Source: Pseudomonadota bacterium
GTDB lineage: Bacteria; Pseudomonadota; Alphaproteobacteria; Caulobacterales; Caulobacteraceae
Length of the DNA: 43,535 bases
Assembly (NCBI GenBank): GCA_021816155.1
Contig: JAKAZA010000014.1
Location: forward strand, 1 to 43,535
Direction: 5' to 3'
Shown: in pieces, positions 1-43,535 of the stretch
How positions within the stretch are numbered: position 1 is the stretch's first letter
How the letters are laid out: each line of letters begins with the position of its first letter
Program-made: the position numbers and the translations under genes
Notes under the pieces: generated by a model
What the model was told of the DNA's origin: nothing
The model's database searches: none
Seen by the model: the letters and a program-made list of their open reading frames with translations, nothing else

Positions 1-750
1 GCGGCCGTCGACGTGGCCTCGATCTCGACGCCAGCCAGCGTCCACGCCGCCTCGGAGCTGGCGGCCCTCGGCGCGGGCAAGGCGACGTATATCGAGAAGC
101 CCATCGCGGTCAGCCCTGACGAGGCGGAGGCGATCGTGGCGGCGGCGCGACGCAGCGGCTTGGTTGTCGCGTGCGGCTTCCTCGAGCGCGCCGGTCTCGC
201 CGCCATGGGCCTCTTCGACGTTCCCGAAGCGCCTCGGCTCCTAGAAGCGGTGCGGGTAAGCCCGCCCGGCCTGCGCAACCTCGACGTTTCGGTCGTGCTC
301 GACCTGATGATCCACGACCTCGATCTTGCCCTGGCGCTGAATCCCTCGTCGCAGCCCTTGGCGGTCGAGGCGGAGGGCGCTGCGATCGCCAACGCGACGC
401 CTGACGTGGTCGAGGCCGAGGCCGACTTCGAGGACGGTTTCATCTGCCGCTTCCGCGCCTCACGCGTCGCGGACAGGCGGGAGCGAACCATGCGCTTGGT
501 CTATCCGTCCGGCGAGGTGCGGGTCGACTTCCTCACCCACGAGTTCACCAACACCACTCCGTTCCCGCTCAACCCGAACTTCGATGAGACACCTGCCGGC
601 CGCGACAAGCTGGGCGCGAGCATCGGCGCCTTTCTGGCCGCTGCGCGCGGGGAGACCGCCGCGCCGCTCGCCAGCGCGATCGACGGCGCCCGCGCCCTGG
701 ATCTTGCGCTCGGGGTGGAGCAGGCCCTCGCCCAGCAGGGGCTCTTCTAG
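1..750 (+). CDS. Gfo/Idh/MocA-family NAD(P)-dependent oxidoreductase, 3' part
   Basis: The reading frame is already open at base 1 (A-A-V-D-V-A-S), so the gene begins outside the window and the GTG at 13 is probably internal. The visible part starts near the end of the Rossmann domain. It shows the family's EKP signature in the stretch YIEKPIAV, where the Lys normally takes part in catalysis, followed by an alpha/beta C-terminal domain with a conserved-looking IHDLDLAL segment. Family members oxidise or reduce sugars, inositols and related polyols or imines with NAD(P). The substrate cannot be told from this fragment. About 249 residues are visible, against some 300-350 for a full protein. 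A 93-bp gap separates it from the next gene on the same strand. Confidence 0.8.
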   Translation, partial: AAVDVASISTPASVHAASELAALGAGKATYIEKPIAVSPDEAEAIVAAARRSGLVVACGFLERAGLAAMGLFDVPEAPRLLEAVRVSPPGLRNLDVSVVLDLMIHDLDLALALNPSSQPLAVEAEGAAIANATPDVVEAEADFEDGFICRFRASRVADRRERTMRLVYPSGEVRVDFLTHEFTNTTPFPLNPNFDETPAGRDKLGASIGAFLAAARGETAAPLASAIDGARALDLALGVEQALAQQGLF

Positions 751-843
751 CAGCCCGTCGCCCATCGCGGGGCCGCCGCCCAAGCTTGCCAGCGCCCTTC
801 GCCGGTCGCAACGTAGCGGCAACGAAGAGGGAGGACGCCCGAA

Positions 844-2559
844 ATGGCGGACGGAAGCGCGCGGCCGCAGGCCTATTACGACGAGATCAAGCAGAAGTTC
901 GCCGAAGAGCGCGACCTGCGTCTTGCTTACCGGCCCGAGGGCACGGGCCAGTACACTTCCGATCTGACCGGCGCGCTGGCGGCATACACGATCGACCCGC
1001 ACACCGAGGAGATTCCGCCGCGCGCGCCGATCGACGACGAGGTCGAGGTGCTTTTCATAGGCGGCGGCTTCTCGGCCCTGCTCACTGCCGCGCGGCTGCG
1101 CGAACGCGGGGTTCAGAGTATCCGCATCGTCGAGCGCGGCGCCGACGTCGGCGGCACCTGGTACTGGAACCGCTATCCCGGCGCAGCCTGCGACGTTCCG
1201 TCCTACGACTACCTGCCGCTGCTTGACGAGATGGGCTACGTGCCCTCGCGGTTCTACGCCAAGGGCCCCGAGATCTTCGCCCACTGCCAGGCCATCGCGC
1301 GCCGTTACGACCTCTATGAGCTGGCCGTGTTTGGCACCACGATCACGTCGACTACCTGGGACGACAGGGCCAAGCGCTGGCGGATCGGCACCGACCGTGG
1401 CGACCGCATGACCGCGAAGTTCGTCATCTGCGCCAACGGCACACTCTCCAAGCCGAAGCTCTCCAAGATCCAGGGGATGGAGCGCTTCAGAGGCAAGGCT
1501 TTCCATTCCTCGCGCTGGGATTATGATTACACTGGCGAGGACCTCGGAAAACTCGCCGATAAGGTAGTGGGGATCATCGGCACCGGCGCTTCGGCCGTGC
1601 AGGCGATCCCGCGCCTCGGCGCGGCGGCGAAGGAACTCTACGTCTTCCAGCGCACGCCTTCAGGCATCGACATCCGCGGCGACCGGCCGACCGATCCCGA
1701 GTGGGCCGCCGGCCTTCCGCCTGGCTGGCAGCAGGCGAGGCGAATGAAGCACATCCGCGGGCGGCCCGAGGATATCGCCCGCGCCGCAGAACTGGCCAAG
1801 CTGTCGCGCGAGGAGAAGATCCGTCGTCAGGAGAACGCCAACATCGACCACATGATGCGGATCCACGCCCGCATCGACGAGATCGTGGAGGATAAGGCCA
1901 CGGCTGACGCCTTGAAACCTTGGTACATGTTCATGTGCAAGCGGCCCTGCTTTGACGACGACTACCTGCCCACCTTCAACCGGCCGAATGTTCATCTCGT
2001 AGATACCAGAGGCAGAGGGATTTCCGAGATCAGCGAGGAGGGGCTAATTTTCGAAGACCGAACGTATCCGCTCGATCTTCTTATCTACGCCACTGGGTTC
2101 GAAGTGCAGAAGACAGGCATCTACAACGAGATTCGAGGGCGAGACGGCCGCGAAATCAACGAGACCTACGCGGACGGCATCCGGACTCTATTCGGCGTGC
2201 ATACGTCGGGCTACCCGAACTTCTTCATCATGGGCGGTTACCAGGCTTCGTTCCAGTTCAACCTGACCTTCATGCTGCAGACGCAGGGCGATCACATCGC
2301 CGAGTGCATCAAGATGGCGCGGGACGGCGGCTACGAGGAGATCGACGTCTCGCCCGAGACAGAGGAATGGTGGGTGCAGGAGGTGATCGCCCACCGCGGC
2401 AAGACCAGCCGCAACGCGGACTGCACGCCGGGCTATTACAACTTCGAGGGCGAGTTCAACCGTCGCCAGGACGGCAACTATAATGGCGGCTTCTTTCAGT
2501 ACTACACCCACATGCAGGCGATCCGCGGCGAGCTGGCCAAGCACTTCAACTGCGCCTGA
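844..2559 (+). CDS. Baeyer-Villiger-type flavin monooxygenase
   Basis: A 571-residue flavoprotein monooxygenase of the cyclohexanone/phenylacetone monooxygenase group, which inserts oxygen next to a carbonyl using FAD, NADPH and O2. The FAD-binding glycine motif GGGFSA lies at residues 73-78, and GTWYWNRYPGAACD at about 104-117 is the usual follow-on motif. The Baeyer-Villiger fingerprint F-x-G-x3-H-x3-W-D is seen as FRGKAFHSSRWD at 215-226. A second dinucleotide motif, GTGASA, lies at 246-251. ATG at 844 is preceded by a strong AGGGAGG ribosome site about 10 bases upstream. The N-terminal extension of about 65 residues before the FAD motif is common in the larger members. The substrate is unknown; neighbours give no clear pathway. 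The gene converges with the lipoprotein gene, with 21 bp between stops. Confidence 0.9.
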   Translation: MADGSARPQAYYDEIKQKFAEERDLRLAYRPEGTGQYTSDLTGALAAYTIDPHTEEIPPRAPIDDEVEVLFIGGGFSALLTAARLRERGVQSIRIVERGADVGGTWYWNRYPGAACDVPSYDYLPLLDEMGYVPSRFYAKGPEIFAHCQAIARRYDLYELAVFGTTITSTTWDDRAKRWRIGTDRGDRMTAKFVICANGTLSKPKLSKIQGMERFRGKAFHSSRWDYDYTGEDLGKLADKVVGIIGTGASAVQAIPRLGAAAKELYVFQRTPSGIDIRGDRPTDPEWAAGLPPGWQQARRMKHIRGRPEDIARAAELAKLSREEKIRRQENANIDHMMRIHARIDEIVEDKATADALKPWYMFMCKRPCFDDDYLPTFNRPNVHLVDTRGRGISEISEEGLIFEDRTYPLDLLIYATGFEVQKTGIYNEIRGRDGREINETYADGIRTLFGVHTSGYPNFFIMGGYQASFQFNLTFMLQTQGDHIAECIKMARDGGYEEIDVSPETEEWWVQEVIAHRGKTSRNADCTPGYYNFEGEFNRRQDGNYNGGFFQYYTHMQAIRGELAKHFNCA

Positions 2560-2580
2560 CCAGGCGCGGTCTGTCGACCT

Positions 2581-4077
2581 TCAGCGGAGTGGCTGCCCCG
2601 TGGTCGTCTGGGGCGTGCGGACGATCGCCGCGCGTTGCCGGGCCGCCGCCCGCGCCGCTTCGAGCCGCTGCTGAAAGGCGACCTGCGCCTGTCGCCGCGC
2701 TGCGGCCTCCGCCGCCAGGCTCTGCTGCTGGGCCCGCTGCTCCGCCAGGAGCGCCGCCTCGCGCTGAGCGGCCCGTTGCTGGGCGAGCGCCGCGGCCTGC
2801 TGCCGGGCTTGCAGTTGCTCGGCGGCCAGCTGCGCCCGGCGTTGAGCTGCGGCCTCGGCGGCGAGGCGCTGCTGCGCCGGTCCTTGCGGCGCCTGCTGCT
2901 GCGCGCGCCACCCCGCAGGGGGCGGCGTCATGAGGTGCGCTTGCCGCCATTGCCGAGCTTCGACGACCGGCTGCTGCTGCGGCCGCCGTGGCGCCCCGTT
3001 GTGGTTCGAGGGGCCGCTAGTGGGGCCGGACCGTGGAGCATGCGACGAGACTTGCGGTGCGTTGGCGTAGACGCCTGGAAGGCGGCCCCGCCGTGCTGGG
3101 ACGCCCTGTTGTCCGGGGGCGTTCGGTGGTGGGCCGTAATATGGCGTCGGGGCCGTCGCGCCACTGGCGGGGGCAGGGGCGCCATAACCCTGGGCCGGAC
3201 CGCCATAGCTCTGGGGCGGCGGCTGCCGGTAGAGGCGCGCGTCGGCCTGGGCCCGGGCCCAGTCCCGGCTGGCGCGGCCAGGGTCGTGCATCTGCTGGTC
3301 GACGCGGGCCGCCCAGACCAGTCGCTGCACCTGCTCGCCAGCCCAATGCGCAGCTTCCTGTGGGCCGTACTGGGCGTGGTAGGCTTGCCAGGCGCCATTG
3401 GACTGCTGTTCCTGAGCCCAGGCCCGGCGCTGGGCTGCGACGGCGCCCTGCTGAGCAGCCCAGCTGGCCTGCGCCACCCCTTCGCGCGCGGCGTTCAGGG
3501 ACGCCCGATAGAGCGCGCGCCCGTGTTCGAGGTAGCGTCCGGCCCAGGCGGCTCGCTGACCGACGGCGTAGGGAGACAACTCCTGGCCGGCGGCGTCGTA
3601 CACCGCGACCAGCGCACCGTCAGAGAAGCCATAGCCGTAGTCCGGTCCCTGGACATAGAAAGGCTGATCAGAGCCGGGCTCGTAATAATAATACTGATAG
3701 CCACCCGGGATCTGCTCGAGGACGCACTGGTAATTGTCGCTGGTGCGCCACACCTCGGGCCGGACGCCCCCGCCAAAATCATATGTGTAGTCAGGAGGAG
3801 CATCTCCGAACACGTTGGCCAACGCCGCCGCCCGGTCGGCGAAGGCGTAGGCCGACTCCTGGCTAACAGGCTGGGCGATCGGTGCGGGCGGCGCCGCGGG
3901 CAGGTCGGCGACCGGTGGCGCTGGGATCAGCGGCACATTCGCGCTGACAGGCGCGAGGGCGCCGAGGGGCGCGACCGAGGGCGCCTGTGCGGTTCGATGA
4001 CACGCGGCGAGGGCGGCCGCCATTGCGCAAGCGATAGCAAGGCGCGAGGCGGATGCGAGGCGTTGTCGGCGGACCAT
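2581..4077 (-). CDS. unrecognised lipoprotein with Gln/Ala/Arg-rich C-terminus
   Basis: I do not recognise the family. The frame is open further upstream, but ATG at 4077 gives a classic lipoprotein signal: positively charged MVRRQR, a hydrophobic stretch and a lipobox LAAC with Cys26. The mature protein (about 470 residues) has a proline-rich linker, then a region of about 200 residues rich in Tyr, Trp and Gln (including QYYYYEP and YGYGFSDG). A long Pro/Gly/Gln-rich disordered segment follows, and then a C-terminal stretch of about 100 residues dominated by Ala, Gln and Arg that should form a helix or coiled coil. It is probably anchored in the outer or inner membrane facing the periplasm. 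The long open frame on the opposite strand is a product of this skewed composition. Function cannot be assigned. Confidence 0.7.
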   Translation of the reverse strand: MVRRQRLASASRLAIACAMAAALAACHRTAQAPSVAPLGALAPVSANVPLIPAPPVADLPAAPPAPIAQPVSQESAYAFADRAAALANVFGDAPPDYTYDFGGGVRPEVWRTSDNYQCVLEQIPGGYQYYYYEPGSDQPFYVQGPDYGYGFSDGALVAVYDAAGQELSPYAVGQRAAWAGRYLEHGRALYRASLNAAREGVAQASWAAQQGAVAAQRRAWAQEQQSNGAWQAYHAQYGPQEAAHWAGEQVQRLVWAARVDQQMHDPGRASRDWARAQADARLYRQPPPQSYGGPAQGYGAPAPASGATAPTPYYGPPPNAPGQQGVPARRGRLPGVYANAPQVSSHAPRSGPTSGPSNHNGAPRRPQQQPVVEARQWRQAHLMTPPPAGWRAQQQAPQGPAQQRLAAEAAAQRRAQLAAEQLQARQQAAALAQQRAAQREAALLAEQRAQQQSLAAEAAARRQAQVAFQQRLEAARAAARQRAAIVRTPQTTTGQPLR

Positions 4078-4257
4078 GGCGTTCACCCCGGTGGGGGCCC
4101 TGTTGGCGCAAGTGTCGCTGTTTTCGCTCGCCTCACGTGAACGAGAGCGCAATGGAGCGACCGGCGCCATCCCAAGCTGGTTCCGGCGTGAGATCGCGGA
4201 TGGGCGCACCGGCCTTTGAAGAGATCGCGGAGGCCGTCTCTTCACGCTCTGACCGTT

Positions 4258-4800
4258 TCAGTCGCCCGCCGCCGCCCTGCGCGCCCGGTCGATGCCTTCC
4301 TGCAGCATACGCCGGCCGTCCGCTGCGTCGCCCCAGCGCACGATCCTGACCCACTTGCCGGGCTCGAGGTCCTTGTAATGGTGGAAGAAATGCTCGATCT
4401 GACGGATCGTGATCTCGGGAAGGTCGGTGTAGTTCTCAACGTGGTCGTAGCGAGCGGTCAGGCGCCGGCTTGGCACACCGATCAGCTTCTCGTCGCCGCC
4501 GTGCTCGTCCTCCATGACCATAACGCCGACGATACGGCAACTCATGATCGCGCCCGGGAAGATCGCCCGCGTGTTGGCGATCAGCACGTCGCACGGGTCG
4601 CCGTCCTCCGACAGCGTGTGCGGGATGAAGCCGTAGTTCCCCGGATAGCGCATCGACGTATAGAGGAAGCGGTCGACCATGAGCGCGCCCGAGGGCTTAT
4701 GCATCTCGTACTTGATCGGTTCGCCGCCGATCGGCACCTCGATCACCACGTTCACTTCGTTGGGCGGGTCGGACCCGATCGGCACGGCGGCGAGGTTCAT
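4258..4800 (-). CDS. ppa: inorganic pyrophosphatase
   Basis: Soluble family I pyrophosphatase, which hydrolyses PPi to phosphate in the cytoplasm and pulls biosynthetic reactions forward. The start at 4800 gives a 180-residue protein beginning [20 protein letters not shown], the normal start and length for the bacterial enzyme; the open frame further upstream has no family resemblance. The signature D-G-D-P-C-D-V carries the metal-binding aspartates D66, D68 and D71. Other family segments are present, such as KYEMHK near residues 30-35 and YPGNYGFIP near 52-60. The gene lies upstream of the lipoprotein gene on the same strand with a 180-bp gap, and is divergent from ilvD with a 212-bp shared upstream region. 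Confidence 0.96.
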
Positions 4801-5012
4801 GGGGATCGCGTCTCCAGCGTTGAGTGCGCACGGATACCGGAGCGTGACCCGGCCTTCCAGCCGGTGGCAGGCCTTCAGCGGAGTGCGCAACGGGACGCCA
4901 ACGAAAGGCTTTTTCGCGAAATGCCGGCGTGGCGCCTCCACGCAATGCCTTCTTTGGGCGCCGGGTGATCTGCTAATGCGAGTCTTCTCGAAGCTGAGAG
5001 ACGGTCCCGGCC

Positions 5013-6902
5013 ATGCCTGCCTATCGTTCCCGCACATCCACGCACGGCCGCAACATGGCCGGCGCCCGCGGCCTCTGGCGCGCCACCGGCATGAAGGACG
5101 CCGATTTCGGTAAACCGATCATCGCCGTCGCCAACTCCTTCACCCAGTTCGTGCCCGGTCACGTGCACCTGAAGGATCTCGGTCAGCTCGTCGCGGCTGA
5201 GGTCGCAGCCGCCGGCGGCGTGGCGAAGGAATTCAACACGATCGCCGTCGACGACGGCATCGCCATGGGCCACGACGGCATGCTCTACTCGCTGCCGTCG
5301 CGCGAGCTGATCGCCGACGCCGTCGAGTACATGGTCAACGCCCATTGCGCCGACGCGCTGGTGTGCATCTCCAACTGCGACAAGATCACGCCCGGCATGC
5401 TGATGGCGGCGCTGCGCCTCAACATCCCGACGGTGTTCGTCTCCGGCGGGCCGATGGAGGCCGGCAAGGTGCTGCTGTCCACCGGCGCACGGAAGGTCGA
5501 CCTGATCGACGCCATGGTGGCCGCCGCCGACGACGCCGTCTCCGACGAGGACGTAAAGGTCATCGAGCGATCGGCCTGCCCGACATGCGGCTCCTGCTCG
5601 GGCATGTTCACGGCCAACTCGATGAACTGCCTGACCGAGGCGCTCGGCCTGTCGCTGCCGGGAAACGGCTCGATGCTGGCGACCCACGCGGACCGCAAGC
5701 AGCTCTTCCTCCGAGCCGGGCGGCTCGTGGTCGAGCTCGCGCGCCGCTACTATGAGGGCGACGACGCCACCGTGCTGCCGCGCTCCATCGCCAGCTTCGA
5801 GGCGTTCGAGAACGCCATGACCCTCGACATCGCCATGGGCGGGTCCACCAACACTGTGCTGCACCTGCTGGCCGCCGCCCACGAGGGGCAGGTCGGTTTC
5901 ACCATGGCCGATATCGACCGGCTTTCGCGCCGTGTGCCATGTCTCTGCAAGGTGGCGCCGGCCAAGGGCGACGTGCACATGGAGGATGTGCATCGCGCTG
6001 GCGGCGTCATAGGCATTCTGGGCGAACTGGATCGGGCAGGTTTGATCCACGCCGATCTGCCCACGGTCCACTCGCCGAGTCTGAAGGCGGCGCTGGAGAC
6101 CTGGGACATCGCCCGCAATCCGAGCGACGCGGTCAGCGCCTTCTTCCGCGCCGCCCCGGGCGGCGTGCCCACGCAGGTCGCCTTCAGCCAGGCGTCCCGA
6201 TGGGACGATTTCGACACCGATCGTGCTGGCGGGGTCATCCGCGATCGTGCGCACGCCTTCAGCCAGGATGGCGGTCTGGCGGTGCTGTTCGGCAATCTGG
6301 CTGAGGACGGCTGCATCGTGAAGACCGCCGGGGTCGACGACAGCATCCTGCGGTTCTCGGGCCCGGCGCGCGTCTACGAGAGCCAGGACGCGGCTGTTTC
6401 GGGAATCCTCACCGGAGAGGTGAAAGCCGGCGACGTGGTGGTGATCCGCTACGAGGGGCCCAAGGGCGGCCCAGGGATGCAGGAGATGCTCTATCCCACC
6501 AGCTACCTGAAGTCGAAGGGCCTGGGCAAAGCCTGCGCGCTGATCACCGACGGGCGCTTCTCGGGCGGCACCTCGGGCCTCTCCATCGGTCACGTCTCGC
6601 CGGAAGCCGCCGAGGGCGGCGCGATCGCGCTCGTCGAGAGCGGTGACCGGATCGAGATCGATATCCCCGCGCGGTCGGTGCGTCTCGCCGTCAGCGATGC
6701 CGAGCTCGATCGTCGCCGCGCGGCGATGGACGCCCGCTCAGACGGCGGCTGGCGCCCAGCGGCCTCCCGTCCCCGCAAAGTGTCCGCGGCGTTGCGGGCC
6801 TATGCGGCCCTCACCACGAGCGCTGCGCGCGGCGCCGTCCGGGACGTCGACCAGCTGGCGCGGAGCGGCAAGGCTGCGGCGCGCACGGCGCGGGCCGAAT
6901 AG
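5013..6902 (+). CDS. ilvD: dihydroxy-acid dehydratase
   Basis: Catalyses the dehydration of 2,3-dihydroxy-isovalerate and 2,3-dihydroxy-3-methylvalerate in valine and isoleucine synthesis, using an Fe-S cluster and Mg2+. The 629-residue length is close to the E. coli enzyme. The N-terminus ([20 protein letters not shown]) and [20 protein letters not shown] are typical of true IlvD rather than sugar-acid dehydratases. Cluster-region cysteines are visible in NCDKITPGM (Cys122) and in [18 protein letters not shown] (189-206). The segment [20 protein letters not shown] near residues 512-531 is the conserved C-terminal signature. ilvD stands divergent to ppa. Only 3 bases separate its stop from the next gene, so it very likely forms an operon with the molybdenum hydroxylase genes. 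Confidence 0.97.
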
Positions 6903-6905
6903 GCG

Positions 6906-7388
6906 ATGCTGCGGGAGGTCCAGCTCGACATCAACGGCGAGCCGCGCCGCGTCCGTGTCGACGACACCGCGAGCCTCCTCGACGTGCTGCGCAACCACCT
7001 CGAGCTGAAAGCCGCACGCTACGGCTGTGGGGCGGGTCAGTGCGGGACCTGCGCGGTGATCGTGGACGGCGAGGAGCGGGCGTCGTGCCAGCTCGAGGTG
7101 GGCAACCTCGAAGGCAGGCGCATCACCACGCTGGAGGGCATCGGAACGCCGGACAGGCCGCACCCGCTGCAGACGGCTTTCATTGATCTCCAGGCAGGAC
7201 AATGCGGCTACTGCCTAGCCGGCATACTGGTGGGCGCGAAGGCGCTGCTCGACCGGAACCCAGACCCGAACCGCGCCGAGATCGCGGAGGCGCTGAGCTG
7301 GCACCTCTGTAGGTGCGCGGTCCACAACCGCATCATGGCCGCCGTCGCGCTCGCGGCGAAGCGGATACGCGAGGGTGGCCCGTCTTGA
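6906..7388 (+). CDS. [2Fe-2S] subunit of a molybdenum hydroxylase
   Basis: Small iron-sulphur subunit of a xanthine-oxidase-family hydroxylase, of the kind paired with isoquinoline 1-oxidoreductase (IorA) or nicotinate dehydrogenase subunit A. It relays electrons between the molybdenum cofactor subunit and an acceptor. At 160 residues it has the usual length. The plant-ferredoxin-type cluster ligands are C41, C46, C49 and C61 (CGAGQCGTC then C). The second, all-helical domain carries C100-x2-C103 and C135-x-C137 (HLCRCAVH). The start ATG at 6906 is 3 bases after the ilvD stop and has no strong ribosome site of its own, suggesting translational coupling. It overlaps the large-subunit gene by 4 bases. 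Confidence 0.93.
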   Translation: MLREVQLDINGEPRRVRVDDTASLLDVLRNHLELKAARYGCGAGQCGTCAVIVDGEERASCQLEVGNLEGRRITTLEGIGTPDRPHPLQTAFIDLQAGQCGYCLAGILVGAKALLDRNPDPNRAEIAEALSWHLCRCAVHNRIMAAVALAAKRIREGGPS

Positions 7389-9484
7389 GCATCCCCGCCA
7401 GCCTCGCCGCCAACCCGCGCCTCGACCGCTGGGTCGGGTTCGAAGAGCCGGGTCTCGTCCGCGTGGCGGTCGGCAAGGTCGAGTACGGGCAGGGAGCGTT
7501 GACCGGCCTCGCTCAGATCGCGGCCGAGGAGCTGGACGTCGGTCTCGACCGGCTCGACGTGGTCAACCCGGAGACGGACCTATCGCCGGACGAGGGGCTC
7601 ACCGTCGGTTCGATGTCCACCGAGATCTCCGGCGCGGCGATCCGCCAGGCGTGCGCCGAGGTGCGGGCGCTGTTCGTGGCTGCGGCGGCGAGGCGCCTGG
7701 GTTGCGCCCCTGGCGACCTCGACGTCGACGACGGCGCCTTTGTTCGAAATGGAGCGCCGAGCGGCCTCGACTATTGGGCGCTAGCGGCCGAGGTCGACCT
7801 CGCCGTCGCGCCGACTGGCGAGGCGGCGCCGAAATCGCCTGATCGGCACAGGATCGTGGGCCGAAGCCATCAGCGGCTCGACCTGCCCGCCAAGGTCTTC
7901 GGGGCGGCTTATTTGCACGACTTGGTGCAGCCCGGCATGCTGCATGCCCGCGTCCTGCGTCAGCCTGGTCCGACCGCGAAGCTCGCGGGGCTCGACGAAG
8001 CCGCCATCCGGCGTGCGGCCGGCGCGCCGGTCGAGATTCTGCGCGAGGGCCAGTTCGTGGCCATTCTCGCTCCGAACGAAGCGGCCGCGAACGCGGCGAT
8101 TGGTGCGGCCGAGCAGGTCGCCCAGTGGGACAACGCCCGTGATTTGACGCCTGCGCTCTCCGAGGCGACGTCGCTGAAAGAGCTCCCTTGCGAGAGCTTC
8201 CCGTCGCCGCTCCCGCCAGTCGAACCGTCGAACCGTCGTCGGTTCGCCGCCTCGTACAGCCGCCCCTACATAGCCCACGGTTCGATGGGCCCATCGTGCG
8301 GCCTTGCGGTGTTCCGCAACGGCGAGCTGACGGTCTGGACGCACGCGCAGGGCGTTTACCCGATGCGCACGATGCTGGCGCGCATCTGCGGGCTAGCGCC
8401 TTCGAACATCAAGGTGATCCATACACAGGGCGCCGGCACCTACGGCCACAATGGGTCGGACGATGCGGCGATCGACGCGGCCCTGATCGCAGTCAGGAAG
8501 CCGGGGATTCCGATCCGCGCCCTCTGGCGGCGCGAAGACGAATTCGGGCATGAGCCGGTCGGCACTGCGATGCACGTCGAGCTGACGGCCGAACTCGATG
8601 CGGGCGGCCGGATCGCCGACTACGGCGCGGAGATCTGGAGCGGCTCGCACACCGGTGGCCGCGGCCGTTGCCTAGCGGAGACCGCGCTCGGCCTGCCCGC
8701 GCCGCCGCCGTTCGTCCCGCCGGGCGCCCAGGCGGGCCAGCGTTTCTCGGGCGGCGTCCTGAACGCGGTCCCGTCGTATGACATCCCGGTGAAGCGGGTG
8801 ACCGAGCACGTTGTGCAGGCGCCTGTGCGCACGTCCTCATTGCGCGGTCTCGGTGGTCCGGTGAACACCTACGCGACCGAGTGCTTCGTCGATGAGCTGG
8901 CCGAACTCGCGGGTCAGGACCCGGTGGCGTTCCGGCTGGCGCAGGTGAGTGACCCCCGCGCGCGCGTCGTGATCGAGAGGACTGCGGCGATGTGCGGCTG
9001 GGCCGCGCGCGGGCCGGCTGGGACCGGTCACGGACTCGGTTTCGCCTACTGCCGCTATCGCGAGCGCGGCGCCTATGTCGCCGCCGCTGTCGCGCTCCAT
9101 GTCGACACCGAGGTGCGGCTTGATCGCATGTGGTGCGCCGCCGACTGCGGCCAGGTGATCAACCCGGACGCCTGCATCAACCAGCTCGAGGGCGGCATGA
9201 TCATGGCCGCCAGCTGGGCCTTGAAGGAGCAGGTGCGCTTCTCCGGTGCCGGCGTCGTGACCACCACCTGGGACGACTACCCGATCCTGCGCTTCGATGA
9301 GGTCCCGCCGGTCGACATCGAGCTGATCATGGCGCAGACGGAGCGCTCGGTCGGCTCCGGCGAAGTCTCGCTCGGCCCGGCGATGGCGGCGATCGGCAAC
9401 GCCGTGGCGCATGCGCTCGGCGCACGCCTGCGCGACCTGCCGTACACCCGCGACCGCATCGCGAGGGCGCTGCTGGCCGATTAG
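7385..9484 (+). CDS. molybdopterin-binding large subunit of a molybdenum hydroxylase
   Basis: Catalytic subunit (699 residues) partnering the upstream Fe-S protein. The family hydroxylates N-heteroaromatics or aldehydes using molybdopterin and water. The start is the TTG at 7385, inside the TTGA overlap with the small-subunit stop. It gives an N-terminus (LSIPASLAANPRLDRWVGFE) like nicotinate-dehydrogenase B-type subunits that lack a twin-arginine signal. The frame upstream is a shadow of the small subunit. Visible features are VEYGQGALTGLAQIAAEELD near the start, the GHNGSDDAA segment in the middle and, near the C-terminus, VGSGEVSLGPAMAAIGNAV, where the Glu matches the position of the catalytic base. 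The true substrate and electron acceptor are unknown: no FAD subunit, cytochrome or MoCo chaperone gene is adjacent. Confidence 0.9.
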   Translation: MSIPASLAANPRLDRWVGFEEPGLVRVAVGKVEYGQGALTGLAQIAAEELDVGLDRLDVVNPETDLSPDEGLTVGSMSTEISGAAIRQACAEVRALFVAAAARRLGCAPGDLDVDDGAFVRNGAPSGLDYWALAAEVDLAVAPTGEAAPKSPDRHRIVGRSHQRLDLPAKVFGAAYLHDLVQPGMLHARVLRQPGPTAKLAGLDEAAIRRAAGAPVEILREGQFVAILAPNEAAANAAIGAAEQVAQWDNARDLTPALSEATSLKELPCESFPSPLPPVEPSNRRRFAASYSRPYIAHGSMGPSCGLAVFRNGELTVWTHAQGVYPMRTMLARICGLAPSNIKVIHTQGAGTYGHNGSDDAAIDAALIAVRKPGIPIRALWRREDEFGHEPVGTAMHVELTAELDAGGRIADYGAEIWSGSHTGGRGRCLAETALGLPAPPPFVPPGAQAGQRFSGGVLNAVPSYDIPVKRVTEHVVQAPVRTSSLRGLGGPVNTYATECFVDELAELAGQDPVAFRLAQVSDPRARVVIERTAAMCGWAARGPAGTGHGLGFAYCRYRERGAYVAAAVALHVDTEVRLDRMWCAADCGQVINPDACINQLEGGMIMAASWALKEQVRFSGAGVVTTTWDDYPILRFDEVPPVDIELIMAQTERSVGSGEVSLGPAMAAIGNAVAHALGARLRDLPYTRDRIARALLAD

Positions 9485-9514
9485 GCCGGCCCACGCGAGG
9501 TTGATCTGTCGCAA

Positions 9515-9541
9515 GGCTCGCGTCGCTGATCGGCGCGAGCC
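9515..9541 (+). terminator. perfect 8-bp GC-rich hairpin after the molybdenum hydroxylase gene
   Basis: GGCTCGCG and CGCGAGCC pair perfectly around an 11-base loop, 31 bases after the upstream stop codon. The stem strength and position suit a transcript end between the ilvD operon and the kdp operon. There is no U-run after it, so it would not be a textbook intrinsic terminator; it could also be an mRNA-stabilising 3' stem. Confidence 0.35.
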
Positions 9542-9560
9542 TGCGCCAGGCTGTCGCGCG

Positions 9561-9577
9561 TCCTTATGCATTCCTTA
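9561..9577 (+). promoter_or_regulatory. direct repeat TCCTTA, 11-bp spacing: candidate KdpE site
   Basis: TCCTTA occurs at 9561-9566 and again at 9572-9577, exactly 11 bp apart. OmpR-family regulators, to which KdpE belongs, usually bind tandem half-sites at this spacing. The site is about 95 bp upstream of the first kdp micro-gene. A perfect 13-base inverted repeat, CCGGA-TAC-TCCGG, follows at 9621-9633 and contains a possible -10 (GATACT, 9624-9629) with no good -35, as expected for an activated promoter. This is inference from spacing and context. Confidence 0.4.
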
Positions 9578-9671
9578 CGGCCCAGCCAGCCGATCCCGGT
9601 CGAGTTTTGATCGCCCTGCGCCGGATACTCCGGCCCTCAAGTCCCGCCCTCCAGCGGAAAAGAGGAGAGTC

Positions 9672-9755
9672 ATGGCCGACCTCATCTACCTCGCCGTCGG
9701 CGTCGCCGCGCTCGGCGTCTTCGCGCTCTACGCCCTCGGGCTGAAGCGGATCTGA
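9672..9755 (+). CDS. 27-residue membrane peptide leading the kdp operon
   Basis: A micro-gene encoding MADLIYLAVGVAALGVFALYALGLKRI (given here as two parts: MADLIYLAVGVAALG and VFALYALGLKRI). It starts at ATG 9672 with the strongest ribosome site of this operon (AGAGGAGAG, about 3-10 bases upstream). The product is one hydrophobic helix with a short positively charged tail, so it should sit in the inner membrane with its C-terminus probably cytoplasmic. It lies 5 bases before kdpF on the same strand. It does not resemble the kdpF product, whose usual tail is P-x-K/R-F, so it looks like an additional small protein of the Kdp system rather than KdpF itself. Function unknown. Confidence 0.6.
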   Translation: MADLIYLAVGVAALGVFALYALGLKRI

Positions 9756-9760
9756 CGCCG

Positions 9761-9847
9761 ATGATCGTCTCGCTGATCTACGCCGCGGCCGTGCTGGCCA
9801 TTGGCGCCTACATGGTCGCGGCCCTGCTTCGCCCCGACAAGTTCTAA
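9761..9847 (+). CDS. kdpF: KdpF small subunit of the potassium-transporting ATPase
   Basis: A 28-residue single-helix peptide starting MIVSLIYAAAVLA and ending LLRPDKF; the P-x-K-F ending is typical of KdpF. KdpF stabilises the KdpFABC complex in the membrane. It starts 5 bases after the stop of the preceding micro-gene with no clear ribosome site, so translation is probably coupled to it. kdpA follows after 27 bases with its own AAGGA site. Confidence 0.8.
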   Translation: MIVSLIYAAAVLAIGAYMVAALLRPDKF

Positions 9848-9874
9848 GCCTCAGAAGAATCAAGGATATCCATC

Positions 9875-11593
9875 ATGGATCCGCGCGGCTGGGGTGAGAT
9901 CCTCTTCACCATCGCCATCACCGTGGCCCTCGCCGTTCCGTTAGGCGCCTACTTGGCGCGCGTCTGGCAGGGTGGGAAGACCTGGCTCGACCCGGTGCTG
10001 AAGCCGGTCGAGGCCGGCCTCTACTGGACGTTCGGCGTCGACGCGAAGAAGCAGCAGAACTGGCTCGCCTATTCGCTGTCGATGCTGGCGTTCAGCATCG
10101 CCAGCTTCGTCGTGTTGTACCTGATCCTGCGCTTCCAGAACCTGCTGCCGTTCAACCCGCAAGGCTTTGCCGGTTGCAGCCCCGACCTGGCGTTCAACAC
10201 CGCCGTCAGCTTCGTCACCAACACCAACTGGCAGTCCTACGTGCCCGAGGCGACGCTCTCGGCATTCAGCCAGATGGCTGGCCTGACCAGCCACAACTTC
10301 CTCTCAGCCGCCGTCGGCATCGCGCTGGCGGCCGCGGTGACGCGTGCTTTCATAGCGCACCGCAGCGAGGGGCTCGGCAACTTCTGGGTCGATCTGACCC
10401 GCATCAGCCTCTACGTGCTGCTGCCGCTCTCGATCGTGATCGCCATCACCTTCGTCGCCCTCGGCGAGCCGCAGACGCTGACCGGCCATGTCGACATGGT
10501 CGGCCTCGAAGGCGGCAAGCAGACCGCGATCATGTTCCCCACCGCCAGCCAGGAAGCGATCAAGCAACTCGGCACCAACGGCGGCGGCGTCTTCAACGCC
10601 AACTCCGCGCACCCGTTCGAGAACCCGAGCGCCATCACGAACATCATCGAAGAGATCGAGATGAACGTGCTGGGCTACGCCTGCGTGTTCGCCTTCGGCA
10701 TCGTCGTCGCGGCCAGGAAGGACGCCCGCGCCCTGGTCGCGGTGATGGCGCTCTTCATCCTCGCGGCGGCCTCGATCGTCTACTGGGCCGAGACCCAGCC
10801 GCCGCCGGCCATGCATGCGGTCCACGCCGCCGCGCAGGTCAACATGGAGGGCAAGGAAGTCCGCTTCGGCGCGCCGTCCACGGCGACCTGGACCGCCTTC
10901 ACCACCGGCGCCTCCGATGGCGGCGTCAACGCCATGCACGACAGCTACATGCCGCTCTCCGGCGGCGTGGCGATGTTCATGATTCAGCTCGGCGAGATCC
11001 TGCCGGGGGGCGTCGGCTCGGGCCTGTACGGCATGCTGGTCATGGCCGTGATCGCGGTCTTCGTCGCCGGCCTGATGGTCGGACGAACGCCCGAGTACCT
11101 CGGCAAGAAGATCGAGGCGCGCGAGGTGAAGTTCGCGATGCTCTCGCTGCTCATCATGCCGATGTCGATCCTGGGCTTCTCCGCTGTCGCCGCCGTGCTG
11201 CCGGACGCGCTGAAGGCGCTCGAGGCGCCTGGCGGCACGCCCCACGGCCTCTCGGAGATCCTCTACGCCTACACGTCGGCGACGGGGAACAACGGCTCGG
11301 CGTTCGCCGGTCTCTCCGCCAACGCGCCCTACTGGAACACGACCCTCGGCATTGCGATGTACCTGGGCCGGTTCGCCACCGTGCTGCCGGTGATGGCGAT
11401 GGCGGGCGCCCTTGCGGCCAAACCGAAGCTTGCCGCCAGCGGCGGCACCTTCCCCACCGACGGGCCGCTGTTCGTGGGCCTGGTGGTGGGCGTCGTCCTA
11501 ATCGTGGGTGGGCTTCTCTACTTCCCCGCCCAGGCGCTGGGTCCGATCGTCGAGCACTTCCAGGTGCTCCGGACGGTCGCCCAGCAGCACTGA
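9875..11593 (+). CDS. kdpA: KdpA potassium-binding channel-like subunit
   Basis: Membrane subunit (572 residues) that selects and conducts K+ in the KdpFABC pump; related to the Trk/Ktr/HKT superfamily with repeated pore loops. Pore-loop motifs are recognisable: [10 protein letters not shown] near residues 115-124, [20 protein letters not shown] near 230-249 and [13 protein letters not shown] near 468-480. Multiple hydrophobic helices run through the sequence and the protein is slightly longer than the E. coli one (557). ATG at 9875 follows an AAGGA site. 21 bases separate it from kdpB. Confidence 0.97.
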
Positions 11594-11614
11594 TCCCCTC
11601 GGAGTCTGCGTCCC

Positions 11615-13678
11615 ATGTCCGACGTTGCCGTCCACCTTGGCGAGAAGCGCCGCTCGGCGATCACCTCGACCGCCCTCTCGTCCAGCGTCATGCTGCGCGC
11701 GATCCAGGATTCGTTCGTCAAGCTCGACCCGCGCAAGCTGTCGAAGAATCCGGTGATCCTGGCCACCGAGATCGTGGCCCTGCTCGCCACGATCTCGACC
11801 GTGAGCGCCTTCATCACGGGAACCTACCCCTGGTGGGCGTTCCAGATCGCGCTCTGGCTCTGGTTCACGGTGCTGTTCGCCAACTTCGCCGAGAGCATCG
11901 CCGAGGGCCGCGGCAAGGCCGCCGCCGATGCGCTGCGCGCCCAGCGCGTCGACGTGAAGGCCAAGCTGATCATCGACGAGACCGGCGCGGTCGTCCCGAC
12001 CGCCGCCTACAAGCTGGCGGCCGGCGACGTAGTGCTGGTCGAGACCGGTGACGTGATCCCATCCGACGGCGAGATCATCGAGGGCGTCGCTTCGGTCAAC
12101 GAGGCCGCGATCACCGGCGAGAGCGCGCCGGTGATCCGCGAGGCGGGCGGTGACCGCTCGGCCGTGACCGGCGGCACAACCGTGGTCTCCGACTGGATCA
12201 AGGTGCGCATCACCGCCGACGCCGGCTCGACCTTCCTCGACCGCATGATCGCGATGGTGGAAGGCGCCGAGCGGCGCAAGACGCCCAACGAGATGGCGCT
12301 GACCGTGCTGCTGGCGGGCCTGACCCTTATCTTCCTGATCGTGGTCGTCACGCTGCTGGGCCTCGGCCAGTACTCGGGCGTGAAGCTCGATCCGCTGGTG
12401 CTGGGCGCGCTCTTCATCTGCCTGATCCCGACCACGATCGGCGCGCTCCTGTCCGCCATCGGCATCGCCGGCATGGACCGGCTGCTGAAGTTCAACGTGC
12501 TCGCCACCTCGGGCCGCGCGGTCGAGGCCTCGGGCGACGTCGACACGCTGCTCCTCGACAAGACCGGCACCATCACCCACGGCAACCGCATGGCAACGGA
12601 AGTGATCCCGGCTCCTGGCGTGCGCCCCGAGGCCGCGCTGCGGGCGGCGATGATGGCCTCGCTGGCCGACGAGACCGCGGAGGGCCGCTCGATCGTCGAC
12701 CTGGCGCTCGAGAAGGGCCTGACCGGCGTGCCGCCGAAGGATTCGACCCCGGTGCCGTTCAGCGCCTCGACCCGCATCTCGGGCCTCGACGCCGGCGCCG
12801 ACGTCTGGCGCAAGGGCGCGGTCGACGCCGTCCTAAAGCTGGTCGGCATGGCCGAGGGCGACGCGCCGGCCGAGTTCGCCGCGGCGGTCGACCGCATCGC
12901 GCGCGCCGGCGGCACGCCGCTGGCCGTGGCCGAGAACGGCGTGCTCGTCGGCGTCGTCTACCTGAAGGACGTGGTCAAGGCGGGCGTGAAGGAGCGGTTC
13001 GCCGACCTGCGCCGCATGGGCCTGCGCACGGTGATGATCACCGGCGACAACCCGGTCACCGCCGCCTCGATCGCCTCGGAAGCCGGGGTCGACGATTTCC
13101 TCGCCGAGGCGACGCCAGAGGACAAGCTGAGGCTGATCCGCGAGGAGCAGGCCAAGGGCCGGCTGGTGGCCATGTGCGGCGACGGCTCCAACGACGCGCC
13201 AGCGCTGGCGCAGGCCGACGTGGGCGTGGCCATGCAGACCGGCACCCAGGCCGCCCGCGAGGCCGGCAACATGGTCGACCTCGATTCAGACCCCACGAAG
13301 GTCATCGAGATCGTGGAGGTCGGCAAGCAGATGCTGATCACCCGCGGGGCGCTGACCACCTTCTCGATCGCCAACGACGTGGCCAAGTACTTCGCCATCA
13401 TTCCCGCGATCTTCGTGGTCTCGCTGCCGGCGCTGAGCTCGCTCAACATCATGCAACTCTCCAACCCGCGCAGCGCCATCCTGTCGGCGATCATCTTCAA
13501 CGCGCTCATCATAATCGCGCTGATCCCGCTCGCCCTGCGCGGGGTGAAGTACCGACCGATCGGTGCGGCGAGGCTCCTGCAGCGCAACCTGTTGATCTAT
13601 GGCCTGGGCGGCATCGTCGCGCCGTTCGTCGGCATCAAGATCATCGACGTCCTCATCACCGCGATCCACCTCGCCTGA
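11615..13678 (+). CDS. kdpB: KdpB ATP-hydrolysing P-type ATPase subunit
   Basis: P-type ATPase subunit (687 residues) that energises K+ uptake by KdpA. The phosphorylated aspartate is D315 in DKTGTIT. The actuator-domain motif TGES lies at 167-170, with Ser170 corresponding to the serine whose phosphorylation inhibits E. coli KdpB. The membrane core carries [15 protein letters not shown] near 269-283. The hinge motif [19 protein letters not shown] is present towards the C-terminus. Length and motif order match the family with no damage. It sits between kdpA and kdpC in the standard order. Confidence 0.98.
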
Positions 13679-13700
13679 CCCCGAGGCTGGGAGAAGACCC

Positions 13701-14294
13701 ATGCTTTCCGATATCCGCCCCGCCATCGTCTCGACGGTGCTGTTCACGATGCTCCTGGGGCTCGTCTATCCGCTCGCCATCACCGGCGTCGCCCAGGTCG
13801 CCTTCCCGTACCAGGCCGACGGCAGCCTCGTGCGCGACGCCAAAGGCGACGTGATCGGCTCCGCCTTGCTGGCCCAGCCGTTCGCGAAGGACGAGTACCT
13901 GCATCCCCGCCCATCGGCGGCCGGCGGCAACGGCTACGACCCGACCAGTTCGGGCGGCTCCAACTACGGCCCGCTAGACCCCAGACTTGCCAAGCGCATC
14001 GCCGCCGACGCCGCTGCGCTGCGCGCCTCGACCGGCCACTACGCGATCCCGGACGACGCGATCACCACCTCGGGTTCCGGACTCGATCCCGACATCTCGC
14101 CGGACTACGCCCTGCTGCAGGTCGACCGGATCGCGCGGGCCCGCGGGGCGACGCCCCAAGCCGTCCGCAGCGTGATCGAGCAGCACATCGAGCAGCCATT
14201 CCTGGGCTTCGTCGGCCAGGCGCACGTGAATGTGCTGATGACGAACCTCGCCCTGGACGCGGCAGTTCCAAAAGGACCATCTAGGCCAGCATGA
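13701..14294 (+). CDS. kdpC: KdpC subunit of the potassium-transporting ATPase
   Basis: A 197-residue subunit with one N-terminal membrane helix (IVSTVLFTMLLGLVYPLAIT) and a periplasmic domain; it acts as a chaperone-like factor raising ATP affinity and holding KdpA and KdpB together. The chosen start is ATG 13701 after a GGGAGAAGA ribosome site; the frame open further upstream is out-of-register kdpB sequence. Family segments include GGSNYGPLDPRL and SGSGLDPDISP. The stop overlaps the start of kdpD in ATGA, showing translational coupling. Confidence 0.96.
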   Translation: MLSDIRPAIVSTVLFTMLLGLVYPLAITGVAQVAFPYQADGSLVRDAKGDVIGSALLAQPFAKDEYLHPRPSAAGGNGYDPTSSGGSNYGPLDPRLAKRIAADAAALRASTGHYAIPDDAITTSGSGLDPDISPDYALLQVDRIARARGATPQAVRSVIEQHIEQPFLGFVGQAHVNVLMTNLALDAAVPKGPSRPA

Positions 14295-16972
14295 CGCTGG
14301 ATGAGCCGCGCCGTCCCGACCCCGATGCGCTTCTCGCCGAGGCGCGCAAGGCGGGGCGCGGCCGGCTCAAGGTGTTCCTCGGCATGGCGCCGGGGGTCGG
14401 CAAGACCTACGAGATGCTGGCGCAGGCCGCGCGTCGAAAGGCCGAGGGCCGCGACGTCGTCGTAGGCGTGGTCGAGACCCACGGGCGACGGGAGACCGAG
14501 GCGCTGACCCCCGGCCTCGAGATTCTGCCGCGAAGGCCGATCGAGTATCGCGGTCGTACGCTGATGGAGTTCGACATCGACGCCGCCCTGGCCCGCAAGC
14601 CCGAGCTGCTATTGGTCGACGAGTTCGCCCACACCAATGCGCCGGGCTCGCGCCACCCCAAGCGTTGGCAGGATGTCGAGGAGCTGATCGCCGCGGGCGT
14701 CAACGTCTGGACAACGCTCAACGTCCAGCACCTGGAGAGCCTCGTCGACGTTGTCTGGAAGATCACGGGAGTGCGCCAGCGCGAGACCGTGCCGGACAGC
14801 GTCATCTCCAGGGCCGACGAGATCGAGATCGTCGACGTCACTCCGGCTGAGCTTCGCCAGCGGCTCGCGGAGGGCAAGGTCTACGTGCCGGAGACGGCTA
14901 GGCTCGCGTCCGAGAACTTCTTCAAGCCCGAGAACCTGACGGCCCTGCGCGAGCTGGCGCTTCGCCGCGCCGCCCAGGCTGTCGACGACGAGCTCGTCGG
15001 CGCCATGCGCCGCGCCGGAGTCGCCGGGCCCTGGCCCGCCGGCGAGCGCATACTGGTGCTTGTCGCCGGGGACCCGATGGCCGACCATCTCGTGCGGACC
15101 GGGCGGCGTCTGGCTGAAATGATGAATGCGCCATGGACGGTCGCGCACGTCGAGCGCACCGGCCGGCCGCCGCCTAACCACGCCGTCCTTGGTCGGGTGC
15201 ACGAGGCGATGAAGCTTGCCGAGCAGCTGGGCGCGACGACCGTGACGCTGACCGCCGAGGACATCGTCGCCGCCGTCGGCGACTACTGCGGCAAGAACAA
15301 CGTGACGCAGCTGGTCATAGGCAAGGGGCGCGACAGCCGTTGGCGCGAGGCGCTGGGCCGCTCGTTCGCCGGCGCGATGATGCGGCAGGCCAGGGGCGTG
15401 GCGCTGCACGTCGTCACCGAACGCTCGGTCGAGCCGCCGCGCTCGACCCTGCGCCAGCGCGTGGCGCGCGAGCCAGGAGTCTGGCGCCGCTACCTGCCGG
15501 GCGTCGGCTACGTGGCCGTCGCGACCGCGGTGGCCTTCTATCTGGATCGCACCTTCCGAGCGTCCGATCTCGGGATGATCTTCCTGGCCGCAGTGCTCAC
15601 CGCAGCGGTGCTGCAGGGCCTGAGGCCGGCGCTGGCGGCCGCAACGCTGGCTTTCCTCGTCTACAACTACCTGTTCCTCGAGCCTCGCTACAGCCTCGCC
15701 ATTGGCTCGCCGACCGACGTGCTGACGCTTGGCGTGTTCTTCGCGGTGGCGCTCGTCACCGGCATCCTCGCCGGCCGCGTGAGGGACCAGCAGGCCGCGA
15801 CCCAGCGGCGCGCCGCGGCGATCACGACCTTGCTGGCCGCCAGCCGCCGCCTTTCCGCGTCGGCGAAGAAGCTCGACGCGGCCAATGCGCTCGCCGAGCA
15901 GCTTTCGGCCGCGACCGGCGGCAGGGCGACGATCCTGCTGCCCGACGCCGGCGAGATCACCCCGGCCGCCGGTGCGCCCGCGCTGACACAGCTCTCGACT
16001 CCCGACATGGCCGCTGCGCGGTGGGCGTGGACGCACGGCGAGCCGGCCGGCGCCGGCACCGGCACTTTGCCTAACGCGGCCTGGACCTTTTGGCCCCTGC
16101 AAGGCATCAGCGCTCGCGTCGGAGTCGCCGGGACCGAGCCGCAGGGAGCGGGCGGCGGCGACCAGCAGCGCTTCGTCCTCTCGTTGCTGGATCAGGGCGC
16201 CATCGCCGTCGAGCGGGCGGAATTGGCGGCGGAGGCGTCCGAGGCGGATGCGCTCCGGCGGTCCGAGCGCCTGCGCACCGCGCTGCTCAACTCGATCAGC
16301 CATGACCTCAGGACCCCGCTGGCCGGCGTGCTAGGCGCAGCGACGACTCTGATCGAATACGGCGCTTCGCTCGACCAACCGGTGCAGGAAGATCTGCTCG
16401 AGAGCATCCGCGACGAGGCCGAGCGCCTCAATCGCTATGTCGGCAACCTGCTCGACATGACCAAGCTCGAGGGCGGCGGCGTCGCCCCGCGCACACAATC
16501 GACCGATCTGCGCGACGTGGTCACCGCCGCGGCGGAGCGAATCGCCCGGCGCCTGGGCCGGCGCCAGCTGGTCCGCGATTTCCCGCCGGCGCTGACCACG
16601 GTGCCTGCGGATTCGGCCCTTCTCGAGCAGGCCTTGGTCAACATCCTGGAGAACGCCATCGCCTACAGTGACGACGGTTCCCGCATCGAAGCGGCGGTGT
16701 ACGAAGACGAGCGGAACGTGGTGATCAGCATCGAGGACGAGGGCAGGGGGATACCTACGGCGCAGTTGCGTCAGGTGTTCGAGAAGTTCCAGCGCCTCGA
16801 CCAGTCGAGCGACCGCGGCGCGGGGACGGGCCTGGGCCTCGCCATCGCGAAAGGCTTCGTCGAAGCGATGGGGGGGCGGATCGCGGCGGCCAGCCCGATT
16901 CACGATGGCCGCGGCACCCGCATCCTCGTCAGCCTTCCCAAAGAGAAAGCCACGCCCCATTGGCTGCTATGA
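14291..16972 (+). CDS. kdpD: KdpD sensor histidine kinase
   Basis: Membrane sensor kinase (893 residues, near identical in length to E. coli KdpD) that responds to K+ limitation or osmotic stress and phosphorylates KdpE. The N-terminal KdpD domain has the Walker-A-like GMAPGVGKTYEM (31-42). A universal-stress-like domain covers about 250-370. Four membrane helices lie at about 395-500. A GAF-like region follows, then the kinase core with the phosphorylated His671 in SISHDLRTPL and the ATP-binding motifs (NAIAYSDDGS, DEGRGIP, GTGLGLAIAKG). It overlaps kdpC and kdpE by 4 bases each. Confidence 0.97.
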   Translation: MTLDEPRRPDPDALLAEARKAGRGRLKVFLGMAPGVGKTYEMLAQAARRKAEGRDVVVGVVETHGRRETEALTPGLEILPRRPIEYRGRTLMEFDIDAALARKPELLLVDEFAHTNAPGSRHPKRWQDVEELIAAGVNVWTTLNVQHLESLVDVVWKITGVRQRETVPDSVISRADEIEIVDVTPAELRQRLAEGKVYVPETARLASENFFKPENLTALRELALRRAAQAVDDELVGAMRRAGVAGPWPAGERILVLVAGDPMADHLVRTGRRLAEMMNAPWTVAHVERTGRPPPNHAVLGRVHEAMKLAEQLGATTVTLTAEDIVAAVGDYCGKNNVTQLVIGKGRDSRWREALGRSFAGAMMRQARGVALHVVTERSVEPPRSTLRQRVAREPGVWRRYLPGVGYVAVATAVAFYLDRTFRASDLGMIFLAAVLTAAVLQGLRPALAAATLAFLVYNYLFLEPRYSLAIGSPTDVLTLGVFFAVALVTGILAGRVRDQQAATQRRAAAITTLLAASRRLSASAKKLDAANALAEQLSAATGGRATILLPDAGEITPAAGAPALTQLSTPDMAAARWAWTHGEPAGAGTGTLPNAAWTFWPLQGISARVGVAGTEPQGAGGGDQQRFVLSLLDQGAIAVERAELAAEASEADALRRSERLRTALLNSISHDLRTPLAGVLGAATTLIEYGASLDQPVQEDLLESIRDEAERLNRYVGNLLDMTKLEGGGVAPRTQSTDLRDVVTAAAERIARRLGRRQLVRDFPPALTTVPADSALLEQALVNILENAIAYSDDGSRIEAAVYEDERNVVISIEDEGRGIPTAQLRQVFEKFQRLDQSSDRGAGTGLGLAIAKGFVEAMGGRIAAASPIHDGRGTRILVSLPKEKATPHWLL

Positions 16973-17658
16973 GCGCGCTGAAGCCCCGCATCCTCGTCAT
17001 CGACGACGAACCGCAGATGCATCGGTTTCTCGGACCCGCGCTCGGCGCGGCCGGCTTCGAGCCGTTGCGCGCCGACACGGGGGCCGAGGGCCTGAGGCAG
17101 ATCGCCGCGGGGGCGCCGGACGCGGTCGTGCTCGATCTCGGCCTGCCGGACATGGACGGGAAGGACCTGCTGCGGGCCGCGCGCGTCTTCTACGAGGGCC
17201 CGGTGCTCGTGCTGTCGGCTCGCGAGCGCGAGGCGGAGAAGATCGCCGCGCTCGACCTCGGCGCCGACGACTACGTGCAGAAGCCGTTCGGGGTCGGCGA
17301 GCTGCTGGCGAGGCTGCGGGTCGCCTTGCGCCACCGCCTCGAGCGGTCGGGCGCGGGGCCGTTGGTGAAGGCGGGAGATCTCGAGATCGACCTCGTGCGC
17401 CGGCTGGTCAGCCGCGGCGGCGAGCCGGTGCGCCTCACCCCGAAAGAGTACGAGTTGCTGGCGCGGCTCGTCCAGGGCGATGGCAAGGTGCTCACGCACC
17501 GCCAGCTGCTCGTGGCGATCTGGGGCCCGGCGCACGTCGAAGATCTGCCGTACCTTCGCGTGCTGGTCGGCCAGTTGCGTCAGAAGCTGGAGGCCGAACC
17601 AGCTTCGCCGAGCCTGATCCTCACCGAGCCGGGGGTCGGCTACCGCTTTATGCGGTAG
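16969..17658 (+). CDS. kdpE: KdpE response regulator
   Basis: OmpR/PhoB-type regulator of 229 residues that activates kdp transcription after phosphorylation by KdpD. The ATG at 16969 overlaps the kdpD stop (ATGA); a TTG nine bases upstream is less likely. The receiver domain has the acidic pair D12-D13, the phosphorylated D56 in LDLGLPD, and the QKPFG loop near 104-108. The winged-helix output domain covers about 130-229 and ends in the usual TEPGVGYRF. Its 3' end overlaps the convergent minus-strand gene by 19 bases. Confidence 0.96.
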   Translation: MSALKPRILVIDDEPQMHRFLGPALGAAGFEPLRADTGAEGLRQIAAGAPDAVVLDLGLPDMDGKDLLRAARVFYEGPVLVLSAREREAEKIAALDLGADDYVQKPFGVGELLARLRVALRHRLERSGAGPLVKAGDLEIDLVRRLVSRGGEPVRLTPKEYELLARLVQGDGKVLTHRQLLVAIWGPAHVEDLPYLRVLVGQLRQKLEAEPASPSLILTEPGVGYRFMR

Positions 17659-17933
17659 GCTCTGCGCGGCGCCATCGCTGGCACGGTCCGGAACGCGTAC
17701 GAGCCGCCGAATGCGGCGAGCGCTGCCTCGGCGAGCCCGATCAGGATCACGCTCGCCGCTGCGTAGCACCCGGGACAGTGAAGTTCGCCGAGGCCGTGCC
17801 CGCAGATGCGGCCGAAGTGAGCGACAGGCTCCATAAGGAACGAAAGTGACGCGCCGCCGGCACAAGCGAAGCCCCAGCCCGCGACGACGCGAGCCAACCG
17901 ATCCTTGTCGAAGACGAAGCGCGAACGGGTCAT
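17640..17933 (-). CDS. small Cys/His-rich membrane protein divergent from ccoN
   Basis: A 97-residue protein I do not recognise. It has two hydrophobic segments (about residues 15-38 and 57-76) around a compact metal-ligand-like motif: C44-x-H46-x5-H52-C53-x2-C56. This could bind copper, iron or haem, but that is inference. The ATG at 17933 starts 36 bp from a FixK/FNR-like box that also serves ccoN on the other strand, so it may belong to the same low-oxygen response. The 3' end overlaps kdpE by 19 bases in a convergent arrangement. Composition is like the neighbours and the frame has a normal start, so it is probably a real gene. Confidence 0.65.
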   Translation of the reverse strand: MTRSRFVFDKDRLARVVAGWGFACAGGASLSFLMEPVAHFGRICGHGLGELHCPGCYAAASVILIGLAEAALAAFGGSYAFRTVPAMAPRRAYRIKR

Positions 17934-17969
17934 CGTTAACGCCCTAGCATGCCGGTTGCGGGGGCGGCA

Positions 17970-17983
17970 TTGACATGCATCAA
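17970..17983 (+). promoter_or_regulatory. FixK/FNR-type box upstream of ccoN
   Basis: TTGAC-ATGC-ATCAA is a near-perfect match to the FNR/FixK consensus TTGAY-N4-RTCAA. It lies 67 bp before the ccoN start and 37 bp from the start of the divergent small gene. cbb3 oxidase operons in alphaproteobacteria are classic FixK/FNR targets, induced at low oxygen, so the site is well supported by both sequence and context. Confidence 0.85.
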
Positions 17984-18049
17984 GGCGCCACCGCGCGAAG
18001 CGGGCGACCTCACCTGCGCACGAACAAGTCCAGGGGGGCTCGCTCCACG

Positions 18050-19711
18050 ATGACCGATGCTTTGGCGATGCGGCGGCAGGGGCCTCCGCTGGACGCCGCC
18101 GTCTACCTTGTAGTCTGCCTCGTCGGCGCGTTTCTGATGACCGTCGGCGCCGCGATGTCGAAGGATCCGCTCTTTCAGTTCGAGGCGGAGATTTTCATCG
18201 TCGGCTTCCTTGCCGGCGCAGCGATGCTCCTGATGGGCATCATGGGCGGCGCCTTCCGGCCCGAGCCCGAGAAATACATGGACGGCGTGATCCGGGCGGG
18301 GGTCATCGCGACCCTGTTCTGGGGCGTCGTGGGTATGCTGGTGGGCGTCGTCATCGCCGCCCAGCTCGCATTTCCCCGCATCATGTATCTGCCCGATTTC
18401 GGGCCGCTCAACTTCGGACGCCTCAGGCCCCTGCACACCTCGGGCGTGATCTTCGCTTTCGGGGGAAACGCCCTCATCGCCACCAGCTTCTACGTCGTGC
18501 AACGGACCTGCCGAGCGCGCCTGTTCGGCGGCGTGACCCCGTGGTTCGTATTCTGGGGATACCAGCTATTCATCGTGTCGGCGGCCCTGGGCTACCTCGC
18601 CGGGATCACGCGCAGCCAGGAGTATGCCGAACCCGAGTGGATGACCACGCTGTGGCTGGTGGTCATCTGGGTGGCCTACCTGCTGGTGTTCCTGGGCACG
18701 ATCTGGAAGCGCAAGGAACCCCATATCTACGTGGCGAACTGGTTCTACCTGGCGTTCATCGTCACCATCGCCATTCTGGTCCTCGTCAACAACATGGAGC
18801 TCCCCGTCGGGCTCCTGAACCATCGTAGCTATCCGGTCTGGGCTGGCGTTGAGAGCGCCATGGTCCAATGGTGGTACGGCCACAACGCCGTAGGGTTCTT
18901 TCTCACGGCCGGATTCCTGGCGATGATGTATTACTTCGTGCCCAAGCGCGCGGAGCGGCCGATCTATTCCTACCGGTTGTCGATCGTGCACTTCTGGGCC
19001 CTCATTTTCATCTATATCTGGGCCGGTCCGCACCACCTTCATTACACCGCGCTCCCGCAATGGACGCAGACGCTGGGCATGACGTTCTCGATCATGCTGT
19101 GGATGCCGTCCTGGGGCGGCATGATCAACGGCCTGATGACGTTGTCTGGGGCCTGGGACAAGCTCCGCACCGACCCGGTCGTTCGCATGCTGGTGGTGAG
19201 CCTGGCCTTCTATGGCATGGCGACGTTCGAAGGGCCGGTGATGTCGATCCGGACCGTCAACGCGCTATCCCACTACACAGACTGGACGATCGGCCACGTG
19301 CACTCAGGCGCGCTGGGCTGGGTCGGCTTCGTCACATTCGGCTCAGTCTACTGCATGGTGCCGTGGCTGTGGAAGAAGGAACGTCTCTATTCAAACTCGC
19401 TGGTCGAGTGGCACTTCTGGATCGCGACGACGGGTATTCTTCTCTACATAACATCGATGTGGGTCAATGGAATAATGGAAGGCTTGATGTGGCGCGAATA
19501 CACGCCGCAGGGGTTCCTTGCCTATTCTTTCGCCGAGACCGTTTCCGCCCGCCATGTGGGTAACGTGGTGCGACTGGTCGGCGGCCTCATGTACCTCTCT
19601 GGGGTCTTCATCATGGTCTACAACTGCTGGCGGACGGTGCGGATGCCGTCGGTCGAGCGCGCCCCGACGCTGGCGATGTTGCCAGCGGCGGCGGCCATTG
19701 CGGCGGAGTAG
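18050..19711 (+). CDS. ccoN: cbb3-type cytochrome c oxidase catalytic subunit I
   Basis: Catalytic haem b/b3-CuB subunit (553 residues from the chosen start) of the high-affinity cbb3 oxidase, which reduces O2 at low concentration and pumps protons across the inner membrane. About 12 membrane helices are visible. Histidine motifs expected for haem and CuB ligands are present: [28 protein letters not shown] and [11 protein letters not shown]. The start ATG 18050 has a G-rich ribosome site 12 bases upstream; the frame is open to 17975 but that would run into the FixK box. An ATG at 18068 is the other option. First gene of ccoNOQP-ccoGHIS-hemN. Confidence 0.97.
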
Positions 19712-19716
19712 GCGCC

Positions 19717-20463
19717 GTGGCTGGCTCTCCCTGGAAAGCGCACGGCGCGCTGGAGCGGCACTCGCTGCTCCTCCTGATTGGTATAGTAATCGTGGTCGCC
19801 ATCGGCGGTCTCGTCGAAATCGTGCCGCTGTTCTACCTGCACAACACGATCGAGCCGGTGCAGGGCATGCGCCCGTACACCCCGCTCGAACTCGAAGGAC
19901 GCGATATCTACATCCGCGAGGGCTGCTACGTCTGCCACTCCCAGATGATCAGGTCCCTGCGCGACGAAGTGGAGCGCTACGGCCACTACAGTCTCGCCGC
20001 CGAGAGCATGTACGACCACCCGTTCCAGTGGGGTGCGCACCGGCAGGGACCTGACCTCGCGCGCGTCGGCGGCAAGTACTCCGATGGCTGGCACCGGGAT
20101 CACCTAACGAACCCGCGCTCGGTCGTGCCCGAGAGTGTCATGCCTCCCTACCGGTTCCTGGCCGAGACCACCCTCGACTACCGTGACGTCGCGGACAAGA
20201 TGAGGACGATGCGGGCGCTCGGCGTGCCGTATACGGACGATGATATCAAGAACGCTGTCCAGGACCTGCGCGATCAGGACGATCCGACGGCGAGCCCAAC
20301 CGGGTTGCACGCACGGTACGGGAAGAACGTCAACATCCGCGACTTTGCCGGTGATCCGGGCCGCATCACCGAAATGGACGCGCTGATCGCCTACCTGCAG
20401 ATGCTCGGCACGCTCGTGGACTTCTCGACGTACCAGGCCGATGCGCCCAATAACCTCCGGTGA
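19717..20463 (+). CDS. ccoO: cbb3-type oxidase monohaem cytochrome c subunit II
   Basis: Membrane-anchored monohaem cytochrome c (248 residues) that passes electrons to CcoN. One N-terminal helix (about 17-40) is followed by a periplasmic domain with the haem motif C70-Y-V-C73-H74. The methionine ligand is probably in the later PESVMPPY segment. The start is GTG 19717, five bases after the ccoN stop. Standard position between ccoN and ccoQ. Confidence 0.96.
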
Positions 20464-20468
20464 AATCA

Positions 20469-20621
20469 ATGAGCTATGAGGCGATTTCGCGGTTCGTGCA
20501 GCAGGGTGGCACCGTCTACTTCACCCTTCTGTTCGTCGCCGTCTGTGTCTACGCGTTTTGGCCGAAGAACAAGGCGACATTCGACAAGGCCGCCCGCGCC
20601 GCGCTGGATGCGGAGGAATAG
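20469..20621 (+). CDS. ccoQ: cbb3-type oxidase small subunit CcoQ
   Basis: A 50-residue single-helix protein starting MSYEAISRFVQQGGTVYF and containing the typical VYAFWPKNKATFDKAA junction after the helix. CcoQ helps assemble or stabilise the cbb3 complex. ATG at 20469 lies 5 bases after the ccoO stop and the gene ends 2 bases before ccoP. The W-P-x-N-K segment and the position in the operon make the call secure despite the short length. Confidence 0.92.
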   Translation: MSYEAISRFVQQGGTVYFTLLFVAVCVYAFWPKNKATFDKAARAALDAEE

Positions 20622-20623
20622 TC

Positions 20624-21502
20624 GTGGCCGAACGCGATGAAGACGAGACCTCCGGCGTCGAGACGACAGGCCACGAGTGGGACGGAATCCGGGAATTCGA
20701 CACGCCGCTTCCCCGGTGGTGGCTGATTATCTTCTACGCTTCGATCGCGTTCGCGGTCATCTACTGGGTGCTGATGCCGGCCTGGCCGCTAATCACGACA
20801 AATACGCCTGGGCTTCTCCACTACTCCGAGCGCGCCAGCGTGATGCGGGAAGTGGCGGCCATGCGGGCCAAGCGCCAGGCTGAAGGGGCGCAACTGCAGA
20901 GGGCCACGCTGGAGCAGATCGAGAAGGATCCGCAGATGCAGGCCTACGCCTTCGCGGTCGGCCAGTCGATCTTCGGGGACAACTGTGCGGTTTGCCACGG
21001 CCAAGGCGGACTTGGCGGCAAGGGCTACCCGAACCTGCGCGAGGGGGTGTGGCTGTGGGGCGGCTCGCTGGAGCAGATCCAACAGACCATCACCTATGGG
21101 ATACGCTCGGGCGACCCCAACGCGCACAACTCTCAGATGCCGGCGTTCGGCCGCGACGGAATCCTCCAGCCTTCGCAGATCGACGATCTTACGGAGTACG
21201 TGGTCTCGCTGTCGCATCGCCCTGCGGACGCCGCGGCTGTGGCGCGCGCCGCGCCGCTGTTCCAGTCCAACTGCGCCGTCTGCCACGGCGCAGGCGGGAC
21301 GGGGAACCAACTCGTGGGGGCCCCCAATCTCGCCGACGGCGGTCGCCAGTGGCTCTACGGCTCCGACCGGGCCTCGATCCACGACCAGATCTGGAACGGC
21401 CACGGCGGCGTGATGCCGGCCTGGGGGCGCAGGTTCGACGCGAACACGATCAAGGCGCTCGCCGTGTACATCCACGCCAACGCCGGCGGGCAGGCGAGCT
21501 AG
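20624..21502 (+). CDS. ccoP: cbb3-type oxidase dihaem cytochrome c subunit III
   Basis: Dihaem cytochrome c (292 residues) that receives electrons from soluble cytochromes. GTG 20624 is the likely start (N-terminus AERDEDETSG), two bases after the ccoQ stop; the open frame upstream overlaps ccoQ. A conserved EFDTPLPRWW segment precedes one membrane helix (about 32-50). Two haem motifs follow: C121-x2-C124-H125 and C217-x2-C220-H221, each in a CAVCHG context, with methionines in SQMPAFG and GVMPAWG as likely axial ligands. Confidence 0.97.
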   Translation: MAERDEDETSGVETTGHEWDGIREFDTPLPRWWLIIFYASIAFAVIYWVLMPAWPLITTNTPGLLHYSERASVMREVAAMRAKRQAEGAQLQRATLEQIEKDPQMQAYAFAVGQSIFGDNCAVCHGQGGLGGKGYPNLREGVWLWGGSLEQIQQTITYGIRSGDPNAHNSQMPAFGRDGILQPSQIDDLTEYVVSLSHRPADAAAVARAAPLFQSNCAVCHGAGGTGNQLVGAPNLADGGRQWLYGSDRASIHDQIWNGHGGVMPAWGRRFDANTIKALAVYIHANAGGQAS

Positions 21503-21527
21503 CAGGGCTGAAGGGTTCGAGCCGTCC

Positions 21528-23045
21528 ATGACCGTCGTCATCGAACGCAACCGGAAGGCAGGTGCGGACGCCACGCCGGCGACGGGCGGCGCCCCCATCT
21601 CCGTCGCGGAGGCGACGCGCGCGAAGGGCAGGGAAGGGTCCGGCCTCTACCGCAAGCGCACGCCGATCTATCCGAAGCTGGTCCACGGCCGCTGGAGAAC
21701 GATCAAATGGGCGCTGCTCATCGTGACCCTGGGAATCTATTACTCGACTCCCTGGATCCGTTGGGCGCGCCCAGCAGGCGCGCCGCAACAGGCGGTGCTC
21801 GTCGACTTCACGGGGCGGCGCTTCTACTTCTTCTCGATCGAGCTTTGGCCGCAGGAGGTCTACTTCATCACCGGCCTTCTGGTGATGGCCGCCTTGGCGC
21901 TTTTCCTCGTGACCTCTCTGTTCGGCCGGTTGTGGTGCGGTTACGCCTGCCCGCAGACCGTTTGGACCGATCTCTACATTGCTGTCGAGCGGCTCTTCGA
22001 GGGCGATCGTAACGCTCGGATGAAGCTCGACGCCTCGAAGTGGTCGTTCGACAAGCTGTGGCGCAAGGTGGGCAAGCACGCGGTGTGGCTGGTCATCGCG
22101 TTCTCCACCGGCGGCGCATGGATCTTCTATTTTCACGACGCCCCGACGCTCCTCAAGACGTTCTGGGTCGGACAGGCGCCGATGACCGCCTACGTCTCGG
22201 CCGGCGTGTTGACGCTGACCACCTATGGGTTGGCCGGCACGATGCGCGAACAGGTCTGCACCTACATGTGTCCTTGGCCGCGCATCCAAGGCGCCATGAT
22301 CGACGGTCATTCCCTCCAGGTCACCTACCGCAGCGACCGGGGCGAGCCGCGTGGGCCGCACAAGAAGGGACAGTCGTGGGAGGGCCGAGGCGACTGCGTC
22401 GACTGCAACCAGTGCGTAGTGGTCTGCCCGATGGGCATAGACATCCGCAACGGGGGCCAGATCGAGTGCATCAACTGCGGCCTGTGCATCGACGCGTGCA
22501 ACGAGATCATGGTCCGGCTCGAGCGGCCGACCGGGCTCATCGCCTATGACACAGACGAGGCTGTCGCGGCGCGCAGGGCGCGCCAGAGGCCGGTCTATCC
22601 CCTCGTACGCAGCCGCACGATCTACTACGGCGTGGCCCTGACGGCGGTTTCGCTGCTCATGGCCTTCGGCCTTGCGACACGCTCTCCGGTTGACTTCGCT
22701 GTACTGCGCGACCGCAACCCGACCTTCGTGCGGCTGGACGACGGTTCGGTCCGTGACGGATACACGCTCAAGATCGAAAACCGCAGCTGGGAGCGGCGCG
22801 CGTTCCAGGTGTCTCTGGGGGGGCTGCGCGGCGCCACGATGCAAACGCCGGGCGCCGCGCCCTCCGCCGCGCCCCTCAGCGTCACGGTGGAGCCGAACCA
22901 GGTCCTGGCGCTGCGGGTGCTGGTGACCGCGCCGCCCGCCTCGCTCACCGCCCAAAGCGAGCCGTTGATCTTCACACTCTCCGGTGGCGGGCGCGCCTGG
23001 CGCAACGCTTCTGTGTTCCTCTCCTCCGACGTGGCCGCCCAATGA
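21528..23045 (+). CDS. ccoG: CcoG/RdxA polyferredoxin-like copper reductase for cbb3 assembly
   Basis: A 505-residue membrane protein with five or so helices and two ferredoxin-type 4Fe-4S motifs (CVDCNQCVVVCP and CINCGLCIDAC, residues about 289-327). Other family cysteines occur in CGYACPQTVW and CTYMCPWPR. CcoG is reported to reduce Cu(II) to Cu(I) for delivery to the oxidase. The C-terminal part is an Ig-like periplasmic domain. It starts 25 bases after ccoP and overlaps ccoH by 4 bases (ATGA). Confidence 0.95.
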   Translation: MTVVIERNRKAGADATPATGGAPISVAEATRAKGREGSGLYRKRTPIYPKLVHGRWRTIKWALLIVTLGIYYSTPWIRWARPAGAPQQAVLVDFTGRRFYFFSIELWPQEVYFITGLLVMAALALFLVTSLFGRLWCGYACPQTVWTDLYIAVERLFEGDRNARMKLDASKWSFDKLWRKVGKHAVWLVIAFSTGGAWIFYFHDAPTLLKTFWVGQAPMTAYVSAGVLTLTTYGLAGTMREQVCTYMCPWPRIQGAMIDGHSLQVTYRSDRGEPRGPHKKGQSWEGRGDCVDCNQCVVVCPMGIDIRNGGQIECINCGLCIDACNEIMVRLERPTGLIAYDTDEAVAARRARQRPVYPLVRSRTIYYGVALTAVSLLMAFGLATRSPVDFAVLRDRNPTFVRLDDGSVRDGYTLKIENRSWERRAFQVSLGGLRGATMQTPGAAPSAAPLSVTVEPNQVLALRVLVTAPPASLTAQSEPLIFTLSGGGRAWRNASVFLSSDVAAQ

Positions 23046-23533
23046 CCTCATCCGACGAGACTGGCTCTGGCTTCCGCCTGACGGGCTGGCATGTGCTGGG
23101 CGCCACCGTGGCGTTCTTCGGGATCATCACGGTCGTCGACACGATGATGATCGTGGACGCCTACCGCACCTACCCGGGCGAGGTGTCGAGTCAGCCGTAC
23201 GAGGAAGGTCTGGCCTGGGATTCCGAACTCGCCCAGCAGCGCGCCCAGGCCGCGCTCGGCTGGAGCATGACCGCCGGGCTCACGCACGACGGCCTGATCG
23301 AAGTGACTGCGCGGGACCGTGCTGGCGCGCCGCTGAACTTCGCGAGGATCGAGGCCAGGCTGGAGCGGCCAGCGACGGAACAGGGCAAGCTAAGCGTGAG
23401 ATTCGCGCCAGTCGGTCCGGGGGTCTGGCGCGCCAACGTGGGTCGGCTCTTCGGCGCGTGGGATTTGCGGCTCAGCGCTTTCGGGCCGCGCGGCGAGCGC
23501 TTCGACGCCGAACGGCGGCTGATTTGGCCGTGA
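23042..23533 (+). CDS. ccoH: CcoH/FixH cbb3 assembly protein
   Basis: A 163-residue protein with one N-terminal membrane helix and a periplasmic domain. The segment GWHVLGATVAFFGIITVVDT, then YRTYPGEV, is characteristic of FixH/CcoH, which associates with CcoN and with the copper ATPase CcoI during assembly. It overlaps ccoG (ATGA) and ccoI (GTGA), so translation of the whole block is coupled. Confidence 0.92.
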   Translation: MTSSDETGSGFRLTGWHVLGATVAFFGIITVVDTMMIVDAYRTYPGEVSSQPYEEGLAWDSELAQQRAQAALGWSMTAGLTHDGLIEVTARDRAGAPLNFARIEARLERPATEQGKLSVRFAPVGPGVWRANVGRLFGAWDLRLSAFGPRGERFDAERRLIWP

Positions 23534-25731
23534 CCGCGCTGGAAGCCGATCTGTCAAAGTACGTCGCCGCCAGCGAGAGCGGGCAAGGTCGACTGGAGAT
23601 TCTCGTTCGTGGCGCGAAGTGCGCGGCCTGCCTCGCCAAGGTCGAACGGGCGGCGCAGGCGGCGCCGGGCGTCACGGCCGCGCGCCTCAACCTGACGACC
23701 GGCAAGCTTTCGGTCAGCTTCGGATCGCCGAGGGGCGACCCCGCCGCCGTGATCTCCGCGGTCGAAGCGGCCGGCTACGGCGCCTGTCTGTTCGACCCCG
23801 CCGCCCTGAAGAGCGCGCAGGACGCGGAGGGGCGGCGTCTGACCCTGGCGCTCGGCGTCGCCGGCTTCGGCGTTGGCAACGTAATGATGTTCTCGGTGCC
23901 CGTCTGGGCCGGCCTCTTCGGCCAGGAGTTCACGCCCGAGACGCGCAGCCTGATGTACTGGCTGGCCGCCGTTGTCGCGACGCCATGCGCCCTCTACGGC
24001 GGCATGCCCTTCTTCGCTTCGGCCTGGAAATCGCTCAGCCGCGGCAAGGCCAATATGGACGTGCCCATCACGCTAGGCGTCCTGCTCACGCTCGCCGTGA
24101 GCTTTTCCGAGACCATCCAGGGCGGCCGGCACGCATATTTCGATGCGGCTGTCACGCTCATCTTTCTGTTGCTCATCGGCCGCTGGCTCGATCACGCGCT
24201 TCGTATCCGGGCCCAAGGCGCGGCGCGCGACCTCCTGGCCCTGCAGGCGCCTGTTGCAAGGCTGATCATCGAGGGCGGGGCCGAACTGGGCGTGCCCGTG
24301 CGGGAGGTCGGCGTCGGGGATCGCATCGCCGTGCTGCCCGGCGAGCGGGTCGCAGTTGATGGCGTCGTTGAGGCTGGCGTCTCCGACATCGACAACGCGC
24401 TGATCACGGGAGAGACGCAGGGTGCGCCGGTCGGCCCAGGCGACTCGGTGCACGCCGGGGCGCTCAACCTCTCCGGCCGGATCACGCTGCGCGCCACCGC
24501 GAGGTCGGAGGATTCGACGCTCGCCAACATCGCGCGCCTTGTCGAGGCTGGAACCCAGTCGAGGTCGCGGTACGTCCGCCTCGCCGACCGCGCCGCTTCT
24601 GTCTACGTGCCGGTGGTCCACGCGCTCGCTCTCGCCACGTTCACCGGCGCATGGGCGATGGGCCTGGGGCCGCGCGAGGCGCTGCTGCGCGCCGCGGCCG
24701 TGCTGATCGTCACCTGCCCCTGCGCGCTCGGACTGGCCGTGCCAGCGGTGCAGATCGCCGCGTCCGGACGCCTGTTCCGGCAGGGCGTGCTGGTGAAGTC
24801 CGGCGCGGCTCTGGAGCGGCTCGCCGAGGCCGACGTAGTCGCCCTGGACAAGACCGGTGTCCTGACCGAGGGCCGGCCGCACCTGCTGGCGGCAAAACCC
24901 GATGAACTGGCGGCGGCCGCGCCGCTCGCCCGCGCGTCGCGACATCCTCTGGCCCAGGCCGTCGCCCGCGCCGCCGGGCCAGGTCCGTCAGCCGAAAGCG
25001 TGCGCGAAACGGCTGGCCTTGGCGTCGAGGGGCTGGTGGACGGACGCAGGGCGCGCCTTGGTCGGTCCGAGTTCGTCGGCGCAGAGGCCCAGGCAGGAGC
25101 GGAGAGCGAAATCTGGTTCCGCATCGAGGGCCGGGAGCCCGTTCGCTTCGTCTTCGCGGACGCTCTGCGCGGTGACGCGGCGAAGACGGTCTCGCAGCTC
25201 GAGGCGCGCGGGCTCGAGCTGCTGGTGCTCTCGGGCGACGCCGAGGGGCCAGTGGCGCGAACGGCTCGCTCGAGCGGAATCGGTCAGTGGCGCTCGGGCC
25301 TGACGCCGCTCGAGAAGGTCAATGCGATCGAGGCCCTGGCGAGGGCCGGCCGCAAGGTGCTGATGGTGGGCGACGGGCTCAACGACGCGGCTGCGTTGGC
25401 CAGGGCGCATGTGTCGATGGCGCCGGGCGCTGCAGTCGAGGCCAGCCAGAACGCCGCGGACCTCGTGTTCGAGGGCGGCGGGCTGATGGCGATCGTCGAG
25501 GCGATCGATGTGGCGAGAGCCGCCAAGGTGCGCGCGCTGGAAAATTTCGGCTTTTCGGCCCTCTACAACGTCGTCGCCGCGCCGGTGGCGGTGCTCGGTC
25601 TGGTCAACCCGTTCCTGGCCGCCATCGCGATGTCGTCGTCGTCGCTGACGGTGACTTTGAACGCGTTGCGGATGAACTGGAGGGGCGGGAAGGGGGCATG
25701 GCCCAACCTGGCAGGGTTCACTCGCCGATGA
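23530..25731 (+). CDS. ccoI: CcoI/FixI copper-translocating P-type ATPase
   Basis: P1B-type ATPase (733 residues) that exports Cu(I) for insertion into cbb3 oxidase. The start is the GTG at 23530 in the GTGA overlap with ccoH; the longer open frame back to 22984 overlaps ccoH and ccoG and is spurious. An N-terminal heavy-metal domain has C31-A-A-C34. The transmembrane metal site is C396-P-C398. The phosphorylated aspartate is D440 in DKTGVLTEG, and GDGLNDAAALARAHVSMA is the hinge motif. CcoI-type rather than CopA-type is supported by its place between ccoH and ccoS. Confidence 0.96.
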   Translation: MTALEADLSKYVAASESGQGRLEILVRGAKCAACLAKVERAAQAAPGVTAARLNLTTGKLSVSFGSPRGDPAAVISAVEAAGYGACLFDPAALKSAQDAEGRRLTLALGVAGFGVGNVMMFSVPVWAGLFGQEFTPETRSLMYWLAAVVATPCALYGGMPFFASAWKSLSRGKANMDVPITLGVLLTLAVSFSETIQGGRHAYFDAAVTLIFLLLIGRWLDHALRIRAQGAARDLLALQAPVARLIIEGGAELGVPVREVGVGDRIAVLPGERVAVDGVVEAGVSDIDNALITGETQGAPVGPGDSVHAGALNLSGRITLRATARSEDSTLANIARLVEAGTQSRSRYVRLADRAASVYVPVVHALALATFTGAWAMGLGPREALLRAAAVLIVTCPCALGLAVPAVQIAASGRLFRQGVLVKSGAALERLAEADVVALDKTGVLTEGRPHLLAAKPDELAAAAPLARASRHPLAQAVARAAGPGPSAESVRETAGLGVEGLVDGRRARLGRSEFVGAEAQAGAESEIWFRIEGREPVRFVFADALRGDAAKTVSQLEARGLELLVLSGDAEGPVARTARSSGIGQWRSGLTPLEKVNAIEALARAGRKVLMVGDGLNDAAALARAHVSMAPGAAVEASQNAADLVFEGGGLMAIVEAIDVARAAKVRALENFGFSALYNVVAAPVAVLGLVNPFLAAIAMSSSSLTVTLNALRMNWRGGKGAWPNLAGFTRR

Positions 25732-25907
25732 ACATCATCCTCGTTCTCGCGCCGATCTCGCTGCTCCTGGCGCTGACCGGGTTGGGGGCCTTCTGGTGGA
25801 CCGTGCGGAGCGATCAGTACGACGACCCGGTGGGCGACGCCGTCCGCGTGCTGGACGACCGCTACGACGAGACACCCGGGGGCGCATCATCCGGAGGCGC
25901 GTCATGA
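25728..25907 (+). CDS. ccoS: CcoS cbb3 oxidase maturation protein
   Basis: A 59-residue protein starting MNIILVLAPISLLLALTGLG, one membrane helix, followed by the family's FWWTVRSDQYDDPVGDAVR segment. CcoS is needed to load haem and copper cofactors into cbb3. It overlaps ccoI and hemN by 4 bases each (ATGA). The true start at 25728 lies well inside a longer shadow frame. Confidence 0.93.
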   Translation: MNIILVLAPISLLLALTGLGAFWWTVRSDQYDDPVGDAVRVLDDRYDETPGGASSGGAS

Positions 25908-27286
25908 CCGTTTCCTACGCCGACCAGCTTCAGCTGCGCCGCATGGAGTTGCTGTCCGCATACGGCGGCCGTGCGCCGCGCTATACGAGCTACCCCACCG
26001 CCGCGCAGTTCACGCCAGACATCGGGCCGGCGACCTATGCGGGCTGGCTCTCGGAGCTGCCTGCCGACGCATCGGTTTCCCTTTACGTCCACGTGCCCTT
26101 CTGCGCGCGGCTCTGCTGGTACTGCGGCTGCAACACTCGCGCGGTGACCCGGCCGGGGGTGCTGGCCGATTACATCAGCCTGCTGCGCGAGGAGATCGCG
26201 CTGGTGGAAAAGCACCTGCCTGGGCCGATGAAGGCGCACGCGATCCACCTGGGCGGCGGCACGCCGAACATGACGTCCGTCGACGACCTCACGGTGCTGT
26301 TCGCGACGCTGCGCCAAGTTTTCCGGGTGGCGCCGGGCATCGAGATCGCCGCCGAGATCGACCCCGCCCAGCTTAGGCCCGAGTGGGTGCGCGCGGCGGC
26401 TTTTCACGGCCTTTCCCGCGCCAGCCTCGGGGTGCAGGACCTCTCGCCCGAAGTGCAGGCGGCGGTGAACCGGATCGAGCCTTTCGAGGTGGTGGCGCGG
26501 GCCGCGCGGCTGTTGCGCCGCGCGGGTGTCGCGTCCCTCAATCTCGACCTGATGTACGGCCTGCCGCGCCAGCGGAGCGCACACGTGCTGGCGACGCTGG
26601 ACGCGGTGCTTACGCTGAAGCCCGATCGGCTGGCCCTGTTCGGCTACGCCCATGTCCCCTGGATGAAGCCGCATCAGAGACTCATCGACGAAACGACACT
26701 GGCCGGCGACGCCGAGCGGCTCGAGCAAAGCGAGGCCGCGGCCGAACGGCTCGCCGCCGAGGGCTACGTGCGCATCGGCCTGGACCATTACGCCCTGCCG
26801 CATGACGAGCTCGCGATTGCGCTCCAGGAAGGATGGCTTCGGCGCAACTTTCAGGGCTACACCACCGACGAGGAAGGACCCCTGATCGGCTTCGGGGTCT
26901 CGGCCATAGGCGAGACGTCGCGCGGCTACGTCCAGAACAGCGCCGACGAGGTGACGTGGCGCAAGGCGGTGGCGGCCGGCAGGCTGCCCACCGCGCGCGG
27001 CGTCGCCGTGACCGAAGACGACCGTCTGCGGGCCGAGCTCATCCAGCGACTGATGTGCGATTTCGCCGTCGACGTCCCCGCAGTCGAGGCGCGGCAGGCC
27101 CGGCGTCTGGCCGCAGACCCGATGCGTGAGGCTGCGCTGGCGGGGCTGGCGCGCGACGGGGTGATCGAAGACACCGCTGGCGTGATCCGCATTACGGAGC
27201 TCGGCCGCCCGTTCGTCCGACAGGTTTGCGCCGCATTCGACGCCTATCTCGCGCCTGAGGCGTTGAGACACTCGCGGGTCGTCTGA
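25904..27286 (+). CDS. hemN: oxygen-independent coproporphyrinogen III oxidase
   Basis: Radical-SAM enzyme (460 residues) that decarboxylates coproporphyrinogen III to protoporphyrinogen IX without O2, supplying haem at low oxygen. The cluster motif C67-x3-C71-x2-C74-G-C lies in HVPFCARLCWYCGCN. Typical HemN segments include the N-terminal APRYTSYPTAAQF and GGGTPN. The ATG at 25904 overlaps the ccoS stop, so it is the last gene of the cco operon and presumably shares its FixK control. Nine bases separate its stop from that of the convergent hpnL. Confidence 0.96.
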   Translation: MTVSYADQLQLRRMELLSAYGGRAPRYTSYPTAAQFTPDIGPATYAGWLSELPADASVSLYVHVPFCARLCWYCGCNTRAVTRPGVLADYISLLREEIALVEKHLPGPMKAHAIHLGGGTPNMTSVDDLTVLFATLRQVFRVAPGIEIAAEIDPAQLRPEWVRAAAFHGLSRASLGVQDLSPEVQAAVNRIEPFEVVARAARLLRRAGVASLNLDLMYGLPRQRSAHVLATLDAVLTLKPDRLALFGYAHVPWMKPHQRLIDETTLAGDAERLEQSEAAAERLAAEGYVRIGLDHYALPHDELAIALQEGWLRRNFQGYTTDEEGPLIGFGVSAIGETSRGYVQNSADEVTWRKAVAAGRLPTARGVAVTEDDRLRAELIQRLMCDFAVDVPAVEARQARRLAADPMREAALAGLARDGVIEDTAGVIRITELGRPFVRQVCAAFDAYLAPEALRHSRVV

Positions 27287-27295
27287 CCGCGACCG

Positions 27296-28384
27296 CTATT
27301 CCGCGTCAGGCGCGAGCGCGGTCCCCTTACGGGGGGTCGCCATCGCGTGCCGCCCTTCAAGCACCTGCCATGCGCCCAGGGCCGGCAGGCCGATGGAGAT
27401 GTCGCGTAGCCGCTTGATCAGTGACAGCGCCAGCGCGAATTCCGGCGACAGGCCGAATAGGTGGCCCACCAGCACGTAGCCGCCCTCGATCACGCCAAGG
27501 CCCATTGGCGTGGCGAAGGTGATCGTCCGCACCACGTAGACCAGGCTTTCGACCCCAACGATGGTGCGCAGGCTCATATGGATGCCCGCCATCCAGAGGC
27601 CGGCCCAGACGCCCACAGCGCCCAAGAGCCAGGCGGCCAGGTGAAGCACGGAGCTGATCGTAAGCCTGGCGGGCTTCCGATAGAGCGCGTGCAACTGGGC
27701 GATGACGGCGCTGGTATGCGCCAAAGCAGACGGCGCCCACCTGGCCACGGCGCGCTCGATCGGGCCCGAGGCCCAGCGTTGCGCGAAGACGAAGAGGATC
27801 GCAGCCACGACGCCCGCCGCAAGGCCCAGCACCGATGAGGTCAGCAATTCCTGGTTCTCGAGCTTCGCAGCGGGCTGCTGAGCAAGGAGCGCGATGCCGA
27901 CCGCGGTGAAGCCCAGCTGGCCGATAAACTCGGCCGTAACGTCCGCAGCGGTTGTCGAAATAGCGGCGGCCGGCTCAACCCCCCCGAGGATCGCCGCACG
28001 GGCCCCGAAAACGAATCCGCCCAGAGAGGAGAACGGCAGCAACTCGCCGGAGGCGTCGCGCACCAGGCGGGCGTAGTAGAGCACGAACCAGTCTTTTAGC
28101 TTCGCGCCAGGGTCCAGCGCCCACCAGCCGCTGGCGAGGAGCGCCACAGGGGGCAGGTAGGTGGCGATCATGCCGAGCAGTCCGCGCCAGCCGATCTCAG
28201 CGAAGGCGTGGGCCACTTTGCCGAAGCCCACCCAGGCGATGATGCCGGTGGCGACCGCGAGACCGATGATCGCGATGACCACGACGACGCGCCGAACACG
28301 GCCGCCGCCGGGTTGTTCAGCCGCGCTCAAACGCCCGTTCCCCGCTGTTTCCACTCGGCGCGGGCCCCCGCGCGTCGGCGACAC
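27296..28384 (-). CDS. hpnL: hopanoid-associated membrane protein HpnL (flippase-like)
   Basis: A polytopic membrane protein (up to 362 residues, about 7-8 helices) of the lysylphosphatidylglycerol-synthase-type transmembrane family. SLGGFVFGARAAILGGV, TPMGLGVIEGGYV and LIKRLRDISIGLPALGAWQ resemble HpnL, a protein found with hopanoid genes and suspected to move or organise hopanoid precursors across the membrane; this role is not proven. The start is uncertain: GTG 28384 is the longest, while TTG 28330 has a better-placed GGGG ribosome site and still precedes the first helix. Divergent from hpnH. Confidence 0.82.
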   Translation of the reverse strand: MSPTRGGPRRVETAGNGRLSAAEQPGGGRVRRVVVVIAIIGLAVATGIIAWVGFGKVAHAFAEIGWRGLLGMIATYLPPVALLASGWWALDPGAKLKDWFVLYYARLVRDASGELLPFSSLGGFVFGARAAILGGVEPAAAISTTAADVTAEFIGQLGFTAVGIALLAQQPAAKLENQELLTSSVLGLAAGVVAAILFVFAQRWASGPIERAVARWAPSALAHTSAVIAQLHALYRKPARLTISSVLHLAAWLLGAVGVWAGLWMAGIHMSLRTIVGVESLVYVVRTITFATPMGLGVIEGGYVLVGHLFGLSPEFALALSLIKRLRDISIGLPALGAWQVLEGRHAMATPRKGTALAPDAE

Positions 28385-28522
28385 TTAGCCGTAATTCGGC
28401 GCGGGGGCCAAGGCCGCGCCTTGCAGGTCTGTCTGATTGCCCTGTGACCACCGGAGCACGCTGCGACGACCCGCCGCCCCACGCGGCTTGATCGCGGCGC
28501 TTCGCCCGCTTAAGTCCGAGCG

Positions 28523-28564
28523 CTGGGGTCGGGGATTCCTGTGTCAAGGAAATCCAGGACCCAG
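28523..28564 (+). promoter_or_regulatory. strong imperfect hairpin in the hpnH leader
   Basis: CTGGGGTC...GGATTCCT (28523-28540) pairs with AGGAAATCC...GACCCAG (28547-28564): about 15 base pairs with two single-base bulges and one GG/AG internal mismatch, closing a GTGTCA loop. It ends 6 bases before the GGGAG ribosome site (28571) of hpnH, which has a TTG start. It may act as an mRNA leader structure, an attenuator or a protein operator. The structure is read directly; the function is inference. Confidence 0.45.
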
Positions 28565-28584
28565 CCACAAGGGAGCCTCCGGTC

Positions 28585-29739
28585 TTGGCCATTCCTCTGG
28601 CGGTGACGGCGCGCGTCGGCGCCTACATCATGAAGCAGCAGCTGGCTGGCGTGAGACGCTACCCGCTGGTGCTGATGCTCGAGCCGCTTTTCCGCTGTAA
28701 TCTCGCCTGCGCCGGCTGCGGCAAGATCGACTACCCGGCAGAGATCCTGAACCAGCGACTGTCGGTCGCCGAGTGCATGGAGGCGATCGACGAATGCGGC
28801 GCGCCGGTCGTCTCGATCGCTGGCGGCGAGCCGCTGCTTCACCGTGACATCGCCAAGATCGTCGAGGGATTCCTTCAGCGCAAGAAGTTCGTGATCCTCT
28901 GCACGAACGCGCTTCTGCTGACCAAGAAGATCGACCAGTTCAAACCCGATCCATTCTTCACCTGGTCGATCCACCTCGACGGCGACCAACTGATGCACGA
29001 TCGTTCGGTCTGCCAGAACGGTGTCTACGACACGGCGGTGAAGGCGATCCGGCTCGCCAAGGCCAAGGGGTTCCAGTGCAACCTGAACTGCACCCTGTTC
29101 CAGGACGCCGACCCTGAACGGGTGGCCCGCTTCCTGGACGAGATGAAGGCGCTGGGTGTCGATGGCGTCACCATTTCGCCTGGCTACGCGTACGAGCGTG
29201 CGCCCGATCAGGAGCACTTCCTGAACCGCACCCGCACGAAGCAGCTCTTCCGTGAGATCCTGAAGCGTGGGCGAGGCGGCAAGGCTTGGTCGTTCACCCA
29301 GTCCACCATGTTCATGGACTTCCTGGCGGGCAACCAAGCCTACCACTGCACGCCTTGGGGCAATCCCACCCGCAACGTGTTCGGTTGGCAACGTCCCTGC
29401 TACCTGCTGGGCGAAGGCTACGCCAAGACCTTCAAGGAACTGATGGAAGAGACCGATTGGGACCAGTACGGCGTCGGCAACTACGAGAAATGCGCCGACT
29501 GCATGGTCCATTCGGGCTTCGAGGCCAGCGCAGTCGCCGACATCGTAAAGCACCCGCTGAAGGCTCTTTCAGTCACGGTGCGCGGCGTCCGCACCGAGGG
29601 GCCGATGGCCCCCGATATCCCCCTGGACAAGCAGCGACCGGCCGACTTCGTCTTCTCCAAGCACGTCGAGGAGCGCTTGGCGGAGATTCGCGCATCTAAT
29701 CCTCGCGCGCGCAGGGTGGCGCGTATCCCGGCGGAGTAA
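28585..29739 (+). CDS. hpnH: adenosyl-hopene transferase HpnH (radical SAM)
   Basis: Radical-SAM enzyme (384 residues) that joins the 5'-deoxyadenosyl group to hopene to give adenosylhopane, the first step of extended (C35) hopanoid side chains. The cluster motif is C38-x3-C42-x2-C45 in FRCNLACAGCGKID. Family segments include AGGEPLLH near 75-82, SIHLDGD near 130-136 and TPWGNPTRNVFGWQRPCYLL near 254-273. TTG 28585 is the start, with GGGAG 9 bases upstream; it gives MAIPLAVTARVGAYI, like known HpnH. Followed by a pentamer repeat and a convergent gene. Confidence 0.95.
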   Translation: MAIPLAVTARVGAYIMKQQLAGVRRYPLVLMLEPLFRCNLACAGCGKIDYPAEILNQRLSVAECMEAIDECGAPVVSIAGGEPLLHRDIAKIVEGFLQRKKFVILCTNALLLTKKIDQFKPDPFFTWSIHLDGDQLMHDRSVCQNGVYDTAVKAIRLAKAKGFQCNLNCTLFQDADPERVARFLDEMKALGVDGVTISPGYAYERAPDQEHFLNRTRTKQLFREILKRGRGGKAWSFTQSTMFMDFLAGNQAYHCTPWGNPTRNVFGWQRPCYLLGEGYAKTFKELMEETDWDQYGVGNYEKCADCMVHSGFEASAVADIVKHPLKALSVTVRGVRTEGPMAPDIPLDKQRPADFVFSKHVEERLAEIRASNPRARRVARIPAE

Positions 29740-29746
29740 GGCCGCC

Positions 29747-29776
29747 GGTCAGGTCAGGTCAGGTCAGGTCACGTCA
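29747..29776. repeat. tandem GGTCA pentamer repeat
   Basis: Five exact copies of GGTCA (29747-29771) and one variant CGTCA (29772-29776), just after the hpnH stop. On the minus strand each unit carries TGA, so the array places stop codons in all three frames, and the last supplies the stop of the minus-strand gene at 29774. Copy number could change by replication slippage. Confidence 0.9.
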
Positions 29777-30520
29777 CGTAAGGGAGCGTTCCCGGCGGAC
29801 AGTCGCGCCCGTGGCCGGCGGATGGCCCTCATCTAGTCGCGTCGACTGCGCCCTTTGTTCGTTTGTCGGCTCGGACGGTATCTGTACGCCTACGAATATC
29901 TCTACGGCTGCAGGCTCAGTGTCGGGTATCGGGGTGATGCCGGGCGAAACATAGATGCCGGCGGCGGCAAGCGCTCCCTCGAGCGAGACGAGCGGGCGCG
30001 TCTGAGCCAGCCGCCCGCGAATTGAAATCCCCGCCTCAGCTACGCCGTAGGCCCACTCCGCCTCGAAGTTCCTGAAGCACGCATGCTCCGTGTCTTCCCC
30101 CACGCGCGGCGGATCGAAGTGGGCGATGGCCGCGCGCTTGCCGATCTTCCTGAAGATTTGCAGCAGGACATGGGCGAGTCTTTGGGAGTCGCTGTTGCAC
30201 AGCGAGAATACCGCGATCTTGCCTTTCAGGGGCCTGGCGGCTTCCTCTATGTCCTTTATCTGAGCCGGCCTCAGCGTCAACGTCGCAAGGCCGGCCGCGT
30301 TGCTTGGCGCGATCGGGCGAAGCTGATCGGGTCCGACTTCGGAGGCGTTCGTAAACCCGGCGGCGTGCAGCCCCGCGCCGGCGCTTGCCGCGGGGCGCGC
30401 AGGATCCGGAGAGGCGACGCGGCTGCATACTCGCGGTCCGAATGCGAGTTCCGCAGCAAAGCCGACGAGAAGAGCGCAGAGGCCGAAGCGCCCGATAAGC
30501 ATTCCTAGTCTATCTCTCAT
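29774..30520 (-). CDS. unrecognised membrane-anchored protein
   Basis: A 248-residue protein of unknown function. It begins with a hydrophobic segment (about residues 8-29, FGLCALLVGFAAELAFG) that can be a membrane anchor or uncleaved signal. A small alpha/beta-looking domain follows at about 82-215, with the pattern LRPAQIKDIEEAARPLKGKI, then VFSLCNSDSQRLAHVLLQIF, and ending in VEIFVGVQIP. This pattern (helix, strand, helix, with a final hydrophobic strand) resembles poorly characterised domains at the ends of bacterial membrane proteins, but that is a weak impression. Third-position composition is less extreme than in the core genes. It is convergent with hpnH. Confidence 0.5.
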   Translation of the reverse strand: MRDRLGMLIGRFGLCALLVGFAAELAFGPRVCSRVASPDPARPAASAGAGLHAAGFTNASEVGPDQLRPIAPSNAAGLATLTLRPAQIKDIEEAARPLKGKIAVFSLCNSDSQRLAHVLLQIFRKIGKRAAIAHFDPPRVGEDTEHACFRNFEAEWAYGVAEAGISIRGRLAQTRPLVSLEGALAAAGIYVSPGITPIPDTEPAAVEIFVGVQIPSEPTNEQRAQSTRLDEGHPPATGATVRRERSLT

Positions 30521-31073
30521 TTGTCGGAGAGCCTGAAGGCCCGAGGTCGCGGCGCCAGACCTCCGCGACTACGTCGCAGGCGCACCGGTCGCCACGATGA
30601 TGGACGCAGCGCCATCCGGGACGTTCAAGTGTCCGGGTTCGGCCACGAGGAAAGGAGGCGACGACATATCGGTCGACGCGCCCGATATCAACGGCGCGCC
30701 TGGCTGGGTTTCGATTGTCTTTGCACAGTTTCGCGTAATGCGCGCGCCTCGCAGGATATTGTGGCCGGAACTTCGGCTCCAACGCGCTTCGGCGGCGATG
30801 GATCGAATGTTTGTCTGAAGCGTTGCTCATCCGTGGCGGACCGGCCGGCGCGAGATCGTGGAGTGATGGCCGAAGGCTGCGACGCGTGCGCCGGCGACCT
30901 GGAGCAATCCGGGTCTGGCATGGTGTCGGCATTCGACCGATCCTGGTTCACGATCTTGTGTGGCTGCGGGCGTCAAGCCGCCATCACTATATCACGACAT
31001 GACGTAAAATCACCCCGTCGCGTGGCGAGCGCGATGCTGGGCGGCTGCGGTCGATACTGAGGTTGATGACTAG
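30521..31073. other. 553-bp stretch without a convincing gene
   Basis: Lies between the divergent unrecognised gene and degP. Several frames stay open for 60-180 codons on both strands but have Arg/Ser-rich, shadow-like products and no family resemblance. The most protein-like is a 73-codon plus frame at 30597-30818 (MMDAAPSGTFKCPG...), which has a weak ribosome site and which I do not support as a gene. The last 100 bases are locally A+T-richer (ACTATATCACGACATGAC near 30986-31003) and probably hold the degP promoter; no clean sigma-32 or sigma-70 match was found. Confidence 0.5.
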
Positions 31074-32582
31074 ATGAAGGTGCAGAACAGCGGGGTTTTC
31101 GGCGCCGGCGTCGCGATCGGCGCGCTGATGGCGGCAGTGGTCGGCGGCGCTTACTTGGCCGCCGTGGGGTCGACGGCGCACGCGCAGCCTGTCAATCCGC
31201 CGCGGGGCGTCGAGAGCGTGGACCGGCCCACCAGTTTCGCGGACATCGTCGCAAAGGTCGCGCCGGCCGTCGTCTCGATCGATGTCGTGGAGCGGCCCAC
31301 CGCCGCGCGAGCCTCGCTTAGCCAGGCGCCGCCGTTCCCGTTCAACTTCGGCATGCCGAATGGCGGTGATGCGCCACACGGATTCGGCTTCAAATGGCTC
31401 CAGCCGCAAGCGCCCGGCCAGCCGGCGCCCCCGATCCGGGCGGCCGGATCCGGGTTCTTCATTTCGTCGGGCGGCTACATCGTGACCAACAACCACGTCG
31501 TGGAAGACGCGGAGAAGATCACGGTGCGCACGAGCGACGGTCGCTCGCTACCCGCCACCGTCGTCGGGCGCGACCGGGCGACAGACCTGGCGGTGCTGCG
31601 TGTCGCCGGCGGCCCGTACCCCTTCGTGAGCTTCGAGAACCGCGCGCAGCCGCGGGTCGGCGACTGGGTGGTCGCGGTCGGAAACCCGTTCGGACTTGGT
31701 GGGACGGCGACAGCGGGCATCGTCTCGGCGCTCGGCCGCGAGAACATCAGCGGCTCGAGCTTCGTGAACTACATGCAGATCGACGCGCCCATCAATCACG
31801 GCAATTCCGGCGGTCCGACGTTCGACGTCGACGGCCGTGTCGTCGGGGTCAACACCGCCATCTACTCGCCGTCGGGCGGGTCGATCGGGATCGGCTTCGA
31901 CATTCCCGCAAGCGTGGCCGCCTCGGTCACCCAGCAACTGATCGAACACGGTAAGGTGTCCCGTGGTTACGTGGGCGCAACCGTGCAGACGCTGACGCCC
32001 GAACTCGCCTCGAGTCTCGGGTTGCGCAACGCCAAGGGCGTGGTGGTCGATCAGCTTGCGGCGGACGGTCCAGCCGCGCACAGCGGCCTTCGAGCGGGCG
32101 ACGTCATCGTGAGCGTGGATGGTCGTCCCGCGACTGACGCCGACGACGTGACTCAGCTCGTGGCCCAGATCCATCCTGGCGATGAGATCGATCTCGGTGT
32201 GCTGCGCGACGGAGTGCGGCGTAAAGTGAGACTCGTGGCGGGCCTGCGGCCGACGGAAGCCTCTCTGACCGGCCAGGCGGCGCCTGGCGACGATGGCGGC
32301 GCCGCCGTTGGCCCGGCCGCGCTGGGTATGAAACTCGCGCCCGACCCTGACGGCGGGCTCCTGGTGCAGAGCGTGGCGCCCGACTCGAGCGCCGCCAGCC
32401 ACGGTTTGCAAGAGGGTGACGTGATCCTGCGGGCGGGCATGACGCCGGTCCGCTCGGCGGCGGATCTCGCCCGGGCGGCAAGCGCCGCGCGTCAGGCTGG
32501 GCGCGCTTACCTGCCTCTGCTGATTGCCCGCGGCGATGCGCACATCTATGTGCCGGTCCGGATCAAGAAGGCGGTCGGCTGA
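31074..32582 (+). CDS. DegP/HtrA-family periplasmic serine protease
   Basis: A 502-residue Do-type protease and chaperone for envelope quality control. An N-terminal hydrophobic signal or anchor (about 8-37, ending STAHAQ) directs it to the periplasm. The catalytic triad is visible: H141 in TNNHVV, D171 in RATDLAVL and S245 in HGNSGGPTF. Two PDZ domains follow (about 275-370 and 405-495), the first with RGYVGATVQTLTPELASSLG and the second with LLVQSVAPDSSAASHGLQ. Whether it is DegP, DegQ or MucD cannot be decided by eye. Only 6 bases separate it from the next gene, so the two are probably co-transcribed. Confidence 0.93.
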   Translation: MKVQNSGVFGAGVAIGALMAAVVGGAYLAAVGSTAHAQPVNPPRGVESVDRPTSFADIVAKVAPAVVSIDVVERPTAARASLSQAPPFPFNFGMPNGGDAPHGFGFKWLQPQAPGQPAPPIRAAGSGFFISSGGYIVTNNHVVEDAEKITVRTSDGRSLPATVVGRDRATDLAVLRVAGGPYPFVSFENRAQPRVGDWVVAVGNPFGLGGTATAGIVSALGRENISGSSFVNYMQIDAPINHGNSGGPTFDVDGRVVGVNTAIYSPSGGSIGIGFDIPASVAASVTQQLIEHGKVSRGYVGATVQTLTPELASSLGLRNAKGVVVDQLAADGPAAHSGLRAGDVIVSVDGRPATDADDVTQLVAQIHPGDEIDLGVLRDGVRRKVRLVAGLRPTEASLTGQAAPGDDGGAAVGPAALGMKLAPDPDGGLLVQSVAPDSSAASHGLQEGDVILRAGMTPVRSAADLARAASAARQAGRAYLPLLIARGDAHIYVPVRIKKAVG

Positions 32583-32588
32583 CGCACC

Positions 32589-33227
32589 ATGCAAAGAGGG
32601 GGAGTTCTGGCCAGCGTCCTCGCGGCCATGCTGGCGGGGGCGGGCGCCAGCGGCGCCGACGCCGCTGGCGCTCAGCTCGTGCCGCCGTTGCAGGGGGCGC
32701 ATTTCGGCATGACGTCGAGCGCGTGGAAAGCGCTTCCGGTTCCGACGGGCGCCGACTCCACGGCGGCGCCCATTTGCTGGAGCGACAAGAGGCCGATCCG
32801 GATTCCGGGCTATCGACCGAGTGCGCAGGAGGCGCGGACGGACCTGACCACGTGCGCCTACGTCTCGCGCTACGGCAAGGATGTGTTCGCTGACTCGGTG
32901 CCTCTGGATCCGAGGTACCGCGCCACCAGCCTGCGCCTTCTATTCGATCAGGGCCGGCTTTCGCAGGAGACATTCCGCGCTTCGGTCGACGCCTACAGCG
33001 ACGTGATGACCCTGCTCACCCGGCGCTTCGGCAAGCCGACGGCGACCGTGCGCGACAGCTTTCTCACGTCGGTCGGCCGGATTGACCGCGTGCGTCACAG
33101 TTGGCGCCTCGGCTCCGGAAGGGTGACGCTTGTCGATCCGTCGATCGACCCGACGCAACTCGCCGTCGATATCGCGCTGGCGCCCGACACGGGTCCGGTG
33201 CGACGGCTGGCGCCGTCGGGGCGCTGA
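32589..33227 (+). CDS. unrecognised secreted protein in the degP operon
   Basis: A 212-residue protein with an N-terminal signal peptide (VLASVLAAMLAGAGASG, probable cleavage near residue 26) and a mature part that I cannot place in a family. Features: QGAHFGMTSSAWKALP near the mature N-terminus, a pattern common in periplasmic proteins of unknown function; two cysteines (C63 and C88) that could form a disulphide; and TRRFGKPTATVRD followed by WRLGSGRVTLVD, like the short beta-rich domains that begin with a 'FGM' helix. It starts 6 bases after the protease stop and may be a substrate, partner or regulator of it. It converges with hpnG (10 bp apart). Confidence 0.7.
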   Translation: MQRGGVLASVLAAMLAGAGASGADAAGAQLVPPLQGAHFGMTSSAWKALPVPTGADSTAAPICWSDKRPIRIPGYRPSAQEARTDLTTCAYVSRYGKDVFADSVPLDPRYRATSLRLLFDQGRLSQETFRASVDAYSDVMTLLTRRFGKPTATVRDSFLTSVGRIDRVRHSWRLGSGRVTLVDPSIDPTQLAVDIALAPDTGPVRRLAPSGR

Positions 33228-33237
33228 GGTCCGGCGT

Positions 33238-33924
33238 CTACTCGCTAGGTCCCGCCAGGCGCGGTCCTAACACGGCGCACGCTCGCTCGAGTGCGTGGAA
33301 GCCATCTTCGGCTTCCAGGGCCGTGCGGATGAGGGCGCCGACCTGCCAGGGGTTGCTGCGCAACGAGGCGAGCACCTTGCCGACAGCCGGGCGGCCATCG
33401 GCGCCAAGACCAACCTTGGCGGCGTCTGGCAACGCGCGGTCGGCTGCGTCGGAGACAGCGCGGAGCACAACGAAGGGAACGCCGAACCGGTGCGCGACCC
33501 GGGCGACCGTCAGCGACTCCAAGTCCACGGCGGAGGCGCCGGTCCTTCGTCGAAGCGCGGCCTTCGCGGCGACATCCGCGACCGGCTGCTCGGCGCTGGC
33601 GAACCGGGCGACGGTGGCCTGAGGCAGCGCGGCGGCGAGCCGGCTGACCCAGGCCGCGTCGGCGGCGTAATAGACGTCGGTGTCTGCAGCCTGCTCCCCG
33701 ACGAGAAGGTCGCCCACCTTCAGCGCCGGGTCGAGCCCGCCGCAGAGGCCGAAACTGACCACCCCGGCGACGCCGCGGCGGAATTCCACCTCGAGAGCGG
33801 CAGCCAGCGTCTCCCCGTCACCGCCGCCGACGAGCACCGCGCTCCCCGTGCCCAGGATCTTGGCCTCGCGGGTCATGCCGACCACCGCGAGGATGTCGCC
33901 GCGCTCAGCCACAGCGATCGTCAC
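33238..33924 (-). CDS. hpnG: adenosylhopane nucleosidase/phosphorylase HpnG
   Basis: A 228-residue nucleoside-phosphorylase-like enzyme that removes adenine from adenosylhopane, acting after HpnH. VVSFGLCGGLDPALKVGDLL near residues 54-73 and ASAVDLESLTVARVAHRFGV near 127-146 are the recognisable family segments; the DLES motif is the usual substrate-binding region. The start is GTG 33924, which overlaps the shc stop (GTGA), indicating coupled translation. It is the last gene of the hpnABCDE-shc-hpnG operon. Confidence 0.9.
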   Translation of the reverse strand: MTIAVAERGDILAVVGMTREAKILGTGSAVLVGGGDGETLAAALEVEFRRGVAGVVSFGLCGGLDPALKVGDLLVGEQAADTDVYYAADAAWVSRLAAALPQATVARFASAEQPVADVAAKAALRRRTGASAVDLESLTVARVAHRFGVPFVVLRAVSDAADRALPDAAKVGLGADGRPAVGKVLASLRSNPWQVGALIRTALEAEDGFHALERACAVLGPRLAGPSE

Positions 33925-35879
33925 ATCCCGAACGCCACGCGGCGCTCGTTACCGCGCCTCAGGTTGCGGTAGCGGGCCAGCGCCCACAGTGGGAAGAACT
34001 TCGAATAGCCGTGGTAGCGCAGGTAGAAGACGCGCGGGAAGCCGCCGCCGGTGTAGTGGTCCTCCGGCCAGAAGCCGTCCTGGCCCTGGCGGGCCTGCAG
34101 CCAGGCGACGCCCCGCGCCACGGACGGATGGTCGGCCTCGCCGGCCGCCATGAGGCCGAGCAGCGCCCAGGCGGTCTGCGAGGCGCTGGACGGGTGGGGG
34201 ACGTAGCCTTTGTAATCGAGGCGGTAGCTGTCGCAGTCCTCGCCCCAGCCGCCGTCAGGATTCTGGATCGCGATCAGCCAGTCGGCGGCCTTGCGGACCA
34301 TCGGGTGGGCGTTGGTCAGGCCCGCGGCATTGAGGGCGCACAGGGCGGACCAGGCGCCATAGATGTAGTTGACCCCCCATCGGCCGAACCAGCTGCCGTC
34401 CGCCAGCTGCTCGCGTTCGAGGTAGGCCAGCGCCGATTTCATGCGGGGGCTGTCCGTCGGCTCGCCGAGCTGGGCCAGCATCGACACGCATCGCGCCGCA
34501 ACATCGACTGTGGGCGGATCGAGCAGGGCGCCATGGTCCGCAAAGGGGATGTTGTTCAGGTAGTGATAGGTGTTGTCGGCGTCGAACGCGGCCCAGCCGC
34601 CGTTCGTGCTCTGAAGTCCTTCAACCCACTCGCGGCCACGATCGATCGCCGCGCCGTAGTCGCCTTTCGTCTCGGCGAGATGTCGCGCGCGGTCCATCGC
34701 CATGACCACCACGGCCGTGTCGTCGAGGTCGGGATAGTGGTCGTTGCGATACTGGAAAGCCCATCCTCCCGGCCGCACGTTCGGGCGCTGCTCCGCCCAG
34801 TCGCCCGCCACGTCCATCACCTGCAACGGCTTCAGCCACTCGAGCCCATTGATCGCCGCCGCCTCAGCTTCCGGCGCGCCTGCCTCGAGGAGCGCGTGGC
34901 TGGCCAGCGCCGTGTCCCAGACTGGCGAGAAGCAGGGCTGGCAGTAAGCTTCGTCGTCCTTGATCACCAGGAGCTTCTCGACCGAGGCGCGGGCCATGTC
35001 GCGGCGCGGGTCTCCCGGGGCGACCCCCAGCGCGTCGTACATCATCACGCTATTGACCATGGCCGGAAAGATGCCGCCCAGACCGTCGTCCCCGTTCAGC
35101 CGCTCGGTCACGAAAGCGACAGCCTTGTCCATCGCCTTGCCGGCTTTGGGCAGGCGCGGCTCGGCCACGCGCAGCACGGCGTCGAGCACGAAGAAGAAAG
35201 TGGCCCACGGCTCCTTCTGGTGCGCGCCGCGCGCCAGCCGGGTGATCGTGGCCGGCGGCTCGAGGAAAAGCTCGTCGACGGTGACTCCGCGCGGATTGCG
35301 GGCCCGAGGCTTCAGCCTCCGCAGCACCAGGAGGGGCACGATCACGGTCCGCGCCCAGTAGCTGATCTTGTCGAGGTGGATCGGGAACCACTTCGGCAGC
35401 AACATGATCTGGACGGGCATTTCCGGCACGGCGCGCCAGCTGAGCGCGCCGTAGAGCGCGAGCAGAATGCGCGTGAAGACGTTGCAGGCCCCTGCGCCGC
35501 CCGCCGCCTTCAACGCTTCCCGGGCGCGCGCCATGTGCGGGGCGTCAGGCGAGTCGCCGATCATCTTCAGGGCGAAGTAGGCCTTCACCGTAGCGCTGAC
35601 GTCGAGCGCGCCGCCGTGAAACAGCGGCCAGCCGCCGTGCTCACCCTGGATGCGCCGGAGGTAGACGCCTATCTTGCGCTCCAGGTCGAGGTTCGGCGGC
35701 TCGCCCAGGTAGTGGACGAACAGCACGTATTCGGCCGGGATGGTGGCGTCCGCCTCCAGCTCGAACACCCAGTGCCCGTCCGGCCGCTGGAGCTTCAGAA
35801 GCGCGGCGGTCGCGTGGTCGATGGACTGATCGAGCGCGGCCAGCGAGGTGAGGCTGTCGGTGAGCGAGGCGTCGTCCAT
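33921..35879 (-). CDS. shc: squalene-hopene cyclase
   Basis: A 652-residue membrane-associated triterpene cyclase that converts squalene to hopene and diplopterol. The catalytic acid motif D-x-D-D-T-A is at residues 384-389 (DLDDTA). Several QW-type repeats (such as QRPDGHWVFE near 31-40, QGEHGGWPLF near 78-87, QSTNGGWAAF, QNPDGGWGED, ARQGQDGFWPED) are present along the sequence. Length is normal. The same protein is called HpnF in hopanoid clusters. A 12-bp gap separates it from hpnE upstream. Confidence 0.97.
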   Translation of the reverse strand: MDDASLTDSLTSLAALDQSIDHATAALLKLQRPDGHWVFELEADATIPAEYVLFVHYLGEPPNLDLERKIGVYLRRIQGEHGGWPLFHGGALDVSATVKAYFALKMIGDSPDAPHMARAREALKAAGGAGACNVFTRILLALYGALSWRAVPEMPVQIMLLPKWFPIHLDKISYWARTVIVPLLVLRRLKPRARNPRGVTVDELFLEPPATITRLARGAHQKEPWATFFFVLDAVLRVAEPRLPKAGKAMDKAVAFVTERLNGDDGLGGIFPAMVNSVMMYDALGVAPGDPRRDMARASVEKLLVIKDDEAYCQPCFSPVWDTALASHALLEAGAPEAEAAAINGLEWLKPLQVMDVAGDWAEQRPNVRPGGWAFQYRNDHYPDLDDTAVVVMAMDRARHLAETKGDYGAAIDRGREWVEGLQSTNGGWAAFDADNTYHYLNNIPFADHGALLDPPTVDVAARCVSMLAQLGEPTDSPRMKSALAYLEREQLADGSWFGRWGVNYIYGAWSALCALNAAGLTNAHPMVRKAADWLIAIQNPDGGWGEDCDSYRLDYKGYVPHPSSASQTAWALLGLMAAGEADHPSVARGVAWLQARQGQDGFWPEDHYTGGGFPRVFYLRYHGYSKFFPLWALARYRNLRRGNERRVAFGM

Positions 35880-35891
35880 GGGGCGTTGCTT

Positions 35892-37136
35892 CTAGGGCGC
35901 CACGATCCGGGCGGCCTTGTGGCCGGAGCGGACCGCGCCCTCGATGGTGGCGGGCAGCCCGGTATCGGTCCAGTCGCCGGCCAGCGCAAGGTTGCGCATG
36001 CTGGTGCGGGCGCCGGGGCGGCGCTTGGACTCGGCAGGTGTCGCAGCGAATGTCGCGCGTCGCTCCTTGACGATACGCCACGCCGGAGGGGCGCCAGAGA
36101 GGCCGTAGACCTTGCCGATGTCGGACCAGAACGACGCGGCGATCTCCTCGCGAGGCCGGTCGGCGAGCGCGTCCGCGCCGCTGACCGTGACCGAGATGCG
36201 ACCGTCGAACGCGAACAGCCACTGCGCGACGCCGCCGATCACGCCGACCATGCGCGGCGCGCCAGCGGGCGCATCGACCTTGAAGTGGCCGTTGACGATG
36301 GCCCGGAACGCCCTCGGGGCGGGTGTGCCGGGGACCAGCGCCGTCGTGACCCCGGGCGGCGTCGCCAGAATCACCCCGTCGTTCGTCCCCACCTCGATCG
36401 GCTCGCCGCCGACCTGCAGGCGGCCCACACGCTCGTGCTCGGTGTCGAGACTCTCGACCCGGGCGCCCAGCCGCACCTCGCCGCCGCGGCTGCGGACGAA
36501 GGCGAGAGCAGGGTCGACGAACGCTGCGGCGAGCCCGTTTGCGGCTATGCGTGGCGCGTAGGCGCGCCCACCCAGCGCGATCGTCTCGCGGACCACGGCG
36601 GCGGCCAGCGCGGCGGAGGCCTCGCGCGGATCTGTGTTGAGCGCGGCCAGCATCACCGGCTCCAGCAGTCTCTCCCAGAGCGGTCCGGAGCTCCGGATCG
36701 CCTCGCCGAGGCTGCGCGAGCCCTGCGGTGCGGCGAGCGCCGCCAGGCCGAGATGGTCCAGCGCCGACGCGCCGGGCGTGCGCCGGTCCTTGGCGAACAT
36801 CCACCAGGGCACAGGCCCCGGGTTGGCGCGCAGGCGCCAGCGGCGGCCGTCGCGGACGTCGCAGAAGTCGAACTCGGCCGTGGCCGGACCCACCAGCTGA
36901 TCCGCCGCGCCGACCGCGGCGAGATAGCCCATCGTCGCGTGGTTGCCCGAGAGGATGAGGTGGTTGCCGTTGTCGATGACCATGTCCAACTGGGCGTCGT
37001 GGTAGCTCCGGCAGCGGCCGCCGGCCTGAGCCGCCGACTCGAGCACCACGACCCGGACGCCACGGCCGGCGAGGCGCACGGCGGCGGACAGCCCCGAGAC
37101 CCCGGCGCCGACAACGTAGACCGTCCGGTCCGTCAT
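35892..37136 (-). CDS. hpnE: hydroxysqualene dehydroxylase HpnE
   Basis: FAD-dependent amine-oxidase-like protein (414 residues) that reduces hydroxysqualene to squalene. The FAD motif GAGVSG is at residues 10-15, followed by ESAAQAGGRCRSY, and the C-terminal FAD-contact segment is LALAGDWTDTGLPATIEGAV. The start is ATG 37136, which overlaps the hpnD stop by one base; the longer frame to 37784 runs through hpnD out of register and is spurious. Standard order after hpnD. Confidence 0.94.
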   Translation of the reverse strand: MTDRTVYVVGAGVSGLSAAVRLAGRGVRVVVLESAAQAGGRCRSYHDAQLDMVIDNGNHLILSGNHATMGYLAAVGAADQLVGPATAEFDFCDVRDGRRWRLRANPGPVPWWMFAKDRRTPGASALDHLGLAALAAPQGSRSLGEAIRSSGPLWERLLEPVMLAALNTDPREASAALAAAVVRETIALGGRAYAPRIAANGLAAAFVDPALAFVRSRGGEVRLGARVESLDTEHERVGRLQVGGEPIEVGTNDGVILATPPGVTTALVPGTPAPRAFRAIVNGHFKVDAPAGAPRMVGVIGGVAQWLFAFDGRISVTVSGADALADRPREEIAASFWSDIGKVYGLSGAPPAWRIVKERRATFAATPAESKRRPGARTSMRNLALAGDWTDTGLPATIEGAVRSGHKAARIVAP

Positions 37137-37990
37137 CAGTCCACTAGACCGTGGCGCAGGACCAGCCAGAGCAAGTGCGCTTTGCCCAGCGAGACGCGCC
37201 GCCGAGGCGGCGCCCAGCCTTCCGCTTCGGTGGCTCTGAGGATGGCGCTGTAGACCTTCCCCATCAGTCGGGGCGAACGGATTCGGCCGCCCGGCCGCGC
37301 CTTCAGCACCGCGCCGGCGAGCGCATACTGCTCGTGCGCCTTGGCCGCGACCCAGCGGCAGGCCTTGTCGACGCGCGGGTCGGCCACCACCGCTGTGGGG
37401 TCCCGGTTCGTGACGCCGGCCGCGTCCAGGGCCTCGGCTGGCAGGTAGAGCCGGCCCATTGCGGCGTCCTCGTCGAGATCGCGCAGGATGTTGGTGAGTT
37501 GCAGCGCGCGACCGAGGTGGAAGGCCAGCGTCACGCCCGCCTGCTCCGGCATGCCGAAGATGCGCACGGAGAGCCGCCCGACCGCGCTCGCCACCCGGTC
37601 GCAGTAGAGATCCAGCGTGGCGAAATCCGGCGCCACGATGGGCGCGCCTATATCCATCTCCATGCCGTCGACGATGGCGAGAAAATCGGACTGCTTCAGC
37701 CCGAAGCGCGCGACGTGCTCGGCGAGGTAGGCGATTCGCAGCGGCGCCTTGCCCTCGTACAGGGCGGCCAGATCGGCGCGCCATGCGGTCAGCGCGATCC
37801 GGCGTTCGTCGGGCGAGGGACCCGGCTCGTCGGCGACGTCGTCGACCACGCGGCAGAAGGCGTAGATGGCGAACATCGCGGCGCGCTCGGCGGCCGGCAA
37901 GAGGCGCATGGCCGCGTAGAAGGAGCTGCCCGAGGCCTGGTTCTCGGCGCTCGCCTGGGGGAGCGGCGGCGTGTCGATAGCGGCGTCCAT
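37136..37990 (-). CDS. hpnD: presqualene diphosphate synthase HpnD
   Basis: Squalene/phytoene-synthase-family enzyme (284 residues) that condenses two farnesyl diphosphates to presqualene diphosphate. The two aspartate-rich motifs for Mg-diphosphate binding are D50-D51-V-A-D54-E (in FCRVVDDVADE) and D171-L-D173-E-D175 (in NILRDLDEDAAMGR). The ribosome site before ATG 37990 is weak. It lies 9 bases after hpnC. Confidence 0.94.
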   Translation of the reverse strand: MDAAIDTPPLPQASAENQASGSSFYAAMRLLPAAERAAMFAIYAFCRVVDDVADEPGPSPDERRIALTAWRADLAALYEGKAPLRIAYLAEHVARFGLKQSDFLAIVDGMEMDIGAPIVAPDFATLDLYCDRVASAVGRLSVRIFGMPEQAGVTLAFHLGRALQLTNILRDLDEDAAMGRLYLPAEALDAAGVTNRDPTAVVADPRVDKACRWVAAKAHEQYALAGAVLKARPGGRIRSPRLMGKVYSAILRATEAEGWAPPRRRVSLGKAHLLWLVLRHGLVD

Positions 37991-37999
37991 GGTCGAGGC

Positions 38000-38866
38000 T
38001 TATGATCCCGCCGAACGCGATTGCCGAGCCCCAATGCGCTCGCCGAATGTCCGCCCAACGCCGATGAGGCCTATGGCCACGGCCTCCAGCCGGGTGTGAT
38101 GCACCCCGCCGGCCAGCGGATCGGCCGAGGCTAGGCGGCGCGTGAGGCCTTCAGCCAGACGCTGGATCGCGCCGATTTCGAGCGCCAGCCGCAGGTCCCG
38201 AACCTGACCGGCGAAAGGGCGTGAGAGCGCCAGCAGGCGCTGGGTCCTCGACGCCAGCTCGTGGATCACCGCGACGAGCTGTGGCGCGCCGCGCGGTTCG
38301 GCCAGCATCTCGATCCTCGCCCCGAACTGGTCGAGCGTTTCGCGCGGCAGATAGACACGATTCAGCGCGCGATAATCCTTGGCGCAGTCCTGCAGGTGGT
38401 TGATCACCTGCAACGCCGCGCAGAGCGCGTCCGAGGCCGGCCAGGCGGCGCGCCCCTCGCCGTGGACGTCCAGCATGAAGCGTCCGACGGGCGCCGCCGA
38501 ATAGCGGCAGTAATCCATCAGTTGGTCCCAGCTCTCGTAGCGCAGCTTGGTGACGTCGCGCCGGAACGCCTCCAGAAGGTCCAGCATGTGCTCCCAACCG
38601 ATATGTCTCTCGGCAAGAGCTCGCCGTAGCGCGACCGCCTGCGGCACGGTGTCGCTCGCGCCGGTCAGAGAGGCCTCGATCTCGGACAGCCGCGCAAGCT
38701 TCTCCTTCGGCGCGGCGGTCGGGTGGTCGGCGACATCGTCGGCCAGCCGCGCGACGCGATAGAAGGCCATGATCGGCGCGCGGTGGCGGGGCGCGATCAG
38801 GTGCGAGGCCACCGGAAAGTTTTCGTCGGCGCGCCCTTTGCCGGAAGCGAGGTCGGCCGCCGTCAT
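38000..38866 (-). CDS. hpnC: hydroxysqualene synthase HpnC
   Basis: A second squalene/phytoene-synthase-family enzyme (288 residues) that converts presqualene diphosphate to hydroxysqualene. The first aspartate motif is D43-D44-V-A-D47 in RLADDVADHP. The second site has the HpnC-type QDCAKDYRALNRVYLP (158-173), which lacks the full D-x-x-x-D of typical synthases and is characteristic of HpnC. The start is ATG 38866, overlapping the hpnB stop (ATGA); the upstream open frame is a shadow of hpnB. Confidence 0.93.
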   Translation of the reverse strand: MTAADLASGKGRADENFPVASHLIAPRHRAPIMAFYRVARLADDVADHPTAAPKEKLARLSEIEASLTGASDTVPQAVALRRALAERHIGWEHMLDLLEAFRRDVTKLRYESWDQLMDYCRYSAAPVGRFMLDVHGEGRAAWPASDALCAALQVINHLQDCAKDYRALNRVYLPRETLDQFGARIEMLAEPRGAPQLVAVIHELASRTQRLLALSRPFAGQVRDLRLALEIGAIQRLAEGLTRRLASADPLAGGVHHTRLEAVAIGLIGVGRTFGERIGARQSRSAGS

Positions 38867-40026
38867 GGGTGCGCTGCCGCCTGCGCCTGTGCGCGGCCTT
38901 TCCACATGCCGCCTCTGCCACGCCACACGTCGATTGCAGACTGCACGGTGAAGGCGACGTAGATCGCCCCGATCAGCGGCAGAGCGAGCCCCCATAGCGG
39001 CGAGACCCGATAATAGCGGAGCATGGGCTGGAACGACGCCGCCATCGCCGCCCAGGCAGCCGCGCCCAGCGCGCGCGCGCCCCAGCCATCGGCGAACACG
39101 GCGACCGTGGGCGCGGCGAGGTAGACCAGCGCCATGCCGAGCACCGTCCCGCCGAGCAGCCATGGAGAATAGTCAAGCTGCGCGTACGCCGACCGCGACA
39201 CCATGCGGCCGATCTCGCCGAAGGTGCGATAGGGTCTCAGGCTGAGCGAAGTGCGCGTGACGCCTAGCCAGATCGGCCCCTGGGCCTTCAGCCGCCCGGC
39301 GAGCGCGCAGTCATCGATGATTTCGGCCCTGATCGCCGCGATTCCGCCAGCCGCCTCCAGCGCCTCGCGTCGCACCAGCATGCAACCGCCGGCCGCCGCT
39401 GCGACGCGCCGGCGCGGATCGTTCACCAGCGCGAACGGGTAGAGCATGTCGAAGAAGAACACGAACGCGGGGATGAGCATCCGCTCGGGAAGGGTCCCGG
39501 TCTGCAGGCGCGCCATCAGCGAGACGAGGGCGAGGCGCCCGGCTTCGGCGCGGGCGACCAGCCGCCGCAGGGCGCCAGCCTCGTGGGCGATGTCGGCGTC
39601 GGTGAGCCACAGGTAGGTCGGTCGGTCCAGCGACGCGTGCTCCACACCCTGGCTCACCGCCCATAGCTTTCCCGTCCAGCCGGCCGCCAGCGGCCTGCCG
39701 CTGATCACGTCGATCCGCCGTGTCGCGCCGATTACCGCCGCCGTGCGCGCGGCGAGCTCGCCTGTCGCGTCCTCGCTGTTGTCGTCGACGAGCACGAGAC
39801 GGAGCGCGCCGGGGTAGTCCTGCGTCAGCAGGCTCGTCACGGAGGTCGCGATCACGTCCGCCTCGTTGCGCGCCGGAACGACTGCGGTCACTGAAGGCCA
39901 GACGGTCGGTTCGGGCGGTTGGTTCCGATCGTCGCGTTCGCGCATCGACCAGAAGAAGCCGCGGCCGAGGATAAGATAGATCCACGCCGCGAGCGCCCCG
40001 GCGCCGATGACGAACCAAGCGTTCAT
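38863..40026 (-). CDS. hpnB: hopanoid-associated glycosyltransferase HpnB
   Basis: Family-2 glycosyltransferase (387 residues) with an N-terminal membrane helix (about 5-22), a GT-A domain and two or three C-terminal helices (about 290-375). The nucleotide-sugar site shows VVPARNEADVIATSV (49-63), VDDNSED (80-86) and the metal-binding TDAD at 142-145. HpnB is assumed to glycosylate the hopanoid side chain, although direct evidence is limited. It overlaps hpnA and hpnC by 4 bases each. Confidence 0.92.
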   Translation of the reverse strand: MNAWFVIGAGALAAWIYLILGRGFFWSMRERDDRNQPPEPTVWPSVTAVVPARNEADVIATSVTSLLTQDYPGALRLVLVDDNSEDATGELAARTAAVIGATRRIDVISGRPLAAGWTGKLWAVSQGVEHASLDRPTYLWLTDADIAHEAGALRRLVARAEAGRLALVSLMARLQTGTLPERMLIPAFVFFFDMLYPFALVNDPRRRVAAAAGGCMLVRREALEAAGGIAAIRAEIIDDCALAGRLKAQGPIWLGVTRTSLSLRPYRTFGEIGRMVSRSAYAQLDYSPWLLGGTVLGMALVYLAAPTVAVFADGWGARALGAAAWAAMAASFQPMLRYYRVSPLWGLALPLIGAIYVAFTVQSAIDVWRGRGGMWKGRAQAQAAAHP

Positions 40027-41027
40027 TTCAGGTAGCCGGCCTCGCGGAACCAGGCGAGCGCATCGGCCAGCGCCTCGGTGTGCGGTCGCGCCCGGTAGCC
40101 GAGCTCCCGCTCGGCCTTGGCGGAGGTGAAGAACATGTGGTGCGCGGCCATGTCGAGCGCGTCGCGGGTGAGCATGGGCGCCTTGCCGGTGATCTGCGCA
40201 ATTCCCTCCGCTACGAAAGCGAGCGGATAGAGCGGGGCGCGGGCGAGCGCGAGGGTAGGGGCCTTGCGTCCGGTCAGCGCCGCGATGTCGGCCAGCATCT
40301 CGCGCAGCGTGAGGTCCTTGCCCCCCAGGATGTAGCGCTCGCCGATCCGGCCGTTCTCCAGGGCCTGCAGATGCCCATCGGCCACGTCCTCGACATGCAC
40401 CAGGTTCAGCCCCGTATCCACGAAAGCCGGGATCTTCCCCTGAGCGGCCTCCAGCACCATGCGGCCGGTCGGCGTCGGCTTGATGTCCCGCGGTCCGATC
40501 GGCGTGGACGGATTGACGATCACCGCGGGCAGGCCGCGGTCGGCGACCAGCTGCTCGACCAGCCGCTCAGCCGCAACCTTGCTCTGCTTGTACGCTCCGA
40601 CTCCCTCGCCATCGGCCAGCATCGCGGTTTCGTCGACGAACTTCGGCGTGTCCGGCGCACGCAGCGTCGCCACGCTCGAAGTGTAGACGACGCGCTCGAC
40701 GCCGGCCGCAAGCGCCGCTTCCATGGTGATGCGCGTCCCCTCGACGTTCGCACGGCGCAACTCGCCGGGGTCGCGCGCCCACAGGCGGTAGTCGGCGGCG
40801 ACGTGGAAGAGGTAGCGCACGCCCTGCAGAGCCGTCGCCATCGAGCCCGCATCGGTCATGTCGCCGACCATGACCTCGCAGGCCGCCCCTTCGAGGTTCA
40901 GGCGGGGGCTCGTCGGCCGCGCCAGAGCCCTCACCCGGGCGCCGCGCGCCGCAAGCGCTCTCAGCACGGCCGAGCCCACGAAGCCGGTGGCGCCGGTCAC
41001 GAGGATGGAGTCGCCGGGTTGCAGCAA
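40023..41027 (-). CDS. hpnA: hopanoid-associated sugar epimerase HpnA
   Basis: NAD(P)-binding epimerase/dehydratase-fold protein (334 residues) of the HpnA family, thought to act on sugars for hopanoid head groups. The Rossmann motif GATGFVG is at 12-18; the catalytic Y146-x3-K150 lies in AYKQSK and the serine in YTSSVATL near 115-122. The frame is open back to 41279, but only TTG 41027 gives the normal short lead before the Rossmann motif, and AGAAGAG lies 9 bases upstream of it. It follows the DUF2141 gene by 35 bases. Confidence 0.92.
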   Translation of the reverse strand: MLQPGDSILVTGATGFVGSAVLRALAARGARVRALARPTSPRLNLEGAACEVMVGDMTDAGSMATALQGVRYLFHVAADYRLWARDPGELRRANVEGTRITMEAALAAGVERVVYTSSVATLRAPDTPKFVDETAMLADGEGVGAYKQSKVAAERLVEQLVADRGLPAVIVNPSTPIGPRDIKPTPTGRMVLEAAQGKIPAFVDTGLNLVHVEDVADGHLQALENGRIGERYILGGKDLTLREMLADIAALTGRKAPTLALARAPLYPLAFVAEGIAQITGKAPMLTRDALDMAAHHMFFTSAKAERELGYRARPHTEALADALAWFREAGYLK

Positions 41028-41062
41028 GGTGCTGGGCTCTTCTAACGGCGCAAGCGCGCCCC

Positions 41063-41536
41063 TTAGAGGTAACGCAGCCGAATCTGCAAGCGCGTATCGC
41101 CGGCGCCGGCGTAGAAGCTGGCGGATTTCATCGACGGCGCCCTCAGGAAAGGGCGTACGTTGTTGGAGAAGCCGTAGCCCTCGGTCGGGCCAAGCAGGCC
41201 GAGGTCGAGGTCGCCATTGCTGTTGGCGTCCTGGAACATCACGACCTCGTAGATCCCCGGGCGAGGCAGATACATGCACATCGTCTGGGCTCCGCGCTCG
41301 GCCGGATCCCGCCAGACGTCGAGCCAGCCGTTTTCCGCCAGCCAGCGTCGCCGGTCATCGCCGTAGATATTGGCGACCAGGAAGCCATGATCGGACTTCA
41401 CGTTGGGGACGTCGACGAACAGGCGAACGCCTGTCGGCGCGCCGTGACACGCGGGATCGGCGCGGGCGCCGACCGCGACGACAGCCGCGGCCAGAACAAG
41501 CCCGGCGACCAGGAAGCGCCTGATGCTGATCCGCAA
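41063..41536 (-). CDS. DUF2141-type secreted protein heading the hpn operon
   Basis: A 157-residue protein with a signal peptide (RRFLVAGLVLAAAVVAVGARA, cleavage near residue 26) and a beta-rich DUF2141 domain. Recognisable segments are LFVDVPNVKSDHGFLVANIY, GIYEVVMFQDANSNGDLDLG and EGYGFSNNV. The D-x-N-x-D-x-D-x-D series is calcium-site-like and typical of the family. The start is TTG 41536, with AGAGG a few bases upstream; upstream codons lack a better start. The product should be periplasmic. Function unknown; the 35-bp gap to hpnA suggests co-transcription. Confidence 0.78.
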   Translation of the reverse strand: MRISIRRFLVAGLVLAAAVVAVGARADPACHGAPTGVRLFVDVPNVKSDHGFLVANIYGDDRRRWLAENGWLDVWRDPAERGAQTMCMYLPRPGIYEVVMFQDANSNGDLDLGLLGPTEGYGFSNNVRPFLRAPSMKSASFYAGAGDTRLQIRLRYL

Positions 41537-41589
41537 ACAAACCTCTCGCGATGTCTTTCCGTCCGGTGTCCGGCGCGTGTTGCGAGGAT

Positions 41590-41617
41590 GAAATAGTTGC
41601 TGCGGCGCTGTCTGCAA
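41590..41617 (-). promoter_or_regulatory. candidate sigma-70 promoter of the DUF2141-hpn operon
   Basis: On the minus strand, TTGCAG (41617-41612), a 16-base spacer and TATTTC (41595-41590) fit a housekeeping promoter. It would start transcription near 41583, about 46 bases before the TTG start. It lies in the divergent region shared with the tautomerase-like gene. Confidence 0.35.
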
Positions 41618-41673
41618 AGGCGGCTGGCCTTGGGCGCGCCGGCGCCGCTAGATGCGGCGCAGGGAGGCGCGCG

Positions 41674-42053
41674 ATGATCCGTTTGACGCTCGAGCACACT
41701 GACAATCTCGGGCCGGAAGCCGATTTCGGCGCGCTTCTGAAGACGTTTGACGCCCGCCTGCGCTCGGCCGAGACGGGCGGCGCCCATGTGCTCGCCGAGA
41801 GCCGCGTCCTGGTCGACTACGTCGCGGGGGACGGAGACGAAGCCTGGGCGAGCGTCATCATCACACTGCGCGCGCCGGCTTCGCTCGAAGCGGCGCTGGC
41901 GCCCTGCCGCGAATCTTTTCTCGAACTCGCTCAAGCGCACCTGGGCGATTCTTTTGGCGCAACTCGATCGCCATCGTCAGCCGTGCGGAGTTCCACGCTG
42001 ACTCAGTCGAGAGGGAACTTCGTCGCCGGCGGCCCCCGGGTCCGGGATTCTAG
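41674..42053 (+). pseudogene. tautomerase-like (CHMI-type) gene with an apparent frameshift
   Basis: ATG 41674 follows a strong AGGGAGG site and gives a sequence resembling 5-carboxymethyl-2-hydroxymuconate isomerases (LTLEHTDNLGPEADFGALL, later SRVLVDYVAGDGDEAWASVI). Near 41952-41955 (a TTTT run) the frame seems to slip: unshifted, it runs on to 42282, 233 bp into the antisense of the next gene. With one extra T it continues FWRNSIAIVSRAEFHADSVE and stops at 42051-42053, giving 126 residues, the normal length for this family. The usual catalytic N-terminal Pro is missing (Ile2), so enzymatic identity is doubtful. It could be a pseudogene, a sequencing error in the T-run, or a slippage site. 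A perfect 7-bp hairpin (41642-41660) directly precedes its ribosome site. Confidence 0.45.
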
Positions 42054-42505
42054 CCCGCCCGGCCCATATGGAAGATCTCCCCGCCTCGCCCCGAGGCCGC
42101 CTCCGCCAAGGTATAGCCTTCGAGCACCTGCGCCGTTGCGTCGCGGGCCCGCAAGAGCGCCTCCCGGATCGAGCAGGTGGCAAGGTCGGGACAATCGTCG
42201 CATTTGCGGAACGAAAGCCGGGAGACGCAGGGCGCCAGCGCCAGCGGTCCGTCGATCACGCGAATCACCTCGGCGAAAGTGACGTCAGCGGGATCGCGGG
42301 CCAGCTGATACCCCCCCAGCTTGCCGCGCCGGCTTACGATCACGCCGCGCCGTGCGAGCTCCAGAAGGATCGCCTCCAGGAATTTGCGTGGCGCATCCGC
42401 CCGATCCGCGAGTTCCCCGGCGGTGAGTTGCGCGCCGTCGGCCCGAGCGAGCTCGACGAGCGCACGCAGAGCGTACCTGGCTTTGCTTGACAGCATCGCC
42501 TTCAT
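42050..42505 (-). CDS. Rrf2-family transcriptional regulator with four clustered cysteines
   Basis: A 151-residue winged-helix repressor of the Rrf2/IscR type. The N-terminal MLSSKARYALRALVELA and the RRGVIVSRRGKLGGYQLARD wing segment are typical. A C-terminal cluster C93-x8-C102-x2-C105-x5-C111 (CVSRLSFRKCDDCPDLATC) suggests an Fe-S cluster, as in IscR, NsrR or RirA, but the spacing differs from the IscR C92/C98/C104 pattern, so the sensed signal (iron, NO, redox or cysteine supply) is open. ATG 42505 is the first reasonable start. Its stop overlaps the tautomerase-like stop by 4 bases in a convergent pair. Confidence 0.88.
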   Translation of the reverse strand: MKAMLSSKARYALRALVELARADGAQLTAGELADRADAPRKFLEAILLELARRGVIVSRRGKLGGYQLARDPADVTFAEVIRVIDGPLALAPCVSRLSFRKCDDCPDLATCSIREALLRARDATAQVLEGYTLAEAASGRGGEIFHMGRAG

Positions 42506-42887
42506 GTTTAGGCGCCCGTCCGCGGGTGCGGCAAGCCTCGGGAGCCTCGCCGAGAGCCCAGCGAAACGGATCGCCCAACCGCGCCTGGAAGGATGGCCTG
42601 GAGCGAAGCCTTCCAGGAGGGGCGTCGCGATCTGCGGCCACGAAGGCCCTCGAAAGTGCTTGCGCGACCTCCCGCCGGCACTTATACGCCGCCCCTCGCT
42701 TGCGGGCGGAGCTTCCGTCACGGTCGGATGGAAAACGGGCCGATAGGTCTTGATTTTCTATCGCGTCTGGAATAGCTTCCGCGCCTTCAATCGACTCGCT
42801 ACGGACTGACAGGGGCAAGCCCCGAGCGGCCCCGACGCGGTCTTTGCGCTCTGCTCGGCGGTGTCCGAGAATGGTGTCGAGGGTCGG
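42506..42887. other. 382-bp intergenic stretch before the rRNA promoter
   Basis: Holds the upstream region of the Rrf2 gene and the approach to the rRNA operon. Open frames here (for example on the minus strand reaching 43055) give Arg/Ser-rich products that run through the rRNA promoter and are not credible genes. No clear operator for the Rrf2 protein was seen. Confidence 0.5.
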
Positions 42888-42916
42888 TTGACAGCGAATA
42901 TGGGTGCGGATAGAGA
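42888..42916 (+). promoter_or_regulatory. rRNA operon promoter
   Basis: TTGACA (42888-42893) with exactly 17 bases to TAGAGA (42911-42916): a consensus -35 and near-consensus -10. Transcription would begin near 42922, about 285 bases before the 16S gene, a usual distance for an rrn leader. Confidence 0.65.
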
Positions 42917-43206
42917 CGCCGCTCCTCGCGCCGCCGGGCGTTATCGGCGGGGTCGGAGTTCTCCGATCGGGTCTTTGACATCGTTGATTTGGAAAGAGAA
43001 ACGCAGGCGGCGGCGTCCTGGCGATGGCGAAACCACGCCATCTCGACGCTGACAAATGCGGTCTCTTGAAGACAAACCATCGCCGTCAGCTTGCGGAGCT
43101 TCGGTTCCGTGTAGCGGACGGTTTTGGGAACTCGTCAATAGACTACGCAACGAACGCCCATTCGACCCCAAAAAGGGTCGGGTGGAAATCGGTCAGAACG
43201 TCAACT
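42917..43206 (+). other. rRNA leader with boxA-like element and hairpins
   Basis: GGTCTTTGACA (42970-42980) resembles the boxA antitermination element of rRNA leaders (E. coli TGCTCTTTAACA), followed by GGAAAGAGAAACGC, a stretch often seen in alphaproteobacterial leaders. Two perfect hairpins follow: GATGGCG/CGCCATC at 43023-43042 and CGACCC/GGGTCG around CAAAAA at 43163-43180. These probably take part in antitermination and 16S processing. Confidence 0.6.

Positions 43207-43535
<329 letters not shown>

Follow-up and report, generated by a model that had tools for sequence, protein, structure and literature searches.

A small membrane protein family encoded divergently from ccoN in Caulobacterales, with a conserved Cys/His site and a putative accessory role for cbb3 oxidase

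Examining a 43,535-base stretch of Caulobacterales DNA at its full length (hereafter the window), we found that a divergent 97-residue, two-helix ORF beside ccoN belongs to a protein family that adjoins ccoN in much of the order, keeps three Cys and one His in a C-x(3-21)-H-C-x2-C site, and in most loci of the window's own family lies behind a FixK/FNR-type box on its ccoN side. We rate these proteins as a new family of cbb3-linked factors with a putative accessory function. Tentatively, we favour an accessory function for cbb3 oxidase in which a Cys3His site on the periplasmic side probably binds Cu(I). cbb3 oxidases allow respiration at very low oxygen, and since the filling of their CuB centre is not settled in genomes without the copper importer CcoA, a conserved and unnamed ccoN neighbour is a direct candidate. 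The order includes the model Caulobacter vibrioides, for which cbb3 and aa3 strains and assays exist (PMC12617631).

The locus in the window

The divergent 97-residue ORF beside ccoN that a first-pass annotation had described is indeed present, and it sits among the following features.

17640..17933, minus strand: gene for the 97-residue two-helix protein of the ccoN-divergent family, ATG to TAG (stop codon 17640-17642)
17766..17804, minus strand: codons of the conserved site, with C44 at 17802-17804, H52 at 17778-17780, C53 at 17775-17777 and C56 at 17766-17768
17970..17983, no strand: intergenic FixK/FNR-type box TTGACATGCATCAA, with ccoN and the small gene pointing away from it
18050..19711, plus strand: ccoN, cbb3 oxidase catalytic subunit (TIGR00780, 740 bits, match from residue 79)
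19717..20463, plus strand: ccoO (TIGR00781)
20558..21502, plus strand: ccoP (TIGR00782 from residue 27; start uncertain, probably further in)
21528..23045, plus strand: ccoG (TIGR02745)
23042..23533, plus strand: ccoH (fixH), named by position only, without an NCBIfam match
23530..25731, plus strand: ccoI (fixI), copper P-type ATPase (TIGR01511 over its cut-off, tested from 23533), with a GTG start that overlaps the ccoH stop
25728..25907, plus strand: ccoS-like 59-residue ORF, named by position and by eye
25904..27286, plus strand: hemN (TIGR00538 over its cut-off)
16960..17658, plus strand: kdpE-like response regulator gene (best NCBIfam match KdpE, below its cut-off)

The 97-residue ORF has a coding-like G+C content by codon position (0.66/0.58/0.80), and an alternative start is offered by a TTG at 17897, 36 nt downstream of the ATG and preceded by AAGGA. 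On its other side the kdpE-like gene is convergent, with ends overlapping by 19 bp, so the small gene is on its own here and heads no operon. For ccoN, the start that fits an upstream box is the ATG at 18050, the ATG at 17975 overlapping the box, and we assigned the former because AGGGGGG precedes it and the translation from 18050 matches TIGR00780.

Between 18050 and 18290 the window encodes an N-terminal stretch of CcoN, apparently of two helices, that precedes the TIGR00780-matched region. Comparable stretches are present in other Caulobacterales loci whether or not these carry the small gene, and a pairing of the small gene with this two-helix extension was rejected since the extension is also found in gene-less loci (the pattern used was matched in only part of the loci). 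Further along, hpnH (TIGR03470) and a long ORF at 33924-35879 that by eye resembles squalene-hopene cyclase point to a hopanoid cluster (28585-35879) not far from the cco genes.

Recurrence beside ccoN and the conserved Cys/His site

Conservation next to ccoN in other genomes was one of the tests that the first-pass annotation had set, and it was borne out. We scanned about 900 bases upstream of ccoN on both strands for a helix, a Cys, a CxxC and a second helix, the His not being required. The ccoN loci came from TIGR00780 searches of the order, family and class, plus separately fetched stretches and two loci; L047 and L053 entered via searches with the small gene itself, their genomes also being TIGR00780 ccoN matches, and one genome whose contig begins inside ccoN (G089) was excluded. 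A divergent two-helix C...CxxC ORF adjoins ccoN in 47 of 74 Caulobacterales ccoN loci, made up of 26/35 in the window's family (f1), 10/11 in f2, 10/11 in f3, 1/8 in f4 and 0/9 in f5. Two real cases, L121 and L167, fall outside the scan thresholds and were missed. The same rule on the ccoN strand matched none of the 74 loci, and over the whole 43.5-kb window it matched this 97-residue ORF alone. Among other Alphaproteobacteria orders, represented by the best 30 of 44 ccoN matches from the class, there was a single match, which we dismissed as a chance ORF with Asp before its CxxC and no His. A class-wide search (A2) placed the gene in at least two of 385 genomes, both in the window's family; it is insensitive, because it scored no more than 13 candidates in any one genome and missed a member in G024, and the ccoN-anchored scan is the better test.

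At the genome level, we scored the gene by a 57-member profile (47 genomes) and ccoN by TIGR00780 (65 genomes) across 119 genomes of the window's family, revealing 47 with both, 18 with ccoN only, 54 with neither and none with the gene only (Fisher p 1.4e-18, uncorrected for shared ancestry). With 18 of the 65 ccoN genomes lacking the gene, and with the low counts in f4 and f5, the gene is not required for cbb3 oxidase in general.

Two exceptions to the gene order deserve description. In G072 (L175, G072:C108, 1-4400), about 3.4 kb separates ccoN from the small gene and a FixK-type box precedes each of them, at 882 and 4285; by eye, the insert holds an ALA synthase (hemA)-like gene, a universal-stress gene and a gene for a small exported protein. 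In G066 (L176, G066:C19, ~4900), a family member lies away from ccoN, by eye between carboxylase-like and GH92-like genes, and its surrounding 10 kb hold no exact FixK box, the nearest 9/10 site being about 2.7 kb off.

Could this arrangement be inherited gene order only, without a functional tie to cbb3? All carriers found lie within one order and gene order can persist by descent, yet place and site are kept while identity to the window protein falls to 17-39%. Moreover, six genera (g1, g3, g22, g25, g29 and g31) contain some genomes with both genes and others with neither, gene content on the side away from ccoN varies among the 8 loci examined, and the gene occurs without ccoN in none of the 119 genomes, so we regard mere inherited order as very improbable, although the ccoN adjacency may in part be inherited synteny. 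As for what the far side holds, three loci of the window's genus (L003, L005 and L006) have a 2Fe-2S ferredoxin-like gene there, along with a gene for a conserved protein that starts MA[AT][VI]E and later contains DDFYKNPMNIAWSFKYIMS; this protein may be a di-iron oxygenase. L040 and L043 have, by eye, a gene resembling Crp/Fnr-type regulators with an N-terminal Cys motif.

The family was assembled from several searches. In a plain protein search of 40 relatives, there were 25 match loci including the window itself, 8 of them with ccoN and the others presumed to be noise; six same-genus genomes were found to carry divergent homologues adjoining ccoN. C44, H46, C53, P54 and C56 are common to the window protein and these six, and one locus (L004) has a short copy, a 71-residue open frame with Gln replacing His. 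Profile searches of f1 gave 27 aligned members, with C53 and C56 invariant and C44 and H52 in at least 90%; left out of these matches were L050, L052 and L054, which are not beside ccoN, as well as L057 and three matches without a locus. A homologue also occurs in Phenylobacterium deserti; over 1.1-1.2 kb its DNA shares about 88-89% identity with loci of f1 genus g7, other f1 genera following closely, which makes f1 very probably Caulobacteraceae. No match was found in a plasmid search with one homologue.

These alignments define the site. The window protein reads C44-x-H46-x5-H52-C53-x2-C56, the C-x-H-x5-H-C-x2-C motif that the first-pass annotation had noted. As a family site that motif holds in its Cys residues and in H52 but not in the His of its CxH: H46 is kept in the seven same-genus sequences and lost in the wider family, so that the conserved site comprises C44, H52, C53 and C56 and reads C-x(3-21)-H-C-x2-C family-wide. 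Loss of the Cys/His residues in homologues, which the annotation had named as evidence against its proposal, did not occur, the Cys and one His being kept. The widest alignment (A4) has 57 members, 32 of which were chosen by a pattern requiring [HP]C..C and an earlier Cys, so its Cys invariance is partly by construction. Less forced evidence comes from the same-genus set and, for the His, from the ccoN-anchored scan, where a His stood directly before the CxxC in 46 of 47 matches though it was not asked for. Mean column identity over the 57 members is 19%, and conservation of Cys3His while the rest drifts this far points to a metal or thiol site.

Five pairs of 49-76% protein identity gave dN/dS of 0.18, 0.23, 0.30, 0.44 and 0.62 (dS above 1 in two of the pairs), values from which we conclude that the small gene is under purifying selection. 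The annotation's description of the protein as unknown stands: for the family we found no significant Pfam, NCBIfam or PHROG match, only scattered weak ones, and the best E values of PDB profile searches were 0.065 (A2) and 0.27 (A4), to deaminases and a cytochrome c. In C. vibrioides, the presumed orthologue is CC_1400, the tags CC_1400, CC1400 and CCNA_01466 being flanked by the chemoreceptor gene CC_1399 and ccoN CC_1401 (PMC3751524). A literature search for these three tags found no paper, and a search for such a ccoN-divergent gene found no paper title or abstract opening about one.

Helices are placed at about 10-33 and 54-76 by hydropathy and a low-confidence model (mean pLDDT 57.9). 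The N-terminus is net positive in 36/57 members and the C-terminus in 43/57, with the pattern not followed in 21/57 and 14/57, respectively, and these terminal charges lean towards a hairpin with a periplasmic loop, which would put the conserved residues at the start of helix 2, probably on the periplasmic side.

The shared FixK/FNR-type box

The first-pass annotation had described a single TTGAC-N4-ATCAA box between the two genes, and a search for exact TTGAY-N4-RTCAA returned one match in all 43,535 bases, TTGACATGCATCAA at 17970-17983, against 0.01 expected in shuffles. Allowing one mismatch gave 2 matches vs 1.0 expected, so the exact site alone is informative.

A class II promoter has its activator site centred at -41.5. 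Since only about 43 nt separate the centre of the window box from the ATG of the small gene, we reckon that class II transcription of this gene would begin almost at its ATG and leave hardly any leader. The box suits the ccoN ATG at 18050 well, and with a near-zero leader on one side and a good fit on the other, the minus-strand promoter is the less certain one.

In 23 of the 27 homologous f1 loci, the gene is preceded on its ccoN side by a box with at least 9/10 positions, which begins 37 to 110 bases ahead of the assigned gene start; four loci (L044, L047, L055 and L056) have none at that threshold. The annotation's idea of a shared box therefore stands for most of f1 but not for f2 and f3, which mostly lack a strict box. 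Strict box and gene occur together in 14/26 f1, 1/10 f2, 3/10 f3 and 0/1 f4 loci, that is, in only 4/20 gene-bearing loci of carrier families f2 and f3. The gene is often in place where a strict box is absent, so its link appears stronger with the oxidase than with the box; co-regulation by FixK would apply to some of the group only, and the ccoN tie is more general. In an alignment of 13 box-bearing intergenic regions, the invariant columns were the two half-sites and a following GC, and nothing else; as the regions were picked for having a box, this shows merely that nothing else is equally well kept. A published comparison reports FixK in Caulobacterales, with FixLJ in all four studied (PMC4999443). 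Judging from the intergenic sequences, production of the small protein is probably tied to that of the oxidase through the shared FixK box in much of f1.

Proposed role and comparison with known systems

We propose that the product of the small gene is an accessory protein dedicated to the cbb3 oxidase of Caulobacterales. It would span the inner membrane as a helical hairpin whose two ends are cytoplasmic, so that the loop and the start of helix 2, bearing the three Cys and the one His, would face the periplasm. The C-x(3-21)-H-C-x2-C site would bind a soft metal, most likely Cu(I), and, during filling of the CuB centre, pass it on or keep it close to CcoI and CcoN, with the shared FixK box probably coupling its production to that of the oxidase in much of f1. 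The choice of Cu(I) is an argument from setting, namely the neighbouring CcoI, CcoG and CuB-containing CcoN, and a Cys3His site would suit Zn, Fe or thiol chemistry equally. The first-pass annotation's suggestion of a copper, iron or haem factor for cbb3 biogenesis is plausible in direction. Computation establishes the family, its tie to ccoN, the conserved residues and the box, and from these we infer the topology, the metal and its identity as Cu(I), the hand-over step and the control by FixK.

A more specific version has the protein as the missing CcoA-independent copper supply for Caulobacterales cbb3, in which the periplasmic Cys3His site would capture Cu(I), either for uptake or from CcoI, and give it to CcoN. 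Caulobacterales in the wide GTDB sense includes Hyphomonadaceae. A survey of 327 genomes describes Alphaproteobacteria with cbb3 and without the importer CcoA as mainly Caulobacterales, Hyphomonadaceae and four other groups, its account naming the groups and giving no number of CcoA-less Caulobacterales (PMC5829832). In other groups so reported, the best 30 of 44 other-order loci held no convincing case of the gene. The cbb3 oxidase of C. vibrioides needs FixI and PccA, and the study that reports this calls the importer potential and leaves it unnamed where it is discussed; its survey of gene neighbourhoods was confined to the strand that carries the ATPase gene, so that a divergent partner gene would escape it (PMC12617631). 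We hold this specific version to be doubtful.

Other roles for a two-helix hairpin tied to ccoN were weighed as well. With a structural zinc site, it might serve cbb3 or the CcoGHIS complex as a minor subunit that is structural or stabilising, or it might be a haem-related factor, the latter recalling hemN in the operon and the hemA-like gene (by eye) found on the other side of the small gene's box in G072. A subunit would not usually be transcribed separately and divergently, and the drift to 19% mean column identity outside the site speaks against a large conserved interface, which leaves this reading rather improbable. A further alternative is a small membrane thiol-redox protein that, in the manner of DsbB or VKOR, oxidises or reduces the cysteines of CcoO/CcoP or of copper chaperones, with its CxxC at the mouth of helix 2 and perhaps a dimeric four-helix bundle. 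Low-oxygen electron transfer would be a natural setting for it and the CxxC stands at a helix start as in the DsbB alignment (P-C-x2-C-x2-Q-R), but the His before the CxxC is nearly as conserved as the Cys pair (46/47) and the genome has its own DsbB (L197), and we judge this thiol-redox role unlikely.

The comparison with DsbB itself (PF02600) bears on the same point. Both place a CxxC at the start of a transmembrane helix, whereas DsbB has Q-R after its CxxC and a second Cys pair, and the small-gene protein has two helices in a weak model where DsbB has four. DsbB membership was rejected: hhalign against 17 alphaproteobacterial DsbB gave a probability of 1.2% over 8 columns, C-x2-C-x2-Q-R occurs in 0/57 members, and PF02600 is not among the family's Pfam matches. 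For VKOR, PF07884 is likewise not among them, and the hhalign comparison, which drew on two poorly aligned VKOR sequences, speaks neither for nor against a relationship.

The DUF2946 (PF11162)/CutF/CruR proteins are likewise small and membrane-targeted, with a CxxC that often has an earlier Cys; they are linked to copper genes and sense copper with CxxC/CxxxC as nascent proteins (PMC9426467, PMC9973294, PMC8456105). The protein might be a copper or redox sensor of this kind that tunes cbb3 production; FixK control would fit such a feedback loop, and there is a weak DUF2946 profile similarity around the CxxC (hhalign 35.7%, 16 columns), which is central in 57/57 members of A4 though a selection criterion for 32 rows. 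The hallmark of these proteins is a RAPP C-terminus about 45 residues after the CxxC (PMC9426467), though CutF-like proteins without RAPP are also noted (PMC9973294), and RAPP or RASP is found in the last 12 residues of 0/57 family members. Against PF11162, 2/57 members are listed at E up to 0.1, the best at 0.018, where recognised members score 8e-6 or better. Helix 2 follows directly after the CxxC, and in the window the next gene is convergent, so that control of ccoN by the known leader-ORF mechanism is not possible at this locus. With no convincing profile match, no RAPP and no downstream gene to control in the window, we rejected DUF2946/CutF/CruR membership and consider a sensor role quite improbable.

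The closest functional parallels to the proposed accessory protein are the known cbb3 factors CcoG, CcoH, CcoI and CcoS, together with CcoA, SenC and PccA, which are tied to ccoNOQP, located in the membrane or periplasm and engaged in copper handling, as we suggest here (PMC8475189, PMC5829832). The small gene differs from them in matching none of their families, in its divergent orientation, in encoding a hairpin that carries C-x(3-21)-H-C-x2-C, and in being seen only in Caulobacterales among the genomes searched.
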